Shown here: piece by piece, positions 1-64,000 of the stretch
How the letters are laid out: each line of letters begins with the position of its first letter
Position numbering within the stretch: the first letter of the stretch is position 1
Assembly: GCA_937121175.1 (NCBI GenBank)
Contig: CAKZKD010000001.1
Coordinates: 62,001 to 126,000, forward strand
DNA from: an uncultured Flavobacteriales bacterium
GTDB taxonomy: Bacteria > Bacteroidota > Bacteroidia > Flavobacteriales_G > Salibacteraceae
Length of the DNA: 64,000 nucleotides
Reading direction: 5' to 3'
Notes under the pieces: model-generated
What the model was told of the DNA's origin: nothing
What the model saw: only the letters and a program-made list of their open reading frames with translations
Databases searched by the model: none
Position numbers and translations under genes: made by a program

Positions 1-306
1 ACCTGCACTTCTCGTTAAGAACTCTAATGTGCCAAAAATTGTTGCACTCACCCGATTCAAAAGAATACATGATTTCGCCTTCGACTTCTATTTTTCTAAT
101 GCGTGCACCTTCAAGGCAGTTTTCGTTTTCTATGAAATCATTTACTTCTCTTTTATACACAAAGGAGTTCCTTTTTCGAGGTCATGTTTGTTGCATCCAA
201 AAACGAGCAAACCAACCAAACCAATGAAAGCCAGCAAAATGCTAAACGACTGTGATTCGGTTTTAAAGTTATATGGTATCTGAATTTTAGAAAGCTCTGG
301 CCACAC
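1..306 (-). pseudogene. frameshifted small lipoprotein, 3' end outside the window
   Basis: Read on the minus strand, an open frame begins after a TAG at 307-309 (GTG at 304-306 is the only usual start codon). It gives a hydrophobic stretch ending in a lipobox (LLVFGC), then NKHDLEKGTPLCIKEK and a TAA at 142-144. In the next frame the coding sense continues at once with VNDFIENENCLEGARIRK and runs off the window edge. Restoring one G between AAG and TAA would join the two halves into one lipoprotein. The GTPxCIKxK start resembles small lipoproteins common in Flavobacteriia, recalled from memory. It may be a real pseudogene or a one-base sequence error. Confidence 0.6.
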
Positions 307-332
307 CTATATACCCCAATCCGTATTAACCA

Positions 333-2297
333 TTAATCTTCGGTAACCTTAATTACTTCAATTCTTCTTTCTTTAATTGCAGCTGGACTATATACTGAAA
401 GTGCTTTGTTGTTTCTTGAGTCACTAACTGTACTAGTAGCTGATTCTCCAAATGGCGCCTCTTCGATTAATAATCGGCCTTGTTCCGATTCCTTCATTAA
501 ATAAGGGGCAATGGACCCTTCATCGTATGATTTTATGTAATTCACAATTGAGGAAATACGTCGTTTCGATAAACTGTGATTGTAAGCCGCGCTCGCAAGG
601 GGAGAGGCAAAACCTCTAATGGTAACATGTATAGTATTTCCGGCCTCTAATTCAGGCAATAAAACCTCTAAAAACCGATTAAGGTCGAATAATCCCATTT
701 TGATGTTGTTATCAAACAATGTGTCGATAATGTTGGCTAGACTGTCATGTTCGTTATGTTTTCCAATTTTCTGATAACCATGTTGATAGGTCTTTTTTTG
801 TTCTACAAAATGACTAAGCAAATCTTTGTAATTCGATTCAGTTTCGGTGAGGTAAGTTCCAGGATTCGGTTGGTCATTTTCGAAGTACAAAACCGGTAAG
901 TAATCGTTCAATTCTTCGATGGAAACCACTAAAGGTAAAGAGTCCGAAATTGTATCTTTTGGAGGAGGTGGTGGCGGAACATAAACTGGCGGTGGTTGAA
1001 TATTTGCGAAGTAAATATCATTACAACATGTTTGTCCTTCCATTTTTTCACCTCCCGGCCGATTTGAACTTACAAAAATTTGATTCGTGGTACTCGCCCA
1101 GTAGTACAGGTCGTTAGTTGGCGTGTTTATAGGCTGTCCGGTATTCTTAGCCTTACTTGTTGAACGCAGACTGCTTACGTTTACTTCAAACACATCATAG
1201 CCGCCAAAACCTTCCCACCAATCCGAACTGAAATATATTCGGTTACTGTCTGGGTGGTAAAACGGAGTTATTTCATTTCCTGCAGTGTTTACCTTTCTAC
1301 CCATATTTCTTGGGTATTTAAAGCCTTTTAATCGTTTCTCATAGGTGGAGTACCATATATCTAAATTACCCCGGCCTTGGGGTCGATTGGATACAAAAAA
1401 TAAGGTTGGTTTACCCTTTATGATGGCCATATGTGGCTGTGTAGATGAGAAGCCTTCTAAATTAACAGTAGGAGGTAGTTCTATTGGTTGTTCCCAGCTG
1501 GACCCATTCCATTTTCGGTATTTGATTTTACAACTGGAATAGTCGGGACATTCTGAGTAAAGTAGCCAATTACTATCCGCAAAATAGCTTGCGTTGCCAA
1601 TGTGTTTATTGGTAATGGAGAAAACTGTATCCCAATTGGAATTACGAATCCAATTTGAATCATGCGGGGCAGCAGCTAGAATGGTAACTTTTTTATTTCG
1701 CTCTGTTTTCGCCAATTTCAACGTGCTGTCTTTTTTTGCGAATTGCAATGAAGAATAGAGTAGTGTACTGTCGTTGATTAGGGTTCCACCAAAATCGGCG
1801 TAGTTGCTTGCAAATTGCATACTCTGAAATTCAATGTTCATCGAATCTTTTTTTGCTTTTTCCGCCCACGCACAGCCTTTAACTTGCTGTTTTGCATCTT
1901 TCCAGAAATAGGAGCCGGGCTCTGCTTCATAGTTGGCAAATCGTTCAAAATTATCTTCAGCAATATCATATTTTCCTTGAGACTGCTGCATTCTGGCCAA
2001 CCAGTATGCGCTCATTCCAAATAATGTTCTTTCGGGTCTGGAATATACTTCCTGATACCACTTTTCCGCCATTTGATAATTATTGTTCATGCGATAGGCA
2101 TTGGCCAATTGCATAAGATTGTTTAGTTTGGTGGTGTCGGCTCGGTAGGCTTTTGAGTAATAATCAATAGCTGCGTACAAATCACCATCTTCCAAAGCCA
2201 ATTTGCCGTACTTGGCCCATTGTATGGGAGATTGCGACATCACGTGCTGACTGCAAGCTAAAATTCCAGCGATTAAAATTACTTTGGCGACCCGCAC
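333..2297 (-). CDS. TPR-PD40-OmpA family envelope protein (PorE-like)
   Basis: This is a predicted periplasmic protein anchoring T9SS-linked surface machinery to peptidoglycan. After a signal peptide (VILIAGILACSQHVMSQ) come TPR-like helices (residues about 20-130), PD40/WD40-like beta-propeller segments (about 160-430), a proline-rich linker (VYVPPPPPPKD, near 440) and a C-terminal OmpA-like domain with GFASPLASAAYNHSLSKRR. I chose the GTG at 2297, one base after the upstream porP stop. A longer frame to ATG 2351 would overlap porP by 53 bases and spoil the signal peptide. The domain order matches PorE-like proteins of the T9SS. It is the last gene of the surface protein-porP cassette. Confidence 0.85.
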   Translation of the reverse strand: MRVAKVILIAGILACSQHVMSQSPIQWAKYGKLALEDGDLYAAIDYYSKAYRADTTKLNNLMQLANAYRMNNNYQMAEKWYQEVYSRPERTLFGMSAYWLARMQQSQGKYDIAEDNFERFANYEAEPGSYFWKDAKQQVKGCAWAEKAKKDSMNIEFQSMQFASNYADFGGTLINDSTLLYSSLQFAKKDSTLKLAKTERNKKVTILAAAPHDSNWIRNSNWDTVFSITNKHIGNASYFADSNWLLYSECPDYSSCKIKYRKWNGSSWEQPIELPPTVNLEGFSSTQPHMAIIKGKPTLFFVSNRPQGRGNLDIWYSTYEKRLKGFKYPRNMGRKVNTAGNEITPFYHPDSNRIYFSSDWWEGFGGYDVFEVNVSSLRSTSKAKNTGQPINTPTNDLYYWASTTNQIFVSSNRPGGEKMEGQTCCNDIYFANIQPPPVYVPPPPPPKDTISDSLPLVVSIEELNDYLPVLYFENDQPNPGTYLTETESNYKDLLSHFVEQKKTYQHGYQKIGKHNEHDSLANIIDTLFDNNIKMGLFDLNRFLEVLLPELEAGNTIHVTIRGFASPLASAAYNHSLSKRRISSIVNYIKSYDEGSIAPYLMKESEQGRLLIEEAPFGESATSTVSDSRNNKALSVYSPAAIKERRIEVIKVTED

Positions 2298-2298
2298 G

Positions 2299-3315
2299 TT
2301 ACAAAAAATTTGGACAATACTTATAACTGCTGCGCTTTGGAAGTAATTCACGTAGAATGTAAATTACAGAAATTTCCCATCCTCCTCGATTGTTGCTAGC
2401 AGGTTCAAGTTGAGAATAGTTAACGTCGTAGCTAAACCCAACTCTCCATGAATTGTAGTAAAAGCCTAGGTCAAAAATGGCGGCATCCTTATTTCGATTC
2501 CATGCTCCAACAAACAATGCGCGATAACGATAAAATGTAGGGTCGAGCTCGTAATTAATTTCGGATCCAAACACAGTTTCTTTGAATTTTCCTTGTCTCG
2601 AATGAATTACACCTGGTGTTAAAAACCATTGAGGTGTTACATAAAGTGTTGCTGCTAAATGAAAATTTGTTCGTCTGTTCAATGTTCCGCCAGCACCATT
2701 GGTAAATTCGATATTTGGCTCATTTATGTTATAAAACCCAACACCGGCCTTAAAATTTAAATCGCGAGAAATGTCTAGGTTATAAACAGCGCCTGCCGCA
2801 AATACAGCGTTAGCCGAACTACTGCCAGAAATGTCTTCTCCAGAAAGGTCGTCGTCGAAACGATAACCGTTGTATTGCGAACCAAAAGTGGCTGCACTTC
2901 CATCCACAGATTGACTCTCTAATCCAGCTTGAGCACCCAATGTTATACTATGAACGCTATCCTTTGTTATTCCAATGCGGTAGGAGACGGGAAGATTTAG
3001 TTGAATGGTTCGGAAATTTGTAATCCCTACCTTGTCGTGATTGAAGTTTAGACCAATACCAAAGTTCTTGAGATTTAGAAAATCTCGGGCGTCAACTCCG
3101 ATTGATGTGGTTTGGTATGGATTGATAAATGAACGCCATTGTTCTCTGTGATTAAACGCCACTCGATAACGTCCATTAAAGTTGCCTGTCATGGCTGGAT
3201 TTAGGTTATGAGGAGAGTACAGGAATTGGCTAAAGTGAAGGTCTTGAGCGTTAGAAATAAGAGCAGCTCCCAAGAAGAAGAGTACTAAAAAAGACTGTTT
3301 TAATCCGCCGTTCAT
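2299..3315 (-). CDS. PorP/SprF family type IX secretion system membrane protein
   Basis: An outer-membrane beta-barrel-like protein of 338 residues with a signal peptide (about residues 1-23). It carries the family start pattern QFLYSPHNLNPAMTGNFNG followed by YRVAFNHREQW, and the typical CPNFL C-terminus. PorP/SprF proteins work with T9SS type B cargo, often the adhesin encoded next door, and help attach or export it. Its ATG overlaps the stop of the upstream giant gene by one base (TAATG), and its stop is followed at once by the OmpA gene, so the three are translated from one message. No missing parts were seen. Confidence 0.93.
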   Translation of the reverse strand: MNGGLKQSFLVLFFLGAALISNAQDLHFSQFLYSPHNLNPAMTGNFNGRYRVAFNHREQWRSFINPYQTTSIGVDARDFLNLKNFGIGLNFNHDKVGITNFRTIQLNLPVSYRIGITKDSVHSITLGAQAGLESQSVDGSAATFGSQYNGYRFDDDLSGEDISGSSSANAVFAAGAVYNLDISRDLNFKAGVGFYNINEPNIEFTNGAGGTLNRRTNFHLAATLYVTPQWFLTPGVIHSRQGKFKETVFGSEINYELDPTFYRYRALFVGAWNRNKDAAIFDLGFYYNSWRVGFSYDVNYSQLEPASNNRGGWEISVIYILRELLPKRSSYKYCPNFL

Positions 3316-6300
3316 TACTTAATTAGTGTTACGTCTCCCTTCTTTTTAAACTCTTGACCATCAATACATTTAACGTAAAGTTGGTAAACGAAAACTTCAG
3401 GCCAATTTTTCTCACCGTCATAAGTGCCATCCCAACCGTTTTGTTGATCATTGGATTCAAAAACTAATTCGCCCCAACGATTAAAAATTTGAAGGTTCAT
3501 TTCTTCAATATACTTTCCATAAAGTAGCAACTCATCGTTTACTCCGTCATCGTTTGGTGTAAACGTATTTGGAAGGAATAAGTACGGCTCTTCACAAAAA
3601 AGCTCTTCCACCAAGACTTTAAAGTTTCGCTCAACAACACAATTTGGAACCAGAGGGTCAAAAACAGCAACAGTATAAGTGGTAGTAGTATCAGGGTTGG
3701 CAATTGGATTGTCACTTTCCGGGTTGGAAAGTCCTGCTGTTGGTGTCCATAAATAGGCGTATCCTTTTGGGGTAACATCCAGTTCTGAAGTTAATTCGGA
3801 AACAATGGTATCTCTACTTCCTACTAGAACAGCCAATTGAGTGTCTAAATCTGACACAAAAACATATACATTTCTGTCTGCACGACAATTCCGAGAGGTT
3901 TCGACCTTTACATTGTAAACACGACTTTCCGAAGGGTTCACTTTTATAGACGTAGTATCGTTCGGGCCAAAAATATCCTTGAAAGGATTCCAAGTGACTT
4001 GTAGGGTGTCATCGGGTATTAGGCTTCGTACTGTCAAGAAAGTAGTGTCGTTTAAGCACAAATCAACGGAGTCAGTTATACGAATTCCAAAGTCATTAAT
4101 GAAGACTTTTGTAGAGTCGGCAGTTCTGCAGCCTCTCGAAGAAATGGACTGCATGTAAAAGGTGTTCTCAAACAAGGTGTCGTACGAAATAGTTACATTA
4201 CTATCTAACGAAGAACTATTTAACTGATCACTAAAATCATCTCTGGATGACCATTGGTAATTTGTTCCTGTTCCAAAATGCGAACCTACTAAACCTAAAG
4301 TTGGAACATTTGAGCAGATAACAGTGTCGTTAGAGGTTCGTATTCGAATACTATCGGCAGTCATAGGTTGTAATGCGGTGTCAACACAAACTCCCTTGTT
4401 TATAAATAATCTGAAGATGGTATCAACAACGGTGCGTGCAAATGGCCTTGAAATTGCCGAGTCCGTCTTTCCAAACCCCGATTGCCATTGATAAGTGTAG
4501 TTTGGGTTATCTACAATTCCTATAGAATTGAGCTCATTGTTGCAGCTTAAGACATTGCTTAACCCAAAAGAAGTGTCTTGTTTAACTTGTATTGGTTGAG
4601 AAATAGAATCGACAGCATTGCACGAAGTAGAATCTTCTAACACTAGTTTGAGTGTGTAATTTCCAGCTTGGGTAGCGATGAAAATTGGTGAAACTATCGT
4701 GTCAGAACCAATTCCTGATAGTTCCCAACGTATGGAAGTTTGTTTTAGAATGGTGCTATTGTTCTGAATGGAAATTGTATCCGGCGCACAAATAGAATCT
4801 GGAATAGCAAAGGCTGCATCAACTAAAGAATCGACATGAATGTATTGGAAATTGGAGTCTATACAAATTCCATTATCCAACAAAAGTGTGAAAAGAGTAG
4901 GTGCAGTAGGGCTTGCAGTTGGTCGCATTTTCGTTGAGTCTTCCAGAACATCGCCAGGAAGCCAAGTGAAGGAACGATAACTCCCAGTCTGGTTTATTCC
5001 AAGAACGACTTGTTCTCCAATGCATAGGCTGTCGTTTGGTAAGGTTAAACTTTTAGGTTCAATTACAGATACCGTTTTACTTATGGTGTCGAACAGATTG
5101 CATGAAGCAGAGTCAGAAACTAAAAGCAGAATTTTGTATGTGCCAATTGAATCGTAATATAATTTTGGATTTTTGAGCGTGGAGGAGTCTCCATTTCCGA
5201 AATACCAAATGAAATTTGAAGAACCTTGTTCTAAAGATAAATTTCTAAGTTGAACACTATCCTTTATACAGACTTGTCGCGGAATTTGAAATTCCGCGAC
5301 AACTGCCGGAAGTAAAAAATCCATCTTAAAAACTGCATTGTTGCAACCGCCAAAGCCGTTCCAGTTTCGTGCTCCATTAAGATTTGAAGCCGCTCCTGGG
5401 TTTGGTTTAGTTGGAAAGTCACTCGTTCCTCCATTGGTTACAGGGCATCCCGCGCAAACAGATTGATATATTTTACCCTTCCTATCAAAACGTGAAGTAC
5501 CACCATCCACGTGTTCTCGCGCTGAAATTCCGCCGAAAAAAGTTCCATAGATTAATCTACTCGCATCATCTGCTAAGACTGCTAAATACAAGTCACTCCC
5601 ATCGGTTAAGGGTTGAAACGCATCAGATGTAGTATCCATTCCAGTTACCAACGTCGCATTGTTTCCTCGACCGCCATTAGTAGTTCCACCCCAACCTGAA
5701 AGATAAATTGAATTGCATAGATCTACAAGGAATGCTGTAGGCGAAATATTTGGTCTTGCATTTGCTCCCGGGGCTGCTGGAGTTCCAAATTTTGTTGACC
5801 AAACAATAGAATCTATTGCTGGGGTGAACTTAGTTACAAACTGCCCCGCAGAAGCAGTGCTGTATAGTGCGTTGGTAATGAGCTTTGAAGTTGGATCTTC
5901 TGTTTGACCAAATACATAAACATTGTCGAAGCGGTCACGTTCTACAAAGTAGATTTGATCATACTCATTTGAACCAAAATACGTAGAAGCAACTAAGGTT
6001 TGACCATTTGCACTAAATTCTGCCACAAATCCGTCGGCTCTACCTCCTTGGTAAGAATTGTAAGTTGGTAAAGAAGTGGAAGGGAATAGGATAGAAGAGT
6101 TAGTTCCACCTGCCACTGTTATGTTTCCATTACCGCTAAACGCTAACGAATAAATGGCATCTGAAAAAGCACCACCGAAGAATGAACTCCAGATAAGTGT
6201 GTCTAAATCTTGCTTGAATTTACAAATAATACCATCCTGATTTCCTCCTTGATAGGAAGGGTACGCTGGAGAGCCAGTGATTGGGAAATCTCTAGACCAA

Positions 6301-7682
6301 GTGGAGCCAACAACATATACATTATCGTCTCTATCTATATCTATTTCCCCGCGAGCAACATCGGCGTAGTTGTAATTCAACACTCGAGGATACGTTGAAG
6401 TATGAGGCCCAGGATTATTAAGCCCGTCGTGGTCGCTACCTCCGATGTAGGTACTACCTATCAGTGCCGAACCTGCTGTATTGAATCTTGTAATAAACAT
6501 ATCACTGCCTAAATTAAAAGGAACCGCTACTTCCAATCTTCTAGAGTTTGCAACTGTCGGATTTGTAAGTGTATCTTGGTAGGCGTTCGCAGTTGTAGGA
6601 AAGTTTGTAGATCCTGTGGTACCATATACAAAAAGCTCGTCTCTGCTATTAACAACCATAGAGTGAGGCATTTCTCCAGCGGTTCCACCTAAATATGTTG
6701 AATAAACTCTTGAAGTTCCGGAAGTGTCATATTTTGTAATAACTACATCGCAAGTAGAGAAAGCAGGCACGGTAACACCCCCAGAAAACGTAGTCTGGAA
6801 CGCTCCACGAGTTACAGGATAACCAGTTCCAAATACAATTCCACCAGCATATAAAAAGCCCTCCGAATCAAAAGTTGATGTGAAACCAAAGTTTGTTGTT
6901 GTGCTTCCAGAGTACGTCGAAAAAATCAAGGTTGGATCAATAACAATGGGCTGTAAAAGATTTTCATTTGAAACCTTCAAATCGAAAGTCAATTGGTTGT
7001 TTTGCAATTTATACTTCGCAGCGATGGTATCGTTTTTTTGCTCAGTAGAAAGGGGTGATGTGTGGAACACAACCGGTGGTTCTTCACTAACATCTCCCAA
7101 ACTAGTTTCAATTGTAAAAATTCCATTTTTTACACTCAAATCGTCATAGCCATCGTATTCAAGTTTAATTTGTTGTGCTGCAGCATAATTTGCACAATGA
7201 AATTCATATTTGATACTCCCATTGTGACTAAAGATGTGTAAATCAACTCCGTTGTAGAGTTCTTTGTAAACTACTGCATGACTCAACGGAACATTGGATT
7301 TCCATTTGGTCGGGTCCTTTCCTAGATAATAATTGTTGTATTCCTCAAGCAAGTCCTCCTGGAAGATTGTTGGGTTCGGATTAGCCCCAACAAATGAAGC
7401 GCTGTAAACATGCTGTTTGAGAATTGCATCGTCCCAATCTCCTTTGTAGGCTCCTGTATGAATTTGGGCAATGACACTTAGATCGGTAAGTTGAACCAGT
7501 ATTCGATTCGACTCGAGGTATAAATTACCTTCTGGAAGTGCTACTTTATAGTTGATGTTCTGGTTCCATTGACCTAGGTTTTTAATGAATTTATACTCTT
7601 TGGCGTTATGATTATGAGCATTTGCGGTATTAGCAAACAACATAATAACAATCAAATACGTCAAGCGATAAAAACACCTCAT
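3315..7682 (-). CDS. giant T9SS type B surface protein with SBBP repeats and PKD domain
   Basis: A 1455-residue exported protein. A signal peptide (YLIVIMLFANTANA) is followed by an N-terminal domain typical of SBBP proteins (from FIKNLGQWNQNINYKV). Then come beta-propeller SBBP repeats at about 250-780 (recurring patterns such as YSTYLGGTAGE and STYIGGSDHDG), a PKD domain near 795-875 (WYFGNGDSSTLKNPKLYYDS), further Ig-like repeats, and a gliding-motility type C-terminal domain (LPNTFTPNDDGVNDEL, IFNRWGELVFES, GWDGTYDG). That C-terminal signal targets the protein to the T9SS type B route. It is the first gene of the cassette, upstream of porP. The adhesive ligand is unknown. Confidence 0.93.
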   Translation of the reverse strand: MRCFYRLTYLIVIMLFANTANAHNHNAKEYKFIKNLGQWNQNINYKVALPEGNLYLESNRILVQLTDLSVIAQIHTGAYKGDWDDAILKQHVYSASFVGANPNPTIFQEDLLEEYNNYYLGKDPTKWKSNVPLSHAVVYKELYNGVDLHIFSHNGSIKYEFHCANYAAAQQIKLEYDGYDDLSVKNGIFTIETSLGDVSEEPPVVFHTSPLSTEQKNDTIAAKYKLQNNQLTFDLKVSNENLLQPIVIDPTLIFSTYSGSTTTNFGFTSTFDSEGFLYAGGIVFGTGYPVTRGAFQTTFSGGVTVPAFSTCDVVITKYDTSGTSRVYSTYLGGTAGEMPHSMVVNSRDELFVYGTTGSTNFPTTANAYQDTLTNPTVANSRRLEVAVPFNLGSDMFITRFNTAGSALIGSTYIGGSDHDGLNNPGPHTSTYPRVLNYNYADVARGEIDIDRDDNVYVVGSTWSRDFPITGSPAYPSYQGGNQDGIICKFKQDLDTLIWSSFFGGAFSDAIYSLAFSGNGNITVAGGTNSSILFPSTSLPTYNSYQGGRADGFVAEFSANGQTLVASTYFGSNEYDQIYFVERDRFDNVYVFGQTEDPTSKLITNALYSTASAGQFVTKFTPAIDSIVWSTKFGTPAAPGANARPNISPTAFLVDLCNSIYLSGWGGTTNGGRGNNATLVTGMDTTSDAFQPLTDGSDLYLAVLADDASRLIYGTFFGGISAREHVDGGTSRFDRKGKIYQSVCAGCPVTNGGTSDFPTKPNPGAASNLNGARNWNGFGGCNNAVFKMDFLLPAVVAEFQIPRQVCIKDSVQLRNLSLEQGSSNFIWYFGNGDSSTLKNPKLYYDSIGTYKILLLVSDSASCNLFDTISKTVSVIEPKSLTLPNDSLCIGEQVVLGINQTGSYRSFTWLPGDVLEDSTKMRPTASPTAPTLFTLLLDNGICIDSNFQYIHVDSLVDAAFAIPDSICAPDTISIQNNSTILKQTSIRWELSGIGSDTIVSPIFIATQAGNYTLKLVLEDSTSCNAVDSISQPIQVKQDTSFGLSNVLSCNNELNSIGIVDNPNYTYQWQSGFGKTDSAISRPFARTVVDTIFRLFINKGVCVDTALQPMTADSIRIRTSNDTVICSNVPTLGLVGSHFGTGTNYQWSSRDDFSDQLNSSSLDSNVTISYDTLFENTFYMQSISSRGCRTADSTKVFINDFGIRITDSVDLCLNDTTFLTVRSLIPDDTLQVTWNPFKDIFGPNDTTSIKVNPSESRVYNVKVETSRNCRADRNVYVFVSDLDTQLAVLVGSRDTIVSELTSELDVTPKGYAYLWTPTAGLSNPESDNPIANPDTTTTYTVAVFDPLVPNCVVERNFKVLVEELFCEEPYLFLPNTFTPNDDGVNDELLLYGKYIEEMNLQIFNRWGELVFESNDQQNGWDGTYDGEKNWPEVFVYQLYVKCIDGQEFKKKGDVTLIK

Positions 7683-7822
7683 GGTTACTACAATAATAAG
7701 ACGGCTTTTCCAGATTTTCGTTGCCTTTTATTTACTGGAAAGTGCACTTGGTAAATCTACTGAAATTGCAGGGGTTTTGTTTGGATAAAATGTTTTAATT
7801 CGATTTAAAAATCAACTTTTAA

Positions 7823-9049
7823 TCACCTGTTGAAGAGTAGTTTAAAGTAAAATATGGGTTTTGATAATTCTTTCCGCAATTCCAAATCGTAAACCATAGC
7901 CTTTAGTAGCGTTTTTATCGAATCATTTTTTACGGCTTTGTTTATCAGTAGGTTAAATAGGCGAGGGTAGGTCAGCAGTTTTTTCATTAAAGCACTCACC
8001 CGCAATTCAGGCCACATTCTTCGGTAAATTTCTTTATCGTATTGTTTGTTGAATTCCGCATCAAATTGGTTTGTTTTTAAGGCACTCAAAGTATGCTCGG
8101 CTGCCACTCGACCACTTCGAATTGCGTTTCCAATTCCTTCTCCAGAAAAAGGGTCGATAAGGCTTGCAGCATCGCCTAATAATAAAAACCGATTTCCTGA
8201 ACATTTCACTTTTTTGGAGCCAATTGGTAATCCATAACCCTGAACGTCTTCCAGTGGCTTGGCATTTTTGAATCGTTCTTTGATAATAGGATGGTTTTGT
8301 ATGATGTCGTTCAATTTAGTCTTCAAATTGATTTTGTTGGAGCTCACTTCATCTGAAGGTATTCCCAGTCCGATGTTCCAACGATTATCGTTCAATGGGA
8401 AAATCCAAAAGTACCCAGGTAGCAAGTCTTTTTGAAAATGTAACTCTATGGCTTTACTGTCTTCATAATTATCGACTCCTTCCCAATATTGGCGTACACC
8501 AGCCATATAGTGTTTTCGGTCTAATTTGTTGTTAGTTAGTCTTTTATTGATGATGGAGTGGGCGCCGTCTGCACCCAATGCCATCTTGCAATGTAGTTTT
8601 TGTTTATCCGTGTTTATTGCGAAAGTTTCGTCTGATGTAGAAACACTTTTTACTGATTCTCCTTCAAAAAAATCGATGTCTTTTTTCGCGCGTATTTGGT
8701 CAACCAAAAAATTATCGAATTCTAACCGACTACATACAAAAGCGTGGGTCAGCGGTTCGTTTTCTTTGATAAAGTCTATGCCTAGTTTTTCGTTATTTGG
8801 CGCTATGAACTCAATGGTGCTTACCGCTTTTTTTGAGCTTAACTTTTCATAGGCAGAACTCAATTCAGGGTCAACAAGAAACAGCTGTTTAGTAATGTCC
8901 GGACTTAGAGCATCACCACAGATTTTATCTCTTGGAAAAGTAGTCTTGTCAATTACCGCAATCGAATAGCCTGTGCCAGACAATTGATAGGCAGCAATAG
9001 CACCAGCAGGACCAGCACCTATAATTATTATGTCGTATGTGTTATTCAA
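7823..9049 (-). CDS. geranylgeranyl reductase family FAD-dependent oxidoreductase (copy 2)
   Basis: A 408-residue flavoenzyme. The N-terminal Rossmann motif is DIIIIGAGPAGAIAAYQL, then FPRDKICGDA, a middle GADGAHS motif and GYFWIFPL, and the FAD-closing motif GDAASLIDPFSGEGIGNA. Members of this family reduce isoprenoid double bonds or hydroxylate aromatic or lipid substrates. The substrate here cannot be read from sequence. Its ATG overlaps the stop of the preceding paralogue by four bases (ATGA), so translation is coupled. Both copies share the same signature blocks, which implies an old tandem duplication. Confidence 0.88.
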   Translation of the reverse strand: MNNTYDIIIIGAGPAGAIAAYQLSGTGYSIAVIDKTTFPRDKICGDALSPDITKQLFLVDPELSSAYEKLSSKKAVSTIEFIAPNNEKLGIDFIKENEPLTHAFVCSRLEFDNFLVDQIRAKKDIDFFEGESVKSVSTSDETFAINTDKQKLHCKMALGADGAHSIINKRLTNNKLDRKHYMAGVRQYWEGVDNYEDSKAIELHFQKDLLPGYFWIFPLNDNRWNIGLGIPSDEVSSNKINLKTKLNDIIQNHPIIKERFKNAKPLEDVQGYGLPIGSKKVKCSGNRFLLLGDAASLIDPFSGEGIGNAIRSGRVAAEHTLSALKTNQFDAEFNKQYDKEIYRRMWPELRVSALMKKLLTYPRLFNLLINKAVKNDSIKTLLKAMVYDLELRKELSKPIFYFKLLFNR

Positions 9050-10161
9050 TTGCCAAATTTAAATCGGTGCAAAATACCGATAAGCCAATTCATTAACCAA
9101 GGATACATTGTAATGATTTTCATTTTAGTTTTATTTGAACGCATTGTTTTGGTTAACGTTCCATGAACTTCATCTTGATAGGGCTTCATTACATCCGAAT
9201 CAAAACGGGCTTGTTTAAAACAAGAATTGACCTGTTTTGCCGCCATAATACCACTATACACGGCATTGTCAATTCCAGAACCAGAAATAGGGGCTACGAG
9301 CGAAGCAGCATCACCACATAATAAAAATCGATTACCAATGATTTGATTATCAGACCCTCCCAAGGGTAATGGTGCGCCAATTACTCGACCAAGGGGTGTC
9401 GCATTTTTGAATAACGGAGCTAATACCTTGTCGGATTTTAAAAGTTCTTCAAAAGCAGCTCTTACGTTTACTCCCGAATTATTCTCTATTCCAAATCCAA
9501 CATTTGAAATGTCGTTTTTTAATGGGAATATCCAAAAATATCCAGAAGGATATTTTTTGGTCAAATAGACTTCGTTTTGTTCTGATTTTGTGTGCTTTAG
9601 ACCTGTATAGTACTGGCGAACTGCTGTGCAGTTCATTTCTATTTTTAAGTCTGTTTTAGTCTTTAGTAGTTCTTTCTTTACAATGGAATGTGCGCCATCA
9701 CATCCTATTATTAGCCCTGCCGTTAATTCATTTTTTTTATCGGTTAGACAACTTATACCTTCGGCGACGTAGCTCACCTGTTTAATCTTTGTTTCAGGTA
9801 AAAAATCTATCTTTTTGTTTTCCTCTAACGCCAATTTTAACAATTCGGCATCAAAATCTGTTCGAGTAGAGTTGTAGGTAAAGTGTTTCCATGTTTTGGA
9901 GGTTGACTTACCATTCCAATTGACGAATAGTGTCTTTTTTATTGACTGTTTCTTTTTAAATGATTTAATTGCTTCGGCATATTTCGGATTCAGTTTCGCG
10001 AGTGCAATAAAAGTTTGACCTGGTATAGCATCACCACAGGCTTTATCTCTAGGAAATTGTTGTTTGTCAATCAGAGCAACTTTAAGGTTGGTATTTTTGA
10101 GTGCTAATGCGGTTGAAGCGCCCGCTGGGCCTGCACCTACAATAATTACGTCGTATTTCAT
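9046..10161 (-). CDS. geranylgeranyl reductase family FAD-dependent oxidoreductase (copy 1)
   Basis: A 371-residue flavoenzyme of the same family as its downstream neighbour. It has VIIVGAGPAGASTALAL at the start, then FPRDKACGDA, GCDGAHSIV, GYFWIFPL and GDAASLVAPISGSGIDNA. It is shorter at the C-terminus than copy 2 and differs in the last FAD motif (PISGSG against PFSGEG), so the two are probably not redundant. It starts immediately after the stop of the secreted OmpA-like gene and overlaps copy 2 by four bases, forming a three-gene operon. The substrate is unknown; isoprenoid lipid or pigment modification is only a guess from the family. Confidence 0.87.
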   Translation of the reverse strand: MKYDVIIVGAGPAGASTALALKNTNLKVALIDKQQFPRDKACGDAIPGQTFIALAKLNPKYAEAIKSFKKKQSIKKTLFVNWNGKSTSKTWKHFTYNSTRTDFDAELLKLALEENKKIDFLPETKIKQVSYVAEGISCLTDKKNELTAGLIIGCDGAHSIVKKELLKTKTDLKIEMNCTAVRQYYTGLKHTKSEQNEVYLTKKYPSGYFWIFPLKNDISNVGFGIENNSGVNVRAAFEELLKSDKVLAPLFKNATPLGRVIGAPLPLGGSDNQIIGNRFLLCGDAASLVAPISGSGIDNAVYSGIMAAKQVNSCFKQARFDSDVMKPYQDEVHGTLTKTMRSNKTKMKIITMYPWLMNWLIGILHRFKFGN

Positions 10162-11322
10162 TTATTTCTCTAAGAAATGAACAACTGCGCTCAACACTCC
10201 AGGATTATTCTCCGAACAATCCACTAGTGCGGCTTTTATAGTATTTGACTTATTTTCTTTTTCAATCCTTTGTTTGAGTTTCAATAACCGTTCACGGGCT
10301 AGCTGATATTTTTTGGAACCCGCTGGTTCGTCCGTTGACAGACTTAAATCAACTCTTAAGTTATTGGTATTTTTATAAAAATGGGCAAATGAGCCAATTG
10401 CCCAAAACGGATTGATAAAATCAGGATTTATCTCATACGTCTTTCTTAAATCTTTGTTTTTGATGTATTTGGTGCTACCAATCCTAAACACAAATTCGAG
10501 GTCACAAATAGTTGACTGTTCAATCGAGTCCAACTTCATTTTTTTTGCTGGTGTCCGCTGAGCAAATGAGGTATCAAACTCCGACTCTGCTTTAGTAACC
10601 TCAATATCGTCAATAAGTACATAACAGAGACCTCCCTTTTCTGCCCCGTTAAATTTTTTGATTTTTCTAAAATTTTCTTTGCTTTTCTGTCCATATTCTG
10701 GCCTAGATATGGTCATGTAATTTTCTCCTCCGGTTGCTTTAAACAAGCCATAAACAAGCACCCATGAATCTGTATTGAAAATTGATTTATTTTTCATAAT
10801 GAAGGATTGTCGCGTGAGGTAAGGATAGTTAAGATAGTTTTTTGGATAAACTTCAGTGAAGTAAACGCCTATTTCTTCTAGGTTGAATGAACTCAAATCT
10901 GCTAATGAGACATAAAAAGAAACCTTGTAGTAATCTCCATAGAACATAGGTTCTTTGAGCATGCAAAATGCAACTTCAGAATATCGTTTTTTATTTTTTG
11001 TATAAAAAACTGAACCTATATAGGCTTTTCCTTCTGCGGGTTGTTGTCTCCCCATTGAATTTAACTTCGGATTTGTGAAAGGACTTTTTGAACAAGTATT
11101 GAAATACTCTCCTTCTCGTCCTAGTAATTGAATCCAATCTTTTGCCAAACTGATTTGGTTGTAATCTGAAGGACATTCGGAATATTCCTCAAAACTTGGA
11201 TTGGGCACCATATTTTGAGAGTAGGTTGAATTGATTCCTAAAATAATAATAATCGCTAGAATAGATGTATGTGCGTATTGTCTCAATTTAAATCTTGAAT
11301 TGTTCAGCGTATAAAATTGCAA
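10162..11322 (-). CDS. exported protein with degenerate OmpA-like C-terminus
   Basis: A 386-residue exported protein, first gene of the operon with two flavoenzymes. A signal peptide (ILAIIIILGINSTYS) leads into MVPNPSFEEYSECP, an opening shared by many Bacteroidota surface proteins with a jelly-roll, carbohydrate-binding-like domain (residues about 35-240, ending LIDDIEV). The C-terminal part (about 265-386) has a weak OmpA-like pattern: FRIGSTKYI, then STDEPAGSKKYQLARERL. No ATG fits the start. The frame opens with TTG at 11322, and TTG at 11286 gives a shorter, equally good signal peptide. The function is not known. Confidence 0.7.
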   Translation of the reverse strand: MQFYTLNNSRFKLRQYAHTSILAIIIILGINSTYSQNMVPNPSFEEYSECPSDYNQISLAKDWIQLLGREGEYFNTCSKSPFTNPKLNSMGRQQPAEGKAYIGSVFYTKNKKRYSEVAFCMLKEPMFYGDYYKVSFYVSLADLSSFNLEEIGVYFTEVYPKNYLNYPYLTRQSFIMKNKSIFNTDSWVLVYGLFKATGGENYMTISRPEYGQKSKENFRKIKKFNGAEKGGLCYVLIDDIEVTKAESEFDTSFAQRTPAKKMKLDSIEQSTICDLEFVFRIGSTKYIKNKDLRKTYEINPDFINPFWAIGSFAHFYKNTNNLRVDLSLSTDEPAGSKKYQLARERLLKLKQRIEKENKSNTIKAALVDCSENNPGVLSAVVHFLEK

Positions 11323-11332
11323 AACAATTTTA
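11312..11332. promoter_or_regulatory. 8-bp inverted repeat in a divergent promoter region
   Basis: TAAAATTG and CAATTTTA face each other around a five-base CAAAA centre. The site lies between two divergent genes and covers the upstream TTG start of the minus-strand gene. It could be an operator, or an RNA hairpin over the start. No clear TAnnTTTG element was found for either gene here. Confidence 0.35.
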
Positions 11333-11400
11333 GAATGAACCTCGGCTAAACTTTCATTCTCCGCATTATTTTATTTCTTTACAGTTCAAATTAATAAACT

Positions 11401-12813
11401 ATGGAAGAAGTAATTTCGGATATTCCCCTTTTTACAAATGATGCAGTTGTTTTTGGGATTCTAATTGGGTTGTTGTTGGCTATTTTTAAAGCTGCGGAAA
11501 GTTCGACTTTCAGTGGCTTTTTTAAGATTATTCCGGCACTTCTCTTGTGTTATTTTCTACCTTCTATTTTTAGTACACTAGGCATTATTTCTCCAAAATG
11601 GGTAGATATGTCTGCTGCCATGGCTGTTTTGGCCGAAAATGGTTATGATATTTCTGGCATTACGAGTTTCAAGGAATTCAAGAATTTTGTTTTGCTCAAT
11701 GAGTCTAGTCAAGAATTAATAAAACCTTTTATTGGTAGTTCCAAAATCTACTTCGTTGCATCTCGATATCTTTTACCAGCAAGTCTGATTTTACTTACCC
11801 TAAGTATTAACCTCAAAGAAGTCTTCAGACTTGGGCCAAAAGCGCTCATTATGTTTTTTACTGGAACCATTGGAGTAGTCATCGGCGGACCACTAGCTAT
11901 CTTATTATTCTCATTTATTGCTCCTGAAGTAGTTGGTGGAGCTTCTCCAAATGAAGTTTGGCGTGGAATGACCACCGTTGCGGGAAGTTGGATTGGAGGC
12001 GGAGCCAACCAAGCAGCTATGTTCGAAATATTCAAGGAAGGAGATAAAAACCTGATTTCTGGAAGTATGTATTCTATGATGATTACGGTTGATATCATCG
12101 TAGCTGAAGTTTGGATGTTCTTTTTATTACTCGGCGTAGGTAATTCGAAAAAAATTGATGCCTTCTTTAAAGCTGATGCCAGTTCTGTAGAAACGTTGAA
12201 AAATCACATGCATGAATTCAGTCAAAAAATAGCTCGAATCCCATCTTTTACAGACCTTATGGTCATTTTAGGAATCGGTCTGGGGTTCACAGGTCTTGCT
12301 CACATGCTCTCTAATATTATTGCACCCTTCATCAAAGAAAACGCTCCTTATTTGGCGGAGACATTTAGTTTGGGTTCAGGTTTCTTTTGGCTAATTGTGC
12401 TAGCAACAACCTTTGGTATTTTTATGAGTTTTACCAAAGCAAGAAACTATGAAGGTGCTGGTGCTTCTAAAGTAGGTTCAGTCTTTATATACATATTGGT
12501 GGCGAGTATAGGTATGAAGATGGATGTGATGGCCATATTTGATAATCCGGGAATTTTTCTAGTTGGATTATCATGGATGTTGGTTCACGTTATCCTGTTA
12601 GTTGTAGTTGCAAAAATTATAAAAGCACCGTTTTTCTTTTTGGCCGTAGGAAGTAAGGCAAACATCGGTGGTGCTGCAAGTGCGCCGGTTGTGGCAGCCG
12701 CATTTCACCCTTCTTTAGCTCCAGTAGGTGTGTTGTTGGCCGTGTTAGGTTATGCGTTTGGAACGTATGGCGCTCTTATTTGCGGATATTTAATGCAGGG
12801 CGTAGCACCATAA
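11401..12813 (+). CDS. DUF819 family integral membrane protein
   Basis: A 470-residue polytopic membrane protein with about ten to twelve hydrophobic segments, beginning AVVFGILIGLLLAIF. It contains the glycine-rich blocks GTIGVVIGGPLAILLF and TVAGSWIGGGANQAAMFE, and near the end NIGGAASAPVVAAAF, which repeats the first half in inverted style. These fit the DUF819 (YjcL-like) family, related in fold to sodium-coupled transporters with two-fold pseudo-symmetry. The transported substrate is unknown. It heads a plus-strand run of four genes with gaps of 11, 1 and 1 bases. Confidence 0.88.
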   Translation: MEEVISDIPLFTNDAVVFGILIGLLLAIFKAAESSTFSGFFKIIPALLLCYFLPSIFSTLGIISPKWVDMSAAMAVLAENGYDISGITSFKEFKNFVLLNESSQELIKPFIGSSKIYFVASRYLLPASLILLTLSINLKEVFRLGPKALIMFFTGTIGVVIGGPLAILLFSFIAPEVVGGASPNEVWRGMTTVAGSWIGGGANQAAMFEIFKEGDKNLISGSMYSMMITVDIIVAEVWMFFLLLGVGNSKKIDAFFKADASSVETLKNHMHEFSQKIARIPSFTDLMVILGIGLGFTGLAHMLSNIIAPFIKENAPYLAETFSLGSGFFWLIVLATTFGIFMSFTKARNYEGAGASKVGSVFIYILVASIGMKMDVMAIFDNPGIFLVGLSWMLVHVILLVVVAKIIKAPFFFLAVGSKANIGGAASAPVVAAAFHPSLAPVGVLLAVLGYAFGTYGALICGYLMQGVAP

Positions 12814-12824
12814 AACGTTAGTTT

Positions 12825-13175
12825 ATGAATTGGATTACACGATTATTAGTTTCCTCCGTTGCTGTAGTAATAGCAGCTTATGTGTTACCCGGAGTTGCCA
12901 TCGACGGGTTTATGACCGCAATTATTGTCGCTGTTGTATTGTCTATTTTTAATGTATTGGTAAAGCCTCTACTTATCATACTAACAATTCCTGCTACCAT
13001 TTTAACGTTTGGTTTATTCCTTTTTGTCATAAATGCCCTCATAATTCTCTTAGCAGATTATGCTGTGGATGGGTTTACGGTAAATGGATTTTGGTGGGCA
13101 CTAATCTTTAGCTTGTTGCTTTCATTATTGAATAGTATTATGGGCAACAAATCAGACACTAGTCAAAAAGGATAG
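12825..13175 (+). CDS. small membrane protein, phage holin family 4 (YvlD-like)
   Basis: A 116-residue protein with four hydrophobic segments and the family pattern VVLSIFNVLVKPLLIILTIP followed by a second pair ending SLLLSLLNSIMG. The family (Pfam Phage_holin_4_2) is widespread on bacterial chromosomes and is holin only by name; no phage genes lie nearby. It follows the DUF819 gene by 11 bases and precedes the aminopeptidase by one base, so it is co-transcribed. Its role is probably in the cell envelope but unproven. Confidence 0.88.
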   Translation: MNWITRLLVSSVAVVIAAYVLPGVAIDGFMTAIIVAVVLSIFNVLVKPLLIILTIPATILTFGLFLFVINALIILLADYAVDGFTVNGFWWALIFSLLLSLLNSIMGNKSDTSQKG

Positions 13176-13176
13176 T

Positions 13177-15591
13177 ATGCGGATAGGCATATTCATTCTA
13201 CTCATTTTATCGCAGCTTTGGCTGAGGGGACAAGACACCTTATGTTATTTAGATGATGTTAATCGATTTCCGAGAGAGCGTTTTGTTGATTTTGAACAGC
13301 TAGATTTAAAGCTCAACTTTCAACCTGAATTGGGTAAATTAAATGGAGAGGTAAAGCATTCCTTTAGAGTTTTGCGCACTAAAATAGACACCCTGTTCTT
13401 AGACGGAATTAATCTTACAATAAAAGAAGCTCAATTTGATGGTTCATCGGTCGATTATGTCGCCACTAAAAAAGGAATAACCTTTCATTTTGATTCCTCA
13501 TTAACATTAGGTAATACACATGAGCTTTATATTAAATATTCTGCCGAACCTAAAAAAGGGTTGTATTTTATAGGTTGGGACGATTCTACAGGTCGCAGCA
13601 GAAAACAAATATGGACACAAGGCCAAGGCATCGATAACCGGAATTGGATTCCTTTATTTGATGATATGTCTGAGAAAGTAAAAACTAATATAGAGGTTAC
13701 CTTCCAAACTGGTTTTGAGGTCTTGTCGAACGGTTATTTAGTGAACCAAAAAAGTGCTCAAAATATAGACTTTACTGTATGGCAATACGAAATGAAAATG
13801 CCTCACTCGCCGTATTTAATAATGTTAGGAATAGGGAAGTACTCCATTAAAAAAGATCGTTCCAGTTCTGGAGTTATTTTGAATCAGTATGTGTATGAGG
13901 ATAAACCCGAAACTGCTGAACCAACGTACCGACACAGTAAAAAAATATTTGATTTCTTAGAAAATGAAATAGGAGTTCCATATCCTTGGGGCAATACGTA
14001 CAGTCAAATTCCTGTGCAAGATTTTCCGTACGGAGCCATGGAGAATACTACGGCTACCATTTTTGGTGATTTTTATTGTGTAGATAGTTCGTCCTATAAC
14101 GATGCAAATTATGTATATGTAAATGGCCATGAATTGGCGCATCAATGGTTCGGCGATTTGGTGACGAGCAGAAGTCCTGCACATCATTGGTTACACGAAA
14201 GTTTTGCGACGTATTATCATTGTTTGGTTTCTGGTCATGTTTTTGGCGACGATGAATTTCGGAAAATGATGTTCGATAATCAGGCAGCTGCTTTGCAGGC
14301 AGGACACAATGACCATAGGGGAGTGGGGCATTCTCAAGCGAATAGTAGCAGGCATTATCTAAAAGGAAGCTTCGTGCTCAAGATGTTGCGATACGTAGTT
14401 GGCGATGAAGAATTCAAACTGGGTTTACAACGCTATCTGGCAGACCATTCCTACGAGTTGGTGAATACACAAGATTTGATAGACGCTTTTCACGATGCTA
14501 CAGGTCAGGAAATTGGTTGGTTTATTGACCAATGGGTAAGCAAAGGAGGAGAGCCGCATTTAAAAGTAGTTTTTGAGACAAACAAAAAATCAAAGTCTTA
14601 CCAATTAATTGTCGAGCAATTGCAGGATACAACTGATCTAGTTCCAACTTTTCGAATGCCAGTTTGGACAGAAATTCATTTTGAAAATGGTGGAGTGGAA
14701 CGCAAACAATTTTGGTTAGAAAACCACAAGGATACTTTTGAAATCCCGTACGCTAAGAAAAGAAAAATTAGTTATGTACTCTTTGACCCCAATCAAGAGG
14801 TACTGAAGCGCATGTATTTTAAACGTTCGACGAAATGGCTGCTGAATCAGGCAATCAATGCGAAAAATATGATTGACCGGTATGAGTCCTTGATTGATAT
14901 GCGAACGATTGACATCAAGGAAAAAGAAGAGGCGTTGCGTTCGATTTTTAACCAAGAGACTTACCATCTAACTCGAGCTGAGGCGTTGAATCAGCTTATT
15001 TCAGAAAACGCTTACGGTGAGGCAGAAATAAAAGCACTGGTTGGCTCCAATGATTCAAAATTGCAAAGTTCTGTACTAAGTCGCTGGACCAAAATTGAAG
15101 AACAATACGAGCCTTATTTAAAGCAACTGCTGAATGCAAAGAGTTACAACGTGGTTCAATTGGCCCTGATTCGATTGGTTATCAGTTTTCCGGAAAACTA
15201 CATGCAATACGTAGAACTTACAAAAGAGGAAACTGGAACTAGAGGACACAATGTTCGAATCCAATGGTTAGAAATTAAAGCAGCAAAGGCAAAAGACAAA
15301 AAAGCTATTGATGAATTGGTGGATTTGACCTCAAATTCGTTTGATTTTTTAACCAGACAAAACGCCATATCCGCATTGAAAAGATTGAATTATTGCGACG
15401 AAAAGTTGATTGTGAATCTTGCAATGGGTGTTCAAAAAGCAAACTGGAAATTATCGAGTACTTGCGGAAACCTTATCAAACATTTCTACAACTCTGATAA
15501 AAAGGTGATGGTTGAAAAGGCTGTGAATACAATGAACATGTCAACATCGCACAATAAAAGGGTAGAATATTACTTGAAGGCCGTTGAGTAG
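13177..15591 (+). CDS. M1 family metallo-aminopeptidase
   Basis: An 804-residue exported zinc aminopeptidase. A short signal peptide (IGIFILLILSQLWLRGQ) is followed by the M1 N-terminal beta domain. The exopeptidase motif GAMEN is at residues 286-290 and the zinc site HELAH at 318-322, with the third ligand Glu341 in HESFATYY, the usual spacing. The C-terminal third is alpha-helical and HEAT-like, as in the family. It should trim N-terminal residues from peptides in the periplasm or at the surface. It is third in the operon, one base after the holin-family gene. All catalytic motifs are intact. Confidence 0.95.
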   Translation: MRIGIFILLILSQLWLRGQDTLCYLDDVNRFPRERFVDFEQLDLKLNFQPELGKLNGEVKHSFRVLRTKIDTLFLDGINLTIKEAQFDGSSVDYVATKKGITFHFDSSLTLGNTHELYIKYSAEPKKGLYFIGWDDSTGRSRKQIWTQGQGIDNRNWIPLFDDMSEKVKTNIEVTFQTGFEVLSNGYLVNQKSAQNIDFTVWQYEMKMPHSPYLIMLGIGKYSIKKDRSSSGVILNQYVYEDKPETAEPTYRHSKKIFDFLENEIGVPYPWGNTYSQIPVQDFPYGAMENTTATIFGDFYCVDSSSYNDANYVYVNGHELAHQWFGDLVTSRSPAHHWLHESFATYYHCLVSGHVFGDDEFRKMMFDNQAAALQAGHNDHRGVGHSQANSSRHYLKGSFVLKMLRYVVGDEEFKLGLQRYLADHSYELVNTQDLIDAFHDATGQEIGWFIDQWVSKGGEPHLKVVFETNKKSKSYQLIVEQLQDTTDLVPTFRMPVWTEIHFENGGVERKQFWLENHKDTFEIPYAKKRKISYVLFDPNQEVLKRMYFKRSTKWLLNQAINAKNMIDRYESLIDMRTIDIKEKEEALRSIFNQETYHLTRAEALNQLISENAYGEAEIKALVGSNDSKLQSSVLSRWTKIEEQYEPYLKQLLNAKSYNVVQLALIRLVISFPENYMQYVELTKEETGTRGHNVRIQWLEIKAAKAKDKKAIDELVDLTSNSFDFLTRQNAISALKRLNYCDEKLIVNLAMGVQKANWKLSSTCGNLIKHFYNSDKKVMVEKAVNTMNMSTSHNKRVEYYLKAVE

Positions 15592-15592
15592 A

Positions 15593-16315
15593 ATGCTGGA
15601 GTTAAATAAAATATACCAAGAAGATTGCCTGCAAGGACTAAAACGCCTTGATGATGATTCTGTTGACTTGGTTTTTACAGACCCGCCTTATTATCAGTAC
15701 AGAGCACAAAATCTGACCCGGCTCAAAAACCATGGCGATGTAGTTACCGAATTTGATTTTGACGGTTATGAATCAGAGGAAGAATACTTGGAGTTTCTGG
15801 AAAATGTTATTGCCGAATGCTTCCGGGTAATGAAAGAGGGAGCCAGTGGTTACATGTTTTGTGGCGATGATTTTGTATCGTTCATTAATAGAATGGTAAT
15901 GCGAAACGGCTTTACTTTTCGAAAAGTAATCCACTGGCACAAAACGAATCCTTTTCCTGCTATTCATACTCGGCGAATGTTTGCCAATTCCATGGAAATG
16001 ATGGTGCATTTCAGCAAAGGAAAACCAAATACGTGGAATCATAAGCACGTTAACGAAATGCACAATTTTATAGAAACTCCTATTTGTATGGGGAAAGAGC
16101 GAACCAAGCATAAAACTCAAAAACCGCTTAAGATTTGTACGCCCTACATAGAAATAAGTAGCAATCCTAGAGATTTAGTACTCGACCCCTTTATGGGCTC
16201 AGGTACGACAGCAGTTGCTGCTAAAATGCTTAATAGAAACTTTATCGGCTTTGAACGAAATGCAGAATACGTTCAATTTGCGAAAGATAGATTGAAACTG
16301 ATTGATTCGAAATAA
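15593..16315 (+). CDS. site-specific DNA methyltransferase, beta class (N4/N6 amino)
   Basis: A 240-residue methyltransferase. Motif IV (VFTDPPYYQ) lies near residue 30 and motif I (LDPFMGSGTTAVAAK) near 205, the beta-class order. DPPY indicates adenine-N6 or cytosine-N4 methylation with S-adenosylmethionine. I start at ATG 15593, one base after the aminopeptidase stop. A TTG at 15584 would add three residues and overlap. No restriction nuclease gene is adjacent, so it is an orphan that may mark DNA for regulation. The stop lies one base from the convergent gene's stop. The target sequence cannot be inferred. Confidence 0.9.
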   Translation: MLELNKIYQEDCLQGLKRLDDDSVDLVFTDPPYYQYRAQNLTRLKNHGDVVTEFDFDGYESEEEYLEFLENVIAECFRVMKEGASGYMFCGDDFVSFINRMVMRNGFTFRKVIHWHKTNPFPAIHTRRMFANSMEMMVHFSKGKPNTWNHKHVNEMHNFIETPICMGKERTKHKTQKPLKICTPYIEISSNPRDLVLDPFMGSGTTAVAAKMLNRNFIGFERNAEYVQFAKDRLKLIDSK

Positions 16316-16316
16316 T

Positions 16317-19300
16317 CTAATTTCTAACTACGGTTGGGGTTAAATTTTCTTTTAATGCAGTCAATTCTTTTTCGAAAACACTTTCGCTAATTTCTTCACC
16401 GTTTTTGTAGTAATCATCAAAAACTCCCCAGTTGGTTTCGTGCACATATTCAGTGATTGCTCCTTTATGATAAACTCGGCTTCTATCCACAGTATAAATA
16501 CCAAAACCTTCTCTAAATTCTTTAATACGATACGTTAAGTTTAGGTCAAAAATACTGTCCGTAGAAACTGGTGGAATATCAGAGCGTCTAAAGCCTAAAG
16601 CCTCGGCCACAATTTGATTCAACATTTGACGCGTTTCAAGTGCTTTTATCATACTCTCGTCAACCTCTTGCTTTGGTGGAGTAGAAACGGTGTAGCCCGT
16701 ATTTACAATTCGCTGCATATCTAAATTCACATCCTGCATACTGCGAACTTTTTGCCCTTGAATTCCTTGCATCATATTGTGGAAATCACCCATAATTTCA
16801 TTTTTAGCAGCTAAGTTTCGATTGACCTTTTTTTGCTGCTGACGCTCAATACCTGCAGTGGTGGTAGCTGGAGCCATATCCTCGTCCAGTACAGGACTGG
16901 CAATAATTTGTTGGGTAACAATAGTCTCGGTCTCTAGCTGTACTTCTTTTTTCTTCCTTTTTTCTTTTTTGTCTTTTTCCTTCTTCTCTTTTTCAGATTT
17001 CTCTTTCTTGTTCTTTTCGTCTTTATTGTCTTCCTCGTCCTCTTTTGCTGGAGGGGTAGGAGCAACATACAAGTTGGCTATAAAATCACTTTCAACAGCA
17101 TCAACTTCTACAAATTCATCCTTATCCGAATCAAATCGAACTCGAGAAAATGGTTTTAAAAATGCCATGGCGTTTATTTTCTCTTCTTTACGGTTTACAA
17201 TAATGAGGTCTAGACCTTTAACCTTTTTATCAATTAGCCGTTCCTCGCCATTGTTAGTTTTGGTGCTTACCGCAGCATACGACCGGTAGAAATTATCATC
17301 TTCGATAACCACTCGGTAGTCCTTCTGATAGGGTAGAAGTAGTTCGTAGTTTCCTTTCTCATCAGATCTGACCGAATCAACTAACGTCGCACCTTCGTAA
17401 ACCATTACTAAGGCAGAGCCTATAGACTTTCCCTTGGCGTTTTTAGTTTTTCCTTCAATTGCTAATTTTTGATTATCCGGAACTGTGTTTAAAATGGCTA
17501 CAAAGGATTGTTCAACTGCAGGTTCAGATACAAATAAATTATTCTGCTCATCTACCTTGAAGCTTTTAGCTTTTTTGTTGAAGGCTAGAGGATTAGCGTT
17601 TTTATCATTCTCTTTGTACAATGTAAGTGCAGGTATAGTCAATGGTTTTGACTGAATTTGCGCAATGTTTTCCACTTTAGTATCAAAGTCAATTTTGGTG
17701 GAGTGATAGTTTTTCTTTGACAATTCAGCGGTTAGCTTTTTGTTTGGGGGTAAGTTTAAATTAAAAGCTCCGTTCTCATCGGAAAGGGCTGTTGCAATTT
17801 CATCTCCATTTTCAAATACAATAATTTCAATACCTTCAATAGCCTGATTCTTTTTGTTTTGAGTAATTCCAGCTACACTTATGGTTTTGGTTGGTGTCGG
17901 AGGAATAATAGTATCTGTTTTTTCTTCTTCAACATTATCAGCAATGACAACTGTGTCAACTGGCGGAGTTGGAACATCAGCCAATGGCGGTTGATAGGCT
18001 TCCACGGCATTAACGAATTCACTAAAGGTACTTGTATCCTCAATAAACAAATCGTCTTCTTCACTAAAATAAAAGGCCGTTATAACTCGATCTTCCATGA
18101 GTCCTGGTGGAATAGGTTTACCCGCAATTTCATTTTCTTTGTGTACAATTGGGGCTCGCAATCCAACTTGAGTAATATCAGTATTCTCTTTACCATTAGG
18201 TACTTTGGTGTCAAATTTTACCAATGTTGGGTAGTAATCTTCTTTTTCGAACTCTAAATAGTAAAGTTTATTTAAACCTAGTTGAGTAGTAAATTTACCT
18301 TTCTTGTCTGTTTCCATTGAACTAACTACAGCCTTGTTTTCGTTCAAAACTCGAACTCTTCCAGATTCAATTTTTCCGTTAGTAGCGGGGTCAAACACTC
18401 GAGCAGATAAAATGAGAAAGCCGTCAGCGACTGAAGTATCTAAAATCACCGGTTTTTGTTTTGCAATTAGCGTGTCAAAGTCAGATTTTGCAATTGTATC
18501 CAATACAAAACCATTAGTTTTTTTATCGTAGAAAAACTTCTGCACAGGTAAAGCAAATGCCTCTGGATTTACGTTAGGATCGTCTTTACTGTACATTTTT
18601 ACTGGAACCGTCATAGATTTAATGCTATCCATTTGGTCAAAGTCCATGTTGGTATTTAGGCTTACAAAAATGGGGTGGTAACCTTCTGCTTTGTAGTTTA
18701 CATGCACGATCGATTGGTAAGGGATTTCAACCTCGTATTTTGGGCTATTGACTTTATAGTCAGCATAAAGTGCATCCCCGTCCAAAACCTCAATATCCAT
18801 TGGAACAACTTTTCCACCATTAGGGTCAGTCAAATTTCCAGAAAGTAACAATCTACGTTTAGTCACTTCTACAGCATACTCATAATTCTGACGAACAATA
18901 GAGTCTTGATAAAAATGCTCGTTCGCTGTGTTGTAAAGTATTTTGTCTTCAGGTATTTCTTTAACAGAAGCCGAAATTCGCTCCGCTTTGGGTATTACTA
19001 TAAAATCATGATTCAGCTCAAAATAATCTTCTTTATTCCCTTCAGGCACAAAGCCTTCTATTTCTGCAAAAGAGGTGTGATGGTTTTCGCTAATTAGTGC
19101 GAGTTTAGTTTTGTTCATGAGAGGTACCTCAATAATATAATTGCCTGATGAATCGGTAGTCGTTTCGGCAACAATTCTTCCGAGAGAGTCCAATGCCTCA
19201 ATTTTAACCACAAGACTATCCGATTCTCTATCAGAAACCAATCCTGTCAGTTTAAGCTTTCCAATATTTGGCTCCGTAACTTGATCCAAAAATGCAAAGG

Positions 19301-19778
19301 TGTGGTCCAGATCTTCTATGAATATGCCGTAAGCACTATTGTAATCAACCTTCATAAAAGGTTCTATTTTGGCAGTATGCTTATTAAAGTTTGATGAATC
19401 GTTAAGCAGAACGATGGCAGATTCATAATAGAGCGATTTGTAAGCCTTTGTTTTTGGAACTTTGGTGTCAAAAGTTCCAAACATCGTCACGTACCCATCT
19501 TTTTCGAAATATACCCTTACAAATGCGTTGTATTCTAACTGGAAACTAAATTTCCCTTTTTGGTCAGTGTAATATTCATTCAGCACCTTTCTTCCTGTGC
19601 TGTCTTTGATTATCACCTTTGCGCTGTCTAGGTTTTTATTTTTTTCATTTTTTATTCGGCCAGTCACTTCCAATTTCCCCTTTTCAACATCAAGCCTAAC
19701 TGTAGGAATAATGACTGCACTACACAATAAAATGAGCAGCGAAACAAGAATACTGTTATAGAGGAATTTACCGTACAT
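16317..19778 (-). CDS. large envelope protein with six carboxypeptidase-regulatory-like modules
   Basis: An 1153-residue protein of unknown function. An N-terminal hydrophobic segment (SILVSLLILLCSAVIIP) exports or anchors it. Six diverged modules of about 145 residues fill residues 34-905. Each pairs a beta-sandwich of the carboxypeptidase-regulatory type (pattern D.KG.F...L.....Y.V..E) with a connector ending in an aromatic-acidic strand such as SFKVDEQNNLFVSE. FDTKVP recurs in modules 1 and 4, as FDTKVE in module 5. A proline-threonine linker precedes module 5. A lysine-glutamate block (about 906-955) separates the modules from a C-terminal region of about 200 residues. No T9SS signal was seen. 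Confidence 0.75.
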   Translation of the reverse strand: MYGKFLYNSILVSLLILLCSAVIIPTVRLDVEKGKLEVTGRIKNEKNKNLDSAKVIIKDSTGRKVLNEYYTDQKGKFSFQLEYNAFVRVYFEKDGYVTMFGTFDTKVPKTKAYKSLYYESAIVLLNDSSNFNKHTAKIEPFMKVDYNSAYGIFIEDLDHTFAFLDQVTEPNIGKLKLTGLVSDRESDSLVVKIEALDSLGRIVAETTTDSSGNYIIEVPLMNKTKLALISENHHTSFAEIEGFVPEGNKEDYFELNHDFIVIPKAERISASVKEIPEDKILYNTANEHFYQDSIVRQNYEYAVEVTKRRLLLSGNLTDPNGGKVVPMDIEVLDGDALYADYKVNSPKYEVEIPYQSIVHVNYKAEGYHPIFVSLNTNMDFDQMDSIKSMTVPVKMYSKDDPNVNPEAFALPVQKFFYDKKTNGFVLDTIAKSDFDTLIAKQKPVILDTSVADGFLILSARVFDPATNGKIESGRVRVLNENKAVVSSMETDKKGKFTTQLGLNKLYYLEFEKEDYYPTLVKFDTKVPNGKENTDITQVGLRAPIVHKENEIAGKPIPPGLMEDRVITAFYFSEEDDLFIEDTSTFSEFVNAVEAYQPPLADVPTPPVDTVVIADNVEEEKTDTIIPPTPTKTISVAGITQNKKNQAIEGIEIIVFENGDEIATALSDENGAFNLNLPPNKKLTAELSKKNYHSTKIDFDTKVENIAQIQSKPLTIPALTLYKENDKNANPLAFNKKAKSFKVDEQNNLFVSEPAVEQSFVAILNTVPDNQKLAIEGKTKNAKGKSIGSALVMVYEGATLVDSVRSDEKGNYELLLPYQKDYRVVIEDDNFYRSYAAVSTKTNNGEERLIDKKVKGLDLIIVNRKEEKINAMAFLKPFSRVRFDSDKDEFVEVDAVESDFIANLYVAPTPPAKEDEEDNKDEKNKKEKSEKEKKEKDKKEKRKKKEVQLETETIVTQQIIASPVLDEDMAPATTTAGIERQQQKKVNRNLAAKNEIMGDFHNMMQGIQGQKVRSMQDVNLDMQRIVNTGYTVSTPPKQEVDESMIKALETRQMLNQIVAEALGFRRSDIPPVSTDSIFDLNLTYRIKEFREGFGIYTVDRSRVYHKGAITEYVHETNWGVFDDYYKNGEEISESVFEKELTALKENLTPTVVRN

Positions 19779-19800
19779 GTGGACTATTATCCAATCCTGT

Positions 19801-19829
19801 CAAAAGTATGAATTTCAATAGGGTACAAA
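19801..19829 (-). promoter_or_regulatory. promoter of the six-module protein gene
   Basis: On the minus strand TACTTTTG (19801-19808) matches the Bacteroidota -7 element TAnnTTTG, and TTTG (19826-19829) lies 17 bases upstream as the -33 element. The start codon at 19778 leaves a leader of about 16-20 bases. With the rpsF promoter this is one of the two best two-part promoters in the window. Confidence 0.65.
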
Positions 19830-19843
19830 TACTGGAAATGCGA

Positions 19844-21271
19844 TTATTTCCCCTTGTTTTTAGGGTCAAAATTCCAGTCCCAAATTTTAATTTCTTCTCG
19901 GGTATTCGTTTCAAACAGTTGTTTGAACGTGCGCTCAATACCACCACCTGGACTGAATGCAGGAGATTGAATCAACTTTCCATTCGGGTCAATTAAATAA
20001 TACAATGGAATTAGTGCAATGTCATAATCGGCTTTTAATTGTTCATTATTGCCTGCATATAACATCACCCATGGATAAGTATTGGATTCTAAATATCGGT
20101 CGAAACGTTTTTTTCTTTCGTCAATGTTAATACTAATGAACTCAACGTTGTCTTTGTATTTTGGATACAATTGCTTCATCACCTGCATAGATTTTAAGCA
20201 GGGTTTGCACCATGTTGCCCAAAAATCTAGATAAACATATTTTCCTCTAAAATCTTTGAGTGAGACCAAATTACCGTTTTCATTTTCAAACGTAAACGCA
20301 GGTGCTTCAGCCCCAATTCCTAATTTGCGCAAACGAGTTAAATAATAGGACGCTATTTGTTGGTTTTCTTTAGTGATTCCACCTTCAACCAGTTTGGAAA
20401 GCATTTTATCTACGGCAACCGCATCAGTTTTTTTATCGTTGACAGCTAACCGAAATAATTCTTTTGCAATTACTATTTCTCTCAGTGTGTCGTTCACAAG
20501 AAAATCGTTTTCAGCCAAAAGCGTATTAATTTTATCCAACTCACCATGTTTAATGAATTGTGCTATACTGTCACTTTCAGTAGTTAAATTATATCGATAA
20601 AACCATTTATGATAGAAATCATTCACCAGATTCACGTATGCAATATTCTGATATTCAATGCTTTTATCAAGACTGGATGAATAAACTTCAAGATCTGTAA
20701 ATTTTGCTTTGTAGAGTAATGAACCACAAACGGCATCAACGTAGCTTTTGTAAAATGAGTTTGAAGAATAAAGGTTGTTCGATTTTAAATCATCAATAAA
20801 ATCTTCAACCAAAGGTTTAGCTTTTTTCTTTAAAAAGGCTAGGTAATTTTTTTGCTCGAAAGAATCTAATTGAACATTCAAAACACCAATTGCTTCATTA
20901 ATGTGGTCTTTGTCCATTTCAATCAACTTGGCTGGCAAATATTTATCCTTGCTTAATGGAGGGGCAGATTTAGGGTCAAACCTGTTCAATTCGATTTTAT
21001 ATTCTGCATTAGGAGCCAAGTAAAAGTTACTTCTGTACTCCTTAATTTTGAGTGCGGCTAGCTGTGTACTGTTGATGTTATAATCAAATTTGAATGTACC
21101 ATCTTCAGCAATAATCTGTTCACTAACAAATATGGGTTGCCTGCAAAACTGGTCGGTGTAAAGAACCAGTCTAATTTTTTCTCCAGTATAATCTTTGGCT
21201 ACGCCTGAAACTATTGAGCTTCGGCTGATAAACGAAAAGAGTAGTAAAGTACTGCAAAGAAATATGCGCAT
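19844..21271 (-). CDS. TlpA/ResA-like thioredoxin-fold protein, exported
   Basis: A 475-residue exported protein. A signal peptide (RIFLCSTLLLFSFISRSSI) is followed by an N-terminal beta-rich domain (to about 120), a helical middle part and a C-terminal thioredoxin domain with FWATWCKPCLKSM (near residue 355) and a cis-proline region around IALIPLYYLIDPNG. Redox proteins of this layout reduce or isomerise disulfides in the periplasm. Its start directly abuts the coaD stop, so it is the last gene of the DUF3822-rsmD-coaD operon, although no functional tie to CoA synthesis is evident. Confidence 0.85.
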   Translation of the reverse strand: MRIFLCSTLLLFSFISRSSIVSGVAKDYTGEKIRLVLYTDQFCRQPIFVSEQIIAEDGTFKFDYNINSTQLAALKIKEYRSNFYLAPNAEYKIELNRFDPKSAPPLSKDKYLPAKLIEMDKDHINEAIGVLNVQLDSFEQKNYLAFLKKKAKPLVEDFIDDLKSNNLYSSNSFYKSYVDAVCGSLLYKAKFTDLEVYSSSLDKSIEYQNIAYVNLVNDFYHKWFYRYNLTTESDSIAQFIKHGELDKINTLLAENDFLVNDTLREIVIAKELFRLAVNDKKTDAVAVDKMLSKLVEGGITKENQQIASYYLTRLRKLGIGAEAPAFTFENENGNLVSLKDFRGKYVYLDFWATWCKPCLKSMQVMKQLYPKYKDNVEFISINIDERKKRFDRYLESNTYPWVMLYAGNNEQLKADYDIALIPLYYLIDPNGKLIQSPAFSPGGGIERTFKQLFETNTREEIKIWDWNFDPKNKGK

Positions 21272-21727
21272 CTATAGCTGAAAATTTTTGGGAACGAATG
21301 CTGATATATCTCCACCACTTTTATATATCTCACGGACTATAGTCGAACTAATTGCGGAGTGTTCTGGTTCACTAATCAAAAACACGGTATCAATGTTCGA
21401 TTCCATTTTGCGATTCATTTCTGCAATATTTTTTTCAAATTCAAAATCAATCGATGAGCGCAAACCACGAATAATGTGCTGTGCGTCAATTGATTTACAA
21501 AATTCAACGGTCAAGCCTTCGTAGGATTGCACCTGTACTTTTTCTTCTTGTGAAAAACACTTTTCAAGTGCAGAAATTCTTTGTTCTAGCGGAAACAGGT
21601 ACTGCTTAGTTGTATTAACACCGACAGCCAAAATAATTTTGTCAAAAAGAGGTAGTGCTCTTTTGATAATTGCTTCGTGACCAATTGTTATAGGGTCAAA
21701 ACTCCCAGGAAAAACAGCCCTTTTCAT
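21272..21727 (-). CDS. coaD: phosphopantetheine adenylyltransferase
   Basis: The fourth step of coenzyme A synthesis: it joins ATP and 4'-phosphopantetheine to dephospho-CoA in the cytoplasm. The nucleotidyltransferase motif GSFDPITIGHEAII is at the N-terminus, RGLRSSIDFEFEKNIAEMN covers the pantetheine pocket, and the ISSTIVREI motif closes the ATP site. At 151 residues it is a little short of the usual 160 but complete. It follows rsmD by 13 bases; rsmD-coaD adjacency is common in bacteria. Confidence 0.97.
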   Translation of the reverse strand: MKRAVFPGSFDPITIGHEAIIKRALPLFDKIILAVGVNTTKQYLFPLEQRISALEKCFSQEEKVQVQSYEGLTVEFCKSIDAQHIIRGLRSSIDFEFEKNIAEMNRKMESNIDTVFLISEPEHSAISSTIVREIYKSGGDISAFVPKNFQL

Positions 21728-21740
21728 AGTACAAAGTTAT

Positions 21741-22283
21741 TTATTCGGGGTCGGCATTGAAGAACGTAAAGTTGACATGCCCAAATTTTCGTGAAAATTG
21801 AAAATGCTCTTCGTTTTCAAAACTATGTTCACGGCCATGTTCCAAAATGAACCAGCCTCCTGAAGTTAACCAATTATTCGAAAAAACGAGTGCTGGTAAC
21901 TTTACCAATTCTGGCGATTGGTACGGTGGATCAGCAAAAATTAAATCAAAACTGTCTAGGTTTTCTTTCAATAAAAATTTGAAAACGTTTTGTTTTGCCA
22001 CTTTCAAATTAGCTGATAAATCGCGTGCTGTTTTAGCTTGATATCCAGCACATACTCGGTTTTGTTCTACAGATAATCCGAAAGAGGCGCCTCTGCTACT
22101 GAATTCAAAAGAGATGTTTCCTGTACCACTAAACAGATCCAAAATTCTGAGGTCTTCAAATGAAATACGATTTTCTAGGATATTAAATAAACCTTCTTTC
22201 GCAAAGTCAGTAGTAGGCCGGGTAGGAATGTTTTTGGGGGCTACCATTTTCCGACCCTTATATTGACCTTTAATTATTCGCAT
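21741..22283 (-). CDS. rsmD: 16S rRNA (guanine(966)-N(2))-methyltransferase
   Basis: It methylates G966 of 16S rRNA with S-adenosylmethionine. The 180 residues begin with the family pattern MRIIKGQYKGRK and RPTTDFAKEGLFNIL. Motif I is DLFSGTGNISFEF and motif IV FADPPYQSP. The ATG lies inside the end of the DUF3822 gene (10-base overlap), which shows translational coupling. Length and motifs are normal. Confidence 0.95.
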   Translation of the reverse strand: MRIIKGQYKGRKMVAPKNIPTRPTTDFAKEGLFNILENRISFEDLRILDLFSGTGNISFEFSSRGASFGLSVEQNRVCAGYQAKTARDLSANLKVAKQNVFKFLLKENLDSFDLIFADPPYQSPELVKLPALVFSNNWLTSGGWFILEHGREHSFENEEHFQFSRKFGHVNFTFFNADPE

Positions 22284-23032
22284 AGCAGCAGCTGAAAGGG
22301 TATAGTAGGAGTTTTTTCGTTTTCGATCATCGGTTGGTAGTCTATGAATTTTTTTATTAATTCAAAATCTATGGCTTCATCGTTTGTCATGCTGGAAAGA
22401 TAAAACTTCAACTCAGAGCGTTCGATATCCAATTGGTCTAAAGAATAAAGCGTGTAATAAGTGATGTCTTCAGTCGAATTGTAATCAAACTTATTTTGAA
22501 TCACCACTTCATTGTCCATTTTTACAAGCAACTCAAAAACATTGTTGTACAAGTATATATGGGCTGTGTTTTTTTCTGTTTGGTTATGACTTGTATTGTT
22601 GGCAATTTCAGTAGTGGAGAAAAACTCAGGTGTTTTAAAAGTTGATTTACACCATTCAACAATTTCTGGGTTTAACATCGAAGCGATTTTATGGTTTGAA
22701 TTGCTTTTAATTCTCAGTTGAAGACAATCTTCTTTCTCTAAACCGAAATCAAAAGCGAATAAATCTTCGCAAGTTTTGTTCTCGAATTGAAGCGGGAAAA
22801 TTGAAGAATAATTGGCTAGAATTCCAACCCTAATTTTTGAGAAATCTAATCTTTGATATGGCAGGCGGTTCCAAACTGAAGAGCAATTTTCGGCAATGGA
22901 TTTGGATGCTATCAAAGGAAATAACTGATGCGCAAGAAATGTTTTATCGTGGTTTGAATAAACGCTTAAACTTACCGAATTGTCACCAAAAACTAAGAAT
23001 AAGTTGACGTTAGATTGTTGAGCCCAATTCAC
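22274..23032 (-). CDS. DUF3822 family protein
   Basis: A 252-residue soluble protein typical of Bacteroidota and usually found beside rsmD. It starts with alternating strands (VNLFLVFGDNSVSLSVYSNH), as expected for this family's actin/ASKHA-like appearance, which is my inference. The start is GTG at 23032. The frame is open back to the stop of the upstream gene but holds no ATG. It overlaps rsmD by 10 bases. The biochemical role is unknown; the constant rsmD link hints at ribosome or cell-cycle work. Confidence 0.78.
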   Translation of the reverse strand: MNWAQQSNVNLFLVFGDNSVSLSVYSNHDKTFLAHQLFPLIASKSIAENCSSVWNRLPYQRLDFSKIRVGILANYSSIFPLQFENKTCEDLFAFDFGLEKEDCLQLRIKSNSNHKIASMLNPEIVEWCKSTFKTPEFFSTTEIANNTSHNQTEKNTAHIYLYNNVFELLVKMDNEVVIQNKFDYNSTEDITYYTLYSLDQLDIERSELKFYLSSMTNDEAIDFELIKKFIDYQPMIENEKTPTIPFQLLLCE

Positions 23033-23086
23033 AGACTCGTTTATCCAATTGTCCGATTGAGCGGAAGTAGCTATAACAAGTAGGTT

Positions 23087-23830
23087 TTATTCACCCCAGT
23101 TTCCAGCGGTGCTAGGGTCTTTCATAGAACCGACCTTAAGTACGTCGTATTGGTCAAAAGGTGCTGCATCTACAACTTGGAACACAGGAACTTTAACACG
23201 ACCTCTTTCAACAAAGCCAGCATTCATATCAAATGACATGTTCGTAAAAGGAACATAAGGAATAGAGTCCATTTTGAATGGCACTTTTCTTTCAGCTAAG
23301 TACTCTTCATTAAAGATTGAAGTACCTGCAGCAACTTTAGTAGTGTCACGAGTAAGAATTCCTTGCTCCAATGCTTGTGCCTCTGTTAGCGTATCTGGAA
23401 CAGTACCCACAGATTTAATTACAAGTAAAGAATCATTTTTAATGAAGTTCATCAGGGTGTCAAATGTGCTGGTGAATTTTCCGTATTTGCTTTTATATTT
23501 CATTTGAACTTCTCTAATGTCCTTCAAGTTTTGAATTACATGAGCGTATCTTCTGTCCTTTTCAGCTTGAAAATCCAATGGATCTTTAATCGCTTTGTAA
23601 TCTACATAAGTAAGCGCTAAAGAGACAACCGCCAATACGATTAGAATTATTCCTCTAATTTGTTTGGTAAAAATATCCATTGCACTCATGGTCGCAATTA
23701 CACCCGAAATTAAAATGGCCGCGCCACCCAGGTTAAATAATCCAGTTTGATTGTTGGTTAATCCGAAAATAACGATTAACAATCCCGCTGCTGCTAAAAC
23801 TATTGGTGCAATTGCATTTTTAAGTTGCAT
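23087..23830 (-). CDS. conserved membrane protein with three N-terminal TM segments
   Basis: A 247-residue protein not recognised as a named family. Three hydrophobic segments lie in residues 5-75 (IVLAAAGLLIVIFGL, LGGAAILISGVIATM, IILIVLAVVSLALTYV). A helix rich in charged residues follows (HVIQNLKDIREVQMKYKSKYGKF, roughly 95-120, recalling pilin-like secretion proteins), then a soluble C-terminal domain. The start is ATG 23830. A longer frame reaches 23902, but a perfect TAnnTTTG promoter at 23861-23868 lies inside that extension and would leave a leader of about 24-27 bases before 23830. It heads the minus-strand operon leading into DUF3822-rsmD-coaD. Confidence 0.75.
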   Translation of the reverse strand: MQLKNAIAPIVLAAAGLLIVIFGLTNNQTGLFNLGGAAILISGVIATMSAMDIFTKQIRGIILIVLAVVSLALTYVDYKAIKDPLDFQAEKDRRYAHVIQNLKDIREVQMKYKSKYGKFTSTFDTLMNFIKNDSLLVIKSVGTVPDTLTEAQALEQGILTRDTTKVAAGTSIFNEEYLAERKVPFKMDSIPYVPFTNMSFDMNAGFVERGRVKVPVFQVVDAAPFDQYDVLKVGSMKDPSTAGNWGE

Positions 23831-23860
23831 AAATCTTTTGTTTTTTACTTGTAAAGCGCA

Positions 23861-23868
23861 CAAACTTA
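23861..23868 (-). promoter_or_regulatory. -7 promoter element of the DUF3822-rsmD-coaD operon
   Basis: TAAGTTTG on the minus strand fits TAnnTTTG exactly. No clear TTG was found at the -33 position. It decides the start of the downstream gene in favour of ATG 23830. Confidence 0.5.
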
Positions 23869-23961
23869 CAATTTTTTTTGAACGATTATCTACTCGTTGC
23901 AATTCCTTAAAACTCCCGTAAACATTGACTGGATTGATAGGTTAAGAAATGATAATTAGGC

Positions 23962-23969
23962 TATTTTTG
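23962..23969 (+). promoter_or_regulatory. -7 promoter element of the RecD2-like helicase gene
   Basis: TATTTTTG ends four bases before the GTG start codon at 23974. The predicted transcript would begin at or next to the GTG, so the mRNA is probably leaderless. The element faces away from the operon promoter at 23861-23868. Confidence 0.5.
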
Positions 23970-23973
23970 AACT

Positions 23974-25404
23974 GTGGAAGTAGCAGAAGTTAGAGCAAAA
24001 ATTTTAAAGCATTTAAACCTTACACCAACCCAAGACCAATTTCGATTTATAAAGGAGTTTAGTTCGTTTGTTGCAGGTGACCTAAGAGTAATTGTGCTAA
24101 TTCTAAGAGGCTACGCCGGTACAGGTAAAACTACAATGGTTAGGGCTTTGGTAAAAGCGCTTCCTGAATTAAAAATGTATTCTACACTGCTTGCGCCAAC
24201 AGGTAGGGCAGCTAAAGTACTTACTCAATACACCGATAAAAGAGCAACTACGATCCACCGTAAAATTTACCAAACCGTTGATCGTGGCGGCGGTACAATT
24301 GGTTTTCGATTAGGGAAAAACACTGCAAAAAATACGGTGTTTTTTGTTGACGAAGCCAGTATGATTAATGGAAAAGGGCAGACTCAAGGAAGTGGTTTTG
24401 AAAGTATGCATTTGCTTTCCGATTTAATCGAATACGTTCAAAGTGGAGATAATTGTTCCATTGTTTTTATTGGTGATGTTGCACAATTGCCGCCCGTTCA
24501 GGAAAAGGTGAGTCCGGCACTGAGCAAATCCTTACTGCGCTCTCAATTTGGGTTAGACAGCGAAATGGTAGAAATTCGAGAAGTATTGCGTCAGGCGCAG
24601 GATTCGGGAATATTGTTCAATGCCACCAAACTTCGTAACCAGTTATTTGAAGGGGCTTTTACTCCTCAATTCGAGGTCGATGATTTTGAGGATGTTGAAG
24701 TGGTTCACGGTAACCTTTTATCCGATTATTTAGAAGATTCATTTGGTCGTTCTGGTGTCGAGCAAACGCTACTGCTGGTTCGGTCTAACAAATCGGCCAA
24801 TAAATTTAACCAAGAAATACGGCAGCGTATTTTGTACAGGGAAGAACGCATAGAAGCAGGTGACATGCTGATGGTGGTCAAGAATAATTATTTCTGGATT
24901 GAGGCTACTAGTAAACCAGGATTCATTGCAAATGGGGACGCCTTAGAAATTACTAGCGTTGGGAAATTAGAAAATAAGTACGGATTTGAATTTGCCGATT
25001 GTGAAGTGCGAATGGTGGATTATCCGCACGAAAAATCAATTAATGTAAAAATAATGTTGGACGCCTTGTTCGTCGAATCTCCATCGTTGAGTTACAATGA
25101 TTTGGACAAACTGTACAACGAACTTATGCTGGAATATGGTCATTTGAAAAACAAAAAAGCCATTCATTTCAAGATTAAAGAGAATCCGTATTACAACGCA
25201 TTACAAGTGAAGTTTGCTTATGCTGTGACTTGTCATAAAGCGCAGGGTGGCCAATGGAAAGAAATATACATTGACCAAGGGTATTTAAACCCCGACCATC
25301 TTGACATTGAATACATTAGATGGCTATATACGGCCGTAACTCGAGCTACAGAAAAATTGTATTTGGTTAATTTTAATCCAACGTTAATCGCTGGTTATGA
25401 GTGA
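23974..25404 (+). CDS. RecD2-like ATP-dependent DNA helicase (superfamily 1)
   Basis: A 476-residue DNA helicase. Walker A is GYAGTGKTT (residues 46-54) and Walker B FFVDEASMI (Asp126), with a late TCHKAQGGQW motif (UvrD_C_2 type) and the ending YTAVTRATEKLYLV. It is much shorter than RecD2 of Deinococcus and lacks the N-terminal HhH region, as in the compact helicases common in Bacteroidota. The start is GTG. The end overlaps the AlkB gene by eight bases, so both are expressed together and probably act in DNA repair or replication restart. Confidence 0.9.
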   Translation: MEVAEVRAKILKHLNLTPTQDQFRFIKEFSSFVAGDLRVIVLILRGYAGTGKTTMVRALVKALPELKMYSTLLAPTGRAAKVLTQYTDKRATTIHRKIYQTVDRGGGTIGFRLGKNTAKNTVFFVDEASMINGKGQTQGSGFESMHLLSDLIEYVQSGDNCSIVFIGDVAQLPPVQEKVSPALSKSLLRSQFGLDSEMVEIREVLRQAQDSGILFNATKLRNQLFEGAFTPQFEVDDFEDVEVVHGNLLSDYLEDSFGRSGVEQTLLLVRSNKSANKFNQEIRQRILYREERIEAGDMLMVVKNNYFWIEATSKPGFIANGDALEITSVGKLENKYGFEFADCEVRMVDYPHEKSINVKIMLDALFVESPSLSYNDLDKLYNELMLEYGHLKNKKAIHFKIKENPYYNALQVKFAYAVTCHKAQGGQWKEIYIDQGYLNPDHLDIEYIRWLYTAVTRATEKLYLVNFNPTLIAGYE

Positions 25405-25948
25405 GTTATTTTGGGAGTTAAAAAAGAGTGTATTCACGAATTCAGAAGAAATATTCAAAGCTTTAGAAAAGGAAGTTTTTTGGGAGCAACGTGAAATAAC
25501 CTTGTTTGGCAAAACCTATATGCAACCAAGATTAATTCCGTGGCAAGGAGAAAAAGCATATTCTTATTCCAAACAAACGCTGCCCTCAAGACCATTTACT
25601 AAAGTGGTTTCAACATTAATTGATGAACTTAACTCAATTCATAAGTCAGAATTTAATGGGGCTTTACTCAATCTTTATAGAAATGGAAACGACAGTATGG
25701 GTTGGCATTCGGATAATGAATCGGAGCTAGGAAAAGAACCGCTAGTTTTTTCCTTGTCGTTTGGCGCAGAACGCAGGTTTAGAATTCGGGAGAAGAATAA
25801 TAAAAAGGAAACTCAAAGTATTGATTTACCGAACAATTCCTTATTAATCATGAAGAGGGGTTTTCAAGAACGGTATGAACATTGTTTACCCAAGACCTCA
25901 AAAAACCTGACACACAGGATAAATCTTACTTTTAGAAAATTAATTTAA
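25397..25948 (+). CDS. AlkB-family 2-oxoglutarate/Fe(II) dioxygenase (DNA dealkylation)
   Basis: It repairs alkylated bases such as 1-methyladenine and 3-methylcytosine by oxidative demethylation. In 183 residues it shows the iron ligands His104 and Asp106 (GWHSDNE) and His162 (YEHCLPK), and the 2-oxoglutarate arginines in RINLTFR (Arg174 and Arg180). FSLSFGAERRFRIR is the family's substrate strand. It resembles the ALKBH2-type branch more than E. coli AlkB. It overlaps the helicase gene by eight bases. Confidence 0.93.
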   Translation: MSELFWELKKSVFTNSEEIFKALEKEVFWEQREITLFGKTYMQPRLIPWQGEKAYSYSKQTLPSRPFTKVVSTLIDELNSIHKSEFNGALLNLYRNGNDSMGWHSDNESELGKEPLVFSLSFGAERRFRIREKNNKKETQSIDLPNNSLLIMKRGFQERYEHCLPKTSKNLTHRINLTFRKLI

Positions 25949-25952
25949 CGAT

Positions 25953-27149
25953 ATGAAATTGAATAAAATCCTGTTATTAAGTTTGATAATGTTAGGTTCT
26001 ACTTTACTTGTTCATTGTCAAAACCAATCCATTAAATTCATAGAAAACGATTTGGATGCTGCCAAAGAAATGGCTTTGGAATCAAAGAAATTAATTTTTG
26101 TGGATGCTTATGCAACTTGGTGTGGGCCATGTAAGTGGATGTCGGCGAATATTTTCACGAATGATTTGGTAGCAGATTATTACAATGAAAATTTTGTGAA
26201 TCTAAAGCTCAACATGGAAAAAGGTGATGGAAAAGACTTTGCTAAAAAATATTCTATTCGAGCCTATCCAACGTTAGTTTTTATTGATGGAGAAGGCAAT
26301 GTCCACCACAGGAAGGTAGGTGCTTTAAGAGAACCAGAGTCGTTTGTAGCTCTTGGCGAAACAGCTCAATCTGAAATAAAAAATCTAAAAGCTATGCATG
26401 ATAAGTACCAGAAGGGTGAGCTTTCCAAAGAATTTATTACAGAATATTTGAAGGTACTTAAAAGTGCTGGTGAGAAGAGAAGTGGGGTATTAGCTGCTTT
26501 TTACGCTAAGATAGAGCCTGCCCAATTTCAGGAAAAAGATGTATTCGAAATGATTGTGGAGTTCGATAACTCGGTGAATTCTAAGGCCATAGAATACATA
26601 CTAGAAAACAGAGCCCTATTCAACGAAAAGTATGAGGAGGAGACCAAGGAACTATTATACGACAATCACTTAGAATGGGTAATGGACAAGGCTTCGGGAA
26701 AAAAGGAAGACCGAAAAGAAATGGAATTGCGAATGATAAAGGTGAAAAAGCGCAATATACCAGAATGGCAAAAAATTGTATTAATTGCCGATTTGTCTGA
26801 GCTGATTAAAGAAAAAAGAATGGACGAATACGTTGAAATCGCGGTAGCAGACGTTGGCGAATATTTTAACGATGACCCAGGAGCACTGCATGGATTTGCT
26901 CGTACAGTATTAAAAAACACCAAAGAACCAGCCAATTTAGAAGAGGCTTTAAAATGGACAGAAAGAGCAATTGAACAAGAAAATCATCCAACTGTTTTAG
27001 ACACAAAAGCAGATATACTATTTGAGCTAGATCGTAAACAAGAGGCAATTGCAGCCGAACAGGAAGCCATTGAGCTAACTAAAGAGAAAGGGATGTCAAA
27101 AGCTCGATTAGAACTGTATGAGAAAAAACTCGAGAAATTTAAAAAGTAG
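25953..27149 (+). CDS. exported thioredoxin-fold protein with C-terminal TPR-like helices
   Basis: A 398-residue protein with a signal peptide (LLLSLIMLGSTLLVHC; the Cys at 22 could be a lipobox, but its fit is poor). The thioredoxin domain shows DAYATWCGPCKWM (Cys57 and Cys60) and the cis-proline AYPTLVFIDGEG. The second half is helical and ends in a TPR-like repeat (LKWTERAIEQENHPTVLDTK). Such proteins act in periplasmic disulfide exchange. It lies four bases after the alkB gene, yet its export signal separates it functionally from the repair pair. Confidence 0.85.
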   Translation: MKLNKILLLSLIMLGSTLLVHCQNQSIKFIENDLDAAKEMALESKKLIFVDAYATWCGPCKWMSANIFTNDLVADYYNENFVNLKLNMEKGDGKDFAKKYSIRAYPTLVFIDGEGNVHHRKVGALREPESFVALGETAQSEIKNLKAMHDKYQKGELSKEFITEYLKVLKSAGEKRSGVLAAFYAKIEPAQFQEKDVFEMIVEFDNSVNSKAIEYILENRALFNEKYEEETKELLYDNHLEWVMDKASGKKEDRKEMELRMIKVKKRNIPEWQKIVLIADLSELIKEKRMDEYVEIAVADVGEYFNDDPGALHGFARTVLKNTKEPANLEEALKWTERAIEQENHPTVLDTKADILFELDRKQEAIAAEQEAIELTKEKGMSKARLELYEKKLEKFKK

Positions 27150-27205
27150 AACTTATCGTAATTCTTGATTTAATACAGAATTTTAAAAGTGGCTTCAGTA
27201 TTTTA

Positions 27206-28030
27206 TTGGTTGCCTCTTTTACGATTTGCTTAGTATTCACTACGGATATAACTGCTCAGGATACTTCAAGAATTAAAGGCGCCAAACACGTTTCGCTAAT
27301 AGAAGGAACAGGAGAATTTGACCCTAATGTCATTCTGGGTGCAGAACATCAGTTTAGAGGAGATTTGACATTAAACGAAGATAGTAGTGAGTTAAAATGC
27401 AGCCGATGTGTGTATTTTTTTCGGACTGGACACATAGCCATTGAGTTAGCCGAAGTTGATTTAGTAATGCAAACCAATGGTAAATTGGCCAAATTATTTT
27501 TTAGAAAAAGCTTCACCGAAACCTTCATTATTCCCAATAAACTCAAAGTGCAAATTATTGAAATGGAATTTGATGTAACCAGCAATCAGCCAGCATTGAT
27601 GAATCCGCTAGTAACAGAAGATTTTATGATTTTTGAGCGAAGCCAATTGGTTTATTTCAATGCGTACAATGACAGTACGACTTGGCTGGCTAATAAAGTA
27701 AAAGTAGATTTAAGAAAAGGGGACGTAATTCTTGAGAATGTTGAAGTTTTTAAACCCTACAATTGCGAGATTGTTCCAGAAAACTTGGAACTCAGATTGA
27801 ATTCAAAAGGAAATTTTTATTCACTGAACAACGCTGCGCTCAAATTTCCTCGTTTTGGGGATATGCACGAAATCTTTGATGCTCAAGTAAAATTTACTAA
27901 ACAAAGCACTTGGTTCAAGGCAAAGGGATACATTGAAGGAAAGGGCGATACCCACAAAATCAAAAACATATATCCGGTTGAAAAAGCTGGTGTATATGAA
28001 ATTACGGGAACAGTAAAAGGATTGGATTAG
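27206..28030 (+). CDS. exported protein of unknown function
   Basis: A 274-residue protein not recognised. A hydrophobic leader (ASFTICLVFTTDITAQ) is followed by a beta-rich soluble domain with a CSRC pair near residue 65 and no known motif. No ATG is available. TTG at 27206 gives a leader with no positive charge, while the frame stays open upstream and would add IQNFKSGFSILL, a better signal peptide but without a usual start codon, so the start is uncertain. It follows the thioredoxin-TPR gene by 56 bases and overlaps the convergent nth gene by four bases at its stop. Confidence 0.65.
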   Translation: MVASFTICLVFTTDITAQDTSRIKGAKHVSLIEGTGEFDPNVILGAEHQFRGDLTLNEDSSELKCSRCVYFFRTGHIAIELAEVDLVMQTNGKLAKLFFRKSFTETFIIPNKLKVQIIEMEFDVTSNQPALMNPLVTEDFMIFERSQLVYFNAYNDSTTWLANKVKVDLRKGDVILENVEVFKPYNCEIVPENLELRLNSKGNFYSLNNAALKFPRFGDMHEIFDAQVKFTKQSTWFKAKGYIEGKGDTHKIKNIYPVEKAGVYEITGTVKGLD

Positions 28031-28653
28031 GCTTTTACGCCAAATGCAAAATCAATTGGACTATTTTCCGGTTTAAAACCTCTTGCAGGGCTGTACTCAC
28101 GTCCGTAAAAGATTATTTGAAGGTGCAGTTTGTTCCACAAATCTTCTGGAAACAACCGCTTCGCATCCTTTTCTGTTTGTTCAACCGATTTTCCGTTAGT
28201 AAGTTTCCAACGTTTCATTAATCTGTGTATGTGCGTATCTACAGGAAAAGCTGGTACACCAAACGCCTGAGACATAACTACTGAGGAGGTTTTGTGGCCA
28301 ACACCCGGTAGTTTTTCTAAATCTTCAAATGATTGCGGGACGATTCCATTATGGTCGTTCATTAATATCTTCGACAGGTTCACAATAGCCTTCGACTTGG
28401 TAGGAGAAAGCCCACAAGGTTTTATTATTTCTCGAACTTCTTCTATATCCTGTTTTTCCATTTCAGCAGGGTTGTCGGCCAAATCAAAAAGGGCAGGAGT
28501 AACAGTATTTACTCTGGCATCGGTACATTGGGCCGAAAGCAGAACAGCAACAAGAAGTGTGTAAGGGTCTCTATGGTCCAGAGGCACTGGAGTTTCTGGG
28601 TACAACCGTTCCAAGGTTTCAATTACAAAGGCAACTTTCTCGGCTTTTTTCAT
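28027..28653 (-). CDS. nth: endonuclease III-like DNA glycosylase lacking the iron-sulfur cysteines
   Basis: A base-excision repair glycosylase/AP lyase for oxidised pyrimidines. The 208 residues keep the helix-hairpin-helix LPGVGHKT with the catalytic Lys121 and the active-site Asp139 in PVDTHIHRL, matching E. coli Lys120 and Asp138. The usual C-terminal Cys-x6-Cys-x2-Cys-x5-Cys cluster is absent. Where E. coli has GRYTC this protein has GREYS (Ser188), and the tail (PARGFKPENSPIDFAFGVKA) has no cysteine at all. It should be active without the 4Fe-4S cluster, or may be altered in DNA binding. It is divergent from bshC. Confidence 0.92.
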   Translation of the reverse strand: MKKAEKVAFVIETLERLYPETPVPLDHRDPYTLLVAVLLSAQCTDARVNTVTPALFDLADNPAEMEKQDIEEVREIIKPCGLSPTKSKAIVNLSKILMNDHNGIVPQSFEDLEKLPGVGHKTSSVVMSQAFGVPAFPVDTHIHRLMKRWKLTNGKSVEQTEKDAKRLFPEDLWNKLHLQIIFYGREYSPARGFKPENSPIDFAFGVKA

Positions 28654-28725
28654 GCCGTAAAACTAAAACCAAATTTCATCACTCCAATTAAGGATATTTT
28701 AGAGTTAGCTCAAAAGCAGATAATT

Positions 28726-28733
28726 TACATTTG
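28726..28733 (+). promoter_or_regulatory. -7 promoter element of bshC
   Basis: TACATTTG ends four bases before the ATG at 28738. A TTAG lies 17 bases upstream (28705-28708), one mismatch from the TTTG -33 element. The predicted transcript start falls on the ATG itself, so a leaderless mRNA is likely. It argues against the 70-residue N-terminal extension that the open frame would allow. Confidence 0.5.
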
Positions 28734-28737
28734 CCAA

Positions 28738-30321
28738 ATGGAGACAGACTGTATAAGCTACGAGGATATTGATTTCTTACCAAAACTAATGTCCCATTAT
28801 CTGACTAATTCCAGCTCTGTAACTTCTTTTTATAACCAACCGCCAACAAGTAAGGGTTTTGAAAACGTTATAAAAAATCGACGATTTTCAACCGAAAAAA
28901 GATTGGTTTTGGCGAAAGCATTAGAAAACCAGTATCATGGAATTCCTTCAAGTAAAGGTCAACTCGACTCAATTGAACTACTAAAACAAGAAAACACATA
29001 TACGGTTACAACAGGTCATCAATTGGTTTTGGCAACAGGCCCATTGTATTTCGTTTACAAAATACTGTCGGTGGTCAAACTGGCCAAGCAACTACAGCTG
29101 CAGTTCGAGGATAAAAACTTTGTTCCGGTGTATTGGATGGCTACAGAAGACCACGATTTTTTAGAAATTAATCACTTTTTTACTTCAAAAAATAATTACG
29201 AATGGCCCGGGCAAAATGATATTCCTGTAGGTATGAAGAAACCTGAGGTTCAGGCTCAAATAGACCAACTTGAAAAAGAATTAGAACCAAGTGAGTGGTC
29301 AAAAAAATGGATTTCAATTTTACGAAATGCCTACATTCAGAAATCACTTACCAAAGCGACAAGACTAATGGTGCACGAGTTACTTGGTAAGTATGGTGTG
29401 TTGATAATAGATGGAGACGATAAATTATTGAAAGCGGAATTTGCTCCTTTTATGAAGCAAGAACTGTTGAGGCAAACTGCTGAAAAAGAAGTGAATGCAA
29501 CAATTAATAATCTGCAACAGAATGAATATTCTGCTCAAGTAACTCCGAGAGATATCAACCTTTTTTATTTACACGAAAACGGCCGTTTCAGAATTACCAA
29601 GACAGCAAGTGGTTTTGCATTGGTGGATAATGCTAAATCGTGGAACGAAACAGAGATTTTAAAAGAGCTAGAAACTTATCCTGAGCGATTTAGCCCAAAT
29701 GTATTGATGCGGCCATTGTACCAAGAAACGATTTTGCCAAATCTTTCGTACAGCGGTGGCGCGGGGGAGATGAGCTATTGGTTTGAGTTGAAATCTATGT
29801 TCGAAAAATTTGATGTCGATTTCCCGATTCTGTTAATGCGTAATTCGGCGATTTTGGTTTCAAAAAGAGACAAAGAACGATTGGCCAAATTGAAACTAAA
29901 TTGGTCTCAGTTGTTTTTAAACACCGCTAACCTAGAGAAGCTTTTGGTAGAAATTCACGGAAGTGGTACAACCAATCTAAATGAATATCGAGCTAAATTA
30001 AAGGCTATGTTTCATGAGCTGGCCCAGTTATCTGGTTCCATAGATAAAACTTTAGAGCCATCTGCTGGAGTATCTGAAGCACAAGCTTTGAAAGCTATTG
30101 ATAGGCTGGAGAAAAAGCTTATTCGCGGAGAAAAGCTGAATTTAGAAACAGTGATGGAAATGAAGAATCGAATTCAGAGTACTCTGTTTCCGAGTGGAAA
30201 TTTTCAAGAACGAAAACTTAATGTATCTGAGTTTTATGCTATGCTAGGAGACGACTTGTTAGATGAACTTCTTGATGCTTTTGAGCCGTTGCAACCAGAC
30301 ATTACGATAATTAGGTACTAA
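28738..30321 (+). CDS. bshC: bacillithiol synthase, cysteine-adding enzyme BshC
   Basis: The last step of bacillithiol synthesis, adding cysteine to glucosaminyl malate. In 527 residues it carries the family blocks TVTTGHQLVLATGPLYFVYK, PVYWMATEDHDFLEINHF, YSGGAGEMSYWFELK and FPILLMRNSAILV, with a coiled-coil C-terminal part (ALKAIDRLEKKLIRGEKL). I start at ATG 28738. The frame opens at 28528, but that extension lies over nth and carries no family sequence. No bshA or bshB is in the window. The stop abuts that of the convergent secreted-protein gene. Confidence 0.93.
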   Translation: METDCISYEDIDFLPKLMSHYLTNSSSVTSFYNQPPTSKGFENVIKNRRFSTEKRLVLAKALENQYHGIPSSKGQLDSIELLKQENTYTVTTGHQLVLATGPLYFVYKILSVVKLAKQLQLQFEDKNFVPVYWMATEDHDFLEINHFFTSKNNYEWPGQNDIPVGMKKPEVQAQIDQLEKELEPSEWSKKWISILRNAYIQKSLTKATRLMVHELLGKYGVLIIDGDDKLLKAEFAPFMKQELLRQTAEKEVNATINNLQQNEYSAQVTPRDINLFYLHENGRFRITKTASGFALVDNAKSWNETEILKELETYPERFSPNVLMRPLYQETILPNLSYSGGAGEMSYWFELKSMFEKFDVDFPILLMRNSAILVSKRDKERLAKLKLNWSQLFLNTANLEKLLVEIHGSGTTNLNEYRAKLKAMFHELAQLSGSIDKTLEPSAGVSEAQALKAIDRLEKKLIRGEKLNLETVMEMKNRIQSTLFPSGNFQERKLNVSEFYAMLGDDLLDELLDAFEPLQPDITIIRY

Positions 30322-32775
30322 TTACTTTAAGATTTTAAAGCTTTCCTGAATATTAGATGCTGAAACAACCTTAATCAAATAAGCACCCTTTGCGACGGAC
30401 TGCAAGGCTAATTCAGATTCTTGACTTGAAATAATACGAATAGGACTTTCTATTTTTTCGCCAGATAAACTAATTAGTTCTATGCTGGAAATTGCATCCT
30501 TTTCACTTTTGATAATAACACTGTAAGTGTTCTGACTAATTGAAAATCCAGAACTTGGAGTTGTCTTTTCATTGGAGGTTGAAACGCTAATTGCATTATG
30601 CCTTTCCGTATTCCCGTCAAAATCATATTGCTCCAAAACGTAGTAATTAACACCTGTGAGAGGAAAATCATCAATAAACCTGTAAGAGTTAGTTTTATTA
30701 CTCGTTCCATTCCCTTCAACAGTTCCCAAGACAGTTCCTTCAGCATTTTCGTTCAGTCTTATTACCTCAAAGTAATGGTTGTTCAGCTCACTCGCTGTTT
30801 TCCAATTTAATTCAACAGCGTTTTGGTCCGTGTATTTTCCCTCAAAAGATAACAACTGAACGGGTAGGGGAATGCCGTTTCCTGCCCCGCCATATATGCT
30901 AAAAGAAGTTACTCCATTCCAAGTTAATGTGTTTGCTAAATCGTTAATAGAACCGGCTCCAACGGTATCTACATTATTGTTTCCAATATTTCCAGGAGCC
31001 GTCCAAGTTCCTCCTGAATATTTAACTGGAAGAATGTCTGTTTCATTTCCAAAAACATCCGCATCAACGTAGCTCAGCACAATATTGTAATCTGGAGAGG
31101 TAATGCCGGTTTGTTCAACCGTCCAATTCCGGTCAATGTAATTCACGACATTACCACTGAAATTCGGATGTTTAGCATCGCTTATTTGTGTTTCAACGAA
31201 AGCAGTTGAAGCTAAGGTACTACTGTTGAAATCGACAACTACAGGTGAATATTCAGAACTGCTAGAGCCCATAGGGAAGGTGTAAGAATTGGTTGAATTA
31301 TTAATGAAATACTTCACTGTTCCACCATAGAGGTAGGATGAACTGGATGCACCGGAAACGGTAGCATCTGCATTATCGGTTCCCAATGTTAATTTGTTTC
31401 CATTCAAATTGATTTTACCATTAACAAAAGAAATAGAATTGGTAATTGTTACATCGGCAGAGGCACTAGCATCAGCTTCATAATCTACAATAATGTTAGC
31501 GTAAGCACCCGATAAACTTGCAGGAGTTGCTGCAGGTGTAGCGTTATCTTTTGCGGTGAAGGTAATGTTGTCAAGAGCAATTTCGTCGCGAGAACCAGAC
31601 CCTGAATTATCATCAAATTGAAACCGCACATAGAAAAAATCGCCATTGTTCCATGTTAAACCCGTTATGGTCTTGGAAACGGAACTTTTAACCCAAGCAG
31701 GAGCTCCTGATGCAGCTTCTGTTGTATTAATGGTACTGGATGAAACGGCATTGTAAGAGCTATTGTCAGAAGAACTAAATAGTTCACAGGATGTAGAGCG
31801 ACCTTGGTCGTTGTACTCATATATGTCGTACGATACTAAAAGTTTAGTGGCAGTGCTACCGGAATTGTTTTTTAGTCTGAAGTCAATTTTTCCAGGATTA
31901 AAGTCGCTTCCAGTCATTTGGTGACCCAACGCAAAATCGCCTGAAGCTATTTCAAACGCATATAATCCTCCTGAACTAACTCCGCCTGTGCTAGTTCCTC
32001 GACTGTAGTCACCTGAAGTTTTAGTACTATCAAATGCAACATCTCCGTCGCTGAAGCCCGAAATTGAAATTCCACTCGAATTTAATTGGCCATTACTAGG
32101 GCTATTTGATATTCCCGAACCGCTGAATTCTCCATTATTAGATCCAGAAATTGATGCATCAAAGGTTAATTGTACGGCAGTTCCCAATGAACTTAGTCCA
32201 ATACCATCAACAGTAATAGTTGAATTACCTTTAACTATAATATTATCAATCCTATGTTTTTCATCAGTAGCCCCATTTACCCCATACACCACAATGTGTA
32301 GCTCAGAACCTGTGTCTGATATCGCTGTGTCTGTTAAGGTGTAACTAGTAAAGTCATCGTTAATAGTTTTAATTTCAATTTCTACGCCACCATCAATTTG
32401 GTAATAGACAAGTATTGAATCTGAAGCTTCCATTCCACCAACTTCCAATAAATCTATTGTTAAACTTAGCGAATCATAATTCGAAACATTTATTGAAGGT
32501 GAAATCCATTTACCCCTTCCTTCAGTGTCTCTAAATTCAATTCTTTCCGTAACTACTTTAACGTAATCGTCAGCATCTTGAAAATTGACGTCAGAGGTGT
32601 CGACTGCCCAAGATACCCCAACAGTATCTACAACTATCGAAGGACTACCACCTTCGGCTCCTTTTCCGTTTTGTCCAGTAAAATCTTCTGAGTACAAAGT
32701 AGTTTGAGCAATAGAGAAGAGACTAGATATTAACAGGGCTGCGGAAAGAACTTGTACTTTGAGTTGAAACATCAT
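30322..32775 (-). CDS. exported beta-rich protein with T9SS type A sorting domain
   Basis: An 817-residue secreted protein. A signal peptide (VLSAALLISSLFSIAQ) is followed by a lectin/MAM-like sandwich (residues about 25-185, DDYVKVV to HRIDNIIVKG) and a second similar domain (about 195-410, ending RDEIALDNITFTAKD). A beta-solenoid stretch comes next, and a T9SS type A tail (ISLSGEKI, ending YLIKVVSASNIQESFKILK). Aspartate- and serine-rich strands suggest calcium binding. It would be exported and anchored by the T9SS. The ligand or substrate is unknown. It ends base to base against bshC. Confidence 0.85.
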   Translation of the reverse strand: MMFQLKVQVLSAALLISSLFSIAQTTLYSEDFTGQNGKGAEGGSPSIVVDTVGVSWAVDTSDVNFQDADDYVKVVTERIEFRDTEGRGKWISPSINVSNYDSLSLTIDLLEVGGMEASDSILVYYQIDGGVEIEIKTINDDFTSYTLTDTAISDTGSELHIVVYGVNGATDEKHRIDNIIVKGNSTITVDGIGLSSLGTAVQLTFDASISGSNNGEFSGSGISNSPSNGQLNSSGISISGFSDGDVAFDSTKTSGDYSRGTSTGGVSSGGLYAFEIASGDFALGHQMTGSDFNPGKIDFRLKNNSGSTATKLLVSYDIYEYNDQGRSTSCELFSSSDNSSYNAVSSSTINTTEAASGAPAWVKSSVSKTITGLTWNNGDFFYVRFQFDDNSGSGSRDEIALDNITFTAKDNATPAATPASLSGAYANIIVDYEADASASADVTITNSISFVNGKINLNGNKLTLGTDNADATVSGASSSSYLYGGTVKYFINNSTNSYTFPMGSSSSEYSPVVVDFNSSTLASTAFVETQISDAKHPNFSGNVVNYIDRNWTVEQTGITSPDYNIVLSYVDADVFGNETDILPVKYSGGTWTAPGNIGNNNVDTVGAGSINDLANTLTWNGVTSFSIYGGAGNGIPLPVQLLSFEGKYTDQNAVELNWKTASELNNHYFEVIRLNENAEGTVLGTVEGNGTSNKTNSYRFIDDFPLTGVNYYVLEQYDFDGNTERHNAISVSTSNEKTTPSSGFSISQNTYSVIIKSEKDAISSIELISLSGEKIESPIRIISSQESELALQSVAKGAYLIKVVSASNIQESFKILK

Positions 32776-32882
32776 CGAGTCGAATTTAAGGGCCGACTAA
32801 AGATAGAAATAATTAATGGGCAATGTTGATTTATTTGTTAGAAAAACTAAGCAATAAAAGTGAGGTAAGTTAAGGGTAAATA

Positions 32883-32890
32883 TACTTTTG
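32883..32890 (+). promoter_or_regulatory. -7 promoter element of guaA
   Basis: TACTTTTG fits TAnnTTTG exactly and ends three bases before the ATG at 32894. The predicted +1 lies on or next to the ATG, giving a leaderless transcript. No good -33 TTG was found. Confidence 0.5.
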
Positions 32891-32893
32891 CGT

Positions 32894-34423
32894 ATGCAAG
32901 AAACAATCCTCATTCTAGATTTTGGTTCTCAATACACTCAGCTCATAGCAAGAAGAGTAAGGGAACTCAATATTTACTGTGAAATCCACCCTTACAACGA
33001 TTATCCAGAATTAAATGAAGACATAAAAGGTGTTATCCTTTCAGGTTCCCCTTTTTCGGTAAGAGATGTAAATTCTCCAAATCCAGATTTGAGTAAAATT
33101 AAAGGCAATCTTCCTTTGCTCGGAGTTTGTTATGGCGCTCAGTTTCTGGCCAATAGTTTCGGAGGTGAGGTTATTGCTTCGGAACATCGCGAATATGGTC
33201 GTGCAAATCTTACATCGGTGGATTCAGACTCAGAATTGATGAAAGGAATTTCTGTTGGGTCGCAAGTCTGGATGAGTCATGGAGACACTATTAAACGGTT
33301 GCCAGAAGGATACGAACTCATTGGAAGCTCTAAGGATGTAGAAAATGCGGCTTTTAGAGTAAATGGAGAGGAAACCTACGGTATTCAATTTCATCCTGAA
33401 GTATATCATTCAATTGATGGACTTACGTTGTTGCAGAATTTTGTAGTGCATATTGTGGGTTGTGCACAAGACTGGACACCAGCGTCTTACATTGAAACTA
33501 CAGTCAAAGAATTACAAGAAAAAATAGGGGAAGATAAGGTGATTCTGGGCCTTTCTGGTGGTGTGGATTCTACAGTTGCAGCAACTTTACTAAGTAAGGC
33601 TATTGGCAAAAATCTCTATTGCATTTTTGTGGATAATGGCTTGCTGCGGAAAAATGAATTCGCGGAAGTACTAGACCAGTATAAACATCTCGGCCTTAAT
33701 GTAAAAGGAGTGGATTCCAAATCAAAATTCTATAAGGAATTGGAAGGAGAATCTGACCCAGAAACAAAACGCAAAATTATTGGTAGAGTTTTCATTGAAG
33801 TTTTTGATGAAGAATCTCATTTGGTGAAAGATGCAAAATGGCTTGGTCAAGGAACCATTTACCCTGATGTTATCGAATCGGTTTCTGTAAAGGGCCCATC
33901 CGCAACTATTAAATCTCATCATAACGTTGGTGGACTGCCAGATTTTATGAAATTAAAAGTTGTTGAACCCTTGCGTTCGTTATTCAAGGACGAAGTTCGA
34001 CGAGTAGGAAAAGAGCTGGGTCTTTCGGCTAATTTGTTGGGGCGTCATCCCTTTCCCGGACCAGGTTTGGCAATAAGAATATTGGGAGACATTACTCCCG
34101 AAAAAGTGGCTACTTTGCAAGAGGTGGATTATATTTTTATTCAAGGTTTAAAAAATGAAGGGTTGTACGATGAAGTTTGGCAAGCTGGAGCAATTTTATT
34201 ACCGGTGCAATCGGTAGGGGTTATGGGCGATGAAAGAACATACGAAAATGCTGTTGCTCTAAGAGCGGTATCGTCAACAGATGGTATGACTGCGGATTGG
34301 TGTCATTTACCTTACGAATTTTTGGCACGCATTTCGTCTGAGGTAATCAATAAAGTAAAAGGAATTAATAGAGTGGTGTACGATATAAGTTCGAAGCCAC
34401 CTGCAACAATAGAATGGGAGTAA
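32894..34423 (+). CDS. guaA: GMP synthase (glutamine-hydrolysing)
   Basis: It converts XMP, glutamine and ATP to GMP. The N-terminal class I amidotransferase domain has Cys79 (GVCYGAQF) and the His167-Glu169 pair (FHPEV). The ATP-pyrophosphatase P-loop is [12 protein letters not shown], and the C-terminal dimerisation domain ends [20 protein letters not shown]. In total 509 residues, the usual size. I start at ATG 32894; a TTG two codons upstream is also in frame but lies on the promoter element. It heads an operon with the LysM protein and hemF. Confidence 0.97.
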
Positions 34424-34424
34424 T

Positions 34425-36269
34425 TTGAGGTCTAAATTCAATTTTTTTACGATTTTACTTGGCTTAACTCTACTAAGCCTATCAACACTTGCCCAGCAAT
34501 TCAATCAAAAACAAGTGCAATTAATTGAAGGTAAAACCTATTACTTGCACAAAATTGAAAAAGGAAATACATTGTACTCCTTGAGTAAAATGTATTCGGT
34601 AAAAATTAAGGACCTTATTTCCGAAAACCCTCAGCTTGAAGAGGGATTGAAGGTAGATCAAGTGATTCGAATTCCTATTAAAAAAGTAGATGCAAAGGCA
34701 GCCTCCAACAACCCGCCAGTTATAGAGGGTAAGTACTTGGTACACTCAGTTGCTCCAAAAGAAACCTTGTATTCCTTGACCAGAAAGTATGCTATTTCAA
34801 TGGAGGTGTTGCTCAATTCAAATCCAGAACTGAAAGAAGGGCTTAAAGAAGGAATGCAGCTTAAAATACCGGTTGTTGAAACTAAAGACACCGAACCAAT
34901 TGAAATAACACCTGCTGTAGAAGATAGCCTTGAATTGCATTTGGTGGAGCCAAAAGAAACGTTGTATTCATTAGCGAAGGAATATGATATTAACTTGGAC
35001 AGTATTCGAATTGTAAATGGAGGACTTAAAGAAGGCTTGAAGGTTGGTACAACCATTCGGCTGCCTATTATTAAAGAAAGTGCTGCAGTAACCGAAAGTT
35101 TCATTGACGAAATTATTCCAATACTAGAGGACAGCAGCGTCATTAAAGATGAATATCAGATTGTGGTAATGCTACCTTTTTATTTTGATTTAAATGATAC
35201 AATAGAATCAAAACGAAAAGATTTTGAACCTGAAAAATTACATCCTGCCTCAAAGGTGGCCATGGGAATTTATAGCGGATTAAAATTGGCCTTAGACAGC
35301 CTAAGAAATAAAGGTTATAAGTTTAAAATATTGGTTTACGATACTAAATACGACAGGCGTTCTCGCAGTACCGCTGTTGTTGAAGAAATTTTATTAGATC
35401 CAGAATTATATGCAACCGATTTGTTTATTGGTCCTTTGTTTCGTCCAAATTTTGAAAAAGTTCAAGCGTTTGCAAATTCAATGAAAATTGCAACAGTTTC
35501 TCCTGTGCCACAAAATAATAGCATTCTCGATTCTAACTTTAGAACCCTTAAAGTTAATGCTGGAGATAAGGCTCAAGCAGATTTTATTCGCAAAAAAACT
35601 GTAGATATTTACGCTGACAAAAACCTGATTCTAGTTGAAAACAATGAGTTGAAAGATGTGGTGTTAGTGGAGCATTTTAAGGGTATTCATAACGGTGATA
35701 CCAATAAAGCGATATTCGACCAAGTAATTGCGTCTTATGGTCGATTGAAAATTTGGGATTTTGATACGGCAAAAATCAAATACAAACTCAACGATTCAGT
35801 GCCAAATGTTGTGGTTATGCCACTCAATAGCAAAACATTCGTTACGCGTATGCTCAATGCACTAAACAGGTATTCAAACGACTATGATATTACAGTCATT
35901 GGAATGGATTCATGGAGCAAATTTGGGTATTTGGACATTAAGTACTTGAACAACCTGAAAGTGCACATTCCGTACAACCAGTTTGTGGATTTCAACCACA
36001 GTGCGGTTGATGAATTCATTGGTAAATACAGAGAATTATATGTTACCGACCCTGATGATTGGGCGTTTTTAGGTTATGATCTAGGTATGTATTTCTGCGA
36101 ATCGTTACAGAAGTATGGGACTGGATTCTACGAGAAAAGTTCTTCGGAAGTGTTTAAGGGAGTGAGTAAAAATTTCAATTTTAGTAGGACAACTCCAACA
36201 TCCGGTTTTGAGAATACGGAATTAAAATTGATTAAAATCGAGAATTATTTTTACGTCGAAGTGGATTAA
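34425..36269 (+). CDS. triple LysM protein with periplasmic-binding-like C-terminal domain
   Basis: A 614-residue exported protein. A signal peptide (FTILLGLTLLSLSTLAQ) is followed by three LysM repeats (residues about 38-85, 102-150 and 165-210), each with the core KGNTLYSL, KETLYSLTRKY or KETLYSLAKEY. The rest (about 245-600) looks like a type I periplasmic-binding or receptor-ligand fold (VVMLPFYFDLNDT, KILVYDTKYDRR, FIGPLFRPNFEKV). It starts with TTG, one base after the guaA stop; no ATG is available. It overlaps hemF by one base. The LysM repeats bind peptidoglycan; the ligand of the second domain is unknown. Confidence 0.87.
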   Translation: MRSKFNFFTILLGLTLLSLSTLAQQFNQKQVQLIEGKTYYLHKIEKGNTLYSLSKMYSVKIKDLISENPQLEEGLKVDQVIRIPIKKVDAKAASNNPPVIEGKYLVHSVAPKETLYSLTRKYAISMEVLLNSNPELKEGLKEGMQLKIPVVETKDTEPIEITPAVEDSLELHLVEPKETLYSLAKEYDINLDSIRIVNGGLKEGLKVGTTIRLPIIKESAAVTESFIDEIIPILEDSSVIKDEYQIVVMLPFYFDLNDTIESKRKDFEPEKLHPASKVAMGIYSGLKLALDSLRNKGYKFKILVYDTKYDRRSRSTAVVEEILLDPELYATDLFIGPLFRPNFEKVQAFANSMKIATVSPVPQNNSILDSNFRTLKVNAGDKAQADFIRKKTVDIYADKNLILVENNELKDVVLVEHFKGIHNGDTNKAIFDQVIASYGRLKIWDFDTAKIKYKLNDSVPNVVVMPLNSKTFVTRMLNALNRYSNDYDITVIGMDSWSKFGYLDIKYLNNLKVHIPYNQFVDFNHSAVDEFIGKYRELYVTDPDDWAFLGYDLGMYFCESLQKYGTGFYEKSSSEVFKGVSKNFNFSRTTPTSGFENTELKLIKIENYFYVEVD

Positions 36270-37153
36270 TGAGCTATCAAGAAAAAGTTACTCAATGGTA
36301 TAAGGAACTTCAAGATAAAATCTGTGCTGGTCTAGAGGTCGAAGATGGTCAAGCATCTTTTTTAGAAGATAATTGGTCCCGACCTGAAGGTGGAGGAGGA
36401 CGCTCAAGAGTTATACAAGATGGGGCTGTTTTCGAAAAAGGGGGCGTAAATTTTTCTGCTGTACACGGATCCTTACCCGATAATATTAAACGTGCATTAG
36501 GGGTTTCTAAATCTGAATTTTTTGCTTCTGGAGTTTCGATAGTTCTGCATCCTAAGAATCCTTGGGTTCCAATCATTCATATGAATACTCGTTTTTTTGA
36601 AATTGAAGGGGAAACTTGGTGGTTTGGAGGTGGAATCGATTTAACACCAATATATGTAGAGCCAATTCATGCAAAATCGTTTCATTCTGAACTTAAAAGT
36701 ACATGTGACAAATACGACACTGAATACTATCCGGAATTCAAGAAATGGGCTGACGATTATTTTTTTATCAAGCATAGAAATGAAACTCGAGGTGTTGGTG
36801 GCATTTTCTATGACCGTTTGAACAATAAAGAATGGACCGAACTTTTTGACTTTAATAAGGAAGTAGGCGAAACTTTTTTAAAGGCTTATTTACCAATTGT
36901 AAAGGCAAATAGAAATAAGGAATTTACCGACCAAAACAGAAATTGGCAATTAATTCGCAGAGGGCGGTATGTCGAGTTTAATTTGGTTTATGATAAAGGC
37001 ACCAAATTTGGCTTAGAAACCAATGGACGAATTGAGTCCATTTTAATGTCCTTGCCTAATCATGCAAGTTGGCCTTACAATTTTCAAGCAGAAGAGGGGA
37101 GCGCAGAATATGAAACCCTCCAAAAACTCAAAAAAGGAATTGATTGGGTATAA
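36269..37153 (+). CDS. hemF: oxygen-dependent coproporphyrinogen III oxidase
   Basis: The oxygen-using step of haem synthesis, decarboxylating coproporphyrinogen III. In 294 residues it has the family blocks GGGGRSRVIQDGAVFEKGGV, WWFGGGIDLTPIY, RGVGGIFYDRLN and RRGRYVEFNLVYDKGTKFGL. It is complete and of normal length. The ATG overlaps the stop of the LysM gene (TAATG), so translation is coupled. Its presence means the organism uses oxygen for haem synthesis. Confidence 0.97.
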   Translation: MSYQEKVTQWYKELQDKICAGLEVEDGQASFLEDNWSRPEGGGGRSRVIQDGAVFEKGGVNFSAVHGSLPDNIKRALGVSKSEFFASGVSIVLHPKNPWVPIIHMNTRFFEIEGETWWFGGGIDLTPIYVEPIHAKSFHSELKSTCDKYDTEYYPEFKKWADDYFFIKHRNETRGVGGIFYDRLNNKEWTELFDFNKEVGETFLKAYLPIVKANRNKEFTDQNRNWQLIRRGRYVEFNLVYDKGTKFGLETNGRIESILMSLPNHASWPYNFQAEEGSAEYETLQKLKKGIDWV

Positions 37154-37165
37154 AAAATTGCAGTA

Positions 37166-37304
37166 TTTAAGAATAATGTGGGTTTTTAAGTATTCCTTTT
37201 TAAAGTACCGTCATTCTTAAGAGCGAAGCGAGTCGGGAATCCATGTATTCAAAAATAGATTCCTGCCTTCAGAGGAATGACGAGCCCTACACATTATTCT
37301 TAAA
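37166..37304. repeat. nested palindromic element between hemF and lolA
   Basis: Outer 15-bp arms (TTTAAGAATAATGTG, 37166-37180, and its complement, 37290-37304) enclose an inner pair CGTCATTC / GAATGACG (37209-37216 and 37275-37282) and a third pair GGAATC / GATTCC. The whole is 139 bp and has no reading frame of note. The GTCATTC...GAATGAC core recalls small dispersed inverted repeats known from many bacterial genomes. A related element is at 61055-61136. Confidence 0.6.
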
Positions 37305-37366
37305 CACTACCTAAAAAACCCCCAGCCGATTGCTCAACAGGGGATTTCAATTTTGTACTGAAGCCG

Positions 37367-38029
37367 TTATCTTAAGTCAATCTCTTCAACGCCTTCTGGA
37401 AGTTTAAATTCAAACTTGCTTTCTGGATAGTCTTTGTTTCCAACAAAGTTTTTGATAGTGTAGATGAAAATATTGCCGTCTTTTGATTTAATTTCAATAC
37501 TATGAATTTGATTTTTAGTCTTGTCCACGTTAAGAATAACCGTATGAAAAGGCTTTTGGCCTGGCTCTAGGGGATACATTCTAATTACGTTTACTACAGT
37601 TCCATCAATAGTTTTATCATCTTCCAGTACATATTTGAAACCAGTTTCGTACATGGTAAAGATGGTTTTAGGGTTTAACATACCTGCGTCGTCGTCTTCA
37701 TCGACTTCAGAAATTTGCACTTCGCTTACATCTTTTAAGTATGTCCAAACCAATTCACCGTTGCTAAGGATTTGTTGTTCTCCGATATCAATAACGTATT
37801 TATCCCCTTTAATAACAATTGAGCCCGATTGCGTATCATCTAATCCCTCGGCTTTGTTTTGCAGAGTAAAATCAAAGTCAGCGGTAATGGAAGAAAAAGC
37901 TTTTGTTTTAGCTGAAAGCTTGTCTAGTATTTTCTTTGCCTCTGGGTCTTTGGGAACTAATTCGTTGCTCTGAGATTTCCCAAATAAGGTTATTCCTAGT
38001 AGTGCAATTGCAAATGTTAAGTACTTCAT
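37367..38029 (-). CDS. lolA: outer-membrane lipoprotein carrier protein LolA
   Basis: A periplasmic carrier that moves lipoproteins from the inner to the outer membrane. In 220 residues a signal peptide (LTFAIALLGITLFGKSQ) is followed by the LolA beta-barrel half: AFSSITADFDFTLQNK, then GSIVIKGDKYVIDI, LVWTYLKDVSEVQIS and the C-terminal SKFEFKLPEGVEEIDLR. It lies 10 bases after ftsK, an arrangement common in Bacteroidota. No LolB is seen nearby, as is usual for the phylum. Confidence 0.92.
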   Translation of the reverse strand: MKYLTFAIALLGITLFGKSQSNELVPKDPEAKKILDKLSAKTKAFSSITADFDFTLQNKAEGLDDTQSGSIVIKGDKYVIDIGEQQILSNGELVWTYLKDVSEVQISEVDEDDDAGMLNPKTIFTMYETGFKYVLEDDKTIDGTVVNVIRMYPLEPGQKPFHTVILNVDKTKNQIHSIEIKSKDGNIFIYTIKNFVGNKDYPESKFEFKLPEGVEEIDLR

Positions 38030-38039
38030 TTTTTTAGTT

Positions 38040-40601
38040 TTATATTTCTTCAGAGCCTCTATTCAACAACTGTTCCAAAGACATTTCATCAGGGATTAAT
38101 ACTTCTCTGGCTTTAGATCCTTTGAACGGGCCTATTATTCCAGCAGATTCCAACTGATCAATGATCCTACCTGCTCTGTTATAACCTAGTTTTAACTTTC
38201 TTTGGAGTAGAGAAGCCGAGCCTTGCTGGTGCATCACAATAACTCTAGCTGCATCTTCGAATAAAGCATCTCTGTCTTCATCATCAAGGGTACTTTGATT
38301 CGAATCTGTATCACCTACAAACTCAGGTAAAATAAATGCGTCTGGATAGCCTTGTTGATTTCCAATGAAGTCGGTAATTTCTTCTACCTCAGGAGTATCA
38401 ACAAATGCACATTGGATTCTAATTAGGTCGTTTCCGTTGCTAAACAACATATCACCACGCCCTATCAATTGATCGGCACCACCTGCATCCAGTATTGTTC
38501 GAGAATCGATTTTAGCAGTAACTCTAAAAGCGATTCGAGAAGGGAAATTTGCCTTTATGGTACCCGTAATAATGTTAACTGAAGGACGTTGAGTTGCGAT
38601 AATTAAATGAATTCCAATGGCTCTTGCAAGTTGGGCCAATCTAGCAATTGGAGTTTCAACTTCTTTACCGGCAGTCATTATTAAATCAGCAAACTCATCA
38701 ACAACAACAACAATATAAGGCAAGAATTTGTGACCGTTTTCAGGGTTTAGTTTTCGCTCTTTAAATTTCTTATTATACTCCTTCAGGTTACGACATTGTG
38801 CTTCTTTGAGCATTTCGTAACGGTTGTCCATTTCCACACAAAGACTATTCAGTGTAGCTACAACTTTGGATGTGTCAGTAATAATTGCTTCTTCCTCTCC
38901 CGGCAATTTAGCCAAAAAGTGTCGCTCAATCTTGTTGAACAGGGTAAGCTCCACTTTTTTAGGGTCAACAAGTACGAACTTAACTTGTGAAGGGTGCTTT
39001 TTATAAAGAATTGAAACTAGAATAGCGTTTAGTCCAACCGATTTACCTTGTCCTGTTGCTCCTGCCATTAGTAGGTGGGGCATTTTAGTAAGGTCAGTTA
39101 CAAACGTTTCATTGCTTATGGTTTTTCCTAAGGCAAGCGGTAATTCCATCTTAGAATTCTGGAATTTGTCACTTGCAATTACAGCTTTCATAGAAACTAC
39201 ACCAGGGTTTTGGTTGGGTACTTCAATACCAATAGTTCCACGACCTGGGATTGGAGCAATTATTCTAATTCCAAGTGCCGCTAAACTCAAGGCTATATCG
39301 TCTTCTAAGTTTTTGATTTTAGAAATACGAACTCCTGGAGCCGGAACAATTTCGTACAAAGTAACAGTGGGTCCAATTGTTGCACTGATTTTATCAATAG
39401 CAATTTTGTAATTACTAAGCGTTGTTACAATGTTGGTTTTATTCGCTTCGAGTTCTTCACGGTTTACTTCAATTTCACCGTCACCGTGATTTTCCAACAT
39501 TCCGATGCCTGGAAATTCATATTTTGATAAATCAAGAGTCGGATCATACTCACCAAAATCCTTTACTAGTTGGTTTACATCCCTATCACTCAAAATTTCT
39601 TCTGTACTTTCCGCAACAGCGACTTCCATTCCTAAGTCGTTATCATCCTCTGGTGTTTCTACAGTAATATTTGTGTTCTCTAGTGGTTCTACAGCAGATT
39701 CTGAAGGAGAATGATTTAATTCAATTTTCGGTTCAAGTTCCTCCTGGATTTCAATTTCAGGTTCAATATTTTCCGTATGAAGTGAATTGTCAGATTTCAC
39801 GTTGGAACTTGGCACTTCCTCTTCATTGTAAAAGAGGTCCTTACTCGGGTTCGATTCTAACTCTTTTTCTAAGTTTTCAGGATTTATGTTTTCAAATTCA
39901 GAAACTGAATTCGCACTTTCTTCTTTTATTGTTTCATCCTCAGCCACAGGTTCTGATGGTATTACCTTCAGCAAAATACTTTTAATTAGTGACCATAGTT
40001 TTCTCAAGGAAAAATTGAACGATACAATGAAGTAAAATACCAGACAAAACAACAAAAGCAGAATAGTTCCAGCAGTACCTACTGTACTTTGCAACCATTC
40101 ATTCATGTAGTAACCTGTTGCCCCACCAGCAAAAAGGTAATCGGAATCAAAAAAGAAAGATAAAAACGCACTTAACCAAATGGTAATAAATAGCGTGTTT
40201 TTGATTGTTCGGGCTATTGGCATTAAGCTGATGTTCAGCCAAGTTTTTACGCCAATGATAAATATGATTCCTACAAAAAGAAACGAAGCCAATCCAAAGG
40301 TTTCGTTTATGAAAAAGTGTGAGGTAATTGCGCCAATTTTACCCAGCCAATTAGCTACGTCTGTGTCTGGATTAAGCAATAAAGAAGACCACGAGCCAAA
40401 GAGCAAGTCTTGGTCATTTTCCCAAGTGAATACAAATGAAATAAACGCTATAAGAAGATAAAAAGACGATAAAATAAAAACAAGGCCGCTAATGGTTCTG
40501 AACTTTTCATTATTCAGTGTTTTTAATATTGTTGGTATTGGGTTCAACTTTTCAATTAAGCTGAATTTTTTTGGGCTATTTGTTTTGTCTTTCTTGGCCA
40601 T
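38040..40601 (-). CDS. ftsK: DNA translocase FtsK
   Basis: It pumps chromosome dimers apart at the division septum. In 853 residues there are four N-terminal membrane segments (to about 215), an acidic linker (about 220-355) and the alpha-beta motor with Walker A GATGQGKSVGLN and Walker B VVVVDEFADL. A C-terminal winged-helix gamma domain (LLQRKLKLGYNRAGRIIDQL) reads the KOPS orientation sites in relatives. It is complete and typical for Bacteroidota. Expression is probably from the element at 40623-40630, with lolA behind it. Confidence 0.96.
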   Translation of the reverse strand: MAKKDKTNSPKKFSLIEKLNPIPTILKTLNNEKFRTISGLVFILSSFYLLIAFISFVFTWENDQDLLFGSWSSLLLNPDTDVANWLGKIGAITSHFFINETFGLASFLFVGIIFIIGVKTWLNISLMPIARTIKNTLFITIWLSAFLSFFFDSDYLFAGGATGYYMNEWLQSTVGTAGTILLLLFCLVFYFIVSFNFSLRKLWSLIKSILLKVIPSEPVAEDETIKEESANSVSEFENINPENLEKELESNPSKDLFYNEEEVPSSNVKSDNSLHTENIEPEIEIQEELEPKIELNHSPSESAVEPLENTNITVETPEDDNDLGMEVAVAESTEEILSDRDVNQLVKDFGEYDPTLDLSKYEFPGIGMLENHGDGEIEVNREELEANKTNIVTTLSNYKIAIDKISATIGPTVTLYEIVPAPGVRISKIKNLEDDIALSLAALGIRIIAPIPGRGTIGIEVPNQNPGVVSMKAVIASDKFQNSKMELPLALGKTISNETFVTDLTKMPHLLMAGATGQGKSVGLNAILVSILYKKHPSQVKFVLVDPKKVELTLFNKIERHFLAKLPGEEEAIITDTSKVVATLNSLCVEMDNRYEMLKEAQCRNLKEYNKKFKERKLNPENGHKFLPYIVVVVDEFADLIMTAGKEVETPIARLAQLARAIGIHLIIATQRPSVNIITGTIKANFPSRIAFRVTAKIDSRTILDAGGADQLIGRGDMLFSNGNDLIRIQCAFVDTPEVEEITDFIGNQQGYPDAFILPEFVGDTDSNQSTLDDEDRDALFEDAARVIVMHQQGSASLLQRKLKLGYNRAGRIIDQLESAGIIGPFKGSKAREVLIPDEMSLEQLLNRGSEEI

Positions 40602-40622
40602 TAATGCACTTTCCGTCTAACT

Positions 40623-40630
40623 CAAAAATA
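40623..40630 (-). promoter_or_regulatory. -7 promoter element of ftsK-lolA
   Basis: TATTTTTG on the minus strand fits TAnnTTTG. The start codon at 40601 leaves a leader of about 16-20 bases. The -33 element is not clear. Confidence 0.45.
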
Positions 40631-40705
40631 ACAATTAACAATTCCAAACACGCTGAAAATACAGGTGTTGAACGCTATTTTATAAACACGAAAACGTTTA
40701 CAATT

Positions 40706-41428
40706 TTAATAGTCAAAGCTTACAAATGCTTCTTTGATTTTTCGCTTTAAGGTACGGTTAGAAACAACATTATAATCAAGCGGAACCTTAAATTCATCCA
40801 TATCTACTGAGTCGGTCTCAATTGATAGTGCCTTAACCGCTAATACTAGACCTTCTTGTTGAACTTTATACTCCATTAAAACACCCTCGATAGAAGGGAA
40901 AGGTGAACACCAATTATAGTTTGTTAACCCCAATTCTGTGGTACTCCAAATTACGTAATCCGATATCTTGTTGTTGTAAAACAAAACTTTGGTTCCTTCG
41001 CAATTATAGCCTGCAATTTTTTTCGTCGAATCCAATGACTCCAACCGATAGCTAGGGAAATCTTGATAAAAAGTCTTGATACCTTTTTCAGAAAACCGCG
41101 AAACATATTTTGAACTAATCACCTTCATGAAGTGATCAACAGTTTTATTATCATTGTGAGAAATAAAACCAGCAGCAAACAAACCCATTCCACCAACAGA
41201 CTCCGATTTGAATTGATTACCGCTGAAGGTAAGAGTCATTTTATCCGGTAAAAGATTAAGACCAATATCGTTAGAATCAAGATAAGGGTACGATACGTGG
41301 TAGATTATTTTCCCAAACTTTCCTTCCGAATCTTTTTGACTTTGATTGAAATCGTTACAAGCAGATAGCAACAAGACAGCAAGAGCTGACAGTGTTATGT
41401 TTAGTTTGTATGAAAGTTTTAGTTGCAA
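40706..41428 (-). CDS. lipoprotein of unknown function (GLPGLI-like)
   Basis: A 240-residue lipoprotein. A signal sequence (NITLSALAVLLLSAC) has the lipobox LSAC at Cys24. The soluble part is beta-rich (KIIYHVSYPYLDSN, RLESLDSTKKIAGYNCEGTK) and resembles the GLPGLI or DUF4412 kind of periplasmic protein, an uncertain match. The start is TTG, as no ATG is in frame before the signal peptide. It stands alone upstream of ftsK, with a 104-base gap. Its role is not known. Confidence 0.72.
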   Translation of the reverse strand: MQLKLSYKLNITLSALAVLLLSACNDFNQSQKDSEGKFGKIIYHVSYPYLDSNDIGLNLLPDKMTLTFSGNQFKSESVGGMGLFAAGFISHNDNKTVDHFMKVISSKYVSRFSEKGIKTFYQDFPSYRLESLDSTKKIAGYNCEGTKVLFYNNKISDYVIWSTTELGLTNYNWCSPFPSIEGVLMEYKVQQEGLVLAVKALSIETDSVDMDEFKVPLDYNVVSNRTLKRKIKEAFVSFDY

Positions 41429-41559
41429 TTACAAAATTAAAGATGTAAAACTAAAGGAATCATGCATACAGCGTTGGTATTTCAGCAAATAAATCTGCTT
41501 TTTTTTAACAGTGAACAATCTTCTAAAACTAAAGTAGGGCACTAATGAAAACACATTGA

Positions 41560-41567
41560 TATTTTTG
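41560..41567 (+). promoter_or_regulatory. -7 promoter element of argS
   Basis: TATTTTTG fits TAnnTTTG. The ATG is at 41585, so the leader is about 14 bases. No matching -33 TTG was seen. Confidence 0.45.
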
Positions 41568-41584
41568 CCTTCAAATTAATATTC

Positions 41585-43360
41585 ATGATTAACGGAATAG
41601 AGTTTAAAATAGCTGAGATTTTTAATGGTCAATATGGCGTAATTCCAGACTTAAAATCAATTCAAATTCAAGAAACGAGAAAGGAGTTTGAAGGTGATTT
41701 TACACTCGTTGTTTTTCCGTTAGTAAAACTAGCAAAGTGCAAACCGGAACAACTTGGTGAGACTCTTGGAGCAGCTCTTATTTCTCAAATCGAAGAACTT
41801 GAATCATTTAACGTAGTGAAAGGTTTTCTGAATCTTTCACTTACGTCTGCCTTTTGGACGAAATGGATAGCTAGCAATCAATCGGCTTTAGAACGATTGC
41901 CTGAGGCAGGAAGTAAAGATGAATTAATGGTAGAATATTCTTCTCCAAATACTAATAAGCCATTACACTTGGGGCATATTCGAAATAATTTGTTGGGCTA
42001 TTCGGTAAGCGAAATTCTGAAAGCCGCAGGCCACAAAGTATATAAAACCCAAATTATTAACGACCGTGGAATCCACATTTGTAAGTCAATGGTTGCATGG
42101 GAGCTATTTGGAAATGGCGAAACCCCTGAAATTTCTGGATTGAAAGGCGATAAATTAGCGGGTAAGTATTACGTAAAATTCGACCAAAAATATAAGGCGG
42201 AAATTGCTGAGTTAGTCAAATCAGGAATGACCGAAGATGAAGCCAAAACAAGTACAAGTATTTTGACCAAAGCCCAACAAATGCTCAAGAAATGGGAAGC
42301 TGGAGATGAATCAGTAGTAAACCTTTGGAAGGCTATGAATGGATGGGTTTACAAGGGTTTTGATGCAACTTACCAGCGTCTTGGAGTCGATTTTGATAAA
42401 CTGTACTATGAATCCAACACCTACTTGTTCGGAAAAGAGCAAGTTGTAGAGAATATCGAAAACGGAATCTTTTACCGTAAAGATGACGGTTCAGTTTGGT
42501 GCGATTTGACCGAGGAGGGGCTGGATCACAAATTAGTGGTAAGAGCTGACGGTACTTCTGTATATATGACTCAAGATATTGGAACTGCCTTATTACGTTT
42601 ACAGGATTTCCCAAATATTCAACAGCTAATTTACACTGTTGGAAATGAGCAAGACTATCACTTTAAAGTCTTATTTAAGATTTTGGAAAAGTTGGGTTAT
42701 GATTGGGCAAAAAACTGTTATCACCTATCATACGGAATGGTGGATTTACCCTCTGGAAAAATGAAATCACGTGAAGGGACTGTGGTCGATGCCGATGATC
42801 TAATGCAGGAAATGCACGATAAAGCAAAGGAAATTACCACAGAACTCGGCAAACTCGATGAATTAGCTGATAGTAAAAAACATGAATTATACGAGTCTAT
42901 TGGAATGTCGGCTTTGAAATATTTTATGTTAAAAGTGGATCCAAAAAAACGAATGTTGTTTAACCCCGCAGAGTCCATTGATTTTAATGGAAATACGGGT
43001 CCTTTTATACAATATACTCACGCTAGAATCCAAGCAATCATTAGAAGGGCAATGGAACGTAATGTGAATCAGGATTTCTTGGAAATTATTTTGGGTAATA
43101 AGGAAAAAACAGTATTGAGGTTAATCAAAAAGTTACCCCTGATAATTGAGGAGGCTGCGCTAAACTATAATCCTGCCGTGGTGTGTAATTATACTTATGA
43201 TTTAGTTAAAGCATATAATTCATTTTATCAATCAATGCCAATTTTCGATGATGAATTCGCTGACTTTGAAACGTTTAGAGTAGAATTAACAAAACAAACT
43301 GGGGATGTACTAGCCTACTGTTTGAGTTTGTTGGGTATTGATGCTCCCGAAAGAATGTAA
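41585..43360 (+). CDS. argS: arginine-tRNA ligase
   Basis: It charges tRNA-Arg. In 591 residues the N-terminal Add-1 domain is followed by the class I signature as HLGH (YSSPNTNKPLHLGHIRNN). The KMSKS counterpart is KMKSREGTVV, and the anticodon-binding DALR domain at the C-terminus ends LAYCLSLLGIDAPERM. The length and motifs are normal for the bacterial enzyme. It converges on the receiver protein gene, four bases apart. Confidence 0.97.
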   Translation: MINGIEFKIAEIFNGQYGVIPDLKSIQIQETRKEFEGDFTLVVFPLVKLAKCKPEQLGETLGAALISQIEELESFNVVKGFLNLSLTSAFWTKWIASNQSALERLPEAGSKDELMVEYSSPNTNKPLHLGHIRNNLLGYSVSEILKAAGHKVYKTQIINDRGIHICKSMVAWELFGNGETPEISGLKGDKLAGKYYVKFDQKYKAEIAELVKSGMTEDEAKTSTSILTKAQQMLKKWEAGDESVVNLWKAMNGWVYKGFDATYQRLGVDFDKLYYESNTYLFGKEQVVENIENGIFYRKDDGSVWCDLTEEGLDHKLVVRADGTSVYMTQDIGTALLRLQDFPNIQQLIYTVGNEQDYHFKVLFKILEKLGYDWAKNCYHLSYGMVDLPSGKMKSREGTVVDADDLMQEMHDKAKEITTELGKLDELADSKKHELYESIGMSALKYFMLKVDPKKRMLFNPAESIDFNGNTGPFIQYTHARIQAIIRRAMERNVNQDFLEIILGNKEKTVLRLIKKLPLIIEEAALNYNPAVVCNYTYDLVKAYNSFYQSMPIFDDEFADFETFRVELTKQTGDVLAYCLSLLGIDAPERM

Positions 43361-43378
43361 ATAATTAGAAAATTATTT
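43359..43378. terminator. possible bidirectional AT-rich hairpin between argS and receiver gene
   Basis: AAATAATT and AATTATTT form a perfect eight-base stem with loop AGAA across the two stop codons of convergent genes. It is pure AT, so the hairpin is weak, and its value as a terminator is unsure. Confidence 0.25.
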
Positions 43379-43742
43379 CATTCAATCGTTTACCGGTAAT
43401 AGGCTTTTCGATAAATCCAGCTACACATTTGTAGTTACTCACCTTTTTTTCGTCCCTTGAGTCTAAGGTCGAGCTTAGTACATAAATTTTTGCTTTGATT
43501 TGACGATCGCAGGTTTCATACCAATCCAGGAAATCAAAACCATTCATTATAGGCATTCTCAAATCAAGAAATAAGAATTCGGCTTCATCATTCGGGTTAT
43601 TCATCAAATATTCTTTTATCTCAGAACCGTTTGAGAAACTTTTGTGCTCCACGTTATTATAATCTTCCAAAAATTTTGACAGAATTAAGTTACTTACAAA
43701 TTCGTCGTCAACAATAAGTACGCTTCTTGTTATATTTTTCAT
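43365..43742 (-). CDS. single-domain response regulator receiver protein
   Basis: A 125-residue CheY-like receiver with no output domain. It has the acidic pair Asp12-Asp13, the phosphoacceptor Asp60 in FLDLRMPIMNG, a Ser/Thr switch (VLSST) and Lys113 (EKPIT). It may pass phosphate to, or be phosphorylated by, a histidine kinase located elsewhere. I start at ATG 43742. A longer frame to 43823 would add 27 residues with no receiver sequence. No kinase is nearby, so its partner is unknown. Confidence 0.9.
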   Translation of the reverse strand: MKNITRSVLIVDDEFVSNLILSKFLEDYNNVEHKSFSNGSEIKEYLMNNPNDEAEFLFLDLRMPIMNGFDFLDWYETCDRQIKAKIYVLSSTLDSRDEKKVSNYKCVAGFIEKPITGKRLNEIIF

Positions 43743-43805
43743 GTAATAGGCATGTTCAAACCCTAATTGAGCGGTTTTCAAAGAAGTAAATCGGTGCAGA
43801 TTTGC

Positions 43806-43813
43806 TACTTTTG
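43806..43813 (+). promoter_or_regulatory. -7 promoter element of ffh-folD
   Basis: TACTTTTG fits TAnnTTTG. The ffh ATG is at 43860, so the leader is about 42-46 bases. The -33 element is not clear. Confidence 0.45.
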
Positions 43814-43859
43814 GATTCCTCAAATGAGCGATTAAATATAGGAAAAAAAGATAGAATTT

Positions 43860-45206
43860 ATGTTTGAAAATTTATCAGAAAGATTAGAACGATCTTTCAA
43901 AATTCTAAAAGGCCAAGGCCAAATAACCGAAATCAATGTTGCAGAGTCGTTGAAAGACGTGCGTAGAGCGTTACTCGATGCCGATGTAAACTACAAAGTA
44001 GCCAAAACATTTACGGAAGAAGTTAAGCAAAAGGCATTAGGCCAAAATGTATTAAATGCGGTTTCTCCAGGGCAATTGATGGTAAAAATTACCCAAGAGG
44101 AATTGGCCAACCTTATGGGTTCTGAAGAGGTTGAGATAAACCTCAGTTCTACTTTTACAATCATCTTAATGGCTGGCTTACAAGGTTCTGGTAAAACAAC
44201 TCACACTGGAAAACTGGCTCATTTTCTCAAAACTAAAAAAAGTAAAAAACCACTTTTAGTAGCTTGTGATGTGTATCGTCCTGCGGCGGTTGATCAATTG
44301 CACGTCGTTGGAGAACAGGTTGGTGTTGATGTATTCTCTGACAAAGAAAATAAACAACCTGTTGATTTGGCTAGAAAGGGTATTGCTCATGCAAAAGCTA
44401 ATGGTCATAACGTGGTTATTGTGGATACAGCTGGCCGGTTGGCAGTTGATGAGCAAATGATGCGTGAAATTGAAGAAATTAAGAACGCAATCCAGCCATC
44501 GGAAACGTTATTTGTTGTTGATGCCATGACCGGCCAGGATGCTGTAAACACTGCAAAAGAATTTGACGAACGACTTGACTTTGATGGAGTTATCCTCACT
44601 AAACTAGATGGAGACACCAGAGGTGGAGCCGCACTTTCGATAAGAAGGGTTGTAAACAAGCCAATCAAGTTTGTAGGAATGGGAGAAAAAATGGATGCCC
44701 TAGATGTATTCTATCCCAAACGTATGGCCGACCGTATTCTTGGTATGGGCGATATTGTTTCATTGGTTGAAAAAGCACAAGAGCAATTTGACGAAGAAGA
44801 AGCAAGAAAGCTGCATAAAAAAATTGCAAAAGACCAATTCAATTTCAATGACTTTCTGAAACAAATTCAGCAGGTTAAAAAAATGGGTAACCTTAAAGAT
44901 TTGGCCGGTATGATTCCAGGAATGGGTAAAGCCTTAAAGGGAGTTGATATTGATGACAATGCATTCAAGCCTATTGAAGCCATGATCTATTCCATGACCA
45001 ATGAAGAACGAGAAAATCCTTCGGTAATTAACGGAAGTCGCAGAAAGCGGATAGCTAAAGGAAGTGGAGTGGAAGTGCAGGAAGTAAATAAGCTTATTAA
45101 GCAATTTTCAGAGACCAGGAAGGTTATGAAATTGATGGGAAATAAAAATAATATGTCTAAGATGATGGCCGGTCTGAAGGGTGGAGTGCCAGGACGAGGC
45201 ATGTAA
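43860..45206 (+). CDS. ffh: signal recognition particle protein Ffh
   Basis: The SRP GTPase that targets membrane proteins co-translationally. In 448 residues: N domain to about 95, then the G domain with [33 protein letters not shown] and [11 protein letters not shown], and a methionine-rich M domain at the C-terminus ([15 protein letters not shown]) that would bind 4.5S RNA and signal peptides. The G domain carries all motifs. It is followed by folD after 22 bases. No SRP RNA gene was seen in this window. Confidence 0.97.
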
Positions 45207-45228
45207 TTCGAATTATAAAAATTATTCT

Positions 45229-46101
45229 ATGATAGTATTGGATGGCAAAGCTACTTCGGCAGCAATTAAAGATGAAATTGCGGTTGAGGTTGAGAAACTT
45301 AAATCCGCAGGAAAAAAAGTACCCCACCTAGCGGCAATTCTAGTGGGAAATGACGGTGCAAGTCAGACCTACGTTAATGCCAAAGTAAAGGCGTGCGAAA
45401 AAGTAGGATTTGAAAGTACACTTGTTGATTTGCCTGCCAATACAACTGAAGCTGATTTGTTAAAGACGATTGATGACTTGAATAACAACCCAGAAATCGA
45501 TGGCTTTATTGTACAACTGCCATTACCCGAACATATTGATGAAGATAAAGTGACCCTCCGCGTCGCTCCAGAGAAAGATGTGGATGGTTTTCACCCAGAA
45601 AACGTAGGTAGAATGTCCTTGGGGTTGCCTACTTTTTTACCCGCAACTCCAAATGGGGTGATGGAAATGTTGGGTCGGTACAATATTGAAACTTCAGGAA
45701 AACACTGTGTGGTAATTGGAAGGAGTAACATTGTAGGGACTCCAATGTCTATTTTGATGTCTAGAAATTCCAATCCAGGTAATGCTACCGTTACATTAAC
45801 CCACAGTCGAACTTCTAATTTGAAAGAAGTTTGTCTTTCTGCCGATATTATTATTGTAGCATTGGGTAAACCGAATTTCTTAACTGGCGACATGGTTAAA
45901 GAAGGAGCTGTTGTTGTGGACGTGGGCATTCATCGAATAGAAGACTCTACCAAAAAGTCTGGTTTCAGACTAGTAGGCGATGTCAATTACGAAGAAGTTG
46001 CAGCAAAATGTTCGGCAATCTCTCCCGTACCGGGTGGTGTTGGACCAATGACCATAGCTTCTTTATTGCAGAATACGCTAAAGGCTATTAAAAGCAAATA
46101 G
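45229..46101 (+). CDS. folD: bifunctional methylenetetrahydrofolate dehydrogenase/cyclohydrolase
   Basis: It makes 10-formyl-THF from methylene-THF with NADP. In 290 residues it has the catalytic block [42 protein letters not shown] and the Rossmann motif [13 protein letters not shown], ending in [21 protein letters not shown] start at ATG 45229. The frame extends upstream inside ffh to 45181, but those 16 residues match nothing in the family. It is complete. Confidence 0.96.
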
Positions 46102-46110
46102 CTTCTTGAA

Positions 46111-46616
46111 ATGAAGATACCCATTTCGATTTTGATAATTTTCGTTGTGGGTGCCTGTAAAAAAGATGCACCAAAGCCGATTGTCCTTTCTGAAGAAAAG
46201 GCTCTTTCGCATGATTTTAAAGACCAAATAGTTCAGGGTGAAATAGGAGGTGAATCTTGGATTTTAAAAGGAGCGGCTTCCAATAATTCGCTTTTGGTTC
46301 TGTAGAGGAATTTTATGTTGCACTGTACACTGAATAAGATTCTAATTCGTGTAGAGTTAGGCCTCAAAAAGACTGCGTTACTTTTCATATTCCTAAAGAA
46401 GTTAGGTTGAATGAACTGAAGTTTCAGGTAAGTGCGGACGATTCTACAGTAACTCCATACGATGATGAAGAAAATTTCCATCATGTTGCTTCAGTGGGGG
46501 CTTATGAAATTGTTAAAATCGATACAATGAATAAAGAAATCGAGCTTAATATTGACGCCAGAGCAGGTGACGAGAATTTCATCAATGGTAAGGTTACTGT
46601 GCCTATTTGCTATTAG
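46111..46616 (+). pseudogene. decayed small lipoprotein gene with a frameshift and an in-frame stop
   Basis: The first part encodes a signal peptide with lipobox (ILIIFVVGACKK) and GGESWILKGAASNNS. Near 46287-46290 the sense shifts to another frame (AFGSVEEFYVALYTE), which hits TAA at 46335-46337. That same frame then continues (DSNSCRVRPQKDCVTFHIP) to VPICY at 46616. One frameshift and one nonsense codon thus interrupt what looks like a single protein of about 165 residues. It sits 9 bases after folD. A sequencing error could explain one lesion but hardly both. Confidence 0.68.
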
Positions 46617-46779
46617 TTCGCTTCTTTAACCCAATTTCCCCTTTAAATTAATCCCTAGTTTCTCTGCCTCAAAAGCTATATAACTGTTCAAATTACACCA
46701 TTAATAACCTATGAAAACGAATTCTAATGCCTAATTTAGTCTCTTTCACTATATCTACTTTCATCCCAATAAATCAACT

Positions 46780-49700
46780 ATGCGTTTATTTCTAGTTTTA
46801 GCCTTATTATTTGTATCACTATTTACACATGGTCAACTCAACGGAGTTTATACTATTGGTGGTGTTTCTCCAAACTATTCAACTATATCAGCGGCGGTTG
46901 GAGCATTAAACTCAGTAGGTGTGAGTGGGTCTGTCGAATTTAAAATTAGACCTGGCAAATACAACGAAAGTGTTACAATAGATACAAGTATTGGTGGAAG
47001 TCCAGTCAATAAAGTCGTTTTCAGGAAAGACCTTGCGTTCGCGGGAGAGGTTCATTGGTTCAATACCGGAATTCCATTGAAATTCGAAAACGCACAGTTT
47101 ATTACGATTCGAGATTTGACCATTGAATCCACTGGGGATAGAGTAATTTTTATCACCGGAGAAACCAATAATATTAACATCGTAAATAATCTTATCAGAG
47201 GATATCAAACTCACAGTGCGTCTTATTGTGTCACCATAGTTGGCCACTCTGTGAACAACGTAAATAATGTTTCGATAGACTCCAACACAATTAGGCACGG
47301 AGCTGGAGCTGTTTTTTTAGGTGGAGGAACTTCAAACAGAAATAAAAACAATAAAATATCAAACAATATTTGTGACAGCTCTGGTTACAATGGATTTAAT
47401 GTAGCTGGAAATGATTCAGTAATTATTAGAAACAATATTATTCGGGACAACGGCGTACAAATGAACACTCAAGGCATACGTCTAAATTATTGTAGTTATT
47501 TTAAGGTTGAAGCAAATACTATTTATCAATTAAACACGAACTCGCCTTTAGGTATCGACATTGCAAACAGTGGCGGTAGTTCCTCAAACCACGCGCAAGT
47601 GTCGAATAATTTTCTTTTTTCAAAAGCTGGGTTATACGGGATAAGGTCTTCGAACTCAAATGAAATTGATTACTCCTATAATACCATTAGATTGGAAGGC
47701 GTAAATTCTAATAGTCGTTGTGTCAGTTTAGATTATGGGAGGGTTTATTTAAAAAATAATATTTTCTCAAACCACGCAGGAGGAAGAGCTCTATATATTC
47801 CGAGCAGATATTCTTTGATGTACAGTAATTTCAATGATTTTTATTCAACAGATTCGTCGCAAACGGTCTATGCAGGAAATAGTTATTTAAGTTTTTCGAG
47901 TTACCAATCTCAGCTGTCAAAAGATACTAATTCAGTAAGTGTACACCCAAAATGGACAACTCTTGAAGGATATGAGCCTTCTTCATTGTATATAAATGAT
48001 GCTGCAGAAGTTATTTCGACCATCACCACTGACATTATTGGTAAAATAAGAGGAGTTAATCCTGATATAGGTTGTTTTGAGTTTAAATCTGCGAATAATG
48101 ATGCGGGATTGGATAGTGTTTTAACAGAACGATGCGAAGGGGTCTCAACCGTGAGGGTTAAGATTAAAAATCACGGACTAAATCCTATAAGTCAGGTAGT
48201 TGTGAATTGGAACTTGAAAACTGGAGGAGGGCCATCAGCGCCTCAAACGTCGGCAAAAATTGCAGGATTATCAATTCCAGTTTTTGGGGATACAATAGTT
48301 GAAATAGGCACAATGAATTTTTTAAGAAAAATTAGATATGAATTAAGTGCCTCCATAGATTCGGTAAATGGGGTTAAGGATTCGATACCAAGAAATGATA
48401 CTGCGCATGTAGATTCGGTTTTTTCTAAAATGAGTGGTGCATTCACGGTTGGAGGAATAAATCCAGATTTTTCAAATGTTCTCGATGCTCTTGCAGCATT
48501 ACAAAAAAATGATGTATGTGGTCCGGTTATCTTTAATATCAGGCCAGGAGAATATTATGGTAGGCATACTCTTTTTAGTGTGGAAGGGGTTGATTCAATC
48601 AATACAGTTTTATTTCAAAGTGATACCTCTTTTTCTGGATGGGCCCATTTAACCTATCGAGGTGCACCACTCCAATTTTACGGAGTGAAATATTATACGT
48701 TCAAAAACCTGAAATTTTCTACAACAAGAATTTCTTCCGTAGTTAATTTTAGCGCTGCCAACGAAGGTATTACGTTTCTAAATGACTCCTTGGTTGGAAC
48801 CAATGTTAATACCTCCATACGTGATTTCAATTCTGTGTTTTATCAAAGTTCTTCCTCTTCGGGAGTACAAAAAAACTTAGTTATTAAGCATTGTGTAATC
48901 CTTAATGGTTCAAGAGGAATTCATCTCATAGGAAACGGGGGAACTGGTATAAAACATCCTTATAATGTAGAGATTACAAATAACAAGATTCTAGGATTTT
49001 ACTATACAGGGGTTTTTCTATATAATACACCTCATTCGTTGGTGCATAAAAATATTATTGATGACAACTACAGTCATACTTCAGGAAATGGAGTGTTTGT
49101 GCAGGGCTGTGTTTCAACAACTCTAAGCGCTAACAAAATTTCAATCAGGGCTGGAAATGGAGTGGATCTTAGGTATAACATAGGCACTCAATCAACGGAT
49201 GCAGTTCGGATGTTTAACAATTTCATTTTTTTTAAAGACACATCTGGAGCGAATTTACAGCACGGAATTCGCGGTGATAATAATAATTATTTGACCGTAG
49301 CATTTAACTCGGTTAAGGTCTCTAAAGGCACTAATGCTTCTACTGCTATTTACATGCAAAGTGGTTTAGGCTGGAAAATCGTAAATAACAATTTTTCAAA
49401 TTTTGGAACCGGTCTAGTTCAACAATACGGAAATGCTTCTGGAGTAACCTTATTGAATCATAACAACTCATACTATAATGGCACAAACCTAGGATTCTAT
49501 AACGGAACTGTCGGTTCACTCAGTGCCTGGCGAACTGCGACTGGACAAGCTGGAAATTCAAAAAATGTTCATCCGCAGTTTTACAGTTTTTCTGACCTGC
49601 ACACGAATAGTTTAGATTTCGATGGTCAAGGTACACCAGTTCCTGATATTCAAGAAGATATTGATGGCCACTTGCGGAATACAACTTCTCCAGATATTGG

Positions 49701-52700
49701 CGCTGATGAATTTACGATTTTCAATAATGATGCAAGTATTGTCAGTATTAACGAATCCTCTGTCTGCGGTGGAAATAACCCCGTTTTTATTACCCTACGA
49801 AATGTTGGTACAAACACCTTGAATTCTACAACCATTGGCTGGAAAATAAGTACTAACGGCGGGGCGTTTATTAATCAACCTTCCTATAATTATACTGGTA
49901 CTCTTGCTACAAGTGAGGATACATCCATCAATATAGGAAGTTTTCAGTTTCTAATTGGTACGAATTATCAAATTCAGTTTTACACAACCGATTTTAATGG
50001 ATTAGCTGACCAGAATTTGAATAATGATAGTATCAAATCTGTAATACTAAAGCCTAAAATGTCTGGGGTATATACAGTCGGTAACTTGCCAACAGATGAT
50101 TGGCAAACAATAGATTCTGCAATAACTCAATTAGAACTGAATGGAGTATGTGGCCCAACGACAATATATATTCGAGCCGGAACGTACGCTGAAGCATCTA
50201 GAATAACCAACATTCCTGGAGCTAATAAAGTAAATGATGTTCTAATTTTAGGAGATACGAATGGGACTAAACCAACATGGGTCTATGGCTTTAACGCAAT
50301 ATTGGGTTTTGTTAACACCGGGTATATCACCTTTAAAAACATCAAATTTAGCTCTACCAGTAATTTCCACTCAATGATTGATTTCAATGGTAACAATGAG
50401 CATATCCATTTTATTGATAACGAAATCATTGGTCGAGCACTTGGTATTCACGGAGGTGCGTCTTATTTGATTGATAATAATGACCAGAGTAACACTCAAA
50501 CCAATTATTGCTCATTTATCAATAACGACATATTTAATGGCAATATGATAATTCGCTGGCATGGTAATTCTACTTCGCACAGAGAAAAAGGGAATAAATT
50601 TATTGGCAATAGAATATTTGGCGCTCATGGCTATGGAGTTCAAATATTTAGTCAGGACAGTCTTGAGTTTCGGAATAACTATATTAAAGGAAGAGCTAAT
50701 ATCACAGCATTCGGAATTGGTTTAAATGTTCACTATACTTCGCGGTATAAGATTACCGGAAATAGAATTGAAATGCCTTCTGGTAATTATGGTATGCACG
50801 TAACTTGGTCTTCTGGAATTGGCACAGATACAAGCCTAATAGCTAACAATTTTGTTTCAGTTGGTGGAAATTCAAATGGATATTATGGAATTAGTGTTAC
50901 CAATTGCCACAATCAAAAATTAGTTCATAATTCCGTGAATATGTATGGTACAGGTACTAGTTCATTTGCTTTTTATCTGAACGGAGGAAGTGATTCAAAA
51001 ATCATGAACAATTCTTTTGTAAACTCGGTCGGTGGCCCAGCCATTGGAGCCCAAAGTACTCGTACAGGAGTCATTTGCGACTATAATAATCTATGGACTT
51101 TGAGCACACAGAATTTTTCTTTTGTTGGGGGTCAAAGCTACCAAACTTCATTTGCGCAATGGAGACTGGCTAGTGGTTATGATGCCAATTCCATACAAGT
51201 ACCACCAAATTACTTAGATTCATTCGATTTACATGTCAACTCAAATAATTTAAATAGACGTGGTTTTCCAGTTGGGATTTTATTTGATATTGATGGCGAC
51301 CTAAGGTCTATGACTACGCCCGATATTGGCGCAGACGAAATTGTAGGTATAAATAGGGATGTTGAGTTAATGGGCTATTCTTTTTCTAGATTATGCAACG
51401 GCAAAACTCAAATAAGTATCAATTTTAATAATCGTGGATACGATACCTTAAAAACCACCACATTTATTACAACATTATCCATTAACGGAGGAATGCCGAC
51501 ACTAATTGATAGTACAATTTTTAACGGTGCATTACCTGAAAATCACGTGGCTACCATAACTCTAGATAGTGTTAATCTTAATAAAAATGATAAACATGTT
51601 CTAAGTACTTACAGTCACTTATTTAATAATTTGAATGATGAGTATCGAGCAAATGATACTATTATTGATTCACTGCCTTTGTCATCAATACCAATGCTTT
51701 CAGGGCTGATTTCCGCACAACAAGTTCCAAAATGCTATGGTGACACCACGGCTATTCTTGGTGCAACTGTAAGTGGGGGAGTGTCACCGTTTGTTTACAG
51801 TTGGTCCAATGGTGACACGACTTCAATAATTCATTCCTTAAGCGGGGGTACTTATATGCTCACAGTTTCAGATTCTAGCCAATGCGCGGATACTGTATCT
51901 TTTACGCTTATTCAACCGGATTCCATTGGAATTAATCTTAAAATTGACTCCATACTTAAATGTTTTGGTGACTCGAATGGGGTTATATCCTCTAATGTTC
52001 AGGGTGGAGTGACTCCTTATAATTATACTTGGTTAAATCAAAAAACTACTTCCCAGGTACGCAATTTACATTCTGGATTATATGTACTTACTGTCACCGA
52101 TTCCAATAAATGCGTTAAGGTTGATTCGTTGTGGTTAGTTGCGCCTAATCTTCTTTCTAGTACAGTAGATTCAATACAACATGTTACATGTGAGTTTGGT
52201 GCTAATGGTAAGGTTAAATTGGCAACCGCTGGTGGAACCCCTCCATATTCTTACTTATGGAATAATGGAAAAGTTGGAGCCATTGTCGATTCGTTGAACG
52301 AAGGAAAAGTAAGTGTGTTAGTATCGGATTCTTTAGGATGTAGAACAACGGTTTCTGATTCTATTGCTTTTGATTTTACAAATCCTGCAGTTCAACTTGG
52401 AAACGATACGAGCAGTTGCTCAAATAAATTGGTGTGGTTAGACGCTCAAAATAATGGGAGTAATTTCTTATGGAATACCGGAGATACTATTCAGTCAATA
52501 TTACCTCTTAAATCAGGTAGCTATTCTGTAATAGTAACCGATAACAATGGCTGCAAGGGATTTGATACCGTAAGTATCGTATTTAATATAGTTTGCGTAG
52601 GAATTGAAGAAATTTCAAAGTCTAATCAAGTAGTATTTTATCCCAATCCTAATTCGGGCAGTTTTCGCGTTCGTTTTACTGAACCCTATTCGGAATCTGT

Positions 52701-52872
52701 AAACCTCTCTATTCTAGACGCGCGAGGGAGGTTGATTAGAGAAATCTCTTGGGCGGCAGATGGTAAACAGGATGATAAGCAAATAGACTTAAGTGACCAA
52801 CAGAAAGGATTGTACTTTTTACAAGTTACTCTCGACGGAAGAACTTCACTACATCGAATTCTGATTAAATAA
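46780..52872 (+). CDS. giant T9SS type A surface protein: three beta-helix modules plus SprB repeats
   Basis: A 2030-residue exported protein. A signal peptide (LFLVLALLFVSLFTHG) is followed by three units of about 545 residues, near 20-550, 551-1093 and 1094-1640. Each unit opens with a GVYTIGG-like line and IRPG(K/E)Y, carries a parallel beta-helix rich in NN repeats, closes with a form of DIDGHLR...PDIGADEF and ends in a CARDB-like Ig domain. Three SprB-type repeats follow (about 1640-1865, WSNGDTTSIIHSLSGGTY), then an Ig-like repeat and a type A sorting tail (YPNPNSGSFRVRF). It is probably an adhesin or polysaccharide-binding fibre. Confidence 0.88.
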   Translation: MRLFLVLALLFVSLFTHGQLNGVYTIGGVSPNYSTISAAVGALNSVGVSGSVEFKIRPGKYNESVTIDTSIGGSPVNKVVFRKDLAFAGEVHWFNTGIPLKFENAQFITIRDLTIESTGDRVIFITGETNNINIVNNLIRGYQTHSASYCVTIVGHSVNNVNNVSIDSNTIRHGAGAVFLGGGTSNRNKNNKISNNICDSSGYNGFNVAGNDSVIIRNNIIRDNGVQMNTQGIRLNYCSYFKVEANTIYQLNTNSPLGIDIANSGGSSSNHAQVSNNFLFSKAGLYGIRSSNSNEIDYSYNTIRLEGVNSNSRCVSLDYGRVYLKNNIFSNHAGGRALYIPSRYSLMYSNFNDFYSTDSSQTVYAGNSYLSFSSYQSQLSKDTNSVSVHPKWTTLEGYEPSSLYINDAAEVISTITTDIIGKIRGVNPDIGCFEFKSANNDAGLDSVLTERCEGVSTVRVKIKNHGLNPISQVVVNWNLKTGGGPSAPQTSAKIAGLSIPVFGDTIVEIGTMNFLRKIRYELSASIDSVNGVKDSIPRNDTAHVDSVFSKMSGAFTVGGINPDFSNVLDALAALQKNDVCGPVIFNIRPGEYYGRHTLFSVEGVDSINTVLFQSDTSFSGWAHLTYRGAPLQFYGVKYYTFKNLKFSTTRISSVVNFSAANEGITFLNDSLVGTNVNTSIRDFNSVFYQSSSSSGVQKNLVIKHCVILNGSRGIHLIGNGGTGIKHPYNVEITNNKILGFYYTGVFLYNTPHSLVHKNIIDDNYSHTSGNGVFVQGCVSTTLSANKISIRAGNGVDLRYNIGTQSTDAVRMFNNFIFFKDTSGANLQHGIRGDNNNYLTVAFNSVKVSKGTNASTAIYMQSGLGWKIVNNNFSNFGTGLVQQYGNASGVTLLNHNNSYYNGTNLGFYNGTVGSLSAWRTATGQAGNSKNVHPQFYSFSDLHTNSLDFDGQGTPVPDIQEDIDGHLRNTTSPDIGADEFTIFNNDASIVSINESSVCGGNNPVFITLRNVGTNTLNSTTIGWKISTNGGAFINQPSYNYTGTLATSEDTSINIGSFQFLIGTNYQIQFYTTDFNGLADQNLNNDSIKSVILKPKMSGVYTVGNLPTDDWQTIDSAITQLELNGVCGPTTIYIRAGTYAEASRITNIPGANKVNDVLILGDTNGTKPTWVYGFNAILGFVNTGYITFKNIKFSSTSNFHSMIDFNGNNEHIHFIDNEIIGRALGIHGGASYLIDNNDQSNTQTNYCSFINNDIFNGNMIIRWHGNSTSHREKGNKFIGNRIFGAHGYGVQIFSQDSLEFRNNYIKGRANITAFGIGLNVHYTSRYKITGNRIEMPSGNYGMHVTWSSGIGTDTSLIANNFVSVGGNSNGYYGISVTNCHNQKLVHNSVNMYGTGTSSFAFYLNGGSDSKIMNNSFVNSVGGPAIGAQSTRTGVICDYNNLWTLSTQNFSFVGGQSYQTSFAQWRLASGYDANSIQVPPNYLDSFDLHVNSNNLNRRGFPVGILFDIDGDLRSMTTPDIGADEIVGINRDVELMGYSFSRLCNGKTQISINFNNRGYDTLKTTTFITTLSINGGMPTLIDSTIFNGALPENHVATITLDSVNLNKNDKHVLSTYSHLFNNLNDEYRANDTIIDSLPLSSIPMLSGLISAQQVPKCYGDTTAILGATVSGGVSPFVYSWSNGDTTSIIHSLSGGTYMLTVSDSSQCADTVSFTLIQPDSIGINLKIDSILKCFGDSNGVISSNVQGGVTPYNYTWLNQKTTSQVRNLHSGLYVLTVTDSNKCVKVDSLWLVAPNLLSSTVDSIQHVTCEFGANGKVKLATAGGTPPYSYLWNNGKVGAIVDSLNEGKVSVLVSDSLGCRTTVSDSIAFDFTNPAVQLGNDTSSCSNKLVWLDAQNNGSNFLWNTGDTIQSILPLKSGSYSVIVTDNNGCKGFDTVSIVFNIVCVGIEEISKSNQVVFYPNPNSGSFRVRFTEPYSESVNLSILDARGRLIREISWAADGKQDDKQIDLSDQQKGLYFLQVTLDGRTSLHRILIK

Positions 52873-53186
52873 ATAGAATCTTTTGTCTGTAATCTAAGAT
52901 TGCAGTCGTAGTGCTAAATGGAAACGATATCTAAATAATAGTGCTGGCTGTGGTTTCATTAAATTTATAGGTCAAGACTAATAAACATACCATTTAAATA
53001 AAACTGAAGGTGTTTAAAGATACTGTAAGCACTCTGTCAGTATTGCGAAAACTGGAATCTAACATCATAAAAAAAGTCTTAGGTTTAATAGGACTTGTGA
53101 CAACAGCTGATTGGGCTGTAAAATGGCAAAAAAAAAGCCCCAAGAGATAAATCTATTGGGGCTTTAACTTCAGTTTTAGTAGTCTT
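52873..53186. other. 314-base stretch with no gene
   Basis: It separates the giant surface protein gene from the ribosomal operon. No reading frame or RNA gene was found. A weak hairpin (CTGTAAT / ATTGCAG, 52887-52905) follows the stop of the surface protein gene but has no T-run. The rplI terminator lies at 53128-53165. The rest is AT-rich and without visible structure. Confidence 0.6.
53128..53165 (-). terminator. rho-independent terminator of the rpsF-rpsR-rplI operon
   Basis: Read on the minus strand, a ten-base stem (AAAGCCCCAA with TTGGGGCTTT) around a 12-base loop is followed by nine T residues. It lies 21 bases after the rplI stop. This is the clearest terminator in the window. Confidence 0.88.
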
Positions 53187-53633
53187 TTACTCTTCGATAA
53201 CCTCAAAGTTAAGCGTAGTTTCAACACCTTTTTGGAATTTCACTTTTGCTTCGTAAGTGCCAATTTGCTTAATTGGCTCATTAACAATAGTGATATTCTT
53301 ACGATCAACATCATGACCTAATTCCTTAATAGCGTCAGCAACTTGTAAGTTGGTAACCGAACCGAAAATCTTTCCGTTCTCACCAACTTTAGCACCAATT
53401 TTTATTGTCATTTTCGCCAACTTGTCAGCAGAAGCTTTAGCTTCTTCTTGCATTTTCTCAATTTTATGAGAGCGTTGTCTTAGATTTTCTTCGCGAACTT
53501 TTTTAGCAGATGTTGTAGCCAAAATTGCAGTTCCAGTAGGAATTAAATAATTCCGACCATAACCTGCTTTCACTGTAACCATATCGTCAACTTCACCAAG
53601 TCCGTCAACGTTCTTTTTTAATATAATATCCAT
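53187..53633 (-). CDS. rplI: 50S ribosomal protein L9
   Basis: A protein of the large subunit near the L1 stalk. It has the N-terminal RNA-binding motif MDIILKKNVDGLGEVDDMV, GYGRNYLIPTG, a long connecting helix (residues about 40-75) and a C-terminal domain (KIGAKVGENGKIFGSVTN). At 148 residues it is the normal size. Last gene of rpsF-rpsR-rplI, followed by a strong terminator. Confidence 0.98.
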   Translation of the reverse strand: MDIILKKNVDGLGEVDDMVTVKAGYGRNYLIPTGTAILATTSAKKVREENLRQRSHKIEKMQEEAKASADKLAKMTIKIGAKVGENGKIFGSVTNLQVADAIKELGHDVDRKNITIVNEPIKQIGTYEAKVKFQKGVETTLNFEVIEE

Positions 53634-53660
53634 GGTAATGTCCTTCTGAATTATTCTAAA

Positions 53661-53927
53661 TTACTTAATTAAATCTCCTTTGTAAGGTAAAATCGCCAAA
53701 TGACGTGCACGCTTAACAGCAGTTGCAACCTTTCTTTGGTATTTGAGAGAAGTTCCTGTAATTCTACGAGGAAGTAACTTTCCTTGGTCGTTTACAAATT
53801 TGATAAGAAAATCACCGTCTTTGTAATCGATATATTTGATTCTACCTTTTCTGAATCGGCAAAATTTTTCTTTAGTAATCTCAATGTTAATTGGGGTTAG
53901 ATATCTAATATCTCCTTGTTGTGCCAT
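53661..53927 (-). CDS. rpsR: 30S ribosomal protein S18
   Basis: A small-subunit protein that pairs with S6 on 16S rRNA. The 88 residues include CRFRKGRIKYIDYKDGDF and LPRRITGTSLKYQRKVATAV, ending KRARHLAILPYKGDLIK. It retains a cysteine (CRF) near the start but shows no zinc-binding set. It lies 32 bases after rpsF and 27 before rplI. Confidence 0.98.
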   Translation of the reverse strand: MAQQGDIRYLTPINIEITKEKFCRFRKGRIKYIDYKDGDFLIKFVNDQGKLLPRRITGTSLKYQRKVATAVKRARHLAILPYKGDLIK

Positions 53928-53959
53928 TGTCTTGTAATTTTTTGGATTAAAACTTTTGC

Positions 53960-54313
53960 TTAAGCTTCCGCTTTAGCAGCTTTTTTGTTTCTAGTAGGTC
54001 TGTTTTCTGCAAACGTAATATGGTGCTTGTCCATTTTTACAGTTAAAAAACGCATGATTTTCTCATCACGTTTCATGTCCAGTTCTAGCTTCGCAATTTT
54101 CTCACCTTCCAATTCGTACTCAAACAAGTGGTAAAAACCAGTTGTTTTTTTCTGAATAGGGTAGGCTAACTTGCGCAATCCCCAATGGTCTTTGTGCGTC
54201 AATTTTGCACCTAAGTCTTTCAAAGTTGACTCATACTTCTTTACTGCTTCCTTTACCTGGTCATCAGATAAAACGGGAGTTAAAATGAAAACAGTTTCGT
54301 ACCTATTAATCAT
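53960..54313 (-). CDS. rpsF: 30S ribosomal protein S6
   Basis: A small-subunit protein and partner of S18. The 117 residues start MINRYETVFILTPVL and keep HKDHWGLRKLAYPIQKK, TGFYHLFEYE and MKRDEKIMRFLTVKMDKH. The C-terminal tail (RNKKAAKAEA) is short and basic. First gene of the operon. In relatives the S6-S18 complex represses its own mRNA leader; the leader here, about 47 bases, does not show a clear site. Confidence 0.98.
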   Translation of the reverse strand: MINRYETVFILTPVLSDDQVKEAVKKYESTLKDLGAKLTHKDHWGLRKLAYPIQKKTTGFYHLFEYELEGEKIAKLELDMKRDEKIMRFLTVKMDKHHITFAENRPTRNKKAAKAEA

Positions 54314-54365
54314 AGTTTTTATGAATTTGTTTACTAATTAATTTTTGATTCTTAAAATCAGCGGG

Positions 54366-54396
54366 CAAAAGTACTCATTTTTAGTAGGTTGTACAA
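54366..54396 (-). promoter_or_regulatory. promoter of rpsF-rpsR-rplI
   Basis: TACTTTTG (minus strand, 54366-54373) is the -7 element and TTG (54394-54396) the -33 element, with a 20-base spacer. The leader to the ATG at 54313 is about 47 bases. The promoter sits between dcd and rpsF, so the ribosomal genes are not dependent on the dcd operon. Confidence 0.65.
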
Positions 54397-54413
54397 GAGG
54401 CAATTCAATAAAA

Positions 54414-54932
54414 TTACTCAAAATCCTTATACAACATACTGGGCTGAACTTCAGTATTGTCTTGGTACTTACCACTTACATACTTATCGTAATCGCCTTC
54501 GATAGAGTGGTAGTAAATCTGACAAATTTCTACTCCTGCATATATTCTAATGGGTTCAACGCAATGGATTTCCAACGTCCAGTAACCAGAGAAACCAACA
54601 TCGCCAAAACCAGCAGTAACGTGAATGTACAAGCCCAAGCGACCTATACTGCTGCGACCTTCTAGCATAGGAACGTAGCTCTCGGTTCTGGTGTGTTCCG
54701 TAGTTCTTCCTAAATACAGTTTACCAGGTTCTAAAACCAAACCTTCTTCTGGAATGAACAATTCCTTAGTGGCATTTGGCTTTTTCATTTCCAACACATC
54801 TGTTTCGTAAGTCAAAAGCCTATTGTGCAAACTCAAATTATACGAATTTGGATTCAATCGACTTTCATCGTATGGGTCGATGAAAATGTTTTTACCGAGT
54901 TGCTTTTTTATTTCGTTTCCAGATAGTATCAT
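54414..54932 (-). CDS. dcd: dCTP deaminase
   Basis: It deaminates dCTP to dUTP for thymidylate synthesis. In 172 residues it has PNSYNLSLHNRLLTYE, the LEGRSSIGRLGL motif, and HVTAGFGDVGFSGYWTLEI with the catalytic glutamate. The length and motifs fit the monofunctional enzyme rather than the bifunctional dCTP deaminase/dUTPase. The ATG overlaps the stop of the preceding small gene by four bases (ATGA). It is last in the folE-cysS-DUF4177-dcd operon. Confidence 0.95.
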   Translation of the reverse strand: MILSGNEIKKQLGKNIFIDPYDESRLNPNSYNLSLHNRLLTYETDVLEMKKPNATKELFIPEEGLVLEPGKLYLGRTTEHTRTESYVPMLEGRSSIGRLGLYIHVTAGFGDVGFSGYWTLEIHCVEPIRIYAGVEICQIYYHSIEGDYDKYVSGKYQDNTEVQPSMLYKDFE

Positions 54933-55198
54933 GGTTTTTTTCTTTCAAGAAGGTATGTACTAGCAGTTTGATTAATGACCCGCCATCCTTCGGACCCAAA
55001 TTTGTTTAGTAAAATCATCGCATCAGAGCCATGTGATTTCTTGGAGGAGTATTGAACGGTCTCTTGATTGCCACTACCATAAGTGACAGTAATTTCATTC
55101 GTCATTCTCGTAATGGATACATATTCGAATTTTTCTTGTCCAAAACTAGAAATTGAAAACAATCCAACAGCAATGACAACTAATAATATCTTTTTCAT
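54929..55198 (-). CDS. small exported DUF4177-like protein
   Basis: An 89-residue protein with a signal peptide (ILLVVIAVGLFSISSFG). The core EKFEYVSITRM, then LNKFGSEGWRVINQ and STYLLERKK, is the DUF4177 pattern (GW followed by YxLxR) seen in small Bacteroidota proteins. Its role is unknown. It lies four bases after cysS and overlaps dcd by four bases, so it is expressed with two metabolic enzymes despite being exported. Confidence 0.8.
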   Translation of the reverse strand: MKKILLVVIAVGLFSISSFGQEKFEYVSITRMTNEITVTYGSGNQETVQYSSKKSHGSDAMILLNKFGSEGWRVINQTASTYLLERKKP

Positions 55199-55202
55199 AA
55201 TT

Positions 55203-56717
55203 TTATTTTAAAACGTATTCACTTCCTTCTTTACCGTCATTCAGAACAATTCCAACAGCATTTAGTCGGTCTCTAATTGAATCCGATAAATCCCAGTTTT
55301 TATTGGCTCTTGCTTCTGCACGCATTTCAATAAGCATTTGCATGACATCGTCCAATTTATCAGAACCATTGCCTTCGGTTTCATCTTCTAATCCTAGCAC
55401 GTCGGAAATAAAGATAGTAAAGGTTTCTTTCATTCTGCGAAATGTGCTGGAGCTAATAGAATACCTAGTTAAGTGGTCGTTGAAGAAGGTGTTTATTTTT
55501 CCTGATAAATCAAATAATACCGCAAGGGTTTTTGGGGTATTAAAATCATCACCCATTTCAAGATATAGTTGATTACACAGAGCGTTAAACTCAGCATCAA
55601 TTTCTTCTTGAACATTTCCGCTTTCAACCACATCCTTGTCCATTTCTTCAACCAGCCGCTTAGCGTTCATGAGTCGTTTGTACCCTTTTTCAGCTGCTTT
55701 GAGGGCGTCGTTCGAAAAGTCAACTGTGCTTCTATAATGCGCTTGCAAAAAGAAAAATCGAATCGTCATGGGGGAGTAGCCTTGGTCCAATAATTCATGG
55801 TTGCCAGCAACCAACTCCATGGGCAAAAACGCATTACCCAAGGACTTGCTCATTTTGGTTCCGTTTACCGTAAGCATGTTTCCATGCATCCAATAACGAA
55901 CTGGATCGCCGTCTCCAGCACCTATGTTTTGAGCTATTTCACATTCGTGATGCGGGAACTTCAAATCCATTCCACCCCCATGTATGTCGAATTTTTCGCC
56001 AAGGTACTTGGTACTCATTACGGAGCACTCTAAATGCCATCCTGGAACGCCCATTCCCCAGGGGGATTTCCATTTCATGATTGTATTTTCAGAAGCACCT
56101 TTCCAGATGGCAAAATCTGCAAAAAACTTCTTTTCAGAACCTCCTGCTAGGTTATCTCGTGTTTGTTCTAATAAATCTTCAACTTTTCTTCCAGAGAGTT
56201 TACCATAGTCGTATTTCTCTTGAAATTTTTGAACGTCAAAATAAACTGAACCGTTCACTTCGTAGCCATACCCATTGTCAATGATGCGTTGCACCATTTC
56301 AATTTGCTCCATAATATGACCTGTAGCGGTAGGTTCAATGCTTGGTTCTTTCAGATTAAAAACTTTGTTTACAGCGTGAAAACCGTTGGTGTACTTCTGC
56401 ACAATTTCCATTGGTTCTATTTGCTCCAAACGTGCACGTTTTTCAATTTTATCTTCTCCTTCATCAGCATCGTTTACCAAGTGACCAACGTCCGTAATGT
56501 TTCGAACGTAGCGAACATTATAACCCAAATGCTCCAAGTAACGCCAAACAATATCGAATGATAGAAAGGAACGAAGATTCCCTAAATGAGCTTCGTTATA
56601 AACAGTTGGTCCACAAACATATAAACCCACTCGAGGTGGGTTTAAGGGTTCAAACTTTTCTTTTTTCTTTCCTAGTGAATTAAATACCTCAACCGGGTAT
56701 TGATCATATAGGGCCAT
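55203..56717 (-). CDS. cysS: cysteine-tRNA ligase
   Basis: It charges tRNA-Cys. In 504 residues the zinc ligands are seen as YVCGPTVYN, GWHLECS and FPHHECEIAQ. The HIGH counterpart is HLGN and KMSKS is intact (GTKMSKSLGN). The anticodon-binding domain is at the C-terminus. It is 12 bases after folE. As bacillithiol also needs cysteine, the enzyme competes with bshC for the amino acid, but no regulatory link is visible. Confidence 0.97.
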   Translation of the reverse strand: MALYDQYPVEVFNSLGKKKEKFEPLNPPRVGLYVCGPTVYNEAHLGNLRSFLSFDIVWRYLEHLGYNVRYVRNITDVGHLVNDADEGEDKIEKRARLEQIEPMEIVQKYTNGFHAVNKVFNLKEPSIEPTATGHIMEQIEMVQRIIDNGYGYEVNGSVYFDVQKFQEKYDYGKLSGRKVEDLLEQTRDNLAGGSEKKFFADFAIWKGASENTIMKWKSPWGMGVPGWHLECSVMSTKYLGEKFDIHGGGMDLKFPHHECEIAQNIGAGDGDPVRYWMHGNMLTVNGTKMSKSLGNAFLPMELVAGNHELLDQGYSPMTIRFFFLQAHYRSTVDFSNDALKAAEKGYKRLMNAKRLVEEMDKDVVESGNVQEEIDAEFNALCNQLYLEMGDDFNTPKTLAVLFDLSGKINTFFNDHLTRYSISSSTFRRMKETFTIFISDVLGLEDETEGNGSDKLDDVMQMLIEMRAEARANKNWDLSDSIRDRLNAVGIVLNDGKEGSEYVLK

Positions 56718-56729
56718 TAATGGGGGAGT

Positions 56730-57428
56730 TTATTTTTCGAGTTCCATTTTAATATAATCTAGGAACTCTCGTTTTACTTCTTTATCTTTAAACCGACCAC
56801 CGTATTCAGCAGTCACCGTACTAGAATTTATGTCTTTAATTCCTCTTGAATTTACACATAAGTGCTTAGCATCAATAAGACAGGCTACATCTTCTGTACC
56901 CATAGCTTTTTGCATGTGCTTTACTATTTGCATAGTCAATCGTTCCTGGACTTGTGGGCGTTTTGCATAGTATTCAACTATTCTGTTGATTTTTGATAAT
57001 CCCACCACATTTCCGTTAGACATGTAAGCAACGTGAGCTTTACCAACAATAGGCAAGAAATGGTGTTCGCAAGTCGAATAAACCACAATGTTTTTTTCGA
57101 CCAACATTTCTTGATATTGATACTTATTTTCGAAAGTACTTGCCTTTGGTTCATTCTCCGGGTGAAGACCAGCAAAAATTTCATTCACAAACATTTTTGC
57201 TACTCGCTTTGGAGTACCTCTAAGACTGTCATCGGTCATGTCTAACCCCAAGGTCTGCATGATACTAGTAAAGTCTTTTTGAATGCTTTCAATTTTGTCA
57301 GCATTACTCATTTCAAATGCGTCAGAGCGCATTGGAGTGTCTGTATTTGTAGAAATATGGTTATCGCCGATTATATCTTCATCCGCAACAGAACCATTTA
57401 CTCCACTTCTTTTTATGTCGTTTGCCAT
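56730..57428 (-). CDS. folE: GTP cyclohydrolase I
   Basis: It makes dihydroneopterin triphosphate from GTP, the entry to folate (and biopterin) synthesis. In 232 residues the zinc and active-site residues are Cys120, His122 and His123 (STCEHHFLP) and Cys191 (HLCVNSRG). An N-terminal tail of about 45 residues precedes the core, longer than in E. coli, polar and probably disordered. It heads the operon with cysS, the DUF4177 gene and dcd. Confidence 0.96.
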   Translation of the reverse strand: MANDIKRSGVNGSVADEDIIGDNHISTNTDTPMRSDAFEMSNADKIESIQKDFTSIMQTLGLDMTDDSLRGTPKRVAKMFVNEIFAGLHPENEPKASTFENKYQYQEMLVEKNIVVYSTCEHHFLPIVGKAHVAYMSNGNVVGLSKINRIVEYYAKRPQVQERLTMQIVKHMQKAMGTEDVACLIDAKHLCVNSRGIKDINSSTVTAEYGGRFKDKEVKREFLDYIKMELEK

Positions 57429-57471
57429 CGTATTTTGTATTCCTCTAAAACAAATAGTAGGGAATTTTGTG

Positions 57472-57479
57472 CAAATATA
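57472..57479 (-). promoter_or_regulatory. -7 promoter element of the folE-cysS-dcd operon
   Basis: TATATTTG on the minus strand fits TAnnTTTG. The ATG at 57428 leaves a leader of about 38-40 bases. The -33 element is not clear. Confidence 0.45.
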
Positions 57480-57549
57480 ATTTGATTAAAAAGAACTATG
57501 TGTTAGCTCTATTGCCAATAAGTGTTATTCCGAATAGAGTAGAAGTGTA

Positions 57550-59874
57550 CTAGAAAGTTAAGCTTATACTGGCGTTGGGCATAAAGGGTAATTGGTTGAC
57601 CCTCGTGTTACTCAATCTATCGTAGTAGAAGATATTCTCTCTATTCATCACATTGGTAATTCCAATGGCACCAACCAATTCACTGTAAGCGCCAAGTGTC
57701 CAAGTTCTTTTAATGTTAGCATCCATTCTTGCGTAGGCAGGTAACCTACCTTGGTTCAATTCGCCATACAATGCATTTATACTGCCGTTTGCTGTTGTGT
57801 AATCTTCGTCGTAACCTTCAGCGAAATTCAGCTCTTCATACAAACCTTGGGTTTGCGTAAATGGAAATCCACTACCAAAGTTGTAACGCAAGTTTGCTTC
57901 CCAATTCAAGTCTTTACCAAATGTATAAGCTCCAACGAGGTTAATGTTATGACGCCTGTCAAATACAGGACTGTACTCGCGAATACCATCCCATCTGGTG
58001 ATTTTCGTTAATGAATAAACTGCCCACACATATATTTTTTTGTAGCTCCATTTTGCACTAAAGTCAGCACCATACGCATCACCAGTTTCAACAATGAAAT
58101 CCTTTTTCAGAATGTCTGGTTTATCGGAGTTGTAGTCCGCATCTTCAAAGAGTTTGTTTCTATTGATATTTATCAATTGAGTAAATTGTTTGTAGTAACC
58201 TTCTATGTTTAAGGTAATACCTTTCCAAACGTCGTATTCAAATCCAAGAATGTAGTGGTTTGCTTTCTGCAAACGGTTGTTCAGTGGTTTCACTTCACCA
58301 GATTTTGTGGTGTACTCGTCTTGCAGACTTTCAGGACCACTTAAAAAACCGTAGAATAAGTTTACAATATCTCGGTCTGAATTAGCCGCAATTAAGTTCT
58401 GGGAGTACATTCCTACCGCACCTTTTACTCTAAAATCATCTGTAATGTTGTATTTAGCTCCAAAACGAGGTTCTGGAGAAATTGTAGAGAGAGAAGCGTA
58501 ATACTGAAGTCTAATACTTGGGTCGATTATTAATTTACCAAGCGCAATTTTGTATTTAGCAAAAAGGCCTAATTCAGTATTATTTTCTTGCTGGGTAAAC
58601 GAACGTCCAAACTGGTTGGTATATTGAAAGTCGGTTGTAAATCCAACAACGTCAATTCCAAATTTAAATTCGTTATCACCAGTGAAGTATGTTGAACCAA
58701 TACCAAAATTAAAACCATTGACACCGCTTCTTCTTGTTCTCGCAGAAGGCTCATCCATTTCAATTAAGTATCGAGAAGCGGCTAAGTTTCCTTCAACGAT
58801 TGCACTACTTCCTTTAGGTAATAAAAGGAATCTAGCACCTCCACCAAAATTTCTCCATCCTATAGAAGTTCCGTTGCTATATGATGCATCATCATCGAAA
58901 TTAAAACCAAAAATATCCGCCTTACTTCCAGAGGGTGCAGCGAAGCTAATTTTACCGTACAAGTCATTGAACTGATATGGAAGTCCGTTGGAGTCAGCGT
59001 AACTATACAATGTTTTACTTGTTTGATCTAAATACGAAGTCTTAGCTGAAAGAATGTAACTAATTGTTCCATCTTTTTTAGTTTTTGCTTTTTTGAGAGG
59101 GCCTTCTAACAATGCCTTAGCACCAAATGTGCTCAAAGAAACTTTTCCCCCAAAGCGTTTGTTGTTTCCAGCTCTTGTAGTAATATCCATTATAGAAGAA
59201 ACACGACCACCATACTCACCGCTAAATCCACCGGTATATACGTCAGCGCTTTGCATAATATCGGCGTCAAAAACGGAGAATAAACCAATGGAGTGAAAGG
59301 CATTATAAACTACCATTCCGTCCAGTAATATCTTATTTTGAACTGGAGAACCTCCACGTATATACAGTTGACCACCTTGGTCTCCTGTGAAAATTACACC
59401 AGGAACTACCTGCATGTATTGAGCAAAATCTGCCTCGCCACCAATAGTTGGAAGTTGATTTATTTCGGCAGGAGTAATTTTGATTACCGACATTTTTACA
59501 TCGGTTTGCGCTTCCTGTTTTTCAGCTGAAACGTCAAAGATATCGAGCTCAACTGATGATTCCTTAATATTTATGTTTTTTGAAAGTGTTTGATTTGGTT
59601 TGATGGTAATTTTTTCTTCGTACAATTCAAATCCCATACTTTTTACCGTTAAAGTATAATCTCCAGCGGGTACCTTGCTGATGGAATAGAAACCATTTCC
59701 GTCCGTTGCAATTCCGTACGTCGTACCTTTTAGATATACATTGGTATAAACTACAGTCGCGCCATTTTTTTCGTTGTAAACGAAACCTTTAACTCCGCCA
59801 GATTGCGCTTGAGCAAAAAGTGGAAGTGTCGTGAGTACGGTTAGGGCAAGTTTTAATATATATCGTGCAAACAT
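57550..59874 (-). CDS. TonB-dependent receptor with carboxypeptidase-like N-terminal domain
   Basis: A 774-residue outer-membrane receptor. A signal peptide (LALTVLTTLPLFAQAQS) is followed by a carboxypeptidase-regulatory-like domain (GVKGFVYNEKNGATVVYTNV, residues 26-110), the plug (about 120-225, GGSPVQNKILLDGMVVYNAF) and the barrel, ending in an aromatic residue (PNASISLTF). There is no SusD partner, so it is not a typical polysaccharide-utilisation pair. The substrate is unknown. A 16-bp palindrome lies upstream of its -7 element and may bind a regulator. Confidence 0.93.
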   Translation of the reverse strand: MFARYILKLALTVLTTLPLFAQAQSGGVKGFVYNEKNGATVVYTNVYLKGTTYGIATDGNGFYSISKVPAGDYTLTVKSMGFELYEEKITIKPNQTLSKNINIKESSVELDIFDVSAEKQEAQTDVKMSVIKITPAEINQLPTIGGEADFAQYMQVVPGVIFTGDQGGQLYIRGGSPVQNKILLDGMVVYNAFHSIGLFSVFDADIMQSADVYTGGFSGEYGGRVSSIMDITTRAGNNKRFGGKVSLSTFGAKALLEGPLKKAKTKKDGTISYILSAKTSYLDQTSKTLYSYADSNGLPYQFNDLYGKISFAAPSGSKADIFGFNFDDDASYSNGTSIGWRNFGGGARFLLLPKGSSAIVEGNLAASRYLIEMDEPSARTRRSGVNGFNFGIGSTYFTGDNEFKFGIDVVGFTTDFQYTNQFGRSFTQQENNTELGLFAKYKIALGKLIIDPSIRLQYYASLSTISPEPRFGAKYNITDDFRVKGAVGMYSQNLIAANSDRDIVNLFYGFLSGPESLQDEYTTKSGEVKPLNNRLQKANHYILGFEYDVWKGITLNIEGYYKQFTQLININRNKLFEDADYNSDKPDILKKDFIVETGDAYGADFSAKWSYKKIYVWAVYSLTKITRWDGIREYSPVFDRRHNINLVGAYTFGKDLNWEANLRYNFGSGFPFTQTQGLYEELNFAEGYDEDYTTANGSINALYGELNQGRLPAYARMDANIKRTWTLGAYSELVGAIGITNVMNRENIFYYDRLSNTRVNQLPFMPNASISLTF

Positions 59875-59896
59875 TAGCTTTCAATTCAGAGGAGAG

Positions 59897-59904
59897 CAAA
59901 AATA
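59897..59904 (-). promoter_or_regulatory. -7 promoter element of the TonB receptor gene
   Basis: TATTTTTG on the minus strand fits TAnnTTTG. The ATG is at 59874, so the leader is about 18-20 bases. The -33 region overlaps the palindrome at 59916-59931. Confidence 0.5.
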
Positions 59905-59915
59905 TTAATATAGGC

Positions 59916-59931
59916 TATCTGCGCGCAGATA
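59916..59931. promoter_or_regulatory. 16-bp perfect palindrome, probable operator
   Basis: TATCTGCGCGCAGATA is a perfect self-complementary site in otherwise AT-rich DNA, 11 bases upstream of the -7 element of the TonB receptor gene, where the -33 contact would be. A dimeric repressor or activator binding there is the simplest reading. The regulator is not encoded in the window. Confidence 0.55.
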
Positions 59932-59994
59932 ATATTGTTAATTGCCAACAAAGTGAGTTAGAGGTTAAAATTGAGGATAAATGGAAATGATGGT

Positions 59995-61002
59995 TTAATG
60001 TGTCAGTTTAAATGCCAACTCTTTTAGTAACGATCCATCTGACGTACTTGTATTGTTTATGCCTTTTGACTTTTGGTCGTATTCCCTGAGTAATTTCAAG
60101 GCATTATAGCAGCGACCTGGCCCAATTTGCTGTGCCGCACGCACCAAATTTTTAGCAGCATAAAAACTCATTCCTATTTGCTTCATGGCTTCATCCTGGG
60201 ATTTGTGTATGAGGTAATGGAAACTCATTAAGCGAGCATAAAAACCATACAAACTGATTATTGTAAGTACTAGAGGGTGATTTTTTGGATTATCCCCATA
60301 ATAATTTACAATACGATTAAGTTTTTGTACGTCTCTAGCGGCAATAGAATCTTGCAATTCGAAAATATTGTAGTCTTTACTGATACCAACGTTTTCTTCA
60401 ATGTGGTTGGTATTGATTTCTGTTCCCTTATCTAAAGCAATGGTCAGTTTGTGCAATTCGTTGGCAACGGTACTCAAGTTACTTCCCAAATATTCGGTTA
60501 ATAGCATGCTGGCTTTTTGGGTAATCTTAAATCCTTTTCGAGCCAGGTAATTGTGAATCCACTCTGGAATTTGATTTTCGTACATGGGTTTACTTACATA
60601 GTAAACTCCTTTTGATTGGGCTTTTGATATAAATTTCTTAGCAGTTGTAACCTTATATTTATAACAAACAACAAACACCGTAGAATCGACAATATGCTCG
60701 AGGTAAGGCATGAGCTTGTCGGTTAGTTTTTGAATCGATTGCGCTTCCTTAAGAATGATGACTTGCTTTTCGGCCATCATTGGAAAACGCTTCAAACTTT
60801 CTACCAGTTCATCCCATTTTACATCCTTGCCGTAAACAATAGTTTGGTTAAATGCTTTTTCGGATTCATCGAGCACTGAATTTTCAATGTAATCGCAAAT
60901 AAGGTCTATGAAATAAGGCTCAGTTCCAGAAAGGAAATAAAAAGGCTTGATGTCTTTTTCCTTTATAGACTTTAATATTTGCTGATAATCTGTGCTTGCC
61001 AA
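59995..61002 (-). CDS. holA: DNA polymerase III subunit delta
   Basis: The clamp-loader subunit that opens the sliding clamp. In 335 residues it shows the HolA start KPFYFLSGTEPYFIDLICDY, then MMAEKQVIILKEAQ, STVFVVCYKYK and the C-terminal part with DYNIFELQDSIAARDV and a helical collar region. Sequence similarity is limited, as is usual for delta. The start is TTG at 61002; no ATG is better placed. It is divergent from the HsdR_N protein gene, with a palindromic repeat between. Confidence 0.92.
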   Translation of the reverse strand: MASTDYQQILKSIKEKDIKPFYFLSGTEPYFIDLICDYIENSVLDESEKAFNQTIVYGKDVKWDELVESLKRFPMMAEKQVIILKEAQSIQKLTDKLMPYLEHIVDSTVFVVCYKYKVTTAKKFISKAQSKGVYYVSKPMYENQIPEWIHNYLARKGFKITQKASMLLTEYLGSNLSTVANELHKLTIALDKGTEINTNHIEENVGISKDYNIFELQDSIAARDVQKLNRIVNYYGDNPKNHPLVLTIISLYGFYARLMSFHYLIHKSQDEAMKQIGMSFYAAKNLVRAAQQIGPGRCYNALKLLREYDQKSKGINNTSTSDGSLLKELAFKLTH

Positions 61003-61054
61003 AGTTCCGAAATTGAGCGAGCTAAATTATGCTAGTACAAAGAGAAATTATAAC

Positions 61055-61136
61055 GTCATGCTGAATTTATTTCAGCATCTCGGTCAAGCATTAGGTGTTG
61101 AGTCTCTGAGAGATTCTGAAACGAGTTCAGAATGAC
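61055..61136. repeat. palindromic repeat between holA and the HsdR_N-type gene
   Basis: Two 27-base arms (61055-61081 and 61110-61136) match at 22 of 27 positions as inverted copies, around a 28-base centre. The ends are GTCATGCTGAA and TTCAGAATGAC. On the minus strand it translates in passing to SELVSESLRDSTP, a phrase typical of this sort of dispersed repeat. The ends resemble the inner arms of the element at 37166-37304. Confidence 0.65.
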
Positions 61137-61240
61137 CAACGGATATTAAGTTATTGATGTCGCAAAAGGTTTGTAACGTATTACTGACCCGAAAAATGCT
61201 TTTGATTGTTTTAAATTCAGGGAATGACTTACTTTGTGAG

Positions 61241-61705
61241 GTGCAAAATTTAAACTTGCCCACATACAACTTTAAGGTTCAGAAAAGGGGAGACCATGTT
61301 CTTATTTGGGATGATATCCGTAAGAAGAATTTAGTGCTTACTCCAGAAGAATGGGTAAGGCAAAATTTTGTTCAATTCTTAATTCAAGAATATGGCTATC
61401 CAGCATCATTAATGCAATTAGAAAGTGGTTTGAAATACAACAACCTAAACCAACGCAGCGATATTTTGTGCTATAACCAATTAGGCGAAAAATTACTTTT
61501 GGTAGAATGCAAACGCCCAACAGTTGCCATTTCACAGAAAACGTTTGACCAAATTGCGCGATACAACATGACTTTAAAAGTTCCTTTTTTGGCGGTTACG
61601 AATGGAGTAGAACATTACTTCTGCAAAGTGAACGTAAAGGAAAAAAGTTACGCGTTTTTGCCCAACCTAGTGCCTTACGATTCAGTTAAAACCTACAAAT
61701 GCTGA
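61241..61705 (+). CDS. HsdR N-terminal-type PD-(D/E)XK protein
   Basis: A 154-residue protein of the type I restriction HsdR N-terminal family (HSDR_N_2). It has LNLPTYNFKV, VLTPEEWVRQNFVQFL, and a nuclease-like core with Asp74 (RSDIL) and Glu89-x-Lys91 (LLLVECKRP). I start at GTG 61241 because MQNLNLP is the usual start of this family as I recall it; the frame reaches back to ATG 61154. The rest of a type I enzyme (helicase, HsdM, HsdS) is absent. It is next to holA, which is common in Flavobacteriia as I recall it. Confidence 0.82.
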   Translation: MQNLNLPTYNFKVQKRGDHVLIWDDIRKKNLVLTPEEWVRQNFVQFLIQEYGYPASLMQLESGLKYNNLNQRSDILCYNQLGEKLLLVECKRPTVAISQKTFDQIARYNMTLKVPFLAVTNGVEHYFCKVNVKEKSYAFLPNLVPYDSVKTYKC

Positions 61706-64000
61706 TGCGATTTACAATATTGGTTGGTTTGCTTATTGGTTTGCTTGGAAACTCAATTGAGGCTCAAGAATTTGGCAATGCTAATTTAAACCTTGGACTT
61801 TACCCAAATGAATTGGTGCGTTGTTATGTTAAGGCTGATAAAGATCAACTGACCCAATTCATCTATCAACATAATGGCCATTTAATGAATCAATTCCGTG
61901 GATGGACGAAGATTGAATTAACCGGTAACGAGCTCTTAGAAATGTCCAAGAAAAGTTGGTGTACCTCAATTCGGATAGAACATGGAGTAGGTGCTCCACT
62001 TGGCGACACCAGTAAGGTTAATTCAAACACGATTAGAGTGCACAATGGTGAAATTGCCCGACACGGAGCTTTTACCGGTGAAGGTGTGGTAATGGGATTT
62101 GTGGATACTGGAATAGATTTTACTCACCCAGATTTTAAGAACGAGGACGGCTCAACCCGAGTCTATAAAATTTGGGATCATTTAGGAAATACAGATTCGA
62201 CTCTTCGACCGTCTTTTGGCTATGGAGAAGTGTACGATTCGGCCATGATTAATGCTGGAAACTGCCCACATTTGGATAATAACGGTCACGGAACTCAGGT
62301 TTCTGGCATAGGTGCTGGAAATGGAAACTCGGTTCCAGACTCTATTGCAGATTATTCAGGTCATGCGCCCAATTCACTAATTATGGCGGTAAATACAGAT
62401 TTTAATCGACCAAATTGGACGCTTTCGATAGCAGAATCGATTGAATGGATGTTTGATGAGGCGGATAAGTTAGGGTTACCTTGTGTTGTAAATTTGAGCG
62501 TAGGAACTTATTCAGGAAGTCATGACGGGTTGGATTTAGCCGCTCAAATAATTGATTCATTAACCGCTGCCACACCAGGTCGATTAGTAGTCTGTGCTGC
62601 TGGTAACGCAGGTACATTAAAATTTCATTTAAAAACAGAAGTGAATTCCAATACGCGATTTACGTATTTTGAACCCAATCCAAACTCCAATTTTGGAAAT
62701 GCAATTTTTATTGAAGCGTGGGGAGACACTGCGGATATGAAAAATATGCAATTCGGATTTGGCTATACTGATACCACAACTTGGAAAGATTCTATTTATT
62801 TTCAAGAACCAGTGTACAATCGCTTGGATACGCTTCTTCAGCAGAACATTGGAGGGAGCGGACAATTAATGACTTTTGCGGAAATTCAAGGGGGTACAAT
62901 TTTGTATCAAGTTCTTTGTGTAAATCCCAATGCGCAACATTTTTACAAACTCACAACAACAGGGACTGGTGCTCACGACATTTGGAGTACTGCATTGTTA
63001 GGTTGGAGCAACATGATTTCCACAGGATTACCAAATTCCGCTAATTACCCTCAAATTCAGAATTACACTTTTCCGGATTCGCTGCAAAGTATTGTGAGTA
63101 GTTGGAATTGCTCGCCAAATGTGCTCAGTGTAGCTAATTACAATAACCGTTTCCAATATTTAAATGCTAATGACAGTTTACGAATAACCGTTGATTTACC
63201 GATCGGCGGTAAAGGAGCTACAAGCAGCATAGGCCCAAATCGACTCAAATATACCAAACCCGACATTGCTGCACCAGGGAATTATACGCTAGGAGCCGGT
63301 TCGTTTCAGAATCTTAATAATTTGAGAAATATTCCGAGCATTAATTACCGATTGGCAAAAGGTGGATATCATTATTCCAATGGCGGCACTTCAATGGCAT
63401 CCCCAGTTGTGGCAGGAATAGGGGCAATGTACCTCGAAAAATGTCCGAATGCGACATCAGCAGAGATTAGGAATGCAATCCTTACAACTGCCTTTACAGA
63501 TGTGCACACAGGGGTAGTTCCAAATGTAGCTTTCGGTGTGGGTAAAGTGGATGCTCTTGCAGTATTGAGCACAAGTAACATTAATGATAGTTTAATGGTT
63601 ATGGGAAGCACAATTGTTTGCGATGGCGATTCCGTTGAAGTTGGATTAAGTACAAGTCATAATTCCATGGTCTGGAGCGATGGTTTTACCAATCAAACCC
63701 GAATAGTGAATTCTACCGATTCGTTTTATGTTCAATTAGCGAACACCTCTGGTTGCAAAGGAATTACCGATACCGTCACCATAAATAAAGTTCCGCTTCC
63801 AAATGTGAATATTGTTGCCAAAAGCGACTCATTTTGCTTGGATGGCGAATTGGTTCTTAAAGGTGCTGGAGCTTCTAAATATCTCTGGAATACAGGAGAT
63901 ACGTTAGATTCATTGATCGTTTCCGTGGCAGGAGTTTATTGGACTGAAGGAATCGACACTAATGGCTGTTCATTTTCAGATACCGTTTCTGTAAAGCAAT
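61705..64000 (+). CDS. subtilisin-like serine protease (S8), 3' end outside the window
   Basis: A secreted protease of at least 765 residues. A signal peptide (FTILVGLLIGLLGNSIEAQ) is followed by a propeptide-like region and the S8 domain: Asp135 (FVDTGIDFTHPDF), His195 (NNGHGTQVSG) and Ser563 (GGTSMASPVVAG). After the catalytic domain come Ig/PKD-like repeats (VEVGLSTSHNSMVWSDG, KYLWNTGDTLDS), as in T9SS-sorted proteases; the sorting tail would lie beyond position 64000. The ATG overlaps the stop of the preceding gene by one base (TGATG). No stop appears before the window end. Confidence 0.92.
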   Translation, partial: MRFTILVGLLIGLLGNSIEAQEFGNANLNLGLYPNELVRCYVKADKDQLTQFIYQHNGHLMNQFRGWTKIELTGNELLEMSKKSWCTSIRIEHGVGAPLGDTSKVNSNTIRVHNGEIARHGAFTGEGVVMGFVDTGIDFTHPDFKNEDGSTRVYKIWDHLGNTDSTLRPSFGYGEVYDSAMINAGNCPHLDNNGHGTQVSGIGAGNGNSVPDSIADYSGHAPNSLIMAVNTDFNRPNWTLSIAESIEWMFDEADKLGLPCVVNLSVGTYSGSHDGLDLAAQIIDSLTAATPGRLVVCAAGNAGTLKFHLKTEVNSNTRFTYFEPNPNSNFGNAIFIEAWGDTADMKNMQFGFGYTDTTTWKDSIYFQEPVYNRLDTLLQQNIGGSGQLMTFAEIQGGTILYQVLCVNPNAQHFYKLTTTGTGAHDIWSTALLGWSNMISTGLPNSANYPQIQNYTFPDSLQSIVSSWNCSPNVLSVANYNNRFQYLNANDSLRITVDLPIGGKGATSSIGPNRLKYTKPDIAAPGNYTLGAGSFQNLNNLRNIPSINYRLAKGGYHYSNGGTSMASPVVAGIGAMYLEKCPNATSAEIRNAILTTAFTDVHTGVVPNVAFGVGKVDALAVLSTSNINDSLMVMGSTIVCDGDSVEVGLSTSHNSMVWSDGFTNQTRIVNSTDSFYVQLANTSGCKGITDTVTINKVPLPNVNIVAKSDSFCLDGELVLKGAGASKYLWNTGDTLDSLIVSVAGVYWTEGIDTNGCSFSDTVSVKQ

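Follow-up and report, generated by a model that had tools for sequence, protein, structure and literature searches.

GldM/PorM, which form the periplasmic rod of the type IX secretion system (T9SS) and the gliding motor, are inner-membrane proteins with four periplasmic domains and a length of ~180 Å, according to the available text of PMC5790014. NOMO (nodal modulator), a eukaryotic spacer of the ER lumen, is built of tandem Ig-like folds, 12 domains in all, with its membrane helix after the domains, and lengthening NOMO widens the lumen (accessible parts of PMC8327139 and PMC12262048). PorE/PG1058 contains one carboxypeptidase-like regulatory domain (CRD) and no array, alongside TPR, β-propeller and OmpA peptidoglycan-binding parts (PMC5053529, text available in part), and the CHU_0125-type OmpA family also contains one CRD. 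For the group of the host studied here, searches of the literature turned up no CRD arrays or CRD/TPR proteins, and the accessible portions of papers on T9SS, PorE and competence (including PMC5053529 and PMC8459023) describe no such array.

In a 64-kb window, by which we mean the whole stretch of DNA analysed, an uncultured marine bacterium encodes a 1153-aa protein consisting of six tandem modules of ~140 aa, each a CRD-type β-sandwich followed by a connector of ~39 residues (Table 1). Six such copies had been proposed in the initial annotation, and two approaches bear this out. When a profile built from five modules was scored on the sixth, the left-out modules gave 38.7–72.4 bits, while shuffled sequences (1000 per module, of which 930–992 gave a score) reached 15.1 at most. 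AlphaFold2 modelling of the full chain placed the same elements in the same order in all six modules, namely sandwich, short helix, β-hairpin and helix, so that the units share one fold rather than being unrelated; a single module was modelled with a pLDDT of 90.4. The strand motif FDTKVP is less regular than first described, being exact in modules 1 and 4 only, with FDTKVE in module 5, related motifs in modules 3 and 6, and none in module 2. Junctions 1–2, 2–3 and 5–6 are almost free of linker, and the linker between modules 4 and 5 spans 3–48 aa between module matches in nine intact arrays.

Table 1. Features of the array gene and its surroundings, in window positions.
Feature	Position	Strand	Basis
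Six-module array protein, 1153 aa	16317..19778	-	ORF, stop codon counted; orthologues found
N-terminal hydrophobic helix, aa 2-23, proposed uncleaved signal anchor	19710..19775	-	helix in full-chain model
Module 1, aa 34-172	19263..19679	-	leave-one-out profile, full-chain AlphaFold2 model
Module 2, aa 173-307	18858..19262	-	leave-one-out profile, full-chain AlphaFold2 model
Module 3, aa 308-445	18444..18857	-	leave-one-out profile, full-chain AlphaFold2 model
Module 4, aa 453-598	17985..18422	-	leave-one-out profile, full-chain AlphaFold2 model
Module 5, aa 631-769	17472..17888	-	leave-one-out profile, full-chain AlphaFold2 model
Module 6, aa 770-909	17052..17471	-	leave-one-out profile, full-chain and single-module models
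Connector of module 1, aa 131-169	19272..19388	-	profile analysis; helix-hairpin-helix in full-chain model
Connector of module 2, aa 268-305	18864..18977	-	profile analysis; full-chain model
Connector of module 3, aa 402-440	18459..18575	-	profile analysis; full-chain model
Connector of module 4, aa 551-594	17997..18128	-	profile analysis; full-chain model
Connector of module 5, aa 727-765 (stretch quoted in the initial annotation)	17484..17600	-	profile analysis; full-chain model
Connector of module 6, aa 867-905	17064..17180	-	profile analysis; single-module model
Low-confidence linker, modules 4 to 5, aa 599-630	17889..17984	-	pLDDT <50
Lysine/glutamate-rich linker, aa 912-945	16944..17045	-	composition; orthologue sequences
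C-terminal region, aa 986-1153	16320..16823	-	alignable across orthologues; low-confidence model
C-terminal tail, aa 1082-1138, resembling the WGG..YFKNG tail found in single-module TPR paralogues	16365..16535	-	hhalign
Promoter-like site TTTG-N17-TACTTTTG	19801..19829	-	match count in window at chance level
TlpA/ResA-like thioredoxin-fold protein, upstream neighbour	19844..21271	-	position kept in orthologues
Presumed coaD, part of conserved host locus	21272..21727	-	
Presumed rsmD-like gene, conserved host locus	21741..22283	-	
DUF3822 protein, conserved host locus	22274..23032	-	

The sandwich half is alike in the modules and in the CRD families PF13620 (CarboxypepD_reg) and PF13715 (CarbopepD_reg_2). 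It is transthyretin-like and seven-stranded; 5aq0, the transthyretin-like domain of carboxypeptidase D, aligns to it with a Z of 9.4 and an rmsd of 1.9 over 80 residues, and the module model matches 2nsm with a Z of 9.3 over 79–80 residues. The whole protein scores 95.5 bits against PF13620 (cut-off 32.3) in four stretches; single modules alone fall below the cut-off. NF053607, the model of the CHU_0125-type family, matches partially (50 bits against a cut-off of 620), and the array protein lacks the TPR, β-propeller and OmpA peptidoglycan-binding parts seen in PG1058. A phmmer search of the whole protein against the PDB gave no match at E ≤ 1, and a Pfam search of the whole protein gave no Plug or barrel match of the kind that would mark it as an N-terminal extension of a SusC-type TonB receptor.

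The modules differ from the CRD families in adding the connector and in standing six in tandem. The best PF13620 and PF13715 stretches stop ahead of the connector, in agreement with the earlier view that it lies outside the known CRD families, and on their own the six window connectors were without a match at E ≤ 1 in either Pfam or NCBIfam. Its description as an acidic-aromatic strand has to be replaced, since AlphaFold2 gives a helix-hairpin-helix that recurs in all six copies. Structural matches to the module mostly end near its residue 95, and the list of matches held no whole-module or connector match, which is no proof of a new fold. The connector defines an extension of the CRD that is common in the host's family and is missed by current profile libraries, so that a better classification could be given to many proteins now labelled ‘carboxypeptidase-like regulatory domain’.

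The pairing of sandwich and connector is not special to this protein, as had been supposed. The module is present at least once in 34 of the 35 family genomes, usually in secreted proteins that carry it once and are either stand-alone or of TPR/coiled-coil type, and we therefore rejected the idea that the connector is private to the array protein. We also rejected the converse, that the pair is widespread in the phylum at such similarity, because matches at E ≤ 1e-12 were confined to two of 148 genomes, including that of the window. Among 63 distinct module ORFs, those outside the arrays hold one module, save one with two; at L046–L065 there was no module ORF among those listed. In stand-alone ~180-aa proteins and in single-module TPR/coiled-coil proteins alike, the module bears a connector as in the array (hhalign probability 97.3 for connector-only profiles). 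These relatives differ from the array protein in having one module, a cleavable-looking signal, and TPR or coiled coil in place of modules 2–6. What is new here, so far as sequence comparison goes, is the six-module array; the module itself is common in relatives. The two settings also differ in the terminal helix of the connector, where one position is F or Y in 59 of 60 array modules compared with 3 of 23 single modules.

Orthologues of the array were found in 10 of 42 genomes of the order; none was seen in 25 of 35 family genomes and 32 of 42 order genomes, some of them incomplete. The lack of an orthologue in those 25 family genomes suggests that the function of the array is dispensable or replaceable. 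The orthologues diverge to ~23% identity, and all ten have six modules, nine being intact and one (G014) frame-broken into ORFs of four and two modules; as the ten are related, their common count does not amount to ten independent observations. In a tree of 85 module rows, the modules mostly cluster by position in the array (12 label changes, compared with 55.4 in shuffles), the tree having few columns and 25 open forks and placing modules of G009, G011 and G018 partly off their position. Because six modules are kept at ~23% identity and group mostly by position, a single, early expansion of the array is most likely, without later turnover of the kind seen in variable-number arrays.

The most hydrophobic 19-residue stretch of the protein begins at aa 9. 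An AxA/Q cleavage motif follows in none of nine testable arrays, compared with 42 of 47 single-module ORFs, so that the N-terminal helix may stay in the inner membrane. The 47 were taken from the 63 distinct ORFs on condition that the module begins no more than ~120 residues into the ORF; this rule excluded four ORFs, and two fragments or two-module ORFs have no readable N-terminus. In 6 of 10 array rows a looser AxA-like triplet is found close to where the hydrophobic stretch ends, so that signal peptidase I could still cleave there. The window protein has no lipobox cysteine, its sole cysteine, Cys19, lying within the hydrophobic stretch after L-L, and four of the other sequences compared with it have no cysteine at all. 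The reported lack of a T9SS tail was confirmed at E ≤ 1, with neither TIGR04183 nor TIGR04131 among the NCBIfam matches and neither PF18962 nor PF13585 among those from Pfam. Taken with the missing lipobox cysteine and AxA/Q motif, this supports the inner-membrane or periplasmic location first proposed.

We believe, with a probability of roughly 40%, that the array protein is exported by Sec, anchored in the inner membrane and serves as a periplasmic strut with a fixed number of modules, with a layout like that of GldM/PorM and a principle like that of NOMO. The N-terminal helix would be the uncleaved anchor, the connectors would fix the orientation of sandwich to sandwich and stiffen the chain, and the C-terminal region would engage a partner located at the outer membrane or cell wall, or close to either, the whole serving as a spacer or tether. 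At ~4 nm per module the rod would measure ~25 nm, near the width of the periplasm; with a pTM of 0.34 for the full-chain model, its straightness and length rest on inference. We count in favour the six modules of all ten orthologues, their position-wise tree and single fold, the F/Y of the array connectors, the missing cleavage motif and T9SS tail, and the lack of cysteine beyond the hydrophobic stretch. Counted against it are the low pTM of the full-chain model, the variable 4–5 linker, the relatedness of the ten orthologues, the looser AxA-like triplets, the patchy distribution of orthologues and the poorly modelled C-terminal region, which was aligned in 7 rows, matched nothing in Pfam or NCBIfam and, searched as a profile against the PDB, gave a best E of 0.1 and no known binding fold. 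The lysine/glutamate block noted near the C-terminus is present in the window protein; it is much shorter or absent in several orthologues, and we do not treat it as a conserved element. Of the earlier suggestion of a filament or spacer, the tandem regularity stands and a candidate spacer fits; the filament has no support.

Two analogies also count for the strut. In GldM/PorM an inner-membrane anchor at the N-terminus is followed by periplasmic domains in tandem that reach towards the outer membrane, a layout also proposed here; the number and fold of the domains differ (PMC5790014, text available in part). TIGR03517 (GldM) is not among the NCBIfam matches of the array protein at E ≤ 1, and the true GldM of the host is encoded elsewhere (G000:C5:216805-218391). 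NOMO has its Ig-like sandwiches in tandem and a single membrane helix, as is proposed for the array; NOMO2 in 9c7v is matched by the module profile with an E of 2.9e-7 over 51 positions, and PF22902 (NOMO1-like) matches the array protein weakly, the sequence match to NOMO covering part of the sandwich only and not the connector.

A more specific form of the strut reading, which we hold to be rather doubtful, is a bacterial membrane ruler, in which exactly six welded CRD modules, anchored in the inner membrane, would set or sense the distance between the membranes, having arisen by a one-time amplification of the common secreted single-module protein with loss of its signal-peptide cleavage site. 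Against a strict ruler, the variable 4–5 linker would act as a hinge. If this is true, NOMO would have a counterpart in the periplasm, one with a connector fold of its own. The spacing of the two membranes is poorly understood in Bacteroidota, which to our knowledge have no E. coli-type Lpp tether, and with its fixed module number, putative membrane anchor and conserved distal end the array would make periplasm spacing directly testable through module number.

The gene follows tlpA, which has the same orientation, at a distance of 65 bp, and it lies behind coaD–tlpA in 9 of 10 orthologues; we take the names coaD and rsmD-like from sequence knowledge. This conserved neighbour favours a periplasmic scaffold, in which six diverged modules would be docking faces that gather partners, possibly including the TlpA-like protein, and length would be irrelevant. 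The mostly position-wise grouping of modules would be expected if each face had its own partner, and the variable 4–5 linker shows that changes in length are tolerated. However, coaD–tlpA without the array was found at 19 of 20 comparison loci among the rows listed (L063 has coaD and no tlpA match; for L054 the rows listed are a part of the locus), so that tlpA can be present without the array and a TlpA partnership as the sole explanation was rejected. Moreover, the protein has no cysteine beyond the hydrophobic stretch that would make it a TlpA substrate, and no partner- or ligand-binding motif was recognised by inspection. We think such a scaffold somewhat unlikely.

The strut reading must also be weighed against that of a protein secreted to the cell surface, resembling an adhesin or a surface-layer protein, in which the conserved tail would be an undescribed export or anchoring signal common to the TPR paralogues. 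The tail does resemble that of some single-module relatives: the 10 array tails aligned to 9 WGG..YFKNG tails with an hhalign score of 28.5 over 57 columns, the best of 60 column-shuffled controls reaching 15.6. Surface and pilus proteins are among the structural neighbours of the module, and the GldM gene indicates that the host probably has a T9SS. Yet no known T9SS tail model matched, while PF18962 or PF13585 tails do occur on two other large proteins encoded in the window, the AxA/Q motif is missing, and the count of modules is constant, which is unusual for adhesin arrays. This makes a surface protein improbable. An ordinary soluble multi-domain protein of the periplasm that loses its signal peptide and serves a housekeeping function, such as envelope stability, with no length function, would suit the looser AxA-like triplets and the cleaved look of the single-module relatives, but is very unlikely given that no testable array has the relatives' AxA/Q motif and that module count is constant over deep divergence.

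The gene had also been credited with a well-formed promoter of its own. We do not count this as evidence, because the motif string occurs 5 times in the window, compared with 5.4 expected by chance. The full two-box motif is present in none of the four orthologues in which a −7-like TAnnTTTG box is visible upstream on inspection.

The six-fold repeat proposed in the initial annotation is real: when each module of the array protein was left out in turn and scored by a profile of the other five, all six gave 38.7–72.4 bits, compared with at most 15.1 bits for shuffled modules (1000 shuffles per module, of which 930–992 gave a score). The FDTKVP strand, described there as recurring, is exact in modules 1 and 4 and in no other module. 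In a single-module model built on 42 aligned modules (mean pLDDT 90.4, pTM 0.84), seven strands are followed by a short helix, a beta-hairpin and a further helix. The full-chain model (seven sequences) repeats this order in every one of the six modules. Its pLDDT by block is mostly 70–89, the 4–5 linker is disordered (pLDDT < 50 at residues 598–629) and the C-terminal region is poorly predicted; its pTM of 0.34 means that it gives no relative placing of the modules.

Features of the array protein and of other genes in the window
Feature	Position	Strand	Description
Array ORF	16317-19778	minus	1153 residues
Six consecutive modules of the array protein	aa 34-172, 173-307, 308-445, 453-598, 631-769, 770-909
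DNA methylase	15584-16315	plus	PF01555; adjoins the array gene, convergent
2030-aa protein	46780-52872	plus	SprB repeats, beta-helix matches, T9SS Por_Secre_tail
1455-aa protein	3315-7682	minus	DUF7948, PKD, CHU_C T9SS tail

The fold is already known. In a structure search, the sandwich part resembled the transthyretin-like domain of metallocarboxypeptidases (5aq0, Z 9.4; 2nsm, 9.3; 1qmu, 9.3) and the N-terminal extension of SusC (9hfj, Z 9.0); the highest match was SleC (Z 9.9, residues 1–126), and matches mostly stopped near residue 95, ahead of the connector. The connector, of ∼39 residues, consists of N-x-x-A-F-x-x-P, a hairpin Y-D ... F-x-x-D and a helix. Searched alone, it matched no Pfam or NCBIfam model, which agrees with the earlier view that it lies outside the known carboxypeptidase-regulatory domain. 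It is a true part of the module, as judged from sequence profiles, because the connector profiles of arrays and of single-module relatives find each other: a connector-only profile of 60 array modules detected 17 of the 23 connectors of single-module proteins, and in the reverse direction 14 of the 60 were detected; neither profile detected any of 460 shuffled connectors, and the two aligned at probability 97.3. One position of the last connector helix is F or Y in 59/60 array modules, compared with 3/23 single modules, and is retained even where a linker comes after the module; it is a candidate site for module-to-module packing.

The pair of sandwich and connector also occurs in other proteins, mostly as one copy. 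Module matches were present in 34 of 35 family genomes (E ≤ 1e-9), and in two of 148 genomes of an even phylum sample, the window's own included (E ≤ 1e-12). The loci compared at this step contain 63 distinct ORFs that match the module at E ≤ 1e-6: nine had six modules, one gene (in genome G014) was split into ORFs of four and two, one other had two, and the remainder had one each. This two-module ORF (550 aa; L125, G008:C109:8000-17000) is the sole intermediate count seen, and its tail looks array-like by eye. The window's own genome encodes four clear single-module relatives, three of 178, 417 and 562 aa that are adjacent, and one of 813 aa. At the locus of the former three (L082, G000:C3:194000-213000), two match TPR and have a WGG..YFKNG tail. 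Comparable groups of two or three adjacent genes are seen in G005, G008, G014 and others. The WGG..YFKNG tail ends several TPR-type relatives, and a resemblance of the array protein's C-terminal tail to it is suggested by their alignment (hhalign score 28.5, 57 columns, probability 51; column-shuffled controls ≤ 15.6, n = 60).

Of 42 genomes from the order, 10 gave an array ortholog with a full-length profile; all 10 belong to a single family, and the lowest identity is 23%. A scan of named genomes with the full protein gave six loci, all metagenome-assembled and labelled Flavobacteriales or Crocinitomicaceae. All 10 orthologs have six modules (nine intact, that of G014 frame-broken). On a tree of modules (85 rows), clustering is mostly by position (12 label changes, compared with 55.4 when shuffled and a possible minimum of 7); some modules of G009, G011 and G018 fall out of place, and the tree has many open forks. 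Because modules cluster mostly by position and the count is always six, the array most likely arose by one early expansion, with module number unchanged since. In the nine intact proteins, 0–6 residues separate module matches at the tight junctions 1–2, 2–3 and 5–6, with 3–17 at 3–4 and 3–48 at 4–5. The G014 ortholog (L036, a one-contig genome) consists of ORFs of 621 and 522 aa, broken between modules 4 and 5, and is apparently broken again near the N-terminus, through either sequencing error or real decay.

Pfam and NCBIfam searches and sequence inspection found no T9SS tail, lipobox or barrel in the array protein, upholding the earlier statement on the tail; two other large proteins in the window carry T9SS tails. 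Bacteroidota signal peptides typically end in small-x-small followed by Q. This motif closes the hydrophobic stretch in 42 of the 47 single-module ORFs whose module begins near the N-terminus, and in none of 10 arrays (G014 lacks a readable N-terminus); six of 10 array rows have a looser AxA triplet. We infer, with reserve, that the N-terminal helix is retained as an inner-membrane anchor.

The leading reading, with a probability of about 0.4, is that the array protein forms a rod anchored in the inner membrane, with a constant number of modules, which would bridge or space the periplasm. GldM is ∼180 Å long with its four domains and spans most of the periplasm (PMC5790014); at a GldM-like length per domain, six modules would reach ∼25 nm. 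NOMO has 12 tandem Ig-like folds forming a rod of ∼27 nm in the lumen between two membranes, bears piconewton forces, and widens the ER lumen when lengthened (PMC12262048, PMC8327139). It illustrates the principle of a spacer of tandem folds between two membranes; the module profile also matched NOMO2 by sequence over part of the sandwich (E 2.9e-7). Literature searches on such arrays found no account of a module in which the connector is one defined half, of an array fixed at six modules or of the missing cleavage motif.

The array gene follows coaD-tlpA in nine of 10 orthologs; coaD is itself preceded by rsmD in the window and in those orthologs for which a wider region was listed, and in G009 the contig terminates inside the upstream ORF. 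Around coaD in genomes that lack an ortholog, 20 loci have no listed module ORF, and 19 of the 20 have tlpA there; the array gene was thus inserted into, or lost from, an older locus. The 65 bp between tlpA and the array gene contain a two-box promoter-like string; such strings are no commoner in the window than chance and lend no support to the proposal of a well-formed promoter of its own. In G014, a 182-aa single-module gene lies between tlpA and the array gene; its module groups with array module 1 on the tree, and it is possibly a duplicate of that module. In the three most diverged orthologs only (G011, G018 and G009; L037, L038 and L039), the array's neighbour is an ORF of 869–887 aa, of propeller/regulator type by eye. 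In three genomes of the same genus, a 201-aa ORF lies between the array gene and the DNA methylase gene.
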